A stretch of DNA of 64,000 bases from Macrolepiota albuminosa (Eukaryota > Basidiomycota > Agaricomycetes > Agaricales > Agaricaceae), in the NCBI GenBank assembly GCA_027475525.1, contig JAMWFC010000026.1:186001-250000 (forward strand), written 5' to 3'. The first letter of the stretch is position 1. Each line of letters opens with the position of its first letter. The position numbers and the translations under genes are program-made. The notes under the pieces are model-generated. The model was not told the DNA's origin. It saw nothing but the letters and a program-made list of their open reading frames with translations, and ran no database searches. Of this stretch, positions 1 to 64,000 are shown in pieces.

Positions 1-145
1 ATAATAAATATAATATAATATTGACTACTACTGTAAGTATAAGCTATGTGGTCAATGCCACATAGCGGTATTATATTATAATAAATATAATATAATATTG
101 ACTACTACTGTAAGTATAAGCTATGTGGTCAATGCCACATAGCGG
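1..145. repeat. 77-bp direct duplication in the 3' LTR
   Basis: Positions 69-145 repeat the sequence ending at 68 with a shift of exactly 77 bp; the first copy begins before the window. The match is perfect. It is one of seven duplications with the same period in this window. Confidence 0.9.
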
Positions 146-156
146 ACTACGCTACA
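1..156 (-). repeat. 3' LTR, partial (runs off the left edge)
   Basis: The 3' LTR starts, read on the minus strand, with TGTAGC at position 156. It matches the right LTR apart from three C/T differences, all at CpG sites. An 8-bp inverted repeat (CTATGTGG / CCACATAG) is present in both LTRs. A purine run directly upstream supports this boundary. The part in the window contains a 77-bp duplication not found at the matching place in the right LTR. Confidence 0.8.
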
Positions 157-164
157 CACCCTCC
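157..164 (-). promoter_or_regulatory. Polypurine tract candidate
   Basis: On the minus strand the eight bases before the 3' LTR read GGAGGGTG, almost all purine. This is where a plus-strand primer (PPT) is expected in an LTR element. The call rests on position and composition only. Confidence 0.5.
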
Positions 165-217
165 AATCAGACCGAGCTATGGTCTCGAGATAATACGACG
201 GTCAGGCCATCGGTAAG

Positions 218-1282
218 TCAGGGATGGGGGCAATGGGAGAGTCTCCAGGCTCCTGGAATGGATCGGCAGTCGAGGAGTTCATCCTCGGGTGCAGGCGCAT
301 AGGAAGTGCCTGAGGGCCCTGCTACTGGCAGGAAGATCCCCAGTGTCGACAGGTACTGGCACGTCCAGATCTCGCAGGCATGAATGTCTTGCCCGATGAG
401 GAGGTACATCCCCTTGGTGAGCGCGTCGTCGTAAGCATGATGACTGTCCTGCTGCTGGAGCATTAGGCGTTGTTGATCGCCAATGGTGGCCTCGCGCCAC
501 CCATCCCACTGAGCAACGGACTGGAGTGTACCATAATGGTCGAGGTGTTGCAGCCTCTCGTCGTCGATAGCGGCCACCTCATTGTAGAGCCGGCTGTTGC
601 TGAAGAAGAGGTGGGCCAAGTAGGTGACCCCATAGGTATACGCATGGTCAGCCCAGCTGACTGGAATTTGATTGTGAAGAAGGACATGTAACACGTCCGA
701 AGTGGTGAACACGGAAGCTGATGCTTCCGGGATGTCCACAGCCTGAACCTCGAAGTTAGGGTCGTCAGCGTGGAGGGGCACAAAGACTTGCCCTGTAGCC
801 GCCTCGTACTTGGCCATGGCCTCTTTGTAGAGGCCTGGCCTTGCAAAGACATAGGCCAGGTACTTGTGTACCGTGGTCTTGGAGGGGCAGCTGGCGCTGA
901 GGGCGCGTACAAGCGCAAACCCAAAGAGGCTGCGCCAATGAATGCACATGGCACGGTCCATGGCCAGACCGGTCCATACGTTGGACGTCCCAGGACGTCC
1001 ATAGAGGAGGGCATATGAGCCCAGGTAGTCCAAAGCAAACGGTTGCTTTGGATCAGGGGGAGTAAGGCCGACAAAGGCAATTCTCCCTCCCTCTTTGCAG
1101 CGATAGATCCGTGTTGGCACAATCATTCGCGGGATGTTCTCCCGCTCCTCTGGACTCACAAAGGGTACGGCAATGGTCCTATATGCGACCTCGTCGAGTA
1201 AGTGAGACATGGCTCTGTCTCGGGCAGTAGGGTGGCAGTTGAGTGCCACCCGCTTGAATTCATTGAGCAATAGATAGCCCAA
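218..1282 (-). CDS. Retrotransposon 3' accessory ORF, 354 aa, unknown function
   Basis: This uninterrupted 354-codon frame lies between integrase and the 3' LTR, in the same direction as gag-pol, and ends about 60 bp before the LTR. It has no signal peptide, no obvious transmembrane helix and no envelope features, so an env gene is unlikely. The composition is that of a soluble protein with several Trp, Tyr and His. I recognise no domain. It is the longest intact frame in an otherwise decayed element, so it may be under selection or simply have been missed by mutation. The start codon is assumed to be the first Met. Confidence 0.55.
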   Translation of the reverse strand: MGYLLLNEFKRVALNCHPTARDRAMSHLLDEVAYRTIAVPFVSPEERENIPRMIVPTRIYRCKEGGRIAFVGLTPPDPKQPFALDYLGSYALLYGRPGTSNVWTGLAMDRAMCIHWRSLFGFALVRALSASCPSKTTVHKYLAYVFARPGLYKEAMAKYEAATGQVFVPLHADDPNFEVQAVDIPEASASVFTTSDVLHVLLHNQIPVSWADHAYTYGVTYLAHLFFSNSRLYNEVAAIDDERLQHLDHYGTLQSVAQWDGWREATIGDQQRLMLQQQDSHHAYDDALTKGMYLLIGQDIHACEIWTCQYLSTLGIFLPVAGPSGTSYAPAPEDELLDCRSIPGAWRLSHCPHP

Positions 1283-1342
1283 CTGACGCTGACAAGTCAG
1301 CGTAAACTGGTTGTTAACCAGTGAATGAAGCCTGCGGACTTC

Positions 1343-2721
1343 TCAAGGACTGCAGGGAAACCTGTGAGGTGCCACTTGGTACACCTTACTGTTGTGGGGC
1401 ATCGACGCGGTGTTGCCCTCTTTATCGGTCTCGAAGAACCTGGCTGCGTAGGCTTCTTGCCCAACGAAGATGGTATTGGTCACTGGCAACCAATAGAACT
1501 GGGGAGCTAACTCCATGCCAAAGAATGAGTTCTGGCGCTCAACAGTGTGATCACAGTAGATCACAACACCGAGCGCATCAGGGATGCACCCGGTTTCATC
1601 CTCAAGGAGGGCAGCTCCTCGCTTGGCGCTATCCTGCGCCCGACGGTCCATCTTGGCCCATCGATTGCTGTTGCGCCGTTCATGTGCCATATGCTGTGCT
1701 GCCGTCTCATGCGGCACAGGGGATTCCATGCAAGCCTCTTCAGGCTCCTCATACCAATCGTCATCAGAGAGTGGGGATGGCAGCCTCTCCGGCTCCAACT
1801 TATCAGACCATGGGTCCATTGCCCACACACACCACGGGAGTCGGGCTGGCGGGCCCTCTACCAGTATTGTGGGTAAAAAGGGGATGTTAGCCCCTGGGGC
1901 CCCTTTCGGGGCATCCTCGGGGAAGTGCACGTTGATGTATGCATGCTCTTCCGGTTGCTTACCCCGACGATCCTTTTGGGGTTGTGAGGCCTTAGCCTCA
2001 GTGAGGCATGTGCTCACGCCCCTGGAACTCTGCTCCTCAGAGTACATGGTGGAAACCATGGATACTGGTCACAAAAATGTGACCTCAGACGTGCTGCTGG
2101 TGAGGCGCTGGATAAGCCAGGGGGCGGCTGGAGCAGGGATATCTTCATAGGGAAGGATGTCCTGTCCTAGGCCAGCCTCCTGGCCGAGGGCAACAATGCT
2201 CGACTTAATCGAGCGGGAGGGTGCGTCCTCCACTCCTTGCTGACGCACCCTTTTGCTGGAGTCAGTGTCCTGACTCGGGTGTGTAGTCTGCCGCTTACGA
2301 GCAGCCGATAAGGCAAGGAGATCAGTTTTGCGCTGGGCACGCATATGATCCATGTCGTCCATCATCTGGCTGATGAGGATGACTGCCTCCGCATTGCGGA
2401 GGAATGATGACTCTGCAGGTACACTATACCCGTTGTCTCCCAGACATTGGAGAAGGGTAGCCAGGACTAAGTCCTGGTTGAGACTGGGCTCGACAGCCCA
2501 TGCTTTTCCTTTGTCACGTCAAGGACGCGACTCTTCTTTCGAGCTAAGCTCGGATTGGTGCGGCATCTCCAGCCGCTGTAGCAAGGAGAGCTTGGCCAGG
2601 CTCTCCATCGGCGCATCAGCCAATGAACTGATGCTTTGTTCTGGACTGAGAGTTTCTGTACTCTCAATGGCCGCTGTGGCCTGCATGAGGGGTGCTTGGC
2701 GTCCACGGGCATGTTGTCCAT
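1343..2721 (-). pseudogene. Second retrotransposon accessory coding region, broken
   Basis: Successive minus-strand frames (about 2467-2721, 2069-2365 and 1343-2059, the last 238 codons) look like pieces of one protein downstream of integrase. The middle piece is rich in Arg, Lys, Ser and Gln; the last is acidic and Pro-rich, then ends in a region with aromatic residues. No family is recognised. Together with the 354-codon frame, this makes about 2.5 kb of extra coding sequence after pol, which most Ty3 elements lack. The frame breaks may be real mutations or sequence errors. Confidence 0.4.
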
Positions 2722-2868
2722 GGTTGAGGGAAAAAAGTGAAAAAGAAATTTTGCCTTTTAAGACGTGTTTCAGCCACAGCTGCTGACCAACTCAGCCAAG
2801 CCACGATCGGCACTGCCGATCAAATTAAGCGCCGGCATGCTTACTTAATTGATGTGGGCGCTTAACGC

Positions 2869-4883
2869 CCTTCAACTCCAAATAACGGTCAAGTGCCACC
2901 AACTTGGAGCAATGGGAGTGTGGCTCCCATGTTGTGTCCCTGAGGGACCAGCGCACCTCAAACTTGAGCGTGTTACGCTCAGTCCACCGGTGCCCAATGA
3001 TGCACTCAATGAACCACTCGTCATTGTCTCAAGCCCCAAAATCATAGGGGCACGGGGTTGCCCTGTTAGGGAATAGCGCATCGTCCAACGTGCTGTATGG
3101 TCGCAACAGCGACATGTGAAACTTTGGAACGATGCATCATTCCTGTAATGCCAGAGGCAGCTCCAACACATAGTTGGAGGTACTTGGCTCTGCGTCTAGA
3201 ACGCGGTATGGACCTACCCATTTTGGGCAGAGTTTACTTGCCTGACCCTTTGGGAGTCTCAGGTTACATGTTGACAGGTAAACCAACGCTCCTACTGCTA
3301 TTGGAGGCTCTGCTCGCCTACGGTGATTGGTGTTTTTTGCCTGAAAGACTTGCACCTCTATGATGGCGTCATGCGCCGCCGCAATGTTCTCCAGAGCCTG
3401 CCTGGCAAACTCAACAACTTCTCGGTGGGCCACCGTATCAGCACGAACTTTGTGCAGCATGGAGGGCAAGTACCCTCCGTTGAGCTCAAAGGGCGCATAC
3501 CCTGTCGTATCTGATACTTGCGTTAATCGCAAACTCAGTGAGTGGACACCAGTCCACCCAGTCTCGTTGGTCAGGACGAACAACTGCCCTCAGAATCTGG
3601 CCTATACTGCAGTTAGCCCGCTCTGTTTGCCCATCCGTTTGAGGATGGAAGGATGTCGACATGAGGAGTCGTGCTCCTAACAGTTTGTGGAGTTCCCTCC
3701 ACCATTGAGACATGAACTTTGAGTCACAATCGCTCACAATGGTACTAGGCAGCCCATGCAGCCTAACGATCTCTCTAAGGTAGATCCATGACAGCTCCTT
3801 AGCTGTCAGCGTAGTTCGCACCGGTATGAGGTGCACCATGCTCGTCATGCGGCAGATGACCACCCAGAGGTAATTGAACCCTCTGGACTTGGGAAAGGGA
3901 CCTACAAAGTCCATTCCAATAGAATCCCAAGGTTTCACCGGCACAGGTAGCTGGTGTAGCTTCCTGGGAGGGGATCCAGGGGGCAACTTTGCCCTCTGAC
4001 ACGCTGCGCATGAGGCGCAGAACTTAGTCACTTCTTGGGCCATACGTGGCCACCAATACCATCTCTGGATGTAGCCCAACGTCCTGGCAGCACCAAAGTG
4101 CCCCACCAGTGCATGGGCCTGGTCCAAGACCTGCGTAACAATGGTTTGTGTATGGGGGAGGCAGACCACTGCCACCCCTTGACGGTTCTCCATTGTGATC
4201 AGTCCACCAGGCTCATGCCTGAACCGAGGATGGTCGTCAGGATTGGCAATTATCTCGGCAAAGAGAGAATCATCGACATAGTCCTGCACCACCTCCTTCC
4301 AGAAGTTGTCGCTGGCCAGGCTAGGGGGCTGGAATGAAGGCAATTCGCCTTCGAGCATCTCCGCCAGCGTAATGGGTATATCGTGGCGCTCATGCTCCCC
4401 AGTTGACGCTGGGTCCACGACTTCATGCTCCTTGAGCAACTGGGCAGCTATGTCCCGCTCTTCACGCTGCTCTCTGAGGCAAGTGCTTTGCCTCCGTTCA
4501 TTGTCACGCATAGCACCTACTTCCAAGACATGCTCTCTGAGCTCCTGGTATCGGTGGAGAGGTAAATCCTCTCCATCAGGATCTATGCAGCAGTCTGCCT
4601 GCACATACTCATGAGGCTCGTGAGCCTCCCCAACTACATCACTCTCAAAGTAGCGTGACAAGCAGTCTGCCACTTTGTTGAGTTCACCTTTAACATAGGT
4701 GATGTCGAACTGGTATCTCGACATGTAGTCTATCCAACGTCGCTGATGCGGTGACAAGTTCACCTGAGTTTTGAAGAACTCAAGTGCCTTGTGGTCCATT
4801 ATGATGTGGATGGGATATCCCATCAGCTTATCCTCCCACTTGAGGAGGGCCTTGAGTATGGCAAGAGTCTCCAGCTCATGCAC
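2869..4883 (-). pseudogene. RNase H, integrase and chromodomain-like tail of pol
   Basis: The frame at 3486-4883 starts in RNase H (motifs HELETLAILKAL and ADCLSRY) and runs into an integrase. It shows the HHCC zinc module (H..GH..C..C) and the catalytic acidic residues in GMDF, VSDCDSKF and TDGQTERAN. The usual Arg of the VSDRDSKF block is Cys here, a C-to-T change. A shifted frame (3137-3583) continues with the GPY/F-type segment (WVGPYRV). The last part, to about 2869, has a chromodomain-like pattern (WFIE, HRW, VRW, TWEP, LD.YL) interrupted by one TGA that would be CGA before a C-to-T change. Together this marks a chromovirus-like Ty3 element. Integration is probably inactive in this copy. 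Confidence 0.85.
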
Positions 4884-4969
4884 CGCATAGTTTATCCCAT
4901 CAGCTTATCCTCCCACTTGAGGAGGGCCTTGAGTATGGCAAGAGTCTCCAGCTCATGCACCGCATAGTT
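4816..4969. repeat. 77-bp direct duplication in RNase H
   Basis: Copies at 4816-4892 and 4893-4969 are identical. Since 77 is not a multiple of three, the duplication shifts the frame between RT and RNase H. Confidence 0.95.
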
Positions 4970-5331
4970 TTGCTGGGCCATCGTGAACTTCTTCGACATG
5001 AACCCTGCTGGGCGGCAAGTCTGCCAGCTGCTTCCCTGACCATACATGGCTCTGACGCCTGTCTTGGACACGTTGCAAATGAGCCATATCAGGATGTCAT
5101 TGTAGTTTCGGGGCGTGCGCCACTCCCGAATGCAATCAAGCTTGTCCTGATCGGGGTGGATACCCCGCTCATCTATGACATGCCCTAGGCAGTCTATACT
5201 CTGAGCATAAAGCTCACATTTCTTCCACTTCAAGTACAACTTGTACTTGCGTAGTCGTTCAAATACGACTCTGAGGTGCTGCTCATGCTCCTCCATAGAA
5301 TCTGAGTAGATGAATATATCATCTAAGTAGA

Positions 5332-5485
5332 CGTGCATAAAACGTCCTATTACGTCTCGAAAAATAGATGTCATTAGCCTCTGGAAGGTTGCAGGAGCAT
5401 TACAGTCTCGTGCATAAAACGTCCTATTACGTCTCGAAAAATAGATGTCATTAGCCTCTGGAAGGTTGCAGGAGCATTACAGTCT
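5332..5485. repeat. 77-bp direct duplication in RT (palm)
   Basis: Copies at 5332-5408 and 5409-5485 are identical. The duplication falls directly beside the YLDD motif and breaks the RT frame. Confidence 0.95.
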
Positions 5486-5709
5486 CCAATCTGCATTCTG
5501 TTGCTTGTAAACGTGCCCATGATCAATGCAAATACGGTCTTGGGTCCGTCTTTGGTGCGAATGCACACCTGCTCATAAGCGTCAGTAAGGTCAATCTTCG
5601 AGCGATACTTCGCCCGAGCTACGTCTTCCTGGATCACCTCCTGATCTGGTAAAGGAGTTACATCCTTTATAGTGTTGTCATTGCACTGACGCGCATCAAG
5701 AGCTGTTCA

Positions 5710-5863
5710 AAGGGATCCATCCTTCTTTGGGATGCACAATAATGGTGCAGCTTGAGCAGTGGTGCATGGGAACCACCATTGAGCATAAGGGATCCATCCT
5801 TCTTTGGGATGCACAATAATGGTGCAGCTTGAGCAGTGGTGCATGGGAACCACCATTGAGCAT
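5710..5863. repeat. 77-bp direct duplication in RT (N-terminal part)
   Basis: Copies at 5710-5786 and 5787-5863 are identical and duplicate the coding segment around IPKKDGSL, breaking the frame. Confidence 0.95.
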
Positions 5864-6758
5864 TCAAATAGCGATTAGTTTTATCGCGTAGTTGCTCCTG
5901 GAATGCACGTGGGCAGCATGGCAAGTGGTACTTATATTGCTTGCTCTCATCTATGAGATTGATCTCATGGTTCACCTCCTGCCATGGCAGGAGCTCCTTC
6001 TTGGTCCCGTTGACCATGTCGGCAAATTCTTCTTGCCATTGCTGATGCAACCGAGGTATATCGTCCTCACGAAGGCTTGTCGCCTTCTGCTTTCCCATCA
6101 TATGCACCGGGGGAAGTACTTCCACCGTCTCTGAGGGTAGCCGAGGTGGCGGTGCATATTGCTTGCGCATTGCAAGCACCCGATTGACACTGTCATTGGG
6201 TATATGTAGTCTCAGTGGAGAACCCACTGCCGCTGCCTTATAAGCCACAAGGCTTTTCCCCTCATGTACAAGTGAGTACGCTACGGACACCTTGTCCGAG
6301 GCTGGCTGGCGATATGCTGGTTTGACGGTCATCCATCTCTGGTGCGCGTTTCACACACACGTGGCTGCCACCAGCTTGTTCCACTCTTGCAGCATTCGGG
6401 GGTCGTATGCCCAGTCGTACTCCGGCAGGGGTGCTGGTCGTTCCCATAGGGACCATGTGTCCCCCTCTCCTGAGGCTTCCGCCTCTTGCATGCTGTCTCT
6501 CAAGTCATCCAACTTGACTCGTGAGGACGTAGGTGGACATACATCCACTGAGTCCTCCTGTTGTCTCGCCTTCCGATGGCGCTTGTCTGGAGGCTTTGCA
6601 CCTCGAATATCAGGAGTGATTATTCACTTGTCGCTCTTCTTGGAGGCTTGATACTCCTCCTCGCTCATCATTACCATGTTGTGGTCTGTGCTCAGTCCAG
6701 GCATAGCCTGCACTTCCTCCTCCACATCCTCCACCGCTGGCACTCTGCACCAGCCAAG

Positions 6759-7720
6759 TCATGGAGACTCCTTGCATTTCTCCGTAGTGCAGTGACGTCG
6801 CAGACGATTATCAGTGTCGTCTGCTGTAGCTCGTTTGGCTGAGATCACTTTCCCATTCACTAGTACCTGACAGTGGTCAAAGTCTAATATGACTTTGTTA
6901 TGCTGCATGAATGGTGTTCCAAGTATCATATCATAGCGATTGAAGTTCGCTACATCCATGTATTCCTGGCTACGTGAGCCCGGTGTTTGGACAGTCACAT
7001 TTGTCCCATACTGCACCATGGCTCGGCTCTCTACGGTGCCCAGCTGTAACGCCAATGGCGTATCCAACTCCTGCACGGATATTCCGTACACATGGGCAAA
7101 CTGGGGCGTTATGCCCAACGTAGTACTCCCAGAGTCCCATAAGGTCCATGCCTTGTGGCCATCTACGTCCACATACGAGACCAGATTATGCCCGATATAG
7201 TGCTCCCAGAGTCCCATAAGGTCCATGCCTTGTAGCCATCTACATCCACATATGAGACCAGGCACTCCTTGTCTGCCCATTTCAATGTAGGGCGCTGCAA
7301 AGTGCCCTCTGCACGACAAAGAGTTACCTTCTTCATCCGAACCACGTTATTCTTTTCGGGATCATTTGTAGATGGCCAATCCATCATCGCCGCTAGGCAC
7401 TCAGAGTCACTGTTGCGACTGTAGTACTTGTTGTCATAGACGTCATCATATACGTTGACTGTGACGTACTCCTCCCCCTCCACGACCACACTCTTGGGCT
7501 CGGCGCCCAATGCCTCCTCTGGGGGCTCCTGGTCATTTGTGGGTTGCTCTGCCTCAGACTCAGCAGACATGTCTCCATCACTCCCACTTGTGGCTGCAGT
7601 ATGTGCAGCTTGAAGGTGGGCGCAGGGTGTATACCCCTTCCTTGGGGCTCTCGGCTTTGCGGGGCAGTTAGTAGCGTAGTGGCCTGGTTGGCCACATGCA
7701 AAACAAGTCCCCGTCTGACC
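6759..7720 (-). pseudogene. Gag zinc knuckle and aspartic protease region
   Basis: On the minus strand at 7664-7705 a CCHC knuckle is readable (CFACGQPGHYATNC), the nucleic-acid-binding end of Gag. About 140 codons of acidic linker follow. Then comes a retropepsin-like domain with the active-site motif LWDSGST and the later ILGTPFM block. The protease is duplicated at its start by an imperfect 77-bp repeat, so the motif appears twice in different frames. The part at 6759-7319 reads through the complete protease fold region. Confidence 0.8.
7109..7262. repeat. Imperfect 77-bp direct duplication in the protease
   Basis: Copies at 7109-7185 and 7186-7262 share the 77-bp period but differ at about seven positions, all transitions. 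They look like two variants of the same locus placed side by side. Confidence 0.85.
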
Positions 7721-7804
7721 TGGTGGGTTGGCCGGCTTGAAGTCCAGCCTTGGTTTAGGACGTTCTCCGTCTGGCGCCCGCTCTGGGCATGGGCGGCTCC
7801 ACCC

Positions 7805-9925
7805 TCAGTTCACGGCAGGGGTTCTGCGTACCACAAACTGCGTGTTGCGGTCACAATCCAAATCGGCCTTCTTGGCCAAGAAGGTCCCCACATGCTGAAC
7901 CTGTGAGGGTGTCCCAGCAGGTGCTAGTCGCCTGGTTCCCCCTTTGTGTCCACTCCAATGTTCGTAGTGGTTAGCAGTCTTCAGAGACTGCTCATACCTG
8001 ATGGCATATGCCACGAACTCTTCCACATTGTTGACTTCTGGGGACAGTCCGTCCTCACGTATCAGATAGCGGCGCATGTCCGCTGGAATGCCATTCAAGA
8101 ATGTTTCGAGCATTGTATACCTGTCCGGGTATACTGCCATATTCTGGGCATGGTCATTAAGGGTATCATAGAACCCTTGCACTCCCAACTTCTCGGTGTA
8201 CTTGGCAGACTGGAACTCCCACCTCGCATCCTAGAGCATTGAGGGGTGCATGAATCAATCGTACAGTCCTGTAAGGACTCCTTTGAATGTCCAGTCATAT
8301 TGGACATGGTTGACGTGCAGTACTGCCCGTCGAAACCACCCCATGGCCTCTCCGGCCAAGAACTCAGGAAGAACAAAGATTTGTTCTCATTCCATACGGT
8401 CACCTCCATATAAGCACATGGCAAGATGGGTGCATACATCCATCGCCCAATCTTCCAGGTCGCTGAACTTGGACGTGCCTGTATAGGCACGAATATGCCT
8501 ACTGTCTGCTTTACGCAGCTTCACCCTGTCTGGTAACTGTAAGGTTACACCCAGGGCATCATTGACTACTCGATGCAGGTGATCGTGCATGGCTTCACAA
8601 TGCATTCGAATGGCCTCCCGCTGATCCAGGGATCTAGTCGCCAAATCAGTGGCATGGGGAAGTGACTTCCCTTGTCCACCCTGCGGAGGGCGTTCTGAGC
8701 CTCCTCGACTGTGGGCATAATCGCCCTCATCTTGAGGAGTTGACCTAGGGCTGTCATCCCGGCTGTTACCAGGGGCATCACATCTTGTGGCGCCATCTTG
8801 ATCGAGGAAGTCTCCTCGATCATGATCGTTGCGCCACCCTGGAACTGGAGAAGCTTGACTCTCCTGACCCTGCATGACAAATTGATGACGCATCTTGTCA
8901 ATGGGCTTAGCGCCCTCGAATACAATGCCCTGATCATTGATAAGGGACTGTTCCTTAGTCCTGAGGTTGCCATTGTGCATATGTTGATACATGACTCTGT
9001 CACTCAACGTTTTGGCCATGGGCACGTGCGGCATCACAGATGCCTTGCTCTCCACCTTGAGCAAGGTACTATTGTGCCCATCTGGACCTGACATATCTGT
9101 CCTACGGTCTTGGTTACGCATGTGTGGGGGCTCCTCACGCCACCCTTGTCCTGCTGGAGTATAAAAAGTACTCACTGGTCTTGCTTCAGGCACTTCCTGC
9201 GCCCATGCTAGTGCCTCCACTAGCTCGATTCCGACGTCTTGATTGTGCCATGCCAAGCATTCCTTGGACATGTGGCTCCAGGGGGTCGAGGCCCCTGATT
9301 GCCGTGTGGCCTTCCGCTGCACATACATTTGCAGCTCCATAGTGAGCACTCTCACCATCAAATCAGTATATTTTGTACTGAATACATTGGGCACTTCGTG
9401 CCCTTGTCGCCTAAGTGCTACTATATGTGCTGACGTGTAGCGCTCGAGTCGCGCTTGGGTGGTGTATTTCATCACCTCTGGGTGCAAGTCCCAGAACACC
9501 CGCAAGCGCATGGTGTACGCGGTTTTCAGCCACTGCTCCTCTGCTCCGGCATCGTCGTCATTTGATGACTCCATCACCTCCTCTGGAAGCTCTACAGCCT
9601 CCGGAGCTTCCTCCACTGCTGGTGTGCGCAGAAATTGGTTTTCCGCGTGGGATACTTCAGGCCTTGCAGCCTCCTCTGGTACCTCTTCTATGCAGGCTTC
9701 CGCTATTTTAGAAGGCATTGAGCCCGCTGTGGGCCGCCTGGTCCCACTACTCCGGCTTGGAGGAAGAGCTCTCCCAGTCCGTACTGACAACTCGGTGTCT
9801 CCTAGGGCACCATAGGCACCTGTTGACTGTCGGCCGTCCTCAGAGGGCCCTTTTGAAGCTAATTGGCTAGACCGTCGCAGTCCTCCTGGCAACTGCATAA
9901 CTGGGGGAGTTAGTCCCCCTGGCAT
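7805..9925 (-). pseudogene. Retrotransposon Gag polyprotein, interrupted by stops
   Basis: A 512-codon frame (8387-9925) gives a long, charged, Pro- and Gly-rich N-terminal part, then the start of a Ty3-like capsid (AYTGTSKFSDLEDWAMD). The capsid continues in the same reading frame through three stop codons to about 7805 (EQIFVLPEFLAGEAM, then GVQGFYDTLNDHA and FLNGIPADMRRYL). At least two stops are simple C-to-T products (CGA to TGA, CAG to TAG). The capsid reading is family knowledge plus visible pattern. Translation would stop early, so this copy is not functional. Confidence 0.75.
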
Positions 9926-10278
9926 CTTGTCCTGGAGGCGTTGCTGACCATCCTGCTGTGAGCTTTCAGCTCTTCAGGCCTCGCTTTCATTCCCGGCCAG
10001 GTTGGTGCTCTGACCTCAGTCTCGAGCCTTGGGTCTTGCCTGACCCGCATTGGACACTGACGCGTCCTGAGTGTCTGCTGGGTCTCCCCGTTGGTCGTGG
10101 GCATTCTGCCCGCTGTCAGTGGAAACTGCAGGTATGGGATTACTCATTGATTTCCTGTTTGAAATTTGCACAGTGTGGCTGTGCAAGAAGCTCGAGAAGC
10201 TGATAGAGTTCTGTCAATGAACTCAGCAACTAACATCGGGTGCTAGGCAATAGATCCTAGCTGGCGGATTCAAAAAAA

Positions 10279-10589
10279 TGTAACGAAGTTACAGGAATTG
10301 TGAGCTTAATGTTCACACTGCACAGAATCAGACCAGTCCGGTCTATTGACTATGTAGTACAGAACAAAATAATAAGCTGCTTTGTAAGCAGCTAGTATAA
10401 CTATTTATATAATAATGTAAATAATATTATATTATAATAAATATAATAATAAGCTGCTTTGTAAGCAGCTAGTATAACTATTTATATAATAATGTAAATA
10501 ATATTATATTATAATAAATATAATATAATATTGACTACTACTGTAAGTATAAGCTATGTGGTCAACGCCACATAGTGGACTATGCTACA
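10279..10589 (-). repeat. 5' LTR of the chromovirus
   Basis: The right-hand LTR is about 311 bp and bounded by near-inverted ends TGTAAC (10279) and GCTACA (10589). Its outer half matches the left LTR. It contains hairpins (AGCTGC/GCAGCT and CTATGTGG/CCACATAG), an AT-rich core, and a 77-bp duplication. The inner boundary is inferred from the inverted ends only. I could not recognise a tRNA primer-binding site next to it. Confidence 0.65.
10368..10521. repeat. 77-bp direct duplication in the 5' LTR
   Basis: Copies at 10368-10444 and 10445-10521 are identical. The two LTRs carry 77-bp duplications of different segments, so neither was inherited through retrotransposition of a duplicated LTR. 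Confidence 0.95.
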
Positions 10590-11556
10590 GAATGGAAGGA
10601 GAGTGAAGAGATAAGAAGTGAGAAAAGGAAGAAATGAGGAGTCCCCTGACAGTGATTGCTCTGTGCACATGTTCCCATGCACCTCCTGAAACTCCTATGT
10701 CTGCAAGGATTTTGTTGCTAATTGCTCTGAACCTTGGGTTGTTCCACAGTGCCAGCTTTAGTGCATCTAAAGCCATCTTCCTTGCTTTGTCATCTGCCTA
10801 TACTGCTCCTCCTAATATGTTAGTTATTACTCATGAGCAAAGTTTCTTGTCAAAGGATACCACACTGAAGGTTAAATCAGGAGACACAGTGAATGTCTGT
10901 TGCCATATAAGGAATTCCCTTAATTCTTGACTAGCTCTGGCAAGGATCAGGGTCCACAGAGTTTCAAAGTCTCTCCTTCTACTTGGCTTATTTTTCCATA
11001 CTGCCTTTGAGACATCCACATTATTCTCATCTATTGCCAGTGTATTCAGAAATGTCATAATCTGGCTGGAGAGCTGAGAATTGGCTGTAAAAAGCTTGGG
11101 GCTGGCCCCAAAGGAGATTACTGTGAGGAAAGCATTCAGGTTTTGTTCCACCATGTTGACTAGCCTCTGGTCCAGATTTGTGATTAGGTGTTTGTATGAG
11201 ATCACTGCCCTTGGGACAGGGGTCTGGGTAAAGGTTGTAACGTTCACTGCTGGAAAGTATGTCTGGTTACCATTTTGGAAGAACTGCATTGCTAGGTTGT
11301 CCTCCCTATCTGTCAGGATCTCTGTGAAGGGGTCTGAAAAGAAGAAGTTTTCTGCTGTCATTATTGAGGGGCACTTCCTTGTTGGGCCTTCATTTTTGTT
11401 CTTCTTGTCAAGGAGGTTGTTGATATCATGCATGGCACTAGCTACCATGTCCTCCTCTGAGTTCTCAATATTTGGGCCTAAGACCTTCACTTTTTTTGCT
11501 GCATAGAAGTCTGCCAGTTGATGACTTGGAATTGTGAGTTTGAGGCAGCAAATCAC
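10585..11556 (-). pseudogene. Degenerate transposon-derived ORF (241-codon open stretch), unknown
   Basis: A 241-codon open frame (10831-11556) lies in AT-rich, st​op-dense DNA. It continues in the same direction through two stops into a further 60 residues (MALDALKLALWNNPRF). The stops have the form CAG-to-TAG and CGA-to-TGA. The protein is rich in Asn, Phe, Leu and Thr, with a central segment (MAMQ-like helices, DFETLWTLILARASQEL) suggesting a helical structural protein. I do not recognise the family. Its right neighbour, the chromovirus, inserted next to or into the same older repeat. Confidence 0.4.
10590..10655 (+). repeat. Purine-rich repeat tail, copy 1
   Basis: An A/G-rich stretch ending in GAGGAGTCCCCTGACAG recurs near 13,860-13,925 and 15,660-15,745. 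It appears to be the end of a dispersed repeat family. The chromovirus lies directly against it. Confidence 0.6.
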
Positions 11557-12139
11557 AGTTTTCTGATGAATCCGCTCTTCTTCTGGTTCTTCTTATTATG
11601 ATTGCTACTGTTATTGTGTTTGTTTGTTTTTTTTTCTGGGGGGTGCATGTAATTTAGCCTTTCTATTTGGAGGCATATACATACTAGATAGTAAAGGTAG
11701 TACGTTTCTCCCCTCTACACTGTGCCTATACCATAGTAGTTGTATGCAGAATATGCTGTTGTTCTGTCTGTTCTACAGAAAGTTTTTTGAGCTCATCTGG
11801 CAGGGACATCCAACCTAGCAGCGCTATTCCTCTTAGCCTGCAGATGGTGTTAGCCTTTCTGATTTGGTGCAATGTGTCCTGTACAGGTGTTCTATTCTTT
11901 TGGCCCAACCTAATGTCATATTGGCCTTTTACTGACAGCGGTGATGCACACAGCACATCTGAGGCACTGACTTGTGCTTTGAGTTTTTATTCTTTCCAGC
12001 AAAAAGAGGAGGCATCTATTAGCTTTCTCCTGAGAGTACTGATCCCTTGAGCTATGAAGAGACTAGATGCCAGATCACCATGAGGATGATGGTGGTCTTT
12101 GATCAAGGGCCAGAGTTTGTCTTTCTAACCTCCAAAGTC
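11557..12139. other. AT-rich spacer without recognised genes
   Basis: The sequence is AT-rich and CpG-poor, with short frames only. It lies between two repeat fragments and probably consists of decayed transposon sequence. Confidence 0.5.
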
Positions 12140-12404
12140 TGGAGTTTTTTTGCCTTATTTGTACACTTATTTATTTAGGCAATTTTTGAGTTTTTAAGGT
12201 TTTGTTGTACTGTACAGTTGTTTTCCACACTTCAGAGGCCCCAGAAGTGTCCAACCTGGCATAGAGAATTCCTAGACTTGTTCTCTTTGGATCTCCCTCT
12301 GCCAGCTGTGTGACTGAGCCATAGCCTCCAGAGGTTGCCCTTACACCATGGCCACCATTCTGCAGCCCTTGTCTCCCATACCACACAACCTCCTTCTCTT
12401 GCAT
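12140..12404 (-). repeat. Dispersed repeat with coding look, inverted copy
   Basis: On the minus strand a 77-codon frame reads GGYGSVTQLAEGD and ASEVWKTTVQ, closely matching the plus-strand copy at 13,493-13,753. The copies resemble each other more at protein level than in surrounding DNA, which points to a former coding region of a transposon. Confidence 0.55.
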
Positions 12405-12779
12405 GTGAAAGATCCCACTTTCTGCACTTTCAGGGAACTAGTCTTTCAACTGTGTCCAAACCTATTCCAAGCTTAGTCTGACAATGTGCCTATTCCTAGC
12501 AGATCTGACTGGCTGTTTGGCCCACTCTTTTTCTCTTCATTTCTGAGTAGTCAGCCTTGATAAGTCATATGCATGGACCTTACTCAGCATCAATTATTGT
12601 TAGTCATACTCCTTTATATACCAGGGCCTGCTTAGTAAACAGTATTAGTAATAGCACAGCCACTAATGTAGTATATATAGGCAGCCTGTAGGATAGAATA
12701 TCCTTAGGCTAAACAATAGCAGTATTCTTCTGGCTTACACACCAAATCGACTGTAAGCTCTTTAGCAACATCCAATTGC

Positions 12780-13330
12780 TTGGTTAGCCTTGCTGGTCTT
12801 TTGCCTGACTCTTGCCTGCCTCTATGCCTGCTCAACTCTTGCTTGTCACCGGCACTTGCTAGTCTGTGGAAGGAGTTCTGCAGACATCCAGCATTGCCCT
12901 TACATGCATCCCATGCTCCTCAACAAGTACAATGGTGATTGCACATCCAGAGAACATTTTCTTCAATTCTGTGTCACCTATATCCAACTCTGCAGGGATG
13001 ACTGTCTCTCTGACAAGTTGAAAATAGCATGGGTCCTGTCCTATATAAAGTCTGAACAGGCAGTAACCTACATGTTGAGAGTTTTCTGATGTCCAAATAG
13101 CATTGCTAGTTTCTGGAACTGGGCCAAGTTCAAACAGGAGTTCTGAAAGGAGTTTTTCTCTTTGGACTTAGCAAAGACCACTGCACTAACCCTTCACAAT
13201 AAGGACTGGTACAGCCAGGAGAAACTGTCCCTGAACAAGTACATCAACTCATTCTATGCATTAGTAGAGCAGGCTGGATACTCTAATGGCCTCCAACTTT
13301 GCCTCACCTTTTGAGAGATGTTCCATCTAA
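12780..13330 (+). pseudogene. Decayed Ty3-like gag
   Basis: A frame starting near 12,790 reads a typical retrotransposon gag motif series: LNKYNGDCTSREHFLQFC, then KIAWVLSYIKSEQAVTYM. After a stop the same frame continues (SFWNWAKFKQEF, SLNKYINSFYALVEQAGY). In intact relatives these blocks are P..F.G, then LSYMKGG.A..W, then F...F and Y...F..L...AGY. Several stops and no associated pol show an old fossil. This gag is unrelated in detail to that of the chromovirus to the left. Confidence 0.65.
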
Positions 13331-13925
13331 TGCTGATGAAGATGTAAAAGTAACTTCTAGAGGCTATGACTTAGTCACACAGCTGGCAGAGAGAGATTCA
13401 AAGTATATTAAAGTATATGCTAACAATATCATAATAAATACTCATCTAGCAGAGGGAGATTCAAAGAGAACAAGTCTAGGATTTCTGTAAGGGTGATCTC
13501 TGGAGGCTATGGCTCAGTCACACAGCTGGCAGAGGGAGATTCAATGAGAACAAGCCTAGGGATTTTCTATATCAGGATTGATGCTTCTGAGACCTCTGAA
13601 GTGTGGGAAACAATTGTACAGGATAACAGAATCTTAAAAGCTGAAAAATTGCCTACACAAATAATTGCACAAATAAGAGGCAAATTCTGGCAAACTCTGG
13701 CTTATGTAAGCAGTCTGCATGCAGTGTTGAAGGGCCTCCACTTGTCTGAATAATAGCTAAAGAACCAGAGCACCTCAAAGGCTGAAAGTAGTACTAATAG
13801 ATAGTGTTGAAAGAATAGAAACAGTCAAGTGAAAGAATGGCAGAAGAAATAAGAGAATGAATGAAAGAAGAGTGAAGAAATAAGAAGTAAAAAAGAGAAG
13901 AAATGAGGAGTCTCACCTGACAGAT
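13330..13925 (+). repeat. Dispersed repeat, two partial copies in tandem plus purine-rich tail
   Basis: Two partial copies of the same unit (from about 13,340 and from about 13,485) contain CACACAGCTGGCAGAG and similar blocks. The second gives an 86-codon frame (GGYGSVTQLAEGDSMRT, then IAQIRGKFWQTLAYV) ending near 13,753. The A/G-rich tail follows and ends GAGGAGTCTCACCTGACAG. Confidence 0.6.
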
Positions 13926-15269
13926 TTTCTATACCAGTACTGATGCTTCTAGGGCTTCAGAAGTCTGAGAAACAACTATACAGGACAACAAAACCTTAAA
14001 AGCCCTTCAACATCTATTTTCCTGCTTCAAATACTTGATTAATGTTATAGAGTTTTTTGAATAGTATTTAGGCATCAAAATTTCTAAGCAACAAGCTATT
14101 TTTGTCCACAATAATGTAGGAATACCTTGTTGAAATAATCACCATTCCTTGTTTTGATACAGCTTTCTATGTACTAGCCATCTAGTGATTTGCTGGAAGT
14201 CATAATAATACATTGATAATATTTTCAGAGTATAGATTTCTATTGCAAATGTGTTTTGTACTAGTTTCTGAATCTCACTAACAGTGTAGTGCATTGCTTC
14301 TTCAGTGTCAGGATATAAGCAAATGATGGCTGTCTTCTATCTCTTATAAGTAAATGGCCTTGATGCTAGTCCATTGGTCATTTCTTGAAACTCTGTTAAA
14401 CCTATTCATAATTTCACCATGCCATATAAAATATTTTGTCTGCAGTAGTGGCAAGTTTTCTCTGCAAGAGTTTTGATGCTACCCTATTAGCATCTTGATT
14501 TTCTCAATAGGTCTACTGAGGCTTGTCTTCATAGACTAGTCTTTAGCTATATTATTTAGCCTATTAGCATCTTGATTTTCTCAATAGGTCTACTGAGGCT
14601 TGTCTTCATAGACTAGTCTTTAGCTATATTATTTAGCATAAATAGATAGCATAATTGTAACATTGCAACATATTTAGTAGTGTACTTCTTCATTTATGTG
14701 TTAGCAGTTACATAGCAGTTACATAGCAAATTTCAATTCTTAAAAATATTGCAAGAGTTTATAAGGTTTTGTTTCATCCCATTTTAGTAATGAGAAATGA
14801 TCCCTTGGCAGCATGTGCTAGGTATTAGCAGGCTCTATAATAGTAGAAAATTCTGATGAAATAGAGATACATAGTAGTAGAAAGACTAATATTGGTAATA
14901 TAATAGACAACTTCTGATATAACAAGGTTGCTGGGTTCAGGCAATAATGAAGCAGTGCACTGTCAATGGCAACTAGTAGCATATTGGCCATGGCAACTCT
15001 ACACTTCTTCAAAAGTTTAAATAGGCTTGCTCATTTTTTAACACAAGTTCAAATTGTTAGCCTGTCCCAGTACTTGATTGAAAAAACATCAACACATGCC
15101 ATAATCCAGAAGTGTTATCTCTAGCACCACCTATTATTTCTATTTTGAATAGTCTGAGGTGTCAAGCTTTTAGTAGATCCAGCTCCAACAGATGGCAGTG
15201 TCTAATATTTATCCCCATTTGAAATTGATCAGAGTTTGATGAACCACTTTTCCATAGATGTGCTAGTGT
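13926..15269. other. AT-rich repeat relics
   Basis: The segment begins with another fragment of the dispersed repeat (to about 14,010), then is AT-rich DNA with few CpG and no convincing frame. One 77-bp duplication lies within it. Confidence 0.5.
14483..14636. repeat. 77-bp direct duplication outside the chromovirus
   Basis: Copies at 14483-14559 and 14560-14636 are identical. This instance lies in unrelated AT-rich repeat DNA, yet the period is the same 77 bp as in the chromovirus. Confidence 0.95.
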
Positions 15270-15745
15270 TGTCCTTGTAAAGGCAACCTCTAGATTAGTC
15301 ACATAGCTGGCAGAGGGAGATTCAAAGTATATTAGAGTATATACTAACAATATCTAATAACTACTCACCTGGCAGAGAAAAATCCAAAAAAAACAAGTCT
15401 AGAGATTTTCTATGCCAGGATTGACACTTTTAGTGCCTCTGAAGCATAGAAAACAACTGTACAGGATAACAAAACCTTAAAAAACTCAAAAATTGCACAA
15501 ATAAGAGGCAAACTTTGGCTTATGTAAGGAGTTTATATGTGGTGTTGAAGGGGCCACACTTGTCTAAATAATAGCTAAAGAACCAGAGCATCTTAAAGGC
15601 TAAAAGTAGCACTAATAGATAGTATTGAAAGAATAGAAACAGTAAAGTAAAAAAAAATGACAAAAATAAGAGAATGAATGAAGAAAGAATGAAAGAATAA
15701 GGAGTGAAAGAGGGAAAAAATAAGAGGAGTTCCCTGACAGTTCTT
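15270..15745 (+). repeat. Dispersed repeat, further copy with purine-rich tail
   Basis: This is the longest copy of the family. It carries the GCTGGCAGAGGGAG block twice, the stop-broken coding part, a conserved stretch after the former stop codon (CTTGTCT, AATAATAGCTAAAGAACC), and the A/G-rich tail ending GAGGAGTTCCCTGACAG. It is more decayed than the copy at 13.5 kb. Confidence 0.6.
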
Positions 15746-17632
15746 TTATAAGTCCTGAATCCCTGCAGTCAGTAATGTTAACTAGTAGATGAGATTTTAA
15801 GTTGCCAAAAATAAACTAAGCCAGTAAAAAAAAGCCTGAATCTCCAGATTAACTGATGAGGGTAGGCATATCTTGTCTAGTGATGCACTCAGCCTGACCA
15901 GAAGCCTATCACTGGGCTTGTGGTGCAGCAAGAAGTCAAAGTTGAGGTTACCTTTATAGCCACTCACATTATAACTATATTTTCATCATCAACATATATA
16001 TGACAAGCCTTGTATTGCATGTCTTATTCACCTGTTCTCATGCACAATTGGTAATCAGGCTTATTCTTTAGCCTAGTTCAACCATTTGCTTCTGTTTTCT
16101 GAGATCCTAACTAGCTGCAAAAAGATATTGACTTAGGTATACTTTGTTTTCAAGAGAACAAACATAAGAATAGTGGATTGATGTAAGCATACTGCTTACT
16201 ATGCTGACTGTAGTACATGATTAGGGAGATTAGGGGCTCAGATCAAGGAAAAAGAGAACCTTATTTCAGAGATAATATATATTCACACAAGATAATAGCA
16301 GTAGATTATTATTTCTTTCTTTCCACAAAAAATATATTGCATTCCTGTTGTTGTGTTTTTTATGTACTTTGTCCCAGCCATGTAACTTAAGATAAAATGT
16401 GATTATTGTGTTGTCTTGTTGTAACCAAAAATTTACATTATTATCCCCATGCTGTTGGCTTATTCATGCTGATGCTGAACTTCTCATCCTCTATGCACTA
16501 AATCTTATTATTGATTGCTTGCTTGCAGTACCAATCCTGTCAGGTGGCTTCCAAACACACGAGGTTGTCAAATTGTTCATGCTGGTGCTGACCTTGGCAT
16601 CTGACAGTATGCACTTGATTCTGACAGTCTGTTGACTAAGTACTGATTCAACTTGTATTATGTCAATGCAATATTATAGGTTACCTGTTCTTCTCAAAAA
16701 AACATGTGCAGCAATACTATGGAACCTGTTTTGTCTCAGGACACTTGCAAGTCTGCTAATTTGTCTGATTCATTCTGCTTCACTTCACGTTAATGTCATC
16801 ATCACCACAGTCAGCTGACATCAGGTGCGGTGCTGAGGAGATGCCTAAATCTAGAGACTTTCGTATAATTTAAGTTTCATATTTGGATAGCATACCTAAT
16901 TTGGGGAAATCAGAGAATCATAGACACCGAGCTCTCAAAAAACACATTTTGAAATACTGGAGAATTTTGAAACCTGATGTATACAGTAGTATTCAGAGCT
17001 TCCCTAACTGCTCAGAAGCTCTACACTTCCTTTCGTGTAAATGCGTTAATCTGTTCCTATAAATAAGTTTACTTCTTTTCCCACACAGCTATATTCCCAA
17101 AAAGGAAGGTCGGGAGAGTCGGATTTCCATCTGTTGTCTCACCGGTCTTCGACAAGATTCATTAGCTTTCAAGCGTTCACTTAGGATGTTGCTGGCATAA
17201 GAGTCGCTCGACTTGAAGAGAAATCGGTATGCACTAAGGACGGCATGACGGCGAAAGACTGGCTAATCGGTTGAACGTGGTATAGAAGATAGGAGTTGGC
17301 TGTGCAAAAACGTAATTGCTGAATCCTGTACAGCCAAATCCTTTTTGAGACTCTCCTGGAGACCAAATAAGGATATACTGTCAGTCAATCTTAGATTGCG
17401 GTGCACGTCTTCCACTACATCCTTTCTAATCGAGAATCTCCTAGGTGTGTTAAAATGTCTGTGAGGGCTGTGATTGACTGGAGTGTACAACTCAGTGCAG
17501 AAGTCATCAAACCGATTCTTGTGCTCGCTCAGGAAACTCAATCAGGAAGAAGCTATGTCCTGAGCACAATCCTATCTACTTAAAGCCCGTTGTAGCTCAC
17601 TTTCGGAGTAAGGCATTTCCACTTATCTCGTT
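15746..17632. other. AT-rich region up to the first gene; nothing recognised
   Basis: No gene or structural RNA was recognised. Base composition changes at about 16.8-17.0 kb from CpG-poor repeat DNA to the more balanced composition of the gene-bearing part, which marks the edge of the repeat block. Confidence 0.5.
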
Positions 17633-18647
17633 ATGTTGATTCCTTTTATCATCACACCAGCAGGGCGCAGCACTAGCAGATTGCTTCCCCGCAAAGGTGG
17701 TGGCGGCGGCGGTGGCGGTGGACGAGGTGGTGGCGGTGGCGGAGGACGAGGATTCGCCTCTGGTTCTTCAGCAAAAGGAGGCAATGGCTTCAATACATCT
17801 CCATCTATATCATTGGGAGGTAAAACCATGGAAACGAGCCCTTCGAGCGCAGGCGGAGGAGCAAAGTCCATTATACCCCCTAATGAACCGTTTTCTGGGC
17901 GTGAGGTCGGTGGAGGGACACGCGATCAGGTCTATGGGACATCGTAAGTTCCTCTATGTATTTTTCATCTGATGACTGAAGTATCTGCAGGACATACGGT
18001 AGTGGTTATCCTGGAATTGGTGGTCGTGGCGTCCAGGGCCGCGGATTTCCCTTCGTGTTTTATCCGGTTGTTTTCTCGCCTCCAATAGGTGTCGGGGGAT
18101 CGTATCTGTACAACGAAGCTGAGGTGAACTCCATCACTTCATCACTTGTACTAAAGACCATGATGCTTACTTTGTCTAGTACGGAAAAGCAGATAATGCG
18201 AGCCGTCCAGGCGGCCCGCTTTTCCAAGTCTCTTTCTCATCCCCGAACTCAACATTTCACATTATCTCGGACAACATCACAGTTTCGTCCCTTCAAATAT
18301 CCGTTAACAATAGCTGTCATAGCACGAACGCCTTTACTGTCTCTGGCCTTCTGCCTTATAACTCCTCAAACACACCCTACCCCAGACCTGAGGAAGCAAT
18401 ACAATACTATCGAGCAAGTAGTGTTGTGCTCACTCTCGATGGCTATAATAATACAGGGGCACTCAGCAAGAACGAATCGGCTCTTCCGGTGCCTCTTCCC
18501 TCAAACGTCGATACGAAACTCCTTACATGCATGAACCACACTATAGGAACATCCGTGCTTTTGGTGAGCGCAGCTGGTGCTCGTAGTGCCCTACCTTCTT
18601 CATTCCTCCTCCTCTTTCTCTTTGTGTCAATTGGGCTCGCCCTCTGA
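17633..18647 (+). CDS. Glycine-rich membrane-associated protein, family member 1
   Basis: Three exons (17633-17943, 17991-18123, 18180-18647) encode about 303 aa. The order is a short basic N-terminus, a poly-Gly/Arg tract after LLPRK, a low-complexity stretch, YGSGYPG, a hydrophobic segment (FPFVFYPVVF), then an exon of N-glycosylation sites with two Cys, the block YYRASSVVLTLDGYNN, and a hydrophobic C-terminal tail. The layout suggests a surface protein held by one membrane segment and/or a C-terminal anchor. There is no classical N-terminal signal peptide. Two paralogues follow at 20.4 and 39.8 kb with the same exon plan; exon 2 is 133 nt in all three. Function is unknown. The family recurs in Agaricomycetes as far as I recall. 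Confidence 0.8.
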
Positions 18648-20387
18648 TCCAGGCGATAATAACTTATTTCTTTACTATTACACGCTTCGTCCTCAACTAT
18701 AGACTAGACATCTGATAACCTTTGCGATCCGATTTTTCTCTCGTTCAAGTCTATATCTTAGGAGTATATCTTAGTAATTCCAATTGTTTGACAGAATGCT
18801 AGATAAAGATGGGTGACGAATCCGAATAATCCAGTCGCTTCAACTGAAATTACTGAGTCTTCCCACTCGCTACCCTTCGTGTAACAATGACTGCCGATCA
18901 CCAATTGCTTTCTCAGACAAAAGTTTCTACCTCCAAGGTTCCAAGTCCTGTATGATATGGATCATAGGCTGAACTTGAATATCTTGGGGTTCTGGCTACT
19001 TTGTTAAGGTTTGATAATGGAAACTTGACATCGAAGGAGAGTCTGCCGCCAACAGAGGAACTTTTATGCCTATATCCAAAACAAAATTGGATGCACAAAG
19101 CAGCGATTCTTATCTACGACGAAAGCCATTCAGACTTGGAGTTCCTTCGAGAGATCCTTACCGCCGTCTTTGAATGACGTCGTTGCATGCATTGAAAGTT
19201 TGAAGAATGCCTCTCATTAAACTCATGGCGAAAAGAATTGGGCTGGATCAGAAGCGTATCCCATGTATACTCCCACTAGCAAGCTTGTGGAGAAACATAC
19301 CTGTCAGCAATCCACCATGGACAATGATTTCCGCCGTTGCAAAACTCCTCTTTAACGTTTATCTACCGTGGTACATTACATTCCAGGCGCCCAACAGAGT
19401 CTTACCTGGCATTTAAGGACCCTCTCCCTCTCTTATGTCGTGCCCCAGAAGTCTAACACTCGACTCGTTCGTCATCGTCCACAGATGACGCATCTGCGAA
19501 GGATTGCCAATTGTTGCATCATCCAACAAAAACACACACTCATTGTAATTGATCAGACAGCGGTACGGAAGATAGAATATCTTGACTTCCGTACTTGCAA
19601 GTTTACAAAAAGGGATATACACACCCAAACAAGACGACTGGAGAATCAATTGCCCGACTCGGTAGAGTAAATGATTACCACCTGAATCACAATCAGGGGT
19701 TGAACCTGACTGTTTTATATACCTTGGCTCAACACCGTATGCGTTGGTCTGCCAATGCGATGCCATGTACTGTCAACTGTATGGCGTACCTCGAGCTTTC
19801 GGCAGACAAGCCCTCCGACACTGCTTGTGGAATGCTACATCAAAAGTCAGTGTAAGTCCCACGAATCTATTCCTGAAACATAAGACCTCCATCCTTGTAT
19901 GTATGTTCACACCTCTTCGTGTGAATCTTACTGTTGATTGACGGGTGAATACCTCCTATCAATCATAGATCCGCTACATTGACGATGCGGGCTGTTATAT
20001 GGGGGCATATCATCCCATCTTGAGTATATATGTCGTCGGTCGTCGAATCCTTCGACATAACATATTCTGCATAGTGGTATGAACACGGAGAGCTGAAGCT
20101 GTGAGAAATGCAATAGAAAACATCTCTCCCTTCCATTATACACACCAGTTTAATGATCAGAGTAGGTCAATTATGTAGGAACAGCCTGTATGTTCCAAAA
20201 GAGACCTCTGACTCTCCACGGGTTCGCCAGAGTAGTGGCACAGTGACGCTTTTGCTAACCCATCGTCCAGGAATAATCTGGTCATGTGCTTTGTACGTAT
20301 AACCACGGGCGGCGAGCGCCCTGATGACCATATGGCTGATTATACTTATATTCATCATCATCAAAGCGTACACGTTCTGGCTTCGAT
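18648..20387. other. Intergenic; nothing recognised
   Basis: Only short overlapping frames are present. A tRNA-like hairpin near 19,675-19,705 was examined and rejected. Confidence 0.5.
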
Positions 20388-21381
20388 ATGTTTATTCCAT
20401 TCGTATCACAGCTTGCTCCCCGAGATGTGAAAAGATTATACCCTAGGAAAGGTGGAGGAGGCGGAAAAGGCGGAAAAGGCGGAGGTGCTGGCAAGTTGGT
20501 CGGTTCACCACACTCCACCCAAATCTCTGAGGGTGGAACCACAAAGACCGCGACGGCTTTTGGTTCAGGAGGGGGTAAATCTGCACCTATTCCAGCGGGT
20601 CAACTCTTCGCAGGTCGCGAATCCGGTGGCGGGACAAGAGCCGAGGTCTATGGCACACAGTCAGTTTTCTTATCTACTAGGTCTAAAATTCTAAACCTTA
20701 TCTTGATTACAGACAATATGGTAGTGGATATCCTGGCGTCTCCCAAAGAGGTGTCGCCAATCTGGGCTTTCCTTTCGTGTTTTGGCCTATTGCTTGGGGT
20801 GGTATCGCTGGAATTGCTGCGGGAGAGTATCTTCACACGTCTGAAGTGAGCCTAGTCTCTTGAGATTTCTGAACTTGAATATCTTATCCGAGTCTATTCA
20901 GTATGGCCGGCCCGACAACAGCAGCCGTCCCGGTGGCCCTCTGACCACTGCGACATTTGTTTCGAACTCAAATTCTAACACGACGTTCCGCCTCCTTGCG
21001 GACAACGCGACCACGGTATCACTTATCAGTGACATACAAGCCTCCTGCTCCAGTAATTTGAACAACGGATCTTCTTCCTTCGTCTCAACCCCTTACAATG
21101 ATTCGTTATCGTCTATTCCTCAGCCGGAACAGACGGTTCAATATTACCGAGCGAGTACTGTCGCCCTGACACTAGATGGTTATAATGATACTGCGGTCTT
21201 CGAGTCAGAGGGAACACCAGATGTACCGCTTCCCTCTAACATTGACACAACTCTCTTGAACTGCCTGAATACAACAATTGGCCAAGCGGTACCTTTGATT
21301 GACGGTGCAGGATTGGTAGCGCCGAATATGAGGCTTCTGGGATTATTATCTGTTATTTGGTCGCTTTCTTCGTTGTTCTGA
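20388..21381 (+). CDS. Glycine-rich membrane-associated protein, family member 2
   Basis: Exons 20388-20659, 20713-20845 and 20902-21381 give about 294 aa. The Gly tract here is of GGGGGKGGKGG type. The central exon reads YGSGYPG then FPFVFWPIAWGG and IAGIAAGEYLH, a likely membrane helix. Exon 3 begins YGRPDNSSRPGGP and carries several N-X-S/T sites, a conserved Cys pair (SSCSS and LNCLN), YYRASTVALTLDGYND and a hydrophobic tail. It is the same orientation as member 1, 1.7 kb away, so a local duplication is likely. Splice sites are GT-AG and keep the frame throughout. Function is unknown. Confidence 0.85.
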
Positions 21382-23190
21382 ACGCCTTGACCTATGGGTC
21401 TGATATGCTTTGCTAATTTATGCGTATGTATATGTATACCTCTCCAAGGAGATCTTGCTTGTATAACTCGCGCCGCGTCGGAGACTACACCCGGCAAAGA
21501 GATCTTATCTGGCTTGAACCTGGCGAGGCCCAATGCATTTCGGAATTACCTTGACAAAGTAACCATGGCATATGGCTATGTCGTCGGGCTGCTTGATGAA
21601 CGGGGCGTTATCTTTAGTGCAGGAGCTCGCCGGTTATGGCTTTGTGCGTAGCCATAGGACAGCTCTCATGACCGGGGCTGCGGCGATTATGATCGTAAGA
21701 CCTTTTCTGAAATCGGCCATGGTTTCAGATGCATGGCAAGTGGACCGAGTGTGGGTTGGTGTTGTCAAAGTCGGGCAGGAGTCGGTTGGGTATTGGGGTT
21801 TGTATTATGCCTTTGCCCGCTGTTAAGTCTCTGCTGCGCAGGAGACTGGATTTTGCCAGGTGAAGGTACCTTTAAACATGTTTGGACTATTTTATCAGTC
21901 TACCCGTGTGTTACTCTGTCACTCACAAGTGTTTCTCCAGAAATATCATGAATGAGAATGATGTGTAAACACACTTGGTGCTACAGTCAAGTTGTTTAAT
22001 CGTGTCTTTCCTATGGGGTTCCCTAAAGCTTTCGGTGAAATCTCATATTCTGAGGAACCAACTAGGTTATACCACAAATATATCATATTGAGCTAACAAT
22101 AACCAGCAGGAAGACGTCAGTCAAGAAGACATCAATGGTACAAGATACAGCATTCGACCAATCAACAATGCACTCATGAATGACAATAGATCCTACATTA
22201 CACAACATTGATGTCGAGTTTCCATGGAGATTTCAGGCTTACCTAGTTTCATCGACGCAGATCGCAGCTCTACCAGACAAAGTAGTTCTATAGGTTCAAA
22301 GGGCCTCGGGCTTTTTCCTGAGGGAGAAAACGGCTCTGCGGTTGATGTGGGTATCAAAAATCGGCATCGCTCTTGAATGACCAAGTGAGGTGTCGAACGT
22401 GTATCATGAATATTGGCCCATGCGAACGAGGTGGCAGTGGGAGCCGGCGATATAACGTGTTGACAATATCCCGGAGGACACGTAGGTGTCTTCACTGTTC
22501 TTAGGATTTGCAAATTCACTTTAAACCGAGTAATGAGCAATGATTCCCGTTATCATCTTCTAGACGGCCATTGAGGCACACATAGTAGTAAGAATAATCA
22601 AAATCGTCAGTATGACCTGTGGTATCATCTATTGATCGCGATGACACGAATGGCATACCGTGAAGTACCCAATCTGCAGAAGCTCACACAAAGGTTGAAC
22701 TCATAATGAGATCTGATCGCGGGCGAAACCGTAACTACCATGAGCTGCACAAAGGGATTGATTATCAATTTCAAGATGGAAGTACGGTCCTTCCGCGCGA
22801 CCAGGACATGATGCACGAAAGATCAGGTAGCCTCCATTCAATAACAGTGATCGCCAATACCTGATGTGAAACTGAACATCGTATCAATGCTTCGTCATAC
22901 GCCAGCCAAGGGGACCTTCAACCTACAACCTACAATACTCATGACGTCTTTTGTGTCTCTCTTTGTCTCGTATAATGGTTAGATCTCCTTCACTTTAGGG
23001 CCTCAGACGAATGTGATCGCGTTATTTTTCAACTCGTGAACTGTGCATCACGGATTACAGTCAAACTGATATGGAACCATGATATTTATCACTTGAGAGG
23101 TTAGATCAATGTTGAACACTCCAAACTTGGTTGGTAGCGCAAATAACGAACAAGAAGAAACGGTAGGCGGTGGCAAATATAGGATTTCCA
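21382..23190. other. Intergenic; nothing recognised
   Basis: Short frames on both strands do not join into a gene I can support. Confidence 0.5.
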
Positions 23191-24813
23191 TAGCTACGAG
23201 GGGATGGTCGACAAGGTCACCATCTCCCTCATTCCACATCCAAGCGGTGGCCACTTTGAACCTTCAAGCCTCAGCCCTTGATCGGACTCGTCCAGAAGGA
23301 CTGAAATGGTCGACGGGATCCCTTCCCATAACGAGCTCAAGCAACTGAGAGCGTACGACAACGACTCAGTCTCGTTCCATGGCTCACGGGAATGAAGCCA
23401 GACGCCATCCCAAGACGCCCACAAACGACGCACGAGGCTCACTGTGGGTGCTTTCGTGTCCAATTCTGGAAACTACAAGCGGGGGAACGGCGGGCCGTGG
23501 AGATAGGAGATGGAAATATTCATTATGGGGGCGCACCGAAACACTGATGGAAACGGAAAAATTACCTGGGATAACCCGGTCAATTGATGAGTTGACTCGA
23601 TCATGATCGCAAAAAAAGGTCCGTCTCGGCTCGGTGATTGGATAGGCTATGTATAGTAATTGATTCCGCATTTCAAATAATCCCGACTCTTGAGGCGTTA
23701 TTGTATTTTCCATGTGGAGAATATTATGCTCCGATGTCGAGGATTGCCTAGAAACGGGTTACAAGTAAATGTCTTGTTTTGTTATGGGTAGTGGCTGCAC
23801 AGTGGTCTTTGGAATTGGGACATACTTGGGAGGAATTTGCAATGAGGGACACGTGGGGCTGAGCAAAGAGACGACATCTGATGATGGGTACAAAGACGGT
23901 GCATCAGAAGGAAATTCCGGTTCTCCCACGAGAGTCCATCTCGATAGAAAGACCACGTTTCCCAAGGACACCCCTATGCGTCAACTGCGCTAATTTAATC
24001 TAACCGACACTGAGGCATGTATCTCGACCTTAGCATTGCCACTAATTTAGAAAGCATGGGTGGCAAGTAGAATAGTACTGTCTCTAGGCAACCGGGCGGC
24101 TGAGAAGAAGAAAGTGGTGTAAAATGGTCATTTGTGGAACAAGGTGGACTTGGAGAGAAGTCAATTGCAATAGGACTTTCAAACGCGCCTTGATCCGGAA
24201 ATGAGAACACGTGGGAGATGGAGACATTGTTAAGTGTTTTCTTCGGAGAAAGCCAGAGAAGGCAGGTTAATGCCCCAGTTTCAGGAATAGGTGATACATA
24301 AGATATCATCAGGGTTCATGTTTATTTGGTAGATGGATCTTGACAAGGCAGATGAACTGAGTCCAGCATCAACTGTCTTGAGGACGAGTGATATAACTCT
24401 AGCGATCATGGGGACCAAGCGGTATCAACTGCCACGTAGGGTCGAAGGTCTATTAGGAACAAGAAGGTTGAGTGAGGGAATAAACAAAGTGCCGGATTAA
24501 GCCACAATGGAATGGACGAAAAGAGAAAGAGTTTAATGATTGGGACCCCAGAGGCTGATATGATGGAGAAAGACAAGCAATCTGTTGGGCTCACAGCGAC
24601 GACAAATGCAGTGTTGGTCGTCGAGACGTCTAGATACATACTACTTTTGTTGAGAACAAGCGGGAGTAACGTGGGTGCATGGTCGTGAGGATGGGAGCGC
24701 CGGGACATCAGGGACGTGGGTACCAGGGGGCCGCGTGAGAAGGAATCGACCCTGATATACGTCTGATGGGGGTGGTCGACATATAAGTAATCCCAGAACA
24801 ATAAACTCCTCAT
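23191..24813 (-). other. Possible unrecognised multi-exon gene or pseudogene
   Basis: A series of non-overlapping minus-strand frames (24406-24813, 23995-24309, 23759-23971, 23384-23713, 23194-23463) has protein-like composition: hydrophobic and Pro/Ser-rich, with segments such as IKLFLFSSIPLWLNP and CLLWLSPKKTL. The run is interrupted by stops, some possibly inside introns. I cannot assign a family and could not build a clean exon model. It could be a decayed gene next to the HMG-box gene, or chance. Confidence 0.2.
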
Positions 24814-24905
24814 CCTTTCACTATCTTCTTGACCTCCCTGCTTTGGGAACTTGGGTCAGTTGACACCCCTCTGCCTTTTGTCCTCCAAACAGGTTATTGT
24901 TCCTC

Positions 24906-26592
24906 ATGCCAGCTATACGTCTATCAAAGCGGAGACGCTCATCGTTAGCCACATGTGAGTACAAACAATAGCTGGTTCTAAGACAGACCAGCGAGTGTAC
25001 TTACCCTGTGAATGAAGCTTTCACTCCTGCTAAGGCCGGGATATATGGAATTTCGCCACGACCTGTAACGTTTGCGCCGAATGTAACTCCAGTGACGTTC
25101 GCAGAGGATGATTTGACATCGCCGTCGTCTCCTGAACCTCCCTCACCTACCTCTGCTCTGTTCCCACCCTCTGAAACGCCTGCACCTCCGCCCACTCGTA
25201 GACGAGCGCCACCAGGTAAACGGCGGTCTATGGGATACATCCCACGACCTCCCAATGCATTCATGCTCTTCCGCGCCGACTTTGTTCGTCAAAAACACGT
25301 CCCGGGGACGATTGAGACGAACCACGGCTCGCTATCTAAAATCATAGGTAAGTTGTTCATCACGTTTATTCTCATCAGTGTATTGATTGATTGATCTATG
25401 TTGCTTAGGTAACTGTTGGCGTGCTCTTCCTCTGGAAGAGAAGAAAGTATGGGAAATCAAGGCGAAACATGCAAAGGCAGAACACAAGGCAAGGTATCCC
25501 GACTATCGCTTCCGTCCCGTACACAACAAAAACAAGGAAAAGAAGAAGGAAAAGGTCTTTACGACACCTGAAGATGATCGTCGATGCGAAGAAGTCGCCC
25601 AGCTCCTTCTTGAGGGCAAGAAGGGTGACGAGCTTGCGGCTGCTGTCCGCAAACTAGATCTCATGCGCACGGGGACTCCGCCTGTGGCGCCGTTCTTCCC
25701 TCAGCGTCGCCCGTCGTCTGTTCCCCTACCCAGCGATCACTATCCGTATTTCAATCATGGCATCGCTATTCCTAATGCTCCGTTCATGTCTAGTTCGCGA
25801 CCAGGATCTCCGATGGACTCTATAGCCCGTCAACAGCAGCGCATGATGCTCGGCAATCGCCGTGCGTCAAGCGCCCGCCCAATCCTCCGTTCATGGACAC
25901 TGCCTCTACCTTCTGCGCCACAACTCCAGCGAGGCCATTCGCCCTTACCAGAAGTCGACACATCGCTCTTCAATCCAAATTTCTTCGGTGAAAACTCGAG
26001 CTTCTTCCAATCATTCAACACCGACGAGCATTTCGTGGGCTCTCTTCCCTCGAGTCACCACCAAAGCGCGTTTGGACCATTAGACTCGATCTCACCGCAT
26101 GACATACCCTCAGACCTCAGCCAACATCAGATGTTCTCGGACAATTCACCCGAGTTCGACCCCCTCTCTTGGCTCGATCCGCAGCTCCACCCGGAATCAC
26201 ATCCGTCGACAGCGTACTCAGGGTCTCCTACACCTTCTGATGCTGCTGTCCTGCCCGTTCCCGCTGCTGCCCCGGTGGTGCACGCTCCCCAACCACAATC
26301 GGCTGTGCCGACTGTGACCGCGTTTGACGACCTCGACCTTTGGAAAGAGTGTGACAGTGGTTCATTCACGAGTGACCCGATACAGCTCTCAGTTGATTCT
26401 GGGCTTGGGTTGGACTTTGATCCGACGCGTGCACAAGAAGTTGAGCTCTCTTCGACGGGTATGACCTTTGATGGTTCAGCTATGGCTTTGGGCTGCACAC
26501 AACACGAGCAAGAGCTCGATACCTTGTTCCAACCGGGCTTGTTCGACGAGAGCTTTGCTGCTGCTGGTTATCACGCAGCTTACGCTGTGTAA
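24906..26592 (+). CDS. HMG-box transcription factor, Agaricomycete type
   Basis: Exons are best modelled as 24906-24954, 25018-25347 and 25409-26592, giving about 520 aa. The first acceptor is the least certain. A basic N-terminus (LSKRRRSS) is followed by a Pro/Ser-rich linker and the HMG box (about residues 90-162), starting PRPPNAFMLFRADF and containing NHGSLSKIIG, NCWRALPLEEKKVW and YPDYRFRP. Intron 2 splits the box between Gly and Asn. The box sits in the sequence-specific MATA/SOX-like branch, which binds and bends DNA in the nucleus. A Lys/Glu-rich stretch follows, then a long Ser/Pro/Asp-rich tail that may activate transcription. Basidiomycete mating type uses homeodomain and pheromone/receptor loci, so this is not a MAT gene by itself. 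Related regulators act in sexual development. Confidence 0.9.
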
Positions 26593-29500
26593 GTATGGAC
26601 TGTCCGTTGTTTTTTTCCCTTCCGATTTCCCGTTTTATTTCTTCGTTACGACATTAGGACAGATTGGTTTTCTGTAGCCTAGTATTTTCTTTCCTCTATC
26701 TCCTCTATATCATCATACTTCTAGTCGTGTCTTTTTAATACGTTCCCCGTATCTGTCTCCATCTACTGTAGCCATATACCGATCCCCTCTTGTAGCCTTT
26801 CGTGTCTTGTTCGTTCGTCGAGGACTGTCTCGATTAAACCGTTGTATTTTTATATCTCCTGTCTGTCCTGATCAATAAACGTGTTCTGCACACCTTATCT
26901 CAGTTTGGCGAGCCTGAAGCCTTTCATCAAGATATGTACATAATCGATGTACCCCGGGTTCAATATTCAGTGGTCACTATTGACGACGCATGCTACTAGT
27001 AGTACTGGAGATCCCTCTTCACAGGGTGGCACAATCTTGATAAGTATTAGGTTTCCTTCTCTATGAAACCTACGCATATGGACTGTACGTTTAGTTGCCC
27101 TCTCAACCACAGTTCTCTTAACTAATTACTGTACCCTGTATTCCACTTCTCTAGCACTTCGGAATTGGATAATGTGAGGGGGGTCAGCTTGCTCGCGTCG
27201 GCGGATGAAAGGGTTCTGTTCTGTTGGAGCTAGCGCCAAGGGTGAAGTCAATTGAAGAGCGTGTATACTCGGATCACACGATTTATACATCGGCGCCCGT
27301 GGTATCGGAGTCGATGGCTCGCGGCATATGATAAACTTATGCTTCTCTCTGTAATTTACACGTTAATCGCACAAGTCTATGCATATGTATACCAATACGC
27401 CTTTCCCCCATGATGAGATTTTACGCCTTTATCGTGGTACTCTATCCCTTGATCATATGCTAGTGGCTCCAAATATCACAAACTTATCTGATACGCGATC
27501 CTGACATGACTTGATCCATGAGAGAGTATACCTACAAATACGGCACTTGCGGCTTTTTCCGGCGCAAGGCTTATTCAATTCATATTTTACCCAAGTTGGA
27601 AATAGAAACGATTTCGGATTTCATCACCTTTGCACGATTTTCATCGAGTTTCTAGCAGGTGCTACGAGATTGGTAAAGAAGCCTTGACCTCCTGGACCAA
27701 AGAAATACAACATTTGCTCTGGTATCCACAACTCTGTAGGCTTATACACGCTCTCAACCATATCGTTTGCGTTCACAGATGTGTGGAGGTACGGGTCCGG
27801 GTCGCTTGTCAAGTAACACCTACTGGATCACCACAGCTTCTGAATGATGAACTCGGTTCTTCTCAATCATCACATCTTCTGTCATCTATCAACACTCTTG
27901 ATTTCCTGGATTGTGTTTATTCCTTCATCTACATCGTTCAGATTTCAATACGACATGTTCACCCGCTTCCGGCGGACCACGTCACCAGTATCAGGGTCCA
28001 GTTACTAGACTTGCTCAGAGGGGAGAAAAGAATGGTCTTATCTGCCTCCAATAATATATACCTGCCCAAGCAGTCACAAATCAACTAGGTATTCCACTCT
28101 TTCACGGCCCAGGGTTCCGGCTCCAGGCTTCAAGTGCCTCCTTCCAGTAATTTCGAAATGGAACGAATCTTTTGGCGGCATGATAACAGGCATGGTTACG
28201 TCTTGTAATGTCATCCTCGCGATGCGCGTCCACGGTGACCTGGTATACCCGAGGCCTCGTTGAAGCCAAGAGGGATGGATCTTCGCGATACGGTATCAGT
28301 TTATGCGCAGATCTCCCTAGGCAAAACCTACTGCGGGGACGGTTAACTATCTTCACGCACCACTTGGCCCTAATGTAGCCTGCGATCGACGTTGAGCCTA
28401 ATGAGGACCTGCACATGTACACACATACAGTGCACTCCACGTCCAAGGCACAGAAGTGAGATCACATCCGGGAGCTCTCCCACGTCTCCCGTGGTCCCAC
28501 TCTGTTCACAAACTAGACTCGGCAAGTAGCGAACCAAGCTAAGCCATCGTATGAATATTGCCCAGGCGATGGACCAGCTGATCGACCTGATCTGGAAGCG
28601 GAAGGCGGGCACTTCGTCACATCAAAAGGCTTAGCTTCGCTAGCAATACTTCGTCGTACGAGACGAACGGAGATGCTGGTCAGGGGGAGCTTTTCGTGAT
28701 AAGGCGTTTTCCGAGGCACTGGTCATGTGCGAATGAAAAACGCGTTTGAGCAACATGTCGAAGGTGTCATTCGTTGATTGTTCCCGAAGCGGAATAGGTC
28801 ATGACCAGATCACGCTTGGAGGACTCGTTAATGGATAAGAGAAGGCAACGTCTCTCTGGGAGTGACATCCTAGACAACAGTGGACGATCTAAGGCCGTAG
28901 CCCCCTTCGGTTCTGATATGCTTCAGAGTAATTCAAGCACTCTGACCGTGAAACCCTTCTGCGGAGATTGATCGCCCATTCATGCTGTTTCTAATCGCAC
29001 AGTGAAGTGGGACTTTTCCTGAAGATTTTCCGATAGAGTAGGTAGTATATTCAGATCTTCAGGCGTACTGGTTTCTGACGCTTGTAGTCCTTGATGTGAA
29101 AGCGGGCTCGCGGTACACCCTGCTTCGTCCGAGGGGATGAGAGGATTGTCTATTCTAAGCTGTACCCCTCCCATATCCTATAGAGCATCATATTCAAGTC
29201 AAATCCGTTCGGTTCTGACGTTTAGGTACAGACAGTCCTCTTCGAGAACGACCGCGGAGCCAAACGTCTTAATGCTGTCTCTCGTTGCCTACGAACCGCT
29301 TTACGGCGACTAAATTTCCTGACGTCACTTCCCACCGGTTGCCTCAATGTGATTGTAACAAAACCTTGGACAAATCACGAGCCACTACCTTGGCAAAAGC
29401 ACTGATCAGCTGGCATACCAGCAACGCAAGGACCCGTAAGGTTTACTTGTGACTCTAGACTGGACCTACTTTACCAAGGCACACAAAAGAATTCAACGTC

Positions 29501-30220
29501 TAATACACTTTCTGATACACTTCCTGCTAATCGATAATTCTCTTTTTGCCCGGTTATCAAGCTCGATTTAGACACGAACACATGTAACTCGGGCCTGCTG
29601 GATGCTCATATCCTCAGGGCCGAACGCTAGACGGCCAAACCGTTCAATGCTCTTTTCGGTTGACAATCTGGGGTTTGTATCTCTCTTTTACATGTCCAGA
29701 ACTTAGCTGGCCGGAACCCTTCTTTGAGTATTGCTGCCGCGTTGTAGTAATGGCGATGTTACACATGCGCCGCCGGGAATTTCATCGGCGATTGCAACGC
29801 ATCTACGTGTGGGGAATCCTTTACCGAACTACCGTATTCCTCCTTCATCCTTCAGTTTCTTTACAGACGTCGTCAACATGGCGCGTCCGGCAAAAGCCTG
29901 CCGTTGTGACATTCTGATATGACACTACAGAAGATCGATGTTCAGAATGGAAGGTAAAAATTACACCCATGCACCTTGTCTCCTACGAGACTCGTCCAAT
30001 GCATGGTCTTGTAGACAACTCAACCAATTATATTTTTTTCTTTGAGAATGATGCTCTATGAGTTTATGTTGGTTCGAGTCATGACGGATGTATCAAAGAG
30101 TAACAGATCACTCAGTTTGCTTCTATCTTTATGGGGATAGGATATTGTAGGTGTTAACAAGTCCTTCGTGATAGGCACACGATCTTCCGGAGGAGCCGTA
30201 TAGGTTATGTTCCTTTTTGC
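26593..30220. other. Long intergenic region with at most gene relics
   Basis: No complete gene is recognised in 3.6 kb. Minus-strand frames at 28102-28446 (ending NYWKEALEAWSRNPGP) and 27624-27812 look protein-like but are separated by stop-rich DNA; they could be exons of an unknown gene or a fossil. The remainder shows nothing. Confidence 0.45.
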
Positions 30221-30227
30221 TATATAA
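30221..30227 (+). promoter_or_regulatory. TATA-like box of the peptide-precursor gene
   Basis: TATATAA lies 60-66 bp upstream of the ATG of the secreted peptide precursor. Many fungal genes lack a clear TATA box, so its presence fits a strongly or conditionally expressed gene. Confidence 0.45.
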
Positions 30228-30286
30228 CATGATCGTTCGGCGAACCTAACATTATCTACTTCGAGCGCTAGCCCCTCTCACTTACG

Positions 30287-31110
30287 ATGCACACCATCAC
30301 TATCATTTGTGTCTTTGCTTCGGTCCTGCTTGCCGTCAATGCGGCCCCTATCGTGAGTGCTCTACCTCCGCTACCCTCTTCTATCTCCAACGATGATTTT
30401 CAGTATGTCGCGGAAAATGTATAATAATAGTTTTCATGTCACACTCTGTCTTTTTTACTTAAAAAATCTTCCATCTTATAGGACCTCGCACAGGCCAGCA
30501 GGTCTACATGGAAACAGGTATGGATAGCTGTTTGTCAACTTTCCTCATCCCCCCCTTTACATGTCCTTTTTCTTTCAGGACTCGATCTTGGATTCTGCTC
30601 ATACTTCTGAAAGCAAACATGTTGAAGCTTGGACCCCTGCATGGAAGCAGGTATGTACTCCTATTATTCATTATGTCTCTGCCCTCATGTGTCCTCTTTT
30701 GTTTAGAGCTTGATTTTGGATTCTTCTTCTGCCTCTGAGGACAAACGCGCTGAAAGTAACACGCCTTCATGGAAACGTGTCAGTAGCCTATTCTTTCGTA
30801 TATCATACTCATATATATCTTTGCATAGAATGCTGTCCCCGCTGCCGAAGCTGGTGCACCTGGCTGGAAGCGTGCTGATGAAGGCGCGCCCGGCTGGAAA
30901 CGCGCTGATGAGGGTGCGCCTGGCTGGAGGCGTGCTGATGAGGGTGCGCCCGGCTGGAGGCGTGCTGATGAAGGTGCGCCCGGCTGGAGGCGTGCTGATG
31001 AGGGTGCGCCCGGTTGGAGGCGTGCTAATGAAGGTGCACCTGGCTGGAAGCGTGCTAATGAAGGTGCACCTGGCTGGAAGCGTGGATCCACCGGTGCGCC
31101 CGGGTGGTAA
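30287..31110 (+). CDS. Secreted Kex2-processed repeat peptide precursor (GAPGW array)
   Basis: Six exons (30287-30352, 30404-30418, 30482-30517, 30579-30650, 30707-30778, 30829-31110) encode 180 aa; every intron is phase 0. Exon 1 is a signal peptide (hydrophobic core about residues 4-17, then NAAP). Exons 3, 4 and 5 each end in a unit of the form STWKQ, TPAWKQ or TPSWKR. Exon 6 starts AVPAAEAGAPGWKR, then has seven decapeptide repeats (ADEGAPGW or ANEGAPGW plus KR or RR) and ends GSTGAPGW followed directly by the stop. So there are nine GAPGW copies, eight with a dibasic site. Family knowledge: this is how fungal Kex2/Kex1 substrates such as pheromone and RiPP precursors are built. Predicted products are octapeptides such as ADEGAPGW. 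No modifying enzyme gene is recognised beside it. I infer secretion and multicopy release; the biological role is unknown. Confidence 0.85.
30874..31083 (+). repeat. Seven 30-bp tandem coding repeats
   Basis: Seven 30-bp units, each one decapeptide, differ mostly at synonymous third positions (GAA/GAG, GCG/GCA, CCC/CCT) and at AAG/AGG and GAT/AAT. Units 7 and 8 of the array are nearly identical to each other, suggesting recent local duplication. Confidence 0.9.
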
Positions 31111-32846
31111 TGTGGCTTTAGAATCCTTTCCACCAGGATTTGGAGTGGTCAAATTATTCTCCGATTGTGGTGCTTGGTAAAGCTCGCAATCTGAACGCAA
31201 TTGCAGGTACACTGCCTTTTTCGTCTGTCGCGAATTTAGTCGTCCGAAATTAATTGTTATATATGCTCTGTTTACCTTGGCCGTCTTATCTTCGAGTGCC
31301 GAACTATTTTACAAATAAATAGATATGACAAGTTGTAGCGGAAGGATAATCTTATGACAGGCGGGCCGTACTGTGGCGATCATGTCGCAATGAAATTTTA
31401 GCGGGGTAACCCAGAGGAGGGACGATCTGTCTAATTCCATCCAGGTACAGAAGCACGCCTAAATCCCATTTTCTATGATGAATCAGGTTCTGAATAATGA
31501 TATGACCGTGAGTGATTAATAATCTCATTCTATGGCTCATTCTCGTGACCGGGTGGGCGTGATGTCTGTTGACTAGTTACCATGGTCTGTGTTCGGAACA
31601 ATGGAAATTTCGTACCCCCCAATGTGGCGGCGTCTTGTTTCTTTGCTGTTGACTGTGGTGAAAAAATCATCCGCAAAGATGATGGCTTTGTGTCAGTACG
31701 CGAGGATTCTTTTGACCCATTGCAGCTATCGCCAACGGAGCTATGGTTGATCTAGATGGATAGACAAGGTACCAGGCACATAACCCAGAACTCAAACAAC
31801 GTGCGGTCCGGAAAGCATAAAACTGCTTTCTACGGCAAAGTCTTATGGAAAGTAATAACCGATGCCGAAGAGCAAGGCGTCTACTGTCACCAGGCGTCCA
31901 ACGTACGTCAAGTGATTAGCTTCGCATAGTAGCCTGGACAGACGTCAGAATCAGCAGTGTACGCTAGTCACTGAGAAAGTGGTGTGAAACGAAAATGGCG
32001 ATATGTATTACACGAGATAGCTATGGGTAGGCATTAAAGGTATGACTCGGTGATTGCCGAATATGATATCTTCATCACAACTCCCTTCTACTGCAAGGAG
32101 TTTTTTTAGAAACATAATGTAGGTACCTAGGTGAGACCATGGGAAACACAGAATTTTGGAAAATGCCGTCATAATATGTCTTCCGACAAGCCGAATCCCG
32201 GCATAGTTGCCGAGTTTTGAAACACGATGCATTTCTGTATAGTTTCTGGAAGCGCCGATAAAGTATATCTACGATCTATCGTACAACTGTCATTAATGAG
32301 CGCTGATGGATACAAGATATGAGCGCACATGCGAGTACTGGTCTGGATTGGTTTATAGAGTTTGATAAAACAGGCCAGTTTAAAACGTTTGGCTATGTCG
32401 TTTACACCAATCCAATAGCCATTTGGTCAGACCCTGTTACTTATGTGACTAGTGATCACCATGGGTGCATGTTCTATGATTCTTAGATTTCTTAGATTAC
32501 CTTCGACCAAAGATTCGAGCAGCGTGCATCGATTCTCGGCTTAGAAGCAGATTTTTTGTGGAAGTATTCAAAAACGACGGATATCGGCACCAACAAACAG
32601 TACAGAAAAAGTCCGCACACAAGTTTGAAGAAAACAGTGTTTGCCAGTTTGAGGTTATCAAATCGCATGTTACAATCACCGTCGTAAGTGCGAACATGTA
32701 TAATACGTCAAAGAAGCTTGGAAGTAGAATCAAACACAGAGTAAAGTAATTTTTGATAAAGCGTTTTGAAGCAATGACAAAGTCAGATAGGAAGCCACAA
32801 GGCATAGATCAAAGGAATGGCATCAACAACTATCTAAGTGGCTGTT
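31111..32846. other. Intergenic; nothing recognised
   Basis: This is the 3' region of the peptide gene and the downstream region of the dihydrofolate synthase gene, which converge here. No further coding pattern is seen. Confidence 0.5.
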
Positions 32847-34286
32847 TTATCTTGCTGACAAGAAGCGGTAAAGGTCAGCAACCAGATAGAGACTTCCAGC
32901 GACTACCACCAAGCCATCACCGTCCGTTTTCGCTGCCCACTCTAGCGCATGCTGCAATTGATTTTCAACGGCCTCATCTGCAACCCATACTTCAGCTTCT
33001 GGGACTAGCGAGGTGACAGTATCACGCATGTCTCCAGGCGCAACTGATTTGACCCACGGCATTTCATCGGGAGGTGTAAATCGCAAGCAAGCAATCCTGA
33101 GATTGATTTTCAACGACGATTGCGAAGGAAGCGTTGGAGGAAGGATCGGTGACAGGGTCTGTAGGGGTGTTTTCGGAGGCGAATGGGAAAGAGACAATAT
33201 ATAGGTGAGGTTGAGAGAGGAATTCGTATCAACGCGAGAGAGAAGGTGCGTGATATACGATCCCAATGTTGCCGAAGAGGCGGGGTTATGTGCACCATCC
33301 GCTAAGACAATGAGAGGTCGGGTGATTCCACGCGTTGGTTCAGCAGGAAGTTGGTGGAAGGACAATCGCCCTGGCCACCGCACAGATCGAATGCCCTGAG
33401 AAACCGTTTCAGGTGAGATACTCTTAGCTATCTTGGTATGAAGCGATGATGGATGAGCGCAAAGCGTGGAAATGGCTGTTAATGCCACCCCCAGATTCTC
33501 GAGCTGATGATCACCAAAGAGTGGCAATGTTGCCTGTATATCACGAGCAAAACAGGGCATGTGAGCTGTAACGGGAGATGGAGGAGGTTCTCTGAAGTGA
33601 TCTGGAGCCATGTTAAAGGAAGATTGTAGAGGACCATCAACATTGCGATTCCAGTCGCGTCGATCGACCTTAATTGAGGTTACAAGCTCTCCTCCAACAT
33701 TCCTAACGACTTCTTCTACTGATTCTAGAACTTGAGAATGTTTTTGAGGTCCTAATACAAATACGCGCCCTTTTCTGGCAATTCCTGCCTTTTCTCTGGC
33801 AATTTCAGCTACAGTGTTACCCAGGAAAAACTGGTGATCGAGATCGACAGATGTCAAAGCAGAGACGAAAACAGACTCGTCTGGTATGATGTTGGTCGCA
33901 TCCAAGCGACCACCCATTCCAACTTCGAGGACAACGACATCTACTTTGGCCTCCTCGAAGATAGAAAGTGCGGTCAGGGTAAGAAGCTCGAAATTGCTGA
34001 GTTTGGTATCGTGGACTCGATCGGCATCTGTTATACGAGACCTAGCACGCATATAAGTAGGTGCATCAATAGCAGCATCGTTAATACTAATGCAGTCGCG
34101 AATCGAAACGAGGTGAGGGCTATTATATCGCCCAACTGATAGTGAGGAACTGCATAGAATTGAGGTTAAAATTGCCGATACACTTCCTTTCCCATTGGTG
34201 CCTGCAATATGAAAGGTCGGGCGCGTGTAAGGCGGTAAATACTGTACGAGACGCTGCAACCTGTCCAGACTAAGATCAATCGACAT
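32847..34286 (-). CDS. FOL3: Dihydrofolate synthase / folylpolyglutamate synthase family
   Basis: A single 479-aa frame without introns, unusual among its intron-rich neighbours. It shows the Mur-ligase-like fold of the FolC/Fol3 family: P-loop GTNGKGS (29-35), EVGMGGRLDATN (121-132), FGDHQLENLGVAL (257-269) and DGAHNP (330-335). Such enzymes join glutamate to dihydropteroate using ATP to make dihydrofolate. The short form without a mitochondrial extension resembles yeast Fol3 (dihydrofolate synthase) more than the polyglutamate synthase Met7, but the two activities cannot be separated surely by eye. A second Met-rich start upstream is not needed; the chosen Met leads straight into the conserved N-terminal helix. 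Expected location is the cytosol. Confidence 0.9.
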   Translation of the reverse strand: MSIDLSLDRLQRLVQYLPPYTRPTFHIAGTNGKGSVSAILTSILCSSSLSVGRYNSPHLVSIRDCISINDAAIDAPTYMRARSRITDADRVHDTKLSNFELLTLTALSIFEEAKVDVVVLEVGMGGRLDATNIIPDESVFVSALTSVDLDHQFFLGNTVAEIAREKAGIARKGRVFVLGPQKHSQVLESVEEVVRNVGGELVTSIKVDRRDWNRNVDGPLQSSFNMAPDHFREPPPSPVTAHMPCFARDIQATLPLFGDHQLENLGVALTAISTLCAHPSSLHTKIAKSISPETVSQGIRSVRWPGRLSFHQLPAEPTRGITRPLIVLADGAHNPASSATLGSYITHLLSRVDTNSSLNLTYILSLSHSPPKTPLQTLSPILPPTLPSQSSLKINLRIACLRFTPPDEMPWVKSVAPGDMRDTVTSLVPEAEVWVADEAVENQLQHALEWAAKTDGDGLVVVAGSLYLVADLYRFLSAR

Positions 34287-34910
34287 CTTGGTACGGTGTT
34301 AATGAAGTTTTGAAAACTTGTTGGTATTGATATTTCACTTTCTAGACGCGGGCGGACTTTAAAACTTCGCTTCTGACGGACCATGCGGTTGTCTCGGCCT
34401 CGCTCGGCCTTGGTCCGCCACATTTTGTCAGGTGAGAGTGGTTCCATAAGAGAAGGAAGACTGAGAGTACTGAAATCCGCAACGGCATGTATAAAGCTCC
34501 TGGAGCTGACCCTCCCTATGGTCAGAGTATGAAAGCCGCATGAACAGCGCTGGCGACGGCGCCAGTGGCGTGGGTGCTTCTATTTATATCTAAATTTTCT
34601 CATCGTCAACAAGGCAACTTCCGCAGACCTGTTGATAGTTCCTCTGGCCAGACCGAGTAAATAAATTCCGTTATACTTAACAGAAACTGAGTACTCACTT
34701 GCTTAAAGCTCCCAACAGAAGACGTAAATTTCTACGTTTGGAGATGACAGGTTCCATGAGGGTGCACGTCAGTAAACCCACGATTTGATGGCAGACTGTT
34801 CCGATCCTGGCCATCTCGTCAACGTGGCCGGTCTTCAGCCGATGGCTTTAATTGGCACCTACTTAAAAAGAAATGTACAAGTGTACTGGCATTGACTCTT
34901 ACCTAAATAA
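34287..34910. other. Divergent promoter region
   Basis: The 624-bp gap between the divergently read dihydrofolate synthase gene and the first membrane-protein gene must hold both promoters. No specific element was recognised. Confidence 0.45.
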
Positions 34911-36321
34911 ATGCCTTCTGATATACCTGCTGATGTTTCATACATTGGAGGAGTATGGTGTGAGGGAGTACTATATGGTGAGTGCTAAGTACTCAGTTCT
35001 CAGTTCTTATACAGCTGTCCTCTGACATTTTTTTGTTAAACAGGCATCCAGTATATACCCTTTTGATTTTCGGCCTCTTCATAAATTGAGACTTGCGTAG
35101 CCTTGTTGTTTTCAGCTTCATCTGTATCATTTACCTCGACAACTTTTATCATAAAACAGGGCGAATTAGAGGAGGGCCTACTACATCTGCGTGAGTAGTT
35201 TCATGATCACATTACGAGTTTTGAGCCGAGAATTTTTGAGTTAGAATTCTTTTAGCGGTTAGTACCTGCATGTTCGCTCTTTCTACGGCACATGTAGGAC
35301 TTGCGGTTCAATCACTCCTCGACGGTTTCATCTATCGCAAGTCCGAGGGAAGTGATGTTTTCTTTCGAGAGAATGTCTTCCCAAACAGAAAGGCCATTTA
35401 TATCATCAATGTATGCAACGTGGGACTTGAACCAATGTTACATCTGATCATAAAGTGGTTCAGACTCTTCTAGGAGATTCGCTTTTAGTGCGCGCATTGG
35501 TTGCGACAACCTTCAAACTAGTCTGCTTATTCACAAATATCAGGTCTGGCGTGCCTATGTCCTATGGCAAATGAGATGGGAGATATATATAATACCGGTA
35601 CATATTTTTACCTGTTTACTTCTCTGAACTCTGATTTCTTGATCCACTCATAGATTCTATTCCTTCTTGGCACCACAGGTAAATCATTGATCGACCAAAG
35701 TCTCAATCAAAGTTGATTATCTCTTAGCTTGTGGGATCAAGACTATCGTTTCCAATGTAGCGCTGTCGCACAGTTCTGTCTTTGATCCCAGCATTTTATC
35801 CTGGGTCACGTCAATGTTCGCTTTGACCATCGCTACGCAATTCACTGCAACTGCTCTCATTGCTTACCGCATTTGGCGAACGTTCAATGTTGCGAGCTTA
35901 CAATCCCGGGCGCGATACACGTCCCTAGTATGGCTCCTCGTTGAATCCGGCGCCATATACACTTCGACGGCTGTTATACAACTTGTAACAGAAGTTCTGG
36001 GAATGAATGCAGGTGTCATTATGGAGTTCATGCTGGCCCAACTTTGTGTAGATATTCCAGTCAGTGTTGTAGTGTCATCACTTCTGACTTGTTCCTGTTT
36101 AGGCCATCGCTCCTGGCCTGATTGTAGTTCGCATTACATTAGGCTCCGCTTTTGGAAGCTCTTCGCGGAAGAGAAACTCTACTAACAGTGTTGTTCAGCT
36201 CACGACATTTCATGCTACGGCGAACCACGTCAAAAGCGTTGAAGATACACTTGGGTCTCATACTATTCGTGGTACTGTCTCGCAAGAGGAGGACATACGT
36301 CCCAAACAAGATGTACCTTGA
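34911..36321 (+). CDS. Multi-pass membrane protein of a basidiomycete family, copy A
   Basis: Nine exons (34911-34977, 35044-35050, 35116-35190, 35263-35410, 35464-35487, 35544-35597, 35654-35678, 35728-36047, 36103-36321) give 312 aa in one frame. The second exon is only 7 nt. Recognisable parts are a start SDIPADVSYIGGVWCEGVLYG, FALSTAHVGLAVQSLLDGFIY, TLLGDSLL, VWRAYVLWQMRWEIY, TATALIAYRIWRTF, and LVWLLVESGAIY. About seven hydrophobic helices are expected. The family is widespread in Agaricomycetes, resembles DUF6533/6534 proteins in plan, and has no known function; it lacks a clear receptor motif. Copy B, 760 bp downstream, has the same exons. Confidence 0.8.
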
Positions 36322-37080
36322 TCCTGCCTCGTGCAAGAAGTCGTTACAAGCTCGAGCTTGTTCATTCATTGACATCTTCGTCTATTTCAGGTTATAATCT
36401 GTATTTTGATATATAGTTAAGATCAAGTTCTAAGGTCACCGTGCTTCAACCATGCTAGAAAGAAAGAATATCATGAGAATGAGGGGAAAGTGACCAATTC
36501 GAAATGATGGAAGGACAAGACGTCCCAAGAGATTTTTCGTTCTGTAATGATGGCCTCGGGAGAGCACTTCTTGTAAATAACAGGAAGAAACGCCAATGTG
36601 GTCGAGGTGAAAAAGAGGATTATCATATTGAAGTAAGTTAATTTTGGGTCGGTTGGCGTTCTTTTGTCACGATCGCTTACATCTCTTGAGACGATAATCA
36701 CAAAACTACGAGGTATCCTTCGTTTCTAAAAGAACCTGTGATGAAGGGGTTCCGTAGACTACATGATCCCGAATCCTGGCTGCGTAGGGGATTTTTGAAG
36801 ACCACTTTTCGGACAGAGCGTGAGAAAAGGCGGGTCTACAGAGTTTCCAGTACATATTTGCTTGCGCAGACTCGGAGGCCGGACATAGGGGTCGGTGTTG
36901 CAATGTGACCCCATTTTGATCACCGAAATGCCGGTTGGTTTCCGAGTATCATTTGTTTTTTCAGGGTCAGCTACCGAACGGCGGAGGAACCGTTGTCGCC
37001 TTCACGACTCACTCAGCCTTTCTGATGACTCGTCCGATTTCTTTCTGAGTAATTTCCAGTTTCTTGAAGACGTCTCTTCA
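36322..37080. other. Intergenic between tandem paralogues; nothing recognised
   Basis: This holds the 3' end of copy A and the promoter of copy B. No other feature is seen. Confidence 0.5.
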
Positions 37081-38510
37081 ATGCCTGCTGATCTTCCTGC
37101 CGATGTGTCGTATATCGCTGGGGTCTGGTGCGAAGGAATTCTGTATGGTATGCAAATATCCTTTTTATGACATATCCTTGTAGTTGAGCATTTAACAGGC
37201 ATCCAGTATAGTTTATATGGTTTTATATCGGCTTGTCAATGTATAATTGAGATTCTACAGTCTCGTCGTGTTTGGTTTCGTCTGTAAAATGTTTTGCAGT
37301 CAAGTCTCTGCGATGGGCCGAGGATATTCATCAATGTGGGTCTTGACTACGACTCCTAGCCATTGCCAGACTAACTGTTCTGAAGCAGTATTCTTCTCGC
37401 ATTTAGTTTTTGCATGTTCACACTCTCTACAGCCCATGCGGGGCTCGCAGTTCAATCAATTTTTCAAGGGTTTATCTATAACAAAACTCAAGACTCCAAT
37501 ACTTTCTTCCACAACAATGTTTTCCCAAAGCGAAAGGCTATCTATATCGTCAACGTACGTCACACGATCAATCTTGACAGACGTTTGATCGAATCCAGTC
37601 TAGACTCTTTTAGCCGATACTCTTCTAGTGAGATGCATGAAAACTTTCGCTTGTAAGTAATTCTAATGGCCCTGATTAAAATACAGATCTGGCGAGTTTT
37701 TGTTATTTGGCAAAGAGAATGGAAGATATTTACATTCCCTGTAAGTCATTGTTTTCGTGCCACTTAAAGCGATAAGCTTTACCTCTTTTTCTTAGCTTAT
37801 TCTTCTTACCGGGTTTGCGGGTATGCCTTCCAACGTTCCTTTTTTTTTCTCCCCTTGTAGCTAATAACCTCGAAGTTTGTGGCATTAAGACCATCGTGGC
37901 GAATGCGCTCGCCCATCAGAGTTCCGTTTTCGATCCTACAATTCTATCGTGGGTTACTTCCGCATTTGTCTTGAACATTGCGACACAGATCACTGCAACT
38001 TCATTAATCGCCTTCCGCATTTATCGCGCGTTGAACTTCACAAGCCCGAAATTCCAAGTGCGCTACATGTCCCTCATTTGGCTCATTGTCGAGTCTGGCG
38101 CGGTGTATACCCTGGCTGCAGTTATACAACTTATTACGTATCTGCTTAAGATGAATGTAGGAGTTATCGTCGAATTTATGTTGGCTCAAATTTGCGTAAG
38201 TTGTCTTTTTTTTATCTTGTCCATCTGCTCGCCTGATATCTCTCCTAAGGCTATAACGCCAAATTTGATCGTCATACGCGTTGCATTAGGCTTCACCTCT
38301 GAAAACAAGGCGGCTGTTACAGAGGACGTCGTACTTTCAACGTTTCACAACACGTATGAAACACCGCCAACGACGAATTATACCCAGGAGGAAGAATCCC
38401 TCGATACACCTGGATTGCATATCCCTGTGGGCAAGGTTCTGTCTCATGAGCTGAACTCTCGCACTCGCCCGTGTCGCCGACCAAGCATTATCCAGAATAC
38501 TTCTGTGTAG
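37081..38510 (+). CDS. Multi-pass membrane protein of a basidiomycete family, copy B
   Basis: Nine exons (37081-37147, 37199-37205, 37261-37335, 37407-37554, 37604-37627, 37687-37740, 37796-37820, 37861-38195, 38250-38510) give 331 aa. Exon lengths 1-7 (67, 7, 75, 148, 24, 54, 25 nt) are identical to copy A; exon 8 is longer because of residues NNLEV. Key segments are DVSYIAGVWCEGILYG, FTLSTAHAGLAVQSIF, TLLADTLL, IWRVFVIWQREWKIF and LIWLIVESGAVYTLAAV. The cytoplasmic tail after the last helix is polar and Ser/Thr-rich. It is a tandem duplicate of copy A, diverged well beyond recent duplication. Function is unknown. Confidence 0.85.
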
Positions 38511-39766
38511 AAGGTGGATGAATTGACCGTTCCCGCAGGTAGTCGGGCATTTTATACCATATCAAACTTTCGCCATAAATGTGCGATTAGGAATTTCTGG
38601 ACGGTGATATACTTTACTTATCCTTAGTATAATACATGATAATATAGCATACCACAATGGGTACTTATCATTTCAATTCAAACTGTCCGGCTCGAGCTGT
38701 CAGTGTTTTACAGCATCACTCGATGTATATATTAAGCCCCTTCGTAATGGCACCTGAAAATGTCACAAATACTCTGAATACGATGGCAGCTGTAAATCAA
38801 TACACAGAGAATGGTGTAACTGTTTCTTGGCAGACCGTTACGTGCAGGCCAGATACCAAACGACAACTGCTATGGTAGATACTATTATCCGTAGAACCAC
38901 ATACAACCTCTGCCAGTTGTTCGGAATTCAGGAGTATCCTGAAATGTGCTTTGAATCGGGATCATGCCCCCATGACCACCGCTGATTACAGTCTACAGTA
39001 TACTTACTCTGTTAGGCTTAGGCTTCCAGTCTCTTCTAGCTGTGAAATAGTACTTCTGGGCGCGTCTAGGGGTCCACATAGGGGTTTGCTTGAAGTATCG
39101 CTGCATCGAGACCTACACTTCGATCAAAGTATTTACTGGGATAAGTATTTTGTTCCCCTCGCGGACGCCGAAACGTTTGCGGTTCATCGTATATATTTCC
39201 TAAAATCAATGCGCACGTCGATAATTCACCTTTTCTATCGTAGAGTCGAAGGTTGATAGATAATTGTACATTATATAACCTGCATTAGACTTGGGAAAAA
39301 GCTCGCCATTTTCGAGCGTCCATGACAATTTTGATAGATAACGACCGGCGTATCGTCCCGACAACGTTAACAGCTTGAGAGTGGAGTTAGTTTGATCAGG
39401 CACGGGTGGGTCAGGAGGTGTAATCACGTACAGTCCATATGGAGCCCTGTACTTTGACAGATTTCAGAAGAGTGCGGGGCCGAGAAGACTCCATGATCCA
39501 GGAGCCTCGAAATGTATCGTCCTCAATATGGAGACCTATATGCATGGCTGCTAAAATCGGAAAGATTGATCTAGATCTAATCGGATAAGATTTGACAACC
39601 TCTGAATTTATCATTATGCAATTGATGCGATTAAATAGGGAGCTCCAACAATATAGAAATATTATTTAACGTATATATGATATGTTTGACCTATAGAAAG
39701 AGTGAGTACTAAACAGCGAAGACGATGCAACGCAATTGTTCAAATCCAATTGTTAATAGGCAACCC
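38511..39766. other. Intergenic between convergent genes; nothing recognised
   Basis: AT-rich, with short frames only. Confidence 0.5.
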
Positions 39767-40801
39767 CTAAGGCATCAACGATAAAACGTTCCATAGCACA
39801 TAGAATAGCCCCAAAAGGCCAATGTGTGGAAGGGACAAGCATGAATTGATTGCGTCACTACTCAAGGGCGCTGCAAGTCCTATAGTCTGATTTAAACAAT
39901 TGAGAAGCGCCGTATCCGTGTTCGAGGGTATTGGTGAATCGGTAGCCCCTTCGTTGGCATACACAGCGGAATTGTTGTACCCGTCCAGCGTCAACGCAAC
40001 AGAGCTAGACCTGTAATACTGGATGACCTGTTCAGGCGTCGGATAGCCATTGAATTCGGAAGGAGATGTCGAACTACTACCAGCATTCAAGTAAGACGAG
40101 CAATTTGATGAGATGTCAAAGATGAGGGCGTCGACCGTGGAGTTGTCGGACATGATGCGGAAGGTGCTATTGTTAATGGGATTGGCGGATTGGAAGGAGG
40201 CAGCGGCAATCGTGCCGCCTGGGCGGCTAGAGTTGTCAGGGAGACCGTACTAGTAAAGAATGTAAGGACAATTAATCCAGACGAAAGAATACTGTAACTC
40301 ACCTCATCATCGTGAAGATACGCCGCGGTTCCTATACCAGCCGCAGTACCCCAAACTAAAGGCCAAAAGTAAAAGGGGAACCCGCGGCCGGCGACACCGG
40401 CACCCGCGATTCCAGGATATCCGCTCCCGTACATCCTGAAATTCAGTTAGTCTAAGGCCAGGATAGATCTTCACTCTAGAGCGTTACCGTGTGCCAAAGA
40501 CCTGACTTCTGGTACCACCACCTGCCATGCGCCCCGCAAACAATTGACCAGCTGGTATCATAGCCGGAGTACCGCCTCCTAAACCGTAGGATTTGGCAGA
40601 AACCGTCTTGCCACCTGAATTGATACCATAAGATGTCTTGGATGACCCCGAAGAACCTTTTCCACCGCTTGAACCCCCAGAACCTTTGCCACCGGAACCA
40701 CCCCGTCCACTGCTGCCGCCTTTTCCACCTCCCCCACCACCACCCTTTCGTCGTACGAGACGTCTAGACTGTTCGTGAGGAGTAATGAGTGGAAAGAACA
40801 T
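39767..40801 (-). CDS. Glycine-rich membrane-associated protein, family member 3
   Basis: Exons 40801-40488, 40435-40303 and 40249-39767 encode about 309 aa. The start FFPLITPHEQSRRL leads into RRKGGGGGGG and a Gly/Ser/Lys tract. Exon 2 (133 nt, as in the other two members) reads YGSGYPG, GRGFPFYFWPLVWG and an Ala/Gly helix. Exon 3 begins YGLPDNSSRPGG, has many N-glycosylation sites, the Cys pair (SNCSS and LNCLN), YYRSSSVALTLDGYNN and a hydrophobic end. An in-frame extension upstream of the chosen Met exists, but the chosen start matches members 1 and 2. It lies 18 kb from its paralogues and on the opposite strand. Confidence 0.85.
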
Positions 40802-42079
40802 GTCGTAGACGAAGAAAGGAAGAAAAACCTGAGTCCCATGATGACTTATATGAATTGTGCCACAATTGCAAATGATCGAGCGAGGCTGTGTGAACCAGTG
40901 CGTAAGAATAGGACTATTGTCTACAAAACGGGAAAACAAGAGTCATTAGCTAAACTCTACGAAGAAAAATGAGGGAAAAGGGTATCTGGATTTGAAGAAA
41001 GCTTAGAAAAAGCTAAGCTGTCATTACATCATCAGTTGGCGCCTGCATCGCCCACTGTAATCAACGGGTCCTGGCTGAAGTAACCATTGCTAAGTCCAAC
41101 ATTCAAGGCAGCTATGTGGCATTGTCTCCATGTTCTATGAACGGTCGTGGTGTGGGCTGCATTTCTTAACATCAATTCCAAATGTATCTACATATCATAT
41201 AAAACATATGTATAGAGAGATGACATTTCAAATAATTGCTTGACTCCGAGTACTCAGCGCCGTAACACTATCAAATACTTATACCCTTTACTCATATAGA
41301 CTGCGCTTCACGGATCATGGTATAAGGAATCGCGCACACACCCCAATCCGAACCGGAGCATTGAGCCCTTACAATTCGGAGTGCAGTCGTCATAAGGCCT
41401 TGAGGGGGGCGACTCATGGCGCCTTTTTTCATGAAGAGAGCCACAGGAAGGATGCTTCCTCGAATGATCATACAAGTAACGATTCCGGAGTGTACGGCGT
41501 TTTGGATCAACCACAAGAAAGCTTGACTGCAGACATAGTACGTCTGATATAAGAGACTGGATTTCCGAATGAGTGACTGGAGCGGAAGAGTAAATTAGGC
41601 TGGACACAGAGTCGGGAGCAGAATTAGGATTTTGGACGGCGATTCTTTACAGAAAATATGAAAATAACTTATTATCTCTATTTAGATGTGGAACAGATAA
41701 AGCAAGAAAGTTTTAGAGAAGTTTCATGCTGGTGATTGCCGCAAGGATTCCACTAGAATTCCATGGACGCCGCATTCCTTGTCAGACTGCCATTGTCAGA
41801 GTTAATGTTTGCTGGCAGCGCCCACGCAAGAGTCTACTGATGTCCAAGCTTTTTCTCACCGACGCTAGCGCGATGCCGTCTTTCGATTGTTCCCACCAAA
41901 AGCTACCCTCTCCCATAGCTATCCGGGTTGAAACTCGAACATGGGTCGATGTCGACACCAGTTCTAATCGTAATTCCCACGGACCATCCACTTTCAGTAC
42001 CGTGGAGTCACCATCACAGTCACACCATCCCGACCTTTCACCACCGCAGTCAACGACGAGGTGGCCCTCTTTGTCGACG
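40802..42079. other. Divergent intergenic region; no supported gene
   Basis: A minus-strand frame at 41292-41516 with a hydrophobic stretch (SGIVTCMIIRGSILPVALF) may be a relic of a membrane-protein gene but has no support around it. Confidence 0.4.
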
Positions 42080-42735
42080 ATGTCGCTGCCCCGCTCTGAC
42101 TATGACCCACGAAGGGTTTTCGTGAACCCATTCCCTGAAATTTCGCTCGGAAAACATCGTCGTATTGTTGGTGTTTACTTGGCTGGAGCATTGGTGAGCA
42201 CGATAATAATGGAAACGTGTATCAAGTTTAAAGATGAGTGCCAAGTTTGCGTTAGCCAATTGGACATTCCTGGATGCTGCTGTCCTGTCTGCTCATGCGC
42301 ATGCTCCATGGGGCCAACCCGAAACACCGCCGCCTGTGCATGTAACATTCGTCGATTGGATACCAGGCATTTGCTCTCTTCTGGGCTATCTGATTATCAA
42401 CCTCATTGACAAGGATCGTGTTCGTGGAGATGAGGGCTTTGGAGACTCTCGCGCTGTGTGGAGAGCAAGATTGGTCTTGTTCATTGGGTTTGCGCTCATG
42501 GCTGGCGGGCTGGCAGGCAGCGTGGTACGTTGACAGATTCATGTATACGACTATAACCTTACGTCCCTCTTAGACTGTTTTGATCCTGAAGTATATTCTC
42601 AACGGATATACTGAACAATTTACTTACTATGGATATGCCAATGTTTCACAAAGTGTTGCGCTCATGCTGTCTGTCATTTTACTTTGGATTGCTCAGAGTG
42701 GTAGCAATGAGTACGAGTATAACCTTACTCTATGA
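42080..42735 (+). CDS. VPS68: Vps68/TMEM50-family membrane protein
   Basis: Exons 42080-42193, 42246-42524 and 42574-42735 give 184 aa, the usual length of yeast Vps68. The protein has four hydrophobic segments: IVGVYLAGALFALANWTFLDA, a second around FVDWIPGICSLLGYLIIN, LVLFIGFALMAGGLAGS, and VSQSVALMLSVILLWIAQ. It ends in the family signature SGSNEYEYNLTL. In yeast Vps68 forms a complex with Vps55 at endosomes and helps cargo leave the late endosome for the vacuole. Splice junctions are clean and phase 0. The 3' end converges with the acetyltransferase gene. Confidence 0.9.
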
Positions 42736-43035
42736 CAAAATGTGAACATTTAATTCTTTCTTTGTACTTAACAATCAACCTTTTAGGACATGATGAATGA
42801 AAACATGATATTTCTGGAATTGATGAGCTTCGCTCGTGTATCAGTGTCGGAGCATGAAGGCATCTTTGGTGTCTTGTTCTACTGCCCAGCAAAACAAGGG
42901 AAGGTTTGAGAAGCTATATACTTTATCCTCGTATGTCGGCCCATACACTATTTCCACAACGGTAATGCTACATTTTCTATCACTACACCACCCCTTGTAC
43001 TAACCTTTCCTACTATATCAGGCCTCTGTTCCTCG

Positions 43036-44152
43036 TCATGTAGGCGAAGTTCTAAGATTACGTGGTGGCCATCTTGGTTCTCGAACCATCTTGGATACCA
43101 GGTCAGCCTGCACATTCAAAGAGAGGCGCAAAGTACATACAATATTGACTACGACGGGCTGGTGGTGCCATGAAGGGTCCTCTTCTCCCAGAAACAGCGT
43201 CGCTACTGACTCGAACCCATGTTGAGCATAAAACTTTACATTTGCAGTGTTCGACGATTGGAGCCATGTAGACTGGCCAGCCCAGTCAGCCTGAATAGAA
43301 GCGTATGAGTTTACCTACCAGCTCCCTATATATTGGCCCTGACCCTTACCATCACCATCATTGTATCTAGGAGGGCGCTACCATATCCGCGTCCTTGTAA
43401 CCTGACGTCAGTCCACAAGTTGTCAATCAACCACATCTTCTCGACTCGAGTTCCAAACGCTCGCACCACCGCATCCTGCATCTTTTCGTCGGCCTCAGTC
43501 CGTCGCTGAGGAAGTAAATTTTCAAACCTCATTACTGATATAACGGATTGCTGACTTACCCGCTTCTCCATCTCACTCATCTTGCTATAGCGGTATTTGA
43601 GAAGCCTTTTAAACATCCGCTTCGTGAGATCGATTACGGAATCCCTTTTTGGTTGAGCAGAACCATTTCTTGGGGGCGTACTGTCATTTCCACAGCGTGT
43701 TGAGAGAACATATATCGAATTTCTACGCCATTGAAGTACCTACGCACCAGACGACGTTTGCTCCTCCTCCTCTCACTGTGAACACTCTCTTCGTCCGAAT
43801 CCATAGGAAGAGTTCCAATGAAATCAAAAGTCGATCCAGCGTTACCTCTTCGCGAGTTTGTTCACGCTCCTAACAGCTTGGGTCAGGTTTCGTATTGCAG
43901 GCAAAAAGGTATCATAAGAAAATTTGTCATACGTTACGGATATACCGCAGAATTGGGTCGTTCGCGAAGGTTCTCTGGAATGTCTTCGCAGCGCGGAGGA
44001 TATCATCTACTTTCACGTCATCTCACGATGCACCACCTCGACTCGAGGGACAACGCACCGCATTCGAGCTTGGCGACTATTATAGGTTCTACAAAGAACG
44101 TAGACTTGACTGTGCTATTTCGAGCCAAGTCGTTGGACGCTTGAACCTGCAT
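43036..44152 (-). CDS. GNAT-family N-acetyltransferase
   Basis: Seven exons (44152-44059, 44006-43933, 43869-43727, 43680-43560, 43505-43350, 43290-43141, 43089-43036) give 263 aa in frame. The N-terminal part (DDILRAAKTFQRTFANDP) is the usual first helix of fungal GNAT proteins. The acetyl-CoA-binding motif A is LWTDVRLQGRGYGSALLD (Q-x-x-G-x-G/A), followed by TWLQSSNTANVKFYAQHGF, the motif B region, and the end VVNIMVREP. The start at 44152 has a good context (CACCATG). Substrate cannot be predicted; fungal relatives are often described only as GCN5-related acetyltransferases. The gene converges with the Vps68 gene 300 bp away. Confidence 0.85.
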
Positions 44153-45933
44153 GGTGCCCAAGTGTCTGAAGGCAAAAGGTCGCAGGTGGAGCTGGAAGGA
44201 GTACGCAGTTATTACCTGTATATATGCCTGCGGTCCTTTGGTACTGCGGATTTAAGACGTAAGGGAAGTACGTGTGGACATAGTATGATTAATATAATTG
44301 GCCATGTAGATGAATTACGGCTGCTGCGTACTTGACTTCATCGGCAGGGACCTTCAAAGCTGCCGTGGCGTCTGATCTTCTTTCAATTATTCCTGGCAAA
44401 ATATCAGAGAGTCATGGAAAATGACTGAAATCTGAGCTTTTCCACTGCGTGCATCTCCGCAGCTCTCAGGTGACCCATCACTCACGCAAAATCAAGTCAC
44501 GGCTAGTGGCGGGTCGGACATGGTATTCTAGAGATAATAATTAACGCGTCTCAGTTTCTCCACTTGATAAGTACCACACAAAATCTCGAGCCTTGAATGT
44601 AAAGACATAGCCGGATTTTGAGTGGATCGTGAAGTGCTCACAAAAACCTAGCTTTACCCGAGGTTTTGGCTCCCGGACCACCGCAGTCCCCCATGATCTT
44701 TTTCATCACAGCTCCGCATACGACGCAGATTGGAGTCCCACAGAGCAGACCGTTTAAATCATCCAAAATCCCATGACGATATCAAGTAGATAACACAAGA
44801 TGTCCCGATTTATACGCCGTATATACTTGACAGTTTCATGTAATTTGAAACTCTACCGCTATGTGCTTTCATCATTGCGATTGCGGAAATGCAGCATGCG
44901 GCCCTGGCAAAGAAGCTGTTGAATTCAAGTCTGCCGCACTGTAATTAGACTCCGTATTGGGGACGATAGCGCTCCAGCCAACGTTTCCGAGCTTTTTTGG
45001 GCATGTGCTGTCTTTTGGTCTCCCTTCGGCGCCGAAAGCGTACCGACTTGTCGCCATGAAAACTTGATCGATTTGCCAGAAACCACACCTTGCTCCCTTG
45101 ATCGTGATCGTTTCTGAATTTCTTTGTCAATCGTGTTAGATTTCAAGAGCCCAATATGTCAAGTCGAACGAGAGGTCTCCTTGTGCTTTTCGGAGTACTC
45201 TGGAGGTACCCTAAATGATCTTTATTCCGTGCCTTTCATGATACAATATTCGTGGATTTGGATGATGGACATTTCCAGTGACTTGCCCTTTACAATCGAT
45301 TCGATTCCGGCAAAGCATCACAAGACGAGTCACAGACAAGGAATTTGTTCTATGTCCGATACTTCATATGCACATATCCCAATTCTTTTGTATGATGATC
45401 AAGGAAGAACTGGAACTTGTCGGAGCCACCGCGTATGCAGGGTTTTAAGATCCAAGGAACGTTCATCAAATGTCAACGTTGGAAAAGCACACAATATTCT
45501 GTTTTATCCGTTGGTAAACTTGACTCTGCCTTCTGGGGCCCAATCAGACCTAGACATGGATGTTCGTAACACACTTAGAGCATATCGAAGAAAAGACTTG
45601 TGATCAAGTACAGCTGCGCATTGCTGAAAACATTCACCTTGATATAAAGTCATAGCTCTGCTTTTAGTGCCAGTCAGGGTATCTCAAGGGAAGGCCCGGT
45701 CACCCAAACTGCAAATTCCGTTGTCTCTGACGAGGTCATTCCTAACAGATGCTTCGCATGTTAAAGCGGCGCGCGGAAGATGAAGTGATGAATGAAGAAA
45801 GACCCCGAGTCAGATAGCAGACCACACAAAAATCTCCACCTGTGATACAGGTTGTCGTAGATGAGACATTCTCACGAAATAACGTCTCAAGAACAACAAA
45901 AGATGTCCGTGATAGTTCGAAATACATGTGCAT
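44153..45933. other. Intergenic; unsupported small frames only
   Basis: A 159-codon plus-strand frame (45124-45603) and a 27-codon Cys-rich frame near 44,861 exist but match nothing I recognise. Nothing else is seen. Confidence 0.45.
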
Positions 45934-46507
45934 TCAAGAAGGCATCATCATGAACTGTGCTGCCATCGGGACAACAGGAATTCCATCCCAACGGTCCTTC
46001 ACAAATACTACGGTGAAGTGATCAATGACCCGTCACAATACATCCAATAAACAAAAAAAGACTTACACTCAGTTTTAATCGGAATTTTAGCGAAATCTTT
46101 GAAATTTCCCGTTTGGATTGCCTGAGCTTCTCCAAAAGCTGCAGATTTGTGGGATATTGCGCTCCCACAGTTGCTGCAAAAGATACGGGACACTAATGTG
46201 GAAATGGGAATGAGCACAACATAACTCTGCGAACAATGGGTATCTCACCGATGTTACCGCTAGGAGCTTTTATATCAAAGGATTTAACCGGTCCTTTGAT
46301 AGTGATACTTTTCTGCGGGGCGAGTATGTTGGTGCTGAAGGCGCTGCCACTTGTTTGCTTGCAGTCCAAGCAGTGACATACGATCTGACAGAAAAACTTC
46401 AGCGAGGAACTTTGTGAGGTCAATTAGAACGGCGTTACCTGATCGGTGTGATCAGACTCGACGTTGATTGTGGTCTGGCCGCAGAGACAGGTTCCTTGGA
46501 AAGGCAT
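45934..46507 (-). CDS. GFA/CENP-V-type zinc-binding protein
   Basis: Exons 46507-46439, 46384-46249, 46192-46067 and 46007-45934 give 134 aa, normal for the family. Zinc ligands are visible in order: CLCG at the start, CHCLDC at the beginning of exon 2, and CSNCGS in exon 3. The end reads FVKDRWDG, as in typical glutathione-dependent formaldehyde-activating-like proteins. The fold is clear, but most fungal members have no proven formaldehyde role; small thiol or glutathione adducts are the usual guess. Likely cytosolic, with no targeting signal. Confidence 0.88.
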
Positions 46508-47175
46508 GGTAGTAAAAAGTAGTTTGATGTACTTGTCAACACAGCCCATGAGCTTTTGTACCTGGACATAGAACAGTCCGACTGAGAAAATCAGTATCTC
46601 CAGATGTTGCATTCCCAGGTTCGGGTTCATTTTGCAGCGCATCAGACCCACGGTTTACACGAGTGTGTGTATCCTCAGACAGATGGGCTCATGTGACTGG
46701 TCACCAGTCAAGTGTTGAAAGAGTGCCGTATGGATTGAACAACGGTTTTTTCATCCACGGTCGATCCACACGCGATTTATTGACCTATCTTTCATGTGTT
46801 CCTGATCCAAACACTATACGGAGTCACGAAAGGGTGCCGGGGTTACGCACTCACCTTGTTAGTCTCGCGAGAATACAGGTATAATCAATTTAAGGAAGTG
46901 TTTCCTATCGTATGCTCACGACTTCATCAACTTTCAAGGAAGCGGCGCGTTGAACTTCAAATAACAAAGGTCAATCAAAATGGCGCTACAATCCAGAGAC
47001 TTACTATGGCACAAAGCCCTCAAAAGGCAAGGACAATTCTTTCAGAACTACATATCTGATGTAGGTCTGTTCGTGGTTTGTAAGTCAGTTACAGGCGGTG
47101 TATGACTAAAGTCACTAAAAAGGAACTCGAGTCACATCGTCACATTCAATTTCTTTCTTTCTTTTTTTAGCTCTG
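46508..47175. other. Divergent promoter region
   Basis: This lies between the divergently read GFA gene and the debranching-enzyme gene. A C/T-rich tract directly precedes the ATG of the latter. Confidence 0.45.
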
Positions 47176-48885
47176 ATGAAGGCAAATAGTTTTTTCCTTT
47201 TGCGAGACCAAGTAGCTCATTACTGGAATCTCCGTTAGATTGCTGTGGAAGGCTGTTGTCATGGAGAATTGGATGCCATCTATAGTCACATCGCCCAACT
47301 GGAACGAAGAAATGGTTATGAAGTGGACCTTCTGCTCATCTGTGGCGATTTTCAAGCTATAAGGAACTTCTCTGACCTTTACACTATGTCTTGTCCGAGC
47401 AAATATAGAGAAATAAGGGATTTCCATCGGTAGTTTAAGTTTTTTTATCTTCTAGCCGGAGCTAAACTTGCTTGTGGTCCTTGCGGTCTTGACAGGTATT
47501 ATTCAGGCGCCAAGAAGGCCCCTATCCCTACTATCATCATCGGTGGAAATCATGAAGCATCAAATCATCTGTGGGAACTGTGCGTTATCATGAAGTGTGT
47601 CGATATATTTCGACCATTGCTTATTCTCGGTCAGATACCATGGTGGATGGCTTGCGCCTAACATGTACTTCCTTGGTTACGCAGGAAGTGTCATCGTCAA
47701 TGGCTTGCGTATCTCAGGTGTTTCAGGTATCTATAATGAAAATAACTATCAAAGAGGTGCGTGATTGAAACCTCAGTCAAAGTTATCGTTCTCAAAACCT
47801 TCCCAGGGTACAATCACAAACTGCCTTATGACTCTTACGCGATGAGAGGCATTTACCATGTCCGAGAATATTGCATTCGCAAGTTGTCTCTCGTGCGTTT
47901 CACCGGTCCTCCTTTTTGTCGTGAATCTTATCGTTGTAAAAGCTGCCACAACCTGACATCTTCATATCGCATGATTGGCCCAACAAAATCGAGCAACATG
48001 GCGACGTAGAAGCCCTACTTAAAAACAAAGACTATCTTAAGTCAGACATTAAAGCCGGAAACCTTGGTTCTCCGCCATTCATGAACTTGCTTAAGACTCT
48101 CAAACCTAAGCGGTGGTTTGCGGCTCATATGCATACTCGATTTGAAGCTGAAGTCGTTCACAATTCCGCGGTTGAAGGAGCTAAGCCAGATGGAATCACG
48201 GTTGAGAATGATGAGCCGTCAAAGGAGACTGGTGCTACCGCTTCAAAGTGTGAAACTGGGACACTAACCTCTGAGGCTCCTTCGACAACAAAATTCCTTG
48301 CTCTGGACAAGTGCCGTCCACGTCGGAAGTTTCTTGAAGTTAGTTCGTGATAATTTTTATTGAGTTAAATCTGACTTGTCCAGGTACTCGACGTTCCCTC
48401 TCCGGCTTTCGACACTGCGAAGAAATTTATCCGTCGTCCAAAGCCAGAAATTTCATTCGATCCCCATTGGCTTGCCATTACACGTGCTTTCCAACCAATG
48501 CTTTCCATAGGGGAAGAGCAGCTACCCCTCCCGGACGAACTTGAGGGGCGCGCTAGTGTTGAGCGGGAGCTCCAATGGGTCAATGAACACGTTCCCAAAA
48601 AGCTCAAGGGCCGCTGGGCTGTGAAAGATTGCCAGAAATTCGTGAAAACTGCGTTTACAGAATCGCCGAAGGTAAGCGGGAGAATGAAGCCTGACACTCC
48701 GGCTCGTGAGTGCTCATTCAATTAGTGTAGAAATCTCATTGATTGCGTGCCTTGTACCAGCCATGCCGTACACGAATCCGCAAACAGTGGCGTTTTGTGA
48801 TCTGCTAGAAATCCCAAACAAGATCAGTGTCTCGTCAACACGCACGACAGGCGGAGAAACAGAGGTTCAGCAACCACCATCTTAG
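47176..48885 (+). CDS. DBR1: RNA lariat debranching enzyme
   Basis: Eight exons (47176-47181, 47239-47429, 47496-47579, 47635-47756, 47807-47892, 47943-48338, 48384-48705, 48761-48885) give 443 aa. This metallophosphoesterase cuts the 2'-5' bond of excised intron lariats in the nucleus. Visible motifs are [31 protein letters not shown] and [10 protein letters not shown], all metal or substrate contacts, then the C-terminal Dbr1 domain ([14 protein letters not shown] and [12 protein letters not shown]). The first coding exon appears to be only ATG AAG, joined through a GC-AG intron to IAVEGCCHG, which matches the usual Dbr1 N-terminus. The exon 7 donor is C|GTGAGT, giving [17 protein letters not shown]. 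Confidence 0.9.
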
Positions 48886-49897
48886 TCTGTCTTCCTTCTT
48901 TTCATATCTATACCGGGCCTCATTGCTATATTGTCGTGCACTCTCTTCGACCGACAGTCATAAAATTCAACCAAGTCTCATGGTATCTATCTCTTCCTCC
49001 TTGCTGTACTCAAACCTCCGGATTCATTTCCTGATTTGCAGGACAACGCAGCAACTGTTAGTTTTGGGTCCACCCAAAGGCATTATAGTACATCTGTTGG
49101 TCACCGACGACGCTCTATCTCTCGTTCCCTTGTTTGGAGAGGATCAGTTGGCCTAAGGCGGTTCCTGCACCTGATGCTTTGAATCAGGTGTCAACCCGTA
49201 TTTGTTGAACCTTCCTACTCGCACGGCGCGCAACCGACGGAGATGATCCACATCAATAGTCCAAGCTAGCCAAGGCCTGTCCTGAGTTAGTCCTTGCAAC
49301 CCCATCTGTACTGCGTCGCCTTCCCATTTGACTTTGCATTGGTTTCTTATTCAATTGAGCATAAAGTTACTATGTACATTCGACGTTTCCCGATCTAACT
49401 CAGACACCTATTGTATATCACCTATTTGATATCTACCTACACAGTGATAGATAGACATGTACCACAATAATCATCTACATACCCTCAACTCTCTCCAACT
49501 CGAAGCGAGTAGATGGAATTAGTAGCCATATAGTTGCATCTGATGAACTGGCCACGAAGCATCAAATAAGAGAATAACCGAAGCGCTTGTGAATATATAT
49601 ATAGAAGTTCTGTAGGCATATATAGACCTGAATATATCCGCTTATGCAACGAGAAATTCTATAGAATATATACCATGTTAAGGGGTAGACGACTCTGCCA
49701 TACAATCCCACCGATGGCAGGTCTTCAATGACTTTGTAAGTGAAGATTTTGACTGTAATTCTCGACTATTCTGGCAATTTAAAAACAACATCTTTATATA
49801 GCAAACTCCGCGACTTTCCTATCACGTGCTGGGACGTGCCACAATCCATCAACCTTGCGTCAACCGCCATCTTCCCAGTTGGTCTCTTTAGCTTCGC
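48886..49897. other. Intergenic; nothing recognised
   Basis: No further coding exon was found between the Dbr1 stop and the TBC gene. It contains AT-rich stretches with TATA repeats near 49,600. Confidence 0.5.
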
Positions 49898-51851
49898 ATG
49901 GCGGCCGACGAACCCAGCGATGAAAAAATGGCCTTGATAGACTGGGAAGACCTAAGGCGGCGGAGCCTTCTACCAGGAGGCTTTGGGCCAAGTAGAGTTC
50001 AAATCTGGTGTGTCTCCCACTGCATCTCTTAAATGACAGAATGTTGAATTCTCTTTTTGTAGGCCCGCCGTCCTCGGTGTGTGCTCAGGATCCGAAAAAC
50101 AAGCTGTAGCGGACGATGTACGTCCCGAACACAGCGATGAACGTCAGATTCGCCTAGATACAGACCGTAGCTTCGTTCTTTATCCAGTAGGTGAAAAGGC
50201 ATCGCATATTGCGGTCAGACTTTTAGTTTGTTGCTGATTCTGAAACTTAATAGACACTTCCATAAACGATAAAGAACAAATGCAGGAGAAACTTAATAAG
50301 CTTTTGGTCTCTGTATTTCGACGACATCCCAAGTTAAATTACTTTCAGGTATCGGTTCTGTAGAACATCTGGCCGAGTAGTCACATCTAAGCTTATGTCC
50401 CAGGGATACCATGATATTGTTTCTGTGCTGTATTTGACTCTGCCGGAAGAACTGCAGCTTGCATGTGCGGAAAAGATCAGTTTGCACCGGCTTCGAGACT
50501 CGATGTGCCCAACTTTGGAACCTGTCCTTGGTCTATTGAGGCGAGTGAACTATTTTCTCTGAATTTTCTCTATTGTTCATACCCAGACAGGGTGACCAAG
50601 GGTCTTTTACGACTAGCTGATTCAAAATACGCCCAGCGGCTGGAGTGGTGCGTTGTCACATCACAGGTTACTTGATGGTCTAAAATCGCTCCAGCTCATC
50701 ACAGCTTCCCTTTTACGCTCTCTCCAATCTTTTGACTCTTTTCTCGCACGACATTCCAACACTACCCCTCATACAGCACGTTTTCGACTATATACTCTGT
50801 CGACCGCCCATCATCATCGTGTATCTTGTCACAGCGGTACGAGAGTACTCACTCTATCCTGTATTCGCCGTGCTGATGGTCAGTTTAGACCATACTCTCT
50901 AGAAAGGAAGTTTTGCAGCAGTTAGAGGACAAAGACGAGGATGAAGATTTAGGGATGGCGCACTCCATTCTGAGCAGCCTGCCTTCAATGACAGATGAAG
51001 AGAAATCAGAGGGTGTAAAAGTACAGGATGATGATGATGTTGTTGTTGTTGGAAGCGGCAAGGGACAGGAAATCAAGGTTAAAGAAGTGGAACTCGAGTC
51101 TACAGCGGAAGCCAAGGACAGTGTTGAGGATATTTATTCGAATACCGAGACGATGGACCTCAGTGCAACAGAGCCGATCATACCCTTGTTTAAGGAGGAG
51201 CCATCGGATGAGAAGTTCTCTCCATCACCACCAGTCACCTCCCGGCCCCCAACACCCATTAATCGTCCAGACCTGTTCCCTCCGGTTCAGCTTACCTCGC
51301 TGCTCGCTCAAGCTGACCATCTCTATACTCTCTATCCTCCAACCCACCCCGATCTTTCCCTCTCAAGTATCATGGGTCCTCAAAGCGTCGTTTTCACCTG
51401 GAGCGAGTCATTTTCCGCCCTTCCAACTGACGCAGAGGCTGAAGCCATGGTTCTCCGTCCTGGACTCATCGTGTACCCTTACATCGGGGACGACGTGGAA
51501 GAATCAGGAGACGGCGAAGAGTGGGAAGAGAAACCTAGATCTGGGAAGTCGAAGCGCAAACATGTCGAGGGCAAGTTCCGTGGCAAGATGAAGGAAAAAT
51601 GGAAGCGCTTGCGTCGAGGTCGGGTGGACCAGACCACTGGGATTGTTGCAGGTGCAGTGGTTGTACTTGGTGTCGCTTTGACAGTATATGGCGTGAAGAT
51701 GCGGGATAAGCATCCTGGAGCTACGATAGGTTTTTTGGATAGTCATGGGCGCGATTGGAAAAAGGTTGTTGGGTGGGCTGGGGGCGCGGTTACGGGTGTG
51801 ACAGAGAGAGTTGTTAATCGCTTGTCGGCCTCAGCTTCTAACGGGCAGTAA
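49898..51851 (+). CDS. TBC-domain Rab GTPase-activating protein (TBC1D20/Gyp8-like)
   Basis: Seven exons (49898-50007, 50063-50190, 50254-50348, 50404-50540, 50591-50647, 50695-50836, 50889-51851) give 543 aa. The TBC domain shows the Arg-finger motif in IRLDTDRSFVLYPV and the Gln-finger motif in NYFQGYHDIVSVLYL, followed by EKISLHRLRDSM. After it come the hydrophobic segment IIIVYLVTATILSRKEVL and a long acidic, Ser/Pro-rich region. A C-terminal transmembrane helix (TGIVAGAVVVLGVALTVYG) follows a basic stretch. Domain plus membrane anchor matches TBC1D20 and yeast Gyp8, ER-linked GAPs for Rab1/Ypt1. Intron 4 starts with GC (AG|GCGAGT), the only splice that keeps LLRVTKGLLRLAD in frame. Confidence 0.88.
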
Positions 51852-52877
51852 ATGAAGTTGACCGTACAGTCTGTTATACTCCACAAATATTGTATCTATT
51901 TCTAATGAGTGATCAACTAAAGTTAACAGCCAAATTTATGGATAAATGTGATTGATTTTGTTCGGTAATACCCGTATCCTTGCTCTCAGCATCACTATGT
52001 ATATCACATTTACTGTGAACGCTCTCATCAGAATATTCTCTCTGAGATGAATATTATACTGACTCTACTCTGTCTTGATATGGTTTCACTTCCGCTTCGT
52101 TGAAACTTGACCCTAGACAGGTGAAATAATCAGACTGTATAGAAGTGTCATGATTTTATTTTCTCCTTGTGCAGACAACAGTGATATTTGCCGATGTTAC
52201 TATCGATTCTAGACTCTCGGGCGTCTTCAACAACTTGAACCTCCTCTCTTGTCCTCATTCTTTTGTTTACGCATCCTTCTTCTGTTGACTCCTCTTTCGA
52301 ACTTGCTTCTCTCATCTATACGTGGTCGTGTTCGCTTATTTTTGACTCATCTTGTCTTTGCGTATGACTTCAGTATTTTTCAGAAGTGGACTTTCCCGTT
52401 CAAGGTTCTTGAACTTGCTTCTCATCTACAACTTCATTCTAGAATATGCTGCTCTCTCGTCGTGGGCATTAAATCACGATTTTTTGGTGGAATTGACTTG
52501 GTTTCGCCCAAGTAAACTTGTGTGCAAGAGATAATTCAGTATTACCCATCTATCATCCATCAACATGTCGTCGTGGTGACAGTGCGACAATCGATGGTTC
52601 TGTAGAAGATATTCAGACTTGGTATTCTCGTGACCGACATGCCGTTTCAATCATATATCATACAAAAAGGATGACGTTGCTGATTCCCGAGCCTTGACCG
52701 GTGACCTTTAATGCCGCGGCCCCAGTTATAGATTCAAGATAAATAACGAGTCCCACAGCTGGACTGGAAGGAGGTGCATGACGGATAGCATTTCAGACCG
52801 TCCCGACGCTATGCAATGTGAATGATGTAGGTTCTACTCAGCGCTGCATTATCGCTATAATTGATTTGTGTTGATGA
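51852..52877. other. Intergenic; nothing recognised
   Basis: Pyrimidine-rich patches and short frames only. Confidence 0.5.
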
Positions 52878-52885
52878 TATAAAAG
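52878..52885 (+). promoter_or_regulatory. TATA box of the first flavin monooxygenase gene
   Basis: TATAAAAG lies 33-40 bp before the ATG. This is close for a TATA box, so transcription would start near or at the ATG. Confidence 0.4.
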
Positions 52886-52917
52886 GTTTCGTTCGAACTA
52901 GTTTTTCTTCTCACACT

Positions 52918-55406
52918 ATGACCACCGACGAACTCGTGCCAGCGGCGACTCTCCCTACACTTCAGAGGCTAAATGTCACCATCCCGACCGATCTCGACGC
53001 CAAAGCTATCGCAAAGGCATGGCTCACTGCTTTTTCTCTGTCAATGGAAGCATGCGACGCCCATGGTGTAGCCAAACTCTTCGTCGACGATGGCTTCTGG
53101 CGTGACATGCTCGCTCTCACTTGGGACTTTCGCACGTTTTCTGGTCTCCCAAGAATCACGCAGTTTCTTGTTGATCGTCTGGAATCAGCACGTCCTAAGG
53201 CTTTTTCTCTGCGTCACGATGCCTATCTTGGGCTGCAGCGGCCATATCCAGATATTGCCTGGATTAACCTTTTCTTTGACTTTGAAACCCCCACAGGACT
53301 TGCATCTGGCATCGCACGGTTGATTCCTGATGCTAATGACGAATGGAAGGCGCACACTGTTTACACTAATCTAGAGGACCTCAAAGGTTTCCCGGAGAAG
53401 ATTGGGCCACTCAGGAACGCAGCTCCGATGCACGCCGAGTGGACGTATAATAAAAAAAGGGAAGCTGAGTTTGTGGATAAGTCCCCAGTGGTGCTCGTCG
53501 TAGGAGGTGGTCAGAGTGGACTGAGCGTCGCCGCGAGGCTGAAGGCACTTGAAGTGCCGACTTTGGTAGTTGAAAAGAACCTGAGAATCGGTGATAATTG
53601 GAGGAACAGATATGACGCATTATGCCTTCACGATCCAGTTTGTGAGTTGTTTGTAATGCTTCTTTCTACCTACGCTAATAATACCGGATGACGTGCCAGA
53701 TTATGATCATATGCCTTATCTTCCGTGTGTTTTCATCGTTTGTTATGTGATTGACCGGATTTGGATCTCATTTCAATTTGTGTACCTGCTGCTTCTTAGA
53801 TTCCCACCTACATGGCCGGTATATACCCCAGCAGCCAAGGTAGGCCATTTAGGTCTGTAAAGAGAAATATTAATTAATCTTTGTTCCCGCAGCTTGCGGA
53901 TTGGCTCGAGAGCTACGCTGAAGCGTTAGACCTGAATGTTTGGACATCGTCCTCGGTCGTCAGCGCAGTCCAGGATGGAGATAAATGGAATGTGTGCATT
54001 TGCCGCGGTGATGGTTCACAACGTACATTTACGGTAAATCATGTTGTCTTTGCAACGGGATTCGGTCTCGAAGAGAGCGTTTCTCCCACATACCCCGGAA
54101 TGGTAAGGCATTGGACCCGCTTCTGTTCGCTTTTTGACAATTTTTCGCAGGATTTATTCAAAGGACAGATTTTACATGCAAATCAATACAAGAATGCAGC
54201 TGATCACATTGGAAAAAAAGTTGTCGTAATCGGCGCATCTACATCTGGTGCACAGGCAGGCTATCATGGTTCCTTTTGAATGCATCTTTGACTGCAGTTC
54301 ATTATTCTAGCCCATGATATCTGCGCTGACTACCATGAAAGTGGAGTTGGTGAGTGACACTCATTTGTCCTTTACGAAAACCGTGATCACTGACATGATT
54401 AAGAAGATGTGACGATGTACCAACGCAGCTCAACGTACGTTATGTCTACCACCAATGGCTGGAAGGTCGTCGCGCAAGGTTTGTTCAGTTCATCTCACAT
54501 TTTTTTGTAGCTGATCGATACAGGCGTTTACTCTGAGGGTGGACTTCCCACTGATATCGCTGACCGACTCAGCGCGTCCTTTCCCAGTTATGTCACGGTT
54601 AGCCTTGCTCAGCGCCGAACCAAGGCCATTGCCGAGCTCGACAAGTCTGTTCGCATGCTCAAAATCCACGATGGTTATGTTAACTATACACAATTCACAA
54701 CAGGGATTTGCTGGACGCTCTGTGCGCAAAGGGTTTTAAAGTCAACCTCGGTATTCAAGAAACTGGGTTCAGACTCCTAGTATGGTTACGACTGGGGGGC
54801 TATTATCTTGGTAAGTATCTTATCATCGGAGCGTAGCTCATTCGATTCCTTTTTTCACTTAGATACCGGGACGAGCAAGCTCATTGCAGATGGAAAAATC
54901 AAACTTAAGAGTGGTAGCAAGCTTGATGGCTTCACAGGGACAGGATTGATGTTCGAAGATGGATCTGAGCTTCCTGCTGATGTCGTAATCTTTGCAACAG
55001 GGTAAGTAAGCGCAATTCGGGGGCGCAATATCTGGGTTTGAACTTCTTATCTGACGGTAGTGTGGGTGATTTCCGCTCCCCCATGTGCAAAATTATCGGG
55101 GAAGAGGTGTTCAAAAAAGCCACTGTGGGGACTTGACTCTGAAGGGGAGATGAACGGTGTATGGCGTGACCTCGGCGTCAAAGGCTTGTGGTTCATGCTT
55201 GGTAGGGTTTGTAGGACACTCATCTATTCAATTCTGAATGATGGTAAATAGGCAACCTTGCATTGTGCCGTTTCCATTCGAAACATATTGCTCTTCGTAT
55301 GTCTGCCCTGTGATGGTGACTCCAGGTCTTTGCTTAACCTCTCATTGTAGAAATCAAGGCCATAGAAGAGCGGGTATTTGGAGACAGATACGCTGCTAAA
55401 GTTTAG
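52918..55406 (+). pseudogene. Flavin-dependent monooxygenase, copy 1, frameshifted
   Basis: Thirteen exons match copy 2 one by one (ends 53641, 53724, 53839, 54102, 54247, 54349, 54478, 54644, 54810, 55001, 55201, 55296, 55406). Exon 11 is 141 nt here and 146 nt in copy 2. The missing 5 nt near 55,112, after an A-run, shift the frame and give an early stop (KKATVGT then TGA), losing about the last 60 residues. Before that the protein is complete: N-terminal NTF2-like region, FAD motif [35 protein letters not shown] motifs and the NADPH site VVVIGASTSG. It is either a recent pseudogene, a truncated enzyme, or a sequence error in the A-run. Confidence 0.75.
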
Positions 55407-56722
55407 ACAGATCGTTCTTAGTCTTCCGCTGCAGAGACCAAAGCCATTGTATAGTGCACAGTGTGAAACAAGACTGACAGTGTTACGTTATATGTCTAGT
55501 CGCTGGGTCAAACTATGAGCTACGTGTTTACGACAGAGATGACACCCTAGTGCATGATTCGGATACTTTGAATGGACTGCGGACAAGAATAACTTGAGGA
55601 TAGAACTTGGGCTTTGTCTGGCATCTGTTCAAATTACTATACAACTTCAAATTCCGTATAGACGGTCGTCAATAGACCGTCTTGGTACTGGTCTCAAAGA
55701 GGCATCAACAGTATGGTACGGGTGACCCGTGATTTACAGTCATGGTACGGAGCAGTACCGATGAGGCAAACACTTTTTATTTATTTGCACGCTGGCTGAG
55801 TGTTAGTTATTACTTCTACAGTTGTTGTAGAGATAGACTCTCAGCTATCTGTCGTGGCGGTGGCGTCGGTTACTACTCTTTGTCATTTTCCTTTACTTCA
55901 TCCTCTTACTGGTAATTGTGCAAAGCGGGGAACAGATAGCTCAAGAATTGCGGCCACAATTTTGGTTTGTATCAAGTAACGTCAGTATACTGTATCTCTC
56001 TCTCAAATCTCGTTTAACTGCAGAGGAAGAACCCCCCTTTCTCTTACTTACGTAAGAGAGTCGGGAATCCATCTTTCGTAAATTTGGTCCCAACACGGAA
56101 TTATCCGAATGACTTCCAGAGTTAGCTGACTGACCCGCACTAACGCCTCTAAATTTCACCAACTAAATGACTAACTCAAATGACCCACTGACCCGGTCAT
56201 TTTCAAAACCCATGTGACCGTTCAGAACGCAACCTGCCTGGCAGAGAATGGCGCCGTAAAAATCCCCTATAGGACTGGACTTACGGGGAAAGCTGCAGTA
56301 TGGGCGCCCAGTTTCTTCTGCCGCCACCACTTTGTGGGAAACACCTGCTCTGATCTCGGTGATGGAATAACATGGTTAAGATCACTTGGAACTTGGTTGG
56401 GTGTATTTTTTTCTTTGAAACACGGAGATATTTTTGTGATGCACCAATTATTCACGCCCTTCTTCCTGTCAACATTGTGTCAGCATTACAAGCAGCGCAT
56501 CAAGCTTCTCTGTCATCATCTCTATTGCTACAGTCACGGACAAACAAACACGACAATTTTGATAGGTGAGTAGTCGTAGGTCCTTGGCATACCAAGTCCG
56601 ACGATCTTGGGGCTGACGTGTTTCTTTACGGTACAGTTCATGTGACGCTCTGCGTGGAATCGCATTACAAATCGGGACATAAAGCGGCCTGAGTTTCTTT
56701 TCCTAAGAGCGTCCACCCAAGG
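55407..56722. other. Intergenic with a cluster of small palindromes
   Basis: Between the two monooxygenase copies lie three short perfect hairpins at 55,660-55,760 (AGACGGTC/GACCGTCT, ACGGGT/ACCCGT, GGTAC/GTACC). No gene is recognised. Confidence 0.5.
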
Positions 56723-59235
56723 ATGGCCACCGACAACCTGAGTCTGCCCGAACCAATCCTCCCAACCCTCCAGAGGTTGAATGCCACCATTCCAGCCGAT
56801 CTCGACGTCAAAGCTGTTGCCAAAGCATGGTTTGCAGCCTTCGCTAAATCAATCGAAGCAGGTGATGCACAGGGTGTAACCAAACTTTTCGTTGACAATG
56901 GATATTGGCGTGATATGCTCGCGCTTACCTGGGACTTCCGTACTTTCTCTGGAATCCCGAAGATCACACAGTTCCTAGCAGATCGCCTAGGATCAGTGCG
57001 ACCTACTGCTTTCGCTTTGCGCGATGACGCCTATCTTGGGCTTCAGCAGCCGTATCCAGATCTCGCATGGATCAACCTGTTCTTTGACTTTGAAACTTCA
57101 ACAGTTACAGCATCTGGTATTGCGCGATTGGTTCCTAACGCCAATGGAGAGTGGAAGGCGCATACTATTTACACTAATCTAGAAGATCTCAAGGGCTTCC
57201 CTGAGAAAATTGGGCCCCTCAGGGACGCAGCTCCAAACCACAGTAGCTGGGTCAGTGAGAGAAAGAGAGAAGTTGAGTTTGTGGATAAGTCGCCGGTGGT
57301 GCTCATCGTGGGAGGGGGACAGAGTGGACTGGAAGTTGCTGCGAGATTGAAGGCTCTCGACGTGCCAGCTTTGGTGGTCGAAAAGAACCAAAGGATCGGT
57401 GATAATTGGAGGAACAGATATGACGCATTATGCCTTCACGATCCAGTTTGTAAGCTTTATCTCCTGCTTCGCACATGTTACACTAAAAATACTTGATGGC
57501 ATGCCAGGGTATGATCATATGGCTTATCTTCCGTATGTTCCTGGTTACTGTACGTTTTAGCTCCGGTCGCTGACATTCTGATTTAAAGGTTCCCACCTAC
57601 GTGGCCCGTCTACTGCCCAGCCGGCAAGGTGAGATGCGTGGACGACTGTAGGGGAATGCAGTTTTACCTCCTTATCTCTATAGCTCGCTAACTGGCTTGA
57701 GAACTACGCCGAGACCCTGGATCTGAATGTCTGGACGTCATCTACAGTAGTTAAAGCTACGCAAGATAGCGATTCGTGGCACGTGCGCATCAGCCGCGGT
57801 GACGGCTCTGAACGTACATTCACTGTGAAACATATCATCTTCGCTACAGGAATAGGTAGTAACGATGGAACTTTCCCTAAATACCCAGGAATGGTATGCT
57901 ATCCCTTTTATTTATCATTTTTTCGACTTCACCGAGCTCTTTTGCCTTTTGAGGATTCGTTCAAAGGACAAGTATTGCACTCCAGCCGGCATAAGAGCGC
58001 GACGGACCATCTTGGCAAGAAGGTCGTCGTAGTCGGCGCGTGTACATCTGGTACTCAGCCTTTCTGAACAATCTACAACTGTTCATTGAATTGACATCCC
58101 TTGATTCCAGCACACGATATCTGCGCGGACTATTATTATCATGGAGTTGGTATGTGCCAATTTGTCGGTTGGCCTACCGACTCAACTTAGTGACTTGATT
58201 CAGATGTGACAATGTTTCAACGGAGTTCAACGCACGTCATGTCAACTACTAATGGCTGGAAGGTCACCATGGAAGGTATGACAACATTTCGATACAATTG
58301 AATTGCATGAGGCTGATTTGATCACGTCTATTATCAGGAATTTACTCTGAGGGAGGCCTCCCGACTGATATTGCTGATAGGCTAACTGCCTCGTTCCCTC
58401 ATCATCTCAATGTTGGGCTAGCTCAGCGTAGTACGAAAGCCATTGCAGAGCTTGACAAGTTTGTTCATGAATGATTGAATAACAAATTCCACTTGTTAAC
58501 TGCATCATTTTCGCAGGGATTTGTTAGACGCACTGCGTGCACGAGGTTTCAAACTTAACTCCGGTATACAAGGGACTGGATTTTTGCTTTTGGCCTGGTT
58601 GAAAGCAGGCGGCTATTATCTTGGTAGCTATTTCTCTCGTCATCTTCTGAATTTTGGCTTCACTTATTCCTTTCCATAGATACGGGCACAAGTCAGCTTA
58701 TTGCTGATGGAAAAATCAAGCTAAAGAGTGGCGGTTCACTCGAGTGCTTTACCGAAAGAGGCTTGAAGTTCGAAGATGGGTCAGAGCTCCCTGCGGACGT
58801 CGTAATTTTCGCAACCGGGTATGTTTTAGCTAACTAATTTGATAGCTTCAGGCTCGTAGTTCTAACCGTGGTTGACTGCAGATTGGGAGATACGCGTGAC
58901 CATATCCGCAAAGTCGTTGACGAAGAAGTTTTCAAGAGAGTTAAGCCCGTGTGGGGACTCGACCCCGAAGGCGAGCTGAATGGCATGTGGCGTGATCTAG
59001 GCGTCAAGGGTTTGTGGTCGATGTTAGGTATGCTTTAGTGGTCATTGCTCTGTCCACCTTCATTACAGAATTGGTCAATAGGGAATCTTGCTTTGTGTCG
59101 GTTCCACTCTAAACATGTCGCCCTTCGTGCGTGTGTTTTTTCCCTTCATTTGACACCATCATTTAATCTGGTGTTGCAGAGATTAAAGCAATGGAAGAGG
59201 GTGTGTTTGGAGAGAGATACAGTGCTAAGTTTTAA
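56723..59235 (+). CDS. Flavin-dependent monooxygenase, copy 2 (intact)
   Basis: Thirteen exons (ends 57449, 57532, 57628, 57893, 58050, 58149, 58275, 58458, 58623, 58818, 59027, 59126, 59235) join into 607 aa without a stop. Residues about 30-170 form an NTF2/SnoaL-like domain ([34 protein letters not shown]). The FAD-binding Rossmann motif is [31 protein letters not shown] follows. FATG appears twice, and the NADPH-binding site is VVVVGACTS. The architecture is that of fungal and plant YUCCA-like Class B monooxygenases, which oxygenate small substrates using NADPH and O2. The substrate cannot be told from sequence. All introns are GT-AG. The tandem partner 1.3 kb upstream is frameshifted, so this is probably the working copy. 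Confidence 0.9.
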
Positions 59236-59599
59236 AGTTGGTACACCAAGTAGTACATGTCATTCATTTTACAGACAATGATTAAATTGACAACAAGCAA
59301 CGCCCTGGTAACGGAAAATAGTAACTACTAGTAGCTAGTGTCCTCATGGTGGACATCAATTTAGTGCTTTACAAACCTTGGGTCTACTGTATAGCAACAT
59401 TCTTCTGCTCAGTCCCGCTGAGACTATGATCATGCTAGAATATAGTTATGAGTCTCATCACATTCTTTGTTTGCATATATGCCTACGTTTACGTCGACTT
59501 CACTATCATCAGGAGTCCCAAGACCCGTCTTGTCATGCTCACGATCATGTTGTGTTGATTGGGCAACCGAGATAACAATGGGAGGCTAACAAATTCAGA
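59236..59599. other. Short intergenic gap between convergent genes
   Basis: No feature is seen. Confidence 0.5.
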
Positions 59600-61506
59600 T
59601 TAGATACTAATTGTATTCTCCCAATGATCCAGTGTTACCTTTGTCCTGAATTCCAACCCAGAACCTGCTCCATTGGGAATCGAAGAACCTCCAATAGTCC
59701 GTGTAGCTCCCGAGGTATTCCATTGAGAATCATGAGTAACCGTCTGGGCATCCTCACGCGAGTTCAGACTTAGGCAAAGATAAGCTGGACTTGAGATGAC
59801 CATGATAACGTTTGAAATTACTTACAGGGTGATTGCTCCAACGACAAAGACTACAGAACGTAAGGACGGTCAGACAGCATCGATAACGCGAAAAGCTTAC
59901 GCTTTGTAGAAGTGACGTAGAAAGGAATCCAATAAATCCTTTCAGGAGTAGTGATAAACTGTATGTCATTAGATACGTTAATGAGCACAGAGAAAATACC
60001 GCTCCACGTACTACAAATATAAGAGCAAGGTGAACGATGAACGCAAATCCACCGCGGCTTACAGTGTACGAGACAAAAGTGTCGAATAGGTCTAAATCAC
60101 TGGAAGATCAGGTCAGAGAAGAATATTTATCTACATCTCCACCAAGAGTAAAAACGTACAGCTTGTAGGGAGCGGGAGGACGTGAGAACATTAGGGCAAC
60201 GAATGTCACTATCCCTGCCGCGGTGACCATGGCGTAAGACATCGCTGCAACCACCTGGCAATAGATAATTATCAATGATAATAAGCATCGCTCACGAAAA
60301 AAATCTCGCCTTGTTTGGATTCTGGGCGAGATGGGAAAAGTTATTGTCCTTGAAACTGTAGATTTTTCATAAGATTTTGTCATAGAACAGACATGGAGAC
60401 TCTCACAGTTTAACGGACATAGCTTGTAGAATAGGAATCGTTACACATAGTGTGTATAAAGGAAGGAGATCTTACCAATCCCTAAGGCAAGGCCAGCAGT
60501 CGCAAGTATCGCCTGCCGATGATATTAAGGTGCGAGTAGATGGTTGAGAACGCCGAATAGCTTACGATTGTGCCACTAACAAAAGCATTCTTGGTTGCTA
60601 CGAAGGGTCACATGAAATGGATAATCGTGCATGTAGATACATGGAAGCTTACCTTTCCAAACTGTAGAAGCATAGTAGCTGGTTCAAGGGGGCGTTAAAT
60701 CATCATCAAGTGTGTACTACTTTGTCATTCCTTACAGTTGGGCAATAAAAATAGCGATCGCCTAAAATCAGATTATTCTAGAATGCACTCTGAAGCTGAC
60801 GGGGGAACACATACCGCTAGCGTTACGTGTGCCTTAGAAAGAGTCAGCTGAGCACATCGAAAGGGAAAGTAACTCACACAAAAAGTGCTATAAAAGTTTT
60901 CACAGTTAGTAGGCATGGTAGTATTCAGGAGGAAAGTACTTACTCCGTAGCAAATTCAACTGTCAACGTGTAGGGGAAAAGGTCCACCAAATAGTAGTAG
61001 AGACTAACAGATGTCTGAATAAATAGAACGGCTTGGTCGGTAAGGGCCCGGGCTTACCTCTGCGACACTAACAAGACGAGGACATTGGTGACTGCTTGAC
61101 ATATTAAGTTAAACCACTCACAGAGAACCGAGACAGCTGTGTCTAAAAGGCTGAGAGGATCTGTTAGTGAAGACAAGCCTTACTGCGACCTAATCCCAAG
61201 CATACCACAATAACACTACCTGATAATTCCATCGGTCAGTTTGGTTGAATATGAACCGTGAACGTTGATATCCATACTATTAACTTGGTAGACCAATGGT
61301 CATGAGGATATCGAGAATAATACATATAAGATTCTAGCAACAAATCAATTTGTGGGAGGGATGCCTTGCCAAGTTTACGCACGGAAGAAGGTAAAACCAT
61401 ACAGTATCATCATGAAGATGTAGCCGATAAAGAAGACACCAAGAGTGCGCTCCAGATCAACCAAGTGAAGGCTACCGGGAGTCGTTGGTACTAGCTGGTC
61501 GTCCAT
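59600..61506 (-). CDS. DUF6534-type multi-pass membrane protein
   Basis: A gene of ten or more small exons. Exon 1 (61506-61383) encodes LERTLGVFFIGYIFMMILYG, and exon 2 (61333-61278) continues SYMYYSRYPHDHWSTKLI. Later exons read LLCLLDTAVSVL, VSLYYYLVDLFPYTLTV, AIAIFIAQLYYASTVWK, VVAAMSYAMVTAAGIV, and FDTFVSYTVSRGGFAFIVH. The final exons read IYWIPFYVTSTK and LNSRED, with a polar tail ending near 59,600. This order is that of the DUF6534 family, abundant in Agaricomycetes, with seven predicted helices and no known function. The joins in the middle third (about 61,050-60,550) are uncertain, so an exact protein is not given. Confidence 0.7.
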
Positions 61507-62771
61507 GGTCTTGGGGATAGTGGGATAGTGGCTGTTGGACTTGCTGTGACGTTTATGTAACAGTAAGGAATCCCATAAGTAGGAAGATGTCAAATCGGCC
61601 GGCCTTCCCGGTTAAATGGGGAACCGCATCTGTACAACGCGCGATATCAATCAATCAAAGAGTTGTTGGACATAGCCTTCTACTTGAGCTTTCTGGAGAT
61701 GTGCATCTTATCCCACGAGAGTTGTTATGGTTTCAGCCTTAGAATGATCAGTGATCCTTTTCGGCAATAGCCGCACCAAAGCTATCTAAAAATCATTAAG
61801 CATGGCGCAAGACCTGATTAATGATTACCTTCACCGTGCCTTTGACCTTGACCTTGGTGTCAATTGCTCCACGCTCAACCTCATGACTTGTAACAGGTTA
61901 GGGGGGGTTATCATTATTCGTTGGCACATGGCACGGAAAAAAGTATCGCTGATGACATGGCGTAGACGGCTGTCTTGTGCGTCCATACATACGCATAGCC
62001 ACCAAACGAGATACATTTCCACTCAACGCGGTCAGCGCCTCCAGTGTTCACGTCCCATTAAGGTCAGTTGGAATCCACTGATGCCTGCGCCTTAGTGGCT
62101 CGCTGCCGCTTCCACGGTTGTGCGTGTTCCTGGCTGCTTGTTATTCCCAGTTTTATTGCTTCGGGTGTATCCATGCACGCCTTTCCGACTTTTAAAAAAT
62201 TCTGCCTACTTTCTCCAGTTTTCTTGTGCGGCGCTTTAAAAAGGGTAATTTCCAGAAGACACGTTCGGTCTTGACCATGACCATAGAAAAGAGTTCATCT
62301 GACTCTGACATTACACGCGTTGGAACATACATAAGGTGGATGGATATATTATCGTGACGGCCTTGCCCATGGCACTCAAACCGCGTCAAATAGTTCATCT
62401 CAAACTACCGACATGGTCCTGAATCAGTTTCCCAAGCATTCAATGCAGTAGCACTGAACCACAGTATTGTTCATCTGATCGGTCTGTTTCCCAAGGAATT
62501 ATTCAAGGCAGTCATAAATAAAAACGGTTCCTACCTAGGCTTATTAGAGAGCATCAATGCTATAGGTTAATTCGTAAGCTGAACTGGTAACACTGTCTTA
62601 CAGAGAGTTTAGACTATGTTTACATTGCGGAAAGGCATGCATACATCAGTAAGACCACTACTGTACATGTTCTACATAGAGGAATACACAAGACTCTTGA
62701 TTTCAATTACTTGAGATTCAAGGCCAACCTTGTATCGAGGAATCAACTATCACCTCAAGCCTGTTGAATGC
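61507..62771. other. Intergenic; nothing recognised
   Basis: Upstream region of the DUF6534 gene and 3' flank of the P450 gene. Confidence 0.5.
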
Positions 62772-64000
62772 TTATTCTACTACCCTCCTGAACTTGAAAA
62801 AACAAGGTTCACCGAGGGGCCTGGCCTGCATCATCTCGTCAACAACAAGAAGGGAAAGTCATGAAAGTAACCAACCTGCTGGATATCGTTCTTATTTGGT
62901 CGAGGAAGTACTGAAGGCACGTTTCCAGCAGCATCGACAATTTCAAACTCGTATCCCGCGAAAATAAGAGCAAGCACCAACTTCATTTCAAGTTTGGCGA
63001 CTCGCATTCCAGCGCAAGGATGACGTCCTAAAAAGACTTAGGGATCATCCTCTTCCTAAAGGCAACTTCTTACCAGCTCCCCACCCCACATATCCGAGCG
63101 GTACTTTCCTGTCTTCCGCGCGTCCCTCATCAAATCGACCAGGATCGAAAGAAAGTGGCTCGGGGTATATGTTTGGGTTGTGGTGAACGTCAGCGGTGGA
63201 GAACGCCAAGAATTCTCCTCTGCTAATCTTCGATCCATCAATTTCTACGTCTTTACCCAGGTTTCGGCGCAGAAGCGTTCCAGTTGCTATGACACGAAGA
63301 GTTTCTCGGATCACAGAATCCATTACAGGCATCTCGTCCTCCCATGCCGACATTGAAATGCTTGCCAGTCGTTGATGAAGAGGTTGGTTAGAAAGCGTGT
63401 CAGTATTGTGGGTCAAGAGTGCTTGAACTTCTGCATGGACTTTCTCTTTCCAGTGAGGATTCATTCCAAGGTATAAAAGATTCCAGCAAACTGGAATGAA
63501 GAAATAGTTGATGGGCAGGAAGTCCCATACAATCGATTACTTACCATTCATTCCAGTATTGATGACTCCTGCAAAGATGACGTTCAAGACAAACTACGCA
63601 GAAGTCAATGATGTAGATAGACTAGATACAAAAATCACTTACACCAATTATAGCATCATTGGAGTCACCGCCAGCGATGAGGACATCAATTGCGTCAGTT
63701 GTTCGTTCTGTGGCATTACGGCGGAGATCCACGTATTTTAGAAGAAGATCATATAATTTCTGTGTCGCCTCTTTCTTCGCCCTCTTAGCCGGACATGGGA
63801 ACCATGGGAATAGGAGTGCAAAAGGGGTAGCACTTTTCTCGAGTTCCCAGTAACTATGGGCAAGCTGAGATATAGCTTCTTTATCCTCGGCAAGTTCGCG
63901 ACAAGTTGCCAATCGCACAGTCATCTGGAAGACGAGCTGCAAGCGACGACGTAAGAAAACTAAAATATCAGTATTTTCTGCTCACTTCATAAACTTCATT
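62772..64000 (-). CDS. Cytochrome P450, 3' part (5' part outside window)
   Basis: Exons 64000-63986 (partial), 63936-63643, 63593-63545, 63490-63074, 63027-62876 and 62825-62772 give the last 326 aa. Motifs are in order: I helix FAGVINTGMN, ExxR in RETLR, the PERF-like FDPGRF, and the haem-binding loop WGAGRHPCAGMR with the Cys ligand. The C-terminal strand ends GEPCFFKFRRVVE. The I-helix AG-V-I-N-T and the general pattern resemble the CYP51-like and CYP6001-like fungal groups, but no subfamily can be fixed. Such enzymes use O2 and electrons from P450 reductase at the ER membrane. The N-terminal anchor is not in the window. Neighbouring oxygenases hint at a metabolic cluster, without proof. 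Confidence 0.9.

Follow-up and report, generated by a model that had tools for sequence, protein, structure and literature searches.

Surveys of KEX2-processed repeat proteins (KEPs) cover 250 secretomes (PMC6339444) and 1461 strains (PMC7329392), and mass spectrometry has detected Trp-ending KEP peptides of mushrooms (PMC9769878), according to the available excerpts of these papers. The excerpts of the last one describe many basidiomycete KEPs as carrying STE13 motifs together with a C-terminal Trp. Those of C. cinerea (490115 and 447393), L. edodes (2599) and P. ostreatus (1091723) combine a signal peptide and kexin dibasic sites with short Trp-ending peptides, and KEP peptides of C. cinerea were still present in every kex knockout (PMC9769878, same excerpts). 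Six kep knockouts of C. cinerea showed no phenotype in pure culture and the KEP peptides tested were without antibacterial activity, so that a role is unproven for the class; the authors suggested one towards the biotic environment (PMC9769878, same excerpts). Comparable builds are found in ascomycete alpha-pheromone precursors, with a repeated core, KEX2 sites and STE13-type dipeptides before the first core, and in dikaritins of the ustiloxin type, which derive from a KEX2-cut repeat precursor.

A gene sharing these traits was found in a 64,000-nucleotide stretch of DNA (hereafter the window) on contig C76 of a genome assembly (G000) of 100.1 Mb in 129 contigs. Judged from its sequence, it very probably encodes a secreted KEP that is processed to short peptides, an assessment that covers precursor and processing and not role. 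The coding span runs on the plus strand from an ATG at 30287 to a TAA ending at 31110, coordinates that were checked in the window sequence. At this place the first-pass annotation had put a tandem precursor with nine GAPGW copies, and both the coordinates and the nine units were confirmed. Joining five exons (30287–30352, 30482–30517, 30579–30650, 30707–30778 and 30829–31110) gives 175 residues, with introns that are all GT...AG and in phase 0, the first measuring 129 nt. The six exons proposed previously fit as well, with an added 15-nt micro-exon encoding YVAEN (30404–30418, +; preceded by AG, followed by GT and in phase) and introns of 51, 63, 61, 56 and 50 nt. Because all introns then measure 50–63 nt, we lean towards this predicted splicing pattern, although five exons are also compatible with the sequence.

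Splice sites and signal peptide were judged by eye. Exon 1 (30287–30352, +) consists of 22 hydrophobic codons, comprising the start codon and the signal-peptide-like MHTITIICVFASVLLAVNAAPI, and is followed by a GTGAGT donor; it would provide the N-terminal signal peptide characteristic of KEPs. A TATA-like CTATATAA (30220–30227, +), seen by eye and without statistics, lies about 60 bases upstream of the start codon. Exon DLAQASRSTWKQ (30482–30517, +), with GT-AG borders in phase 0, has a W-K-Q end, and exon DSILDSAHTSESKHVEAWTPAWKQ (30579–30650, +) a degenerate x-P-x-W unit; two exons upstream of the repeat exon end in KQ and not KR. Exon SLILDSSSASEDKRAESNTPSWKR (30707–30778, +) contains a KR site, the core AESNTPSW and another KR site. 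A bacterial promoter scan was set aside as inapplicable to a fungus, and a Pfam match of the precursor to a CTD domain, at 15.2 bits against a cut-off of 25.4, was taken as compositional.

The last exon (30829–31110, +) contains NAVPAAEAGAPGW, which ends in the only AEAGAPGW unit, eight further GAPGW units (five ADEGAPGW, two ANEGAPGW and one GSTGAPGW) and the stop codon TAA. KR or RR, noted after W in the first-pass annotation, follows eight of the nine units, and the ninth is the end of the protein; Trp directly precedes nine of the ten dibasic sites of the precursor. Near-identical repeated motifs with KEX2 sites between them, as in KEPs, are therefore plainly present. Tandem Repeats Finder reported the array in two overlapping rows with scores of 324 and 366, with a 30-base unit in 7.7 copies, and the array is far from chance. 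Among the GAPGW codons, third positions are variable in four of five cases and first and second positions in none of ten. In the seven inner 10-codon units, one, one and seven of ten columns vary at codon positions 1, 2 and 3, respectively (hypergeometric P ~0.0017 for the third-position excess, with columns treated as independent though the units arose by duplication), and the dibasic pair is kept through K/R switches among units. A 122-codon open frame on the minus strand could be taken to mean that the gene is antisense, or the repeat might have no coding function, but the variation tracks the codon positions of the plus frame, and a second gene, on contig C55 (see below), has a shared motif and a similar leader exon; both observations make these explanations extremely unlikely.

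In the first unit of the plus-strand precursor, four X-A/X-P dipeptides (NA-VP-AA-EA; 30829–30852, +) stand before GAPGW, a run that was absent from the first-pass annotation. This STE13-type signature, defined as X-A/X-P dipeptides after a dibasic site, is present in one of the nine GAPGW units, that of NAVPAAEAGAPGW. The other eight start with AD, AN or GS and would stay untrimmed under the STE13 rule; in-silico trimming of this type yields GAPGW from the first unit alone. In lacking such dipeptides most window units differ from the Trp-ending mushroom KEPs, as these are described in the excerpts of PMC9769878. The two 72-base exons (30579–30650 and 30707–30778) are identical at 47 of 72 bases and 12 of 24 residues, and none of 20,000 codon shuffles reached 47; both exons also end in x-P-x-W-K-Q/R. 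This likeness and the shared ends suggest that the gene was enlarged first through duplication of an exon and then through repeat expansion within the last one.

Two further copies were observed in the genome. A comparison of 20 kb showed contig C73 to be collinear with the window, with identities of 97.5, 99.2 and 98.8% in the three main blocks; we treat it as the other haplotype of the region. Its allele has eight GAPGW units, one fewer than the window; from the ATG to the first GAPGW the exons of both are identical and the introns differ by one substitution and four indel columns. Contig C68 (about 16958–18620) has a 1.67-kb copy of window positions 29291–30961 at 98% identity that includes four GAPGW units before it runs into unrelated sequence, which suggests a truncated duplicate. 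In the part that precedes the first GAPGW, this copy carries four exonic substitutions, three of which change the residue (one of them replaces a Trp by Gly at a place other than the core end); its introns show five substitutions and two indel columns. With the window protein as query (E up to 10), a search of the genome returned 16 matches, which were confined to C76, C73 and C68 and included two antisense self-matches and two weak ones (E 2–3). A simple GAPGW-coding pattern matched 25 times versus 2 in the control, with 18 matches in the three copies and 7 elsewhere. Of the latter, the four on C58, C110, C115 and C39 were inspected and rejected as further precursors, their frames being without an array; the other three are on C89, C94 and C114.

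Allelic variation in repeat number is common among secreted repetitive wall, adhesion and effector proteins. The difference between the two alleles, together with the KQ ends of two upstream units, would suit a protein of this sort that acts whole, with its KR/RR pairs uncut. We consider this very unlikely: all but one of the ten KR/RR pairs come after Trp, and K/R switches leave the pair intact, a pattern for which cleavage accounts and a whole-protein role does not.

A search for processing sites of the same type used W-[KR]-R, gap, P-x-W-[KR]-R; this pattern needs ARR as the first and CGN as the second basic codon and so would miss KEPs with other codons or single units. It matched 18 times in the 100-Mb genome and 0 times in a reversed-pattern control: seven matches fell in the window array, six in the C73 allele, two in the truncated copy and three on C55. 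A looser triple pattern matched 125 times forward and 97 times in reverse, versus 34 and 28 in the control, and was mostly low-complexity among the matches listed. The C55 matches belong to a second precursor gene (C55, 23300–24900), in which 22 hydrophobic codons, by eye, lead from the ATG to GTGAGT. Its last exon encodes the cores GGNTPGW, GPPGW, GGTPYW, DRYTPNW, GRYTPNW (twice), GGNTPGW and ASPGW. Trp stands before KR/RR at six of the eight sites of this exon; after GPPGW comes RH, which is no dibasic kexin pair, and the last unit is the end of the protein. The putative C55 KEP thus resembles the window gene in its x-P-x-W cores, KR/RR after Trp, final unit without a dibasic site and 22-codon exon 1, and is unlike it in its core heads and in the STE13 dipeptides (EP-EA, EA-EA or similar) that precede most cores, ASPGW having none. 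In BLASTP the window protein and C55 were 41% identical over 96 columns (E 9e-11, in a single comparison of repetitive sequence). The whole-protein search of the genome did not return C55 at E up to 10, so their kinship rests on motif, gene build and this one BLASTP, from which we infer common descent. No second C55 allele was found in the genome by the W-[KR]-R pattern. The C55 precursor would tie the window gene to the STE13-type, Trp-ending mushroom KEPs.

According to the mechanism that we propose, the N-terminal signal peptide would take the window precursor into the secretory pathway, a Golgi kexin would cleave behind every KR or RR, and removal of the basic residues by a KEX1-type carboxypeptidase would yield linear peptides with a free C-terminal Trp. 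Secretion, cleavage and linear form are all inferred. Predicted products are five ADEGAPGW and two ANEGAPGW, counts that match those predicted by the first-pass annotation, one GSTGAPGW, AESNTPSW and one NAVPAAEAGAPGW; the last could be shortened to GAPGW by a dipeptidyl aminopeptidase of the STE13 type. Calculated [M+H]+ values are 802.337 for ADEGAPGW, 801.353 for ANEGAPGW, 732.331 for GSTGAPGW, 1210.585 for NAVPAAEAGAPGW and 487.230 for GAPGW. The gene would be one of two x-P-x-W precursors found in the genome, the other being that on C55. As to the machinery, the kexin-type P-domain (P_proprotein) gave one exon-sized match in the genome, on C110 (the control matched in 1 of 14 genomes), and DPPIV_N gave two matches at one place on C107.

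A cyclic RiPP had been among the options of the first-pass annotation. Formation of a dikaritin-type RiPP, in which UstYa-family oxidases cyclise the KEX2-cut cores through Trp or modify them in another way, would agree with a precursor build like that of ustiloxin-type KEPs and with the presence of at least five UstYa matches above the family cut-off in the genome; moreover, one KEP type with W beside P has DUF3328 genes in 4 of 7 cases (PMC7329392, available excerpts). However, these five matches lie on C106, C58 and C9 and none of them on the precursor contigs C76, C73, C68 and C55, in an exon-by-exon profile search for UstYa (DUF3328) that could miss fragments; UstYa was likewise not found among 20 window open frames scanned with Pfam. 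In addition, the window cores are without Tyr, a further difference from dikaritins, and a DUF3328 neighbour is reported for only 103 of 1680 (6.1%) Basidiomycota KEPs (PMC7329392, available excerpts). The cyclic option is hence disfavoured and very improbable; with no UstYa match on the precursor contigs, the most likely products are ADEGAPGW and ANEGAPGW in linear form. Two of the UstYa matches, on opposite strands of C58 (537168–541933) and separated by about 4 kb, may mark a RiPP cluster, around which no repeat precursor was found by a simple-scan rule in about 27 kb. A GAPGW-coding site of C58 is near two UstYa matches and is without a repeat.

A CaaX farnesylation motif at the C-terminus is the mark of basidiomycete sexual pheromones. 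The window protein ends in GAPGW and has no such motif, and the ascomycete alpha-pheromone core is unrelated to the window core. Basidiomycete sexual pheromones are not made as alpha-pheromone-type repeat precursors, as stated in the excerpts of PMC6339444. A search of the genome for the STE2 receptor gave no match, and its control likewise none. In molluscan APGWamide precursors, basic sites lie between the APGW copies; a Gly before the dibasic site is the amidation signal. As in the window gene, several copies of APGW occur in one precursor (PMC8557429, available excerpts). The window gene differs in having no Gly between Trp and KR, and thus no amidation signal, and in belonging to a different kingdom, and the likeness is assumed to be convergence.

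A protein database search with the window precursor gave 201 candidates each at E 0.001 and E 10, of which none passed. This database holds many Agaricomycete proteins, which makes it probable that relatives have the gene without an annotation or in diverged form. No precursor with a GAPGW core was found in the full-text literature; supplementary tables of the KEP surveys may list one. In the available excerpts, a peptide from the Paracoccidioides antigen gp43 contains GAPGW, without a dibasic pair after it, and a mushroom immunomodulatory protein contains YTPNW, as in C55 cores. By their titles, the remaining GAPGW papers deal with logistics and hepatitis C polypeptides, and a lectin review was also listed for the C55 and C. 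cinerea cores. The window precursor was not found by title among the matches listed for Termitomyces literature on peptides, KEX2 or RiPPs. The APSW endings of C. cinerea KEP peptides are close to the APGW of the window, but the GAPGW core with its ADE and ANE heads was not found among the mushroom KEP peptides named in the excerpts of PMC9769878, where, unlike the window array, GPPAPSW comes from a non-repetitive C-terminus. The peptide had been called undescribed. Within the reach of the searches this is true of the exact core, but not of the kind, which is already described as KEPs, including Trp-ending mushroom peptides (PMC9769878, same excerpts).

Other features of the window were recorded. 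Seven two-copy tandem duplications of different sequences (1–145, 4816–4970, 5332–5486, 5710–5863, 7109–7261, 10368–10525 and 14483–14637) all share an exact 77-base period, with 100% identity in six and 90% in the seventh. Adjoining blocks of the C73 alignment overlap by 77 bases at window 23481–23557, so that C73 seems to carry one more. These features look less like biology than like an artefact of assembly, left by unmerged overlaps in a k=77 graph. Pfam scanning of the 20 window open frames detected HMG box, Mur ligase, NAD-binding, P450 and retroelement domains, with 13 of 20 frames unmatched. Three open frames (18180–18644, 20845–21378 and 39770–40249) have in common a motif like YGxxDNSSRPGG, with G/K-rich frames near two of them; two of the three, and one frame overlapping the third, gave no Pfam match. 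Two similar oxidoreductase-like open frames lie on the same strand at 52861–53688 and 56693–57493, and a P450 at 63048–63536.

The precursor gene neighbours a folylpolyglutamate synthase-like gene with a Mur ligase domain (32850–34298, −). Among the matches listed for its product, five Termitomyces strains showed 89, 88, 84, 82 and 79% identity, other agarics 74% or less, and one protein of source 'lgn' 99%. On the basis of this one gene, the window is most likely from a Termitomyces. If so, the Pro-Gly-Trp and Pro-Asn-Trp peptides of both precursors could signal to the termite host via hormone receptors, as their ends resemble the C-termini of the insect and crustacean AKH/RPCH hormones and of molluscan APGWamide. 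This idea is highly improbable: cores of the window and C55 genes have no amidation Gly and no N-terminal Gln, and C. cinerea does not live in symbiosis with termites. Its peptides, too, have endings of a similar kind (APSW; PMC9769878, same excerpts).

As for the role of the window peptides, a guess at about even chances is that they would serve as an extracellular signal or in biotic interaction, rather than as toxins or structural components. Few KEP peptides have a known role, although they occur widely among fungi. A farmed fungus with one insect partner would be a good setting in which to test the biotic-interaction idea for KEPs, and the exact peptide masses, together with two similar precursors, make a direct test possible.
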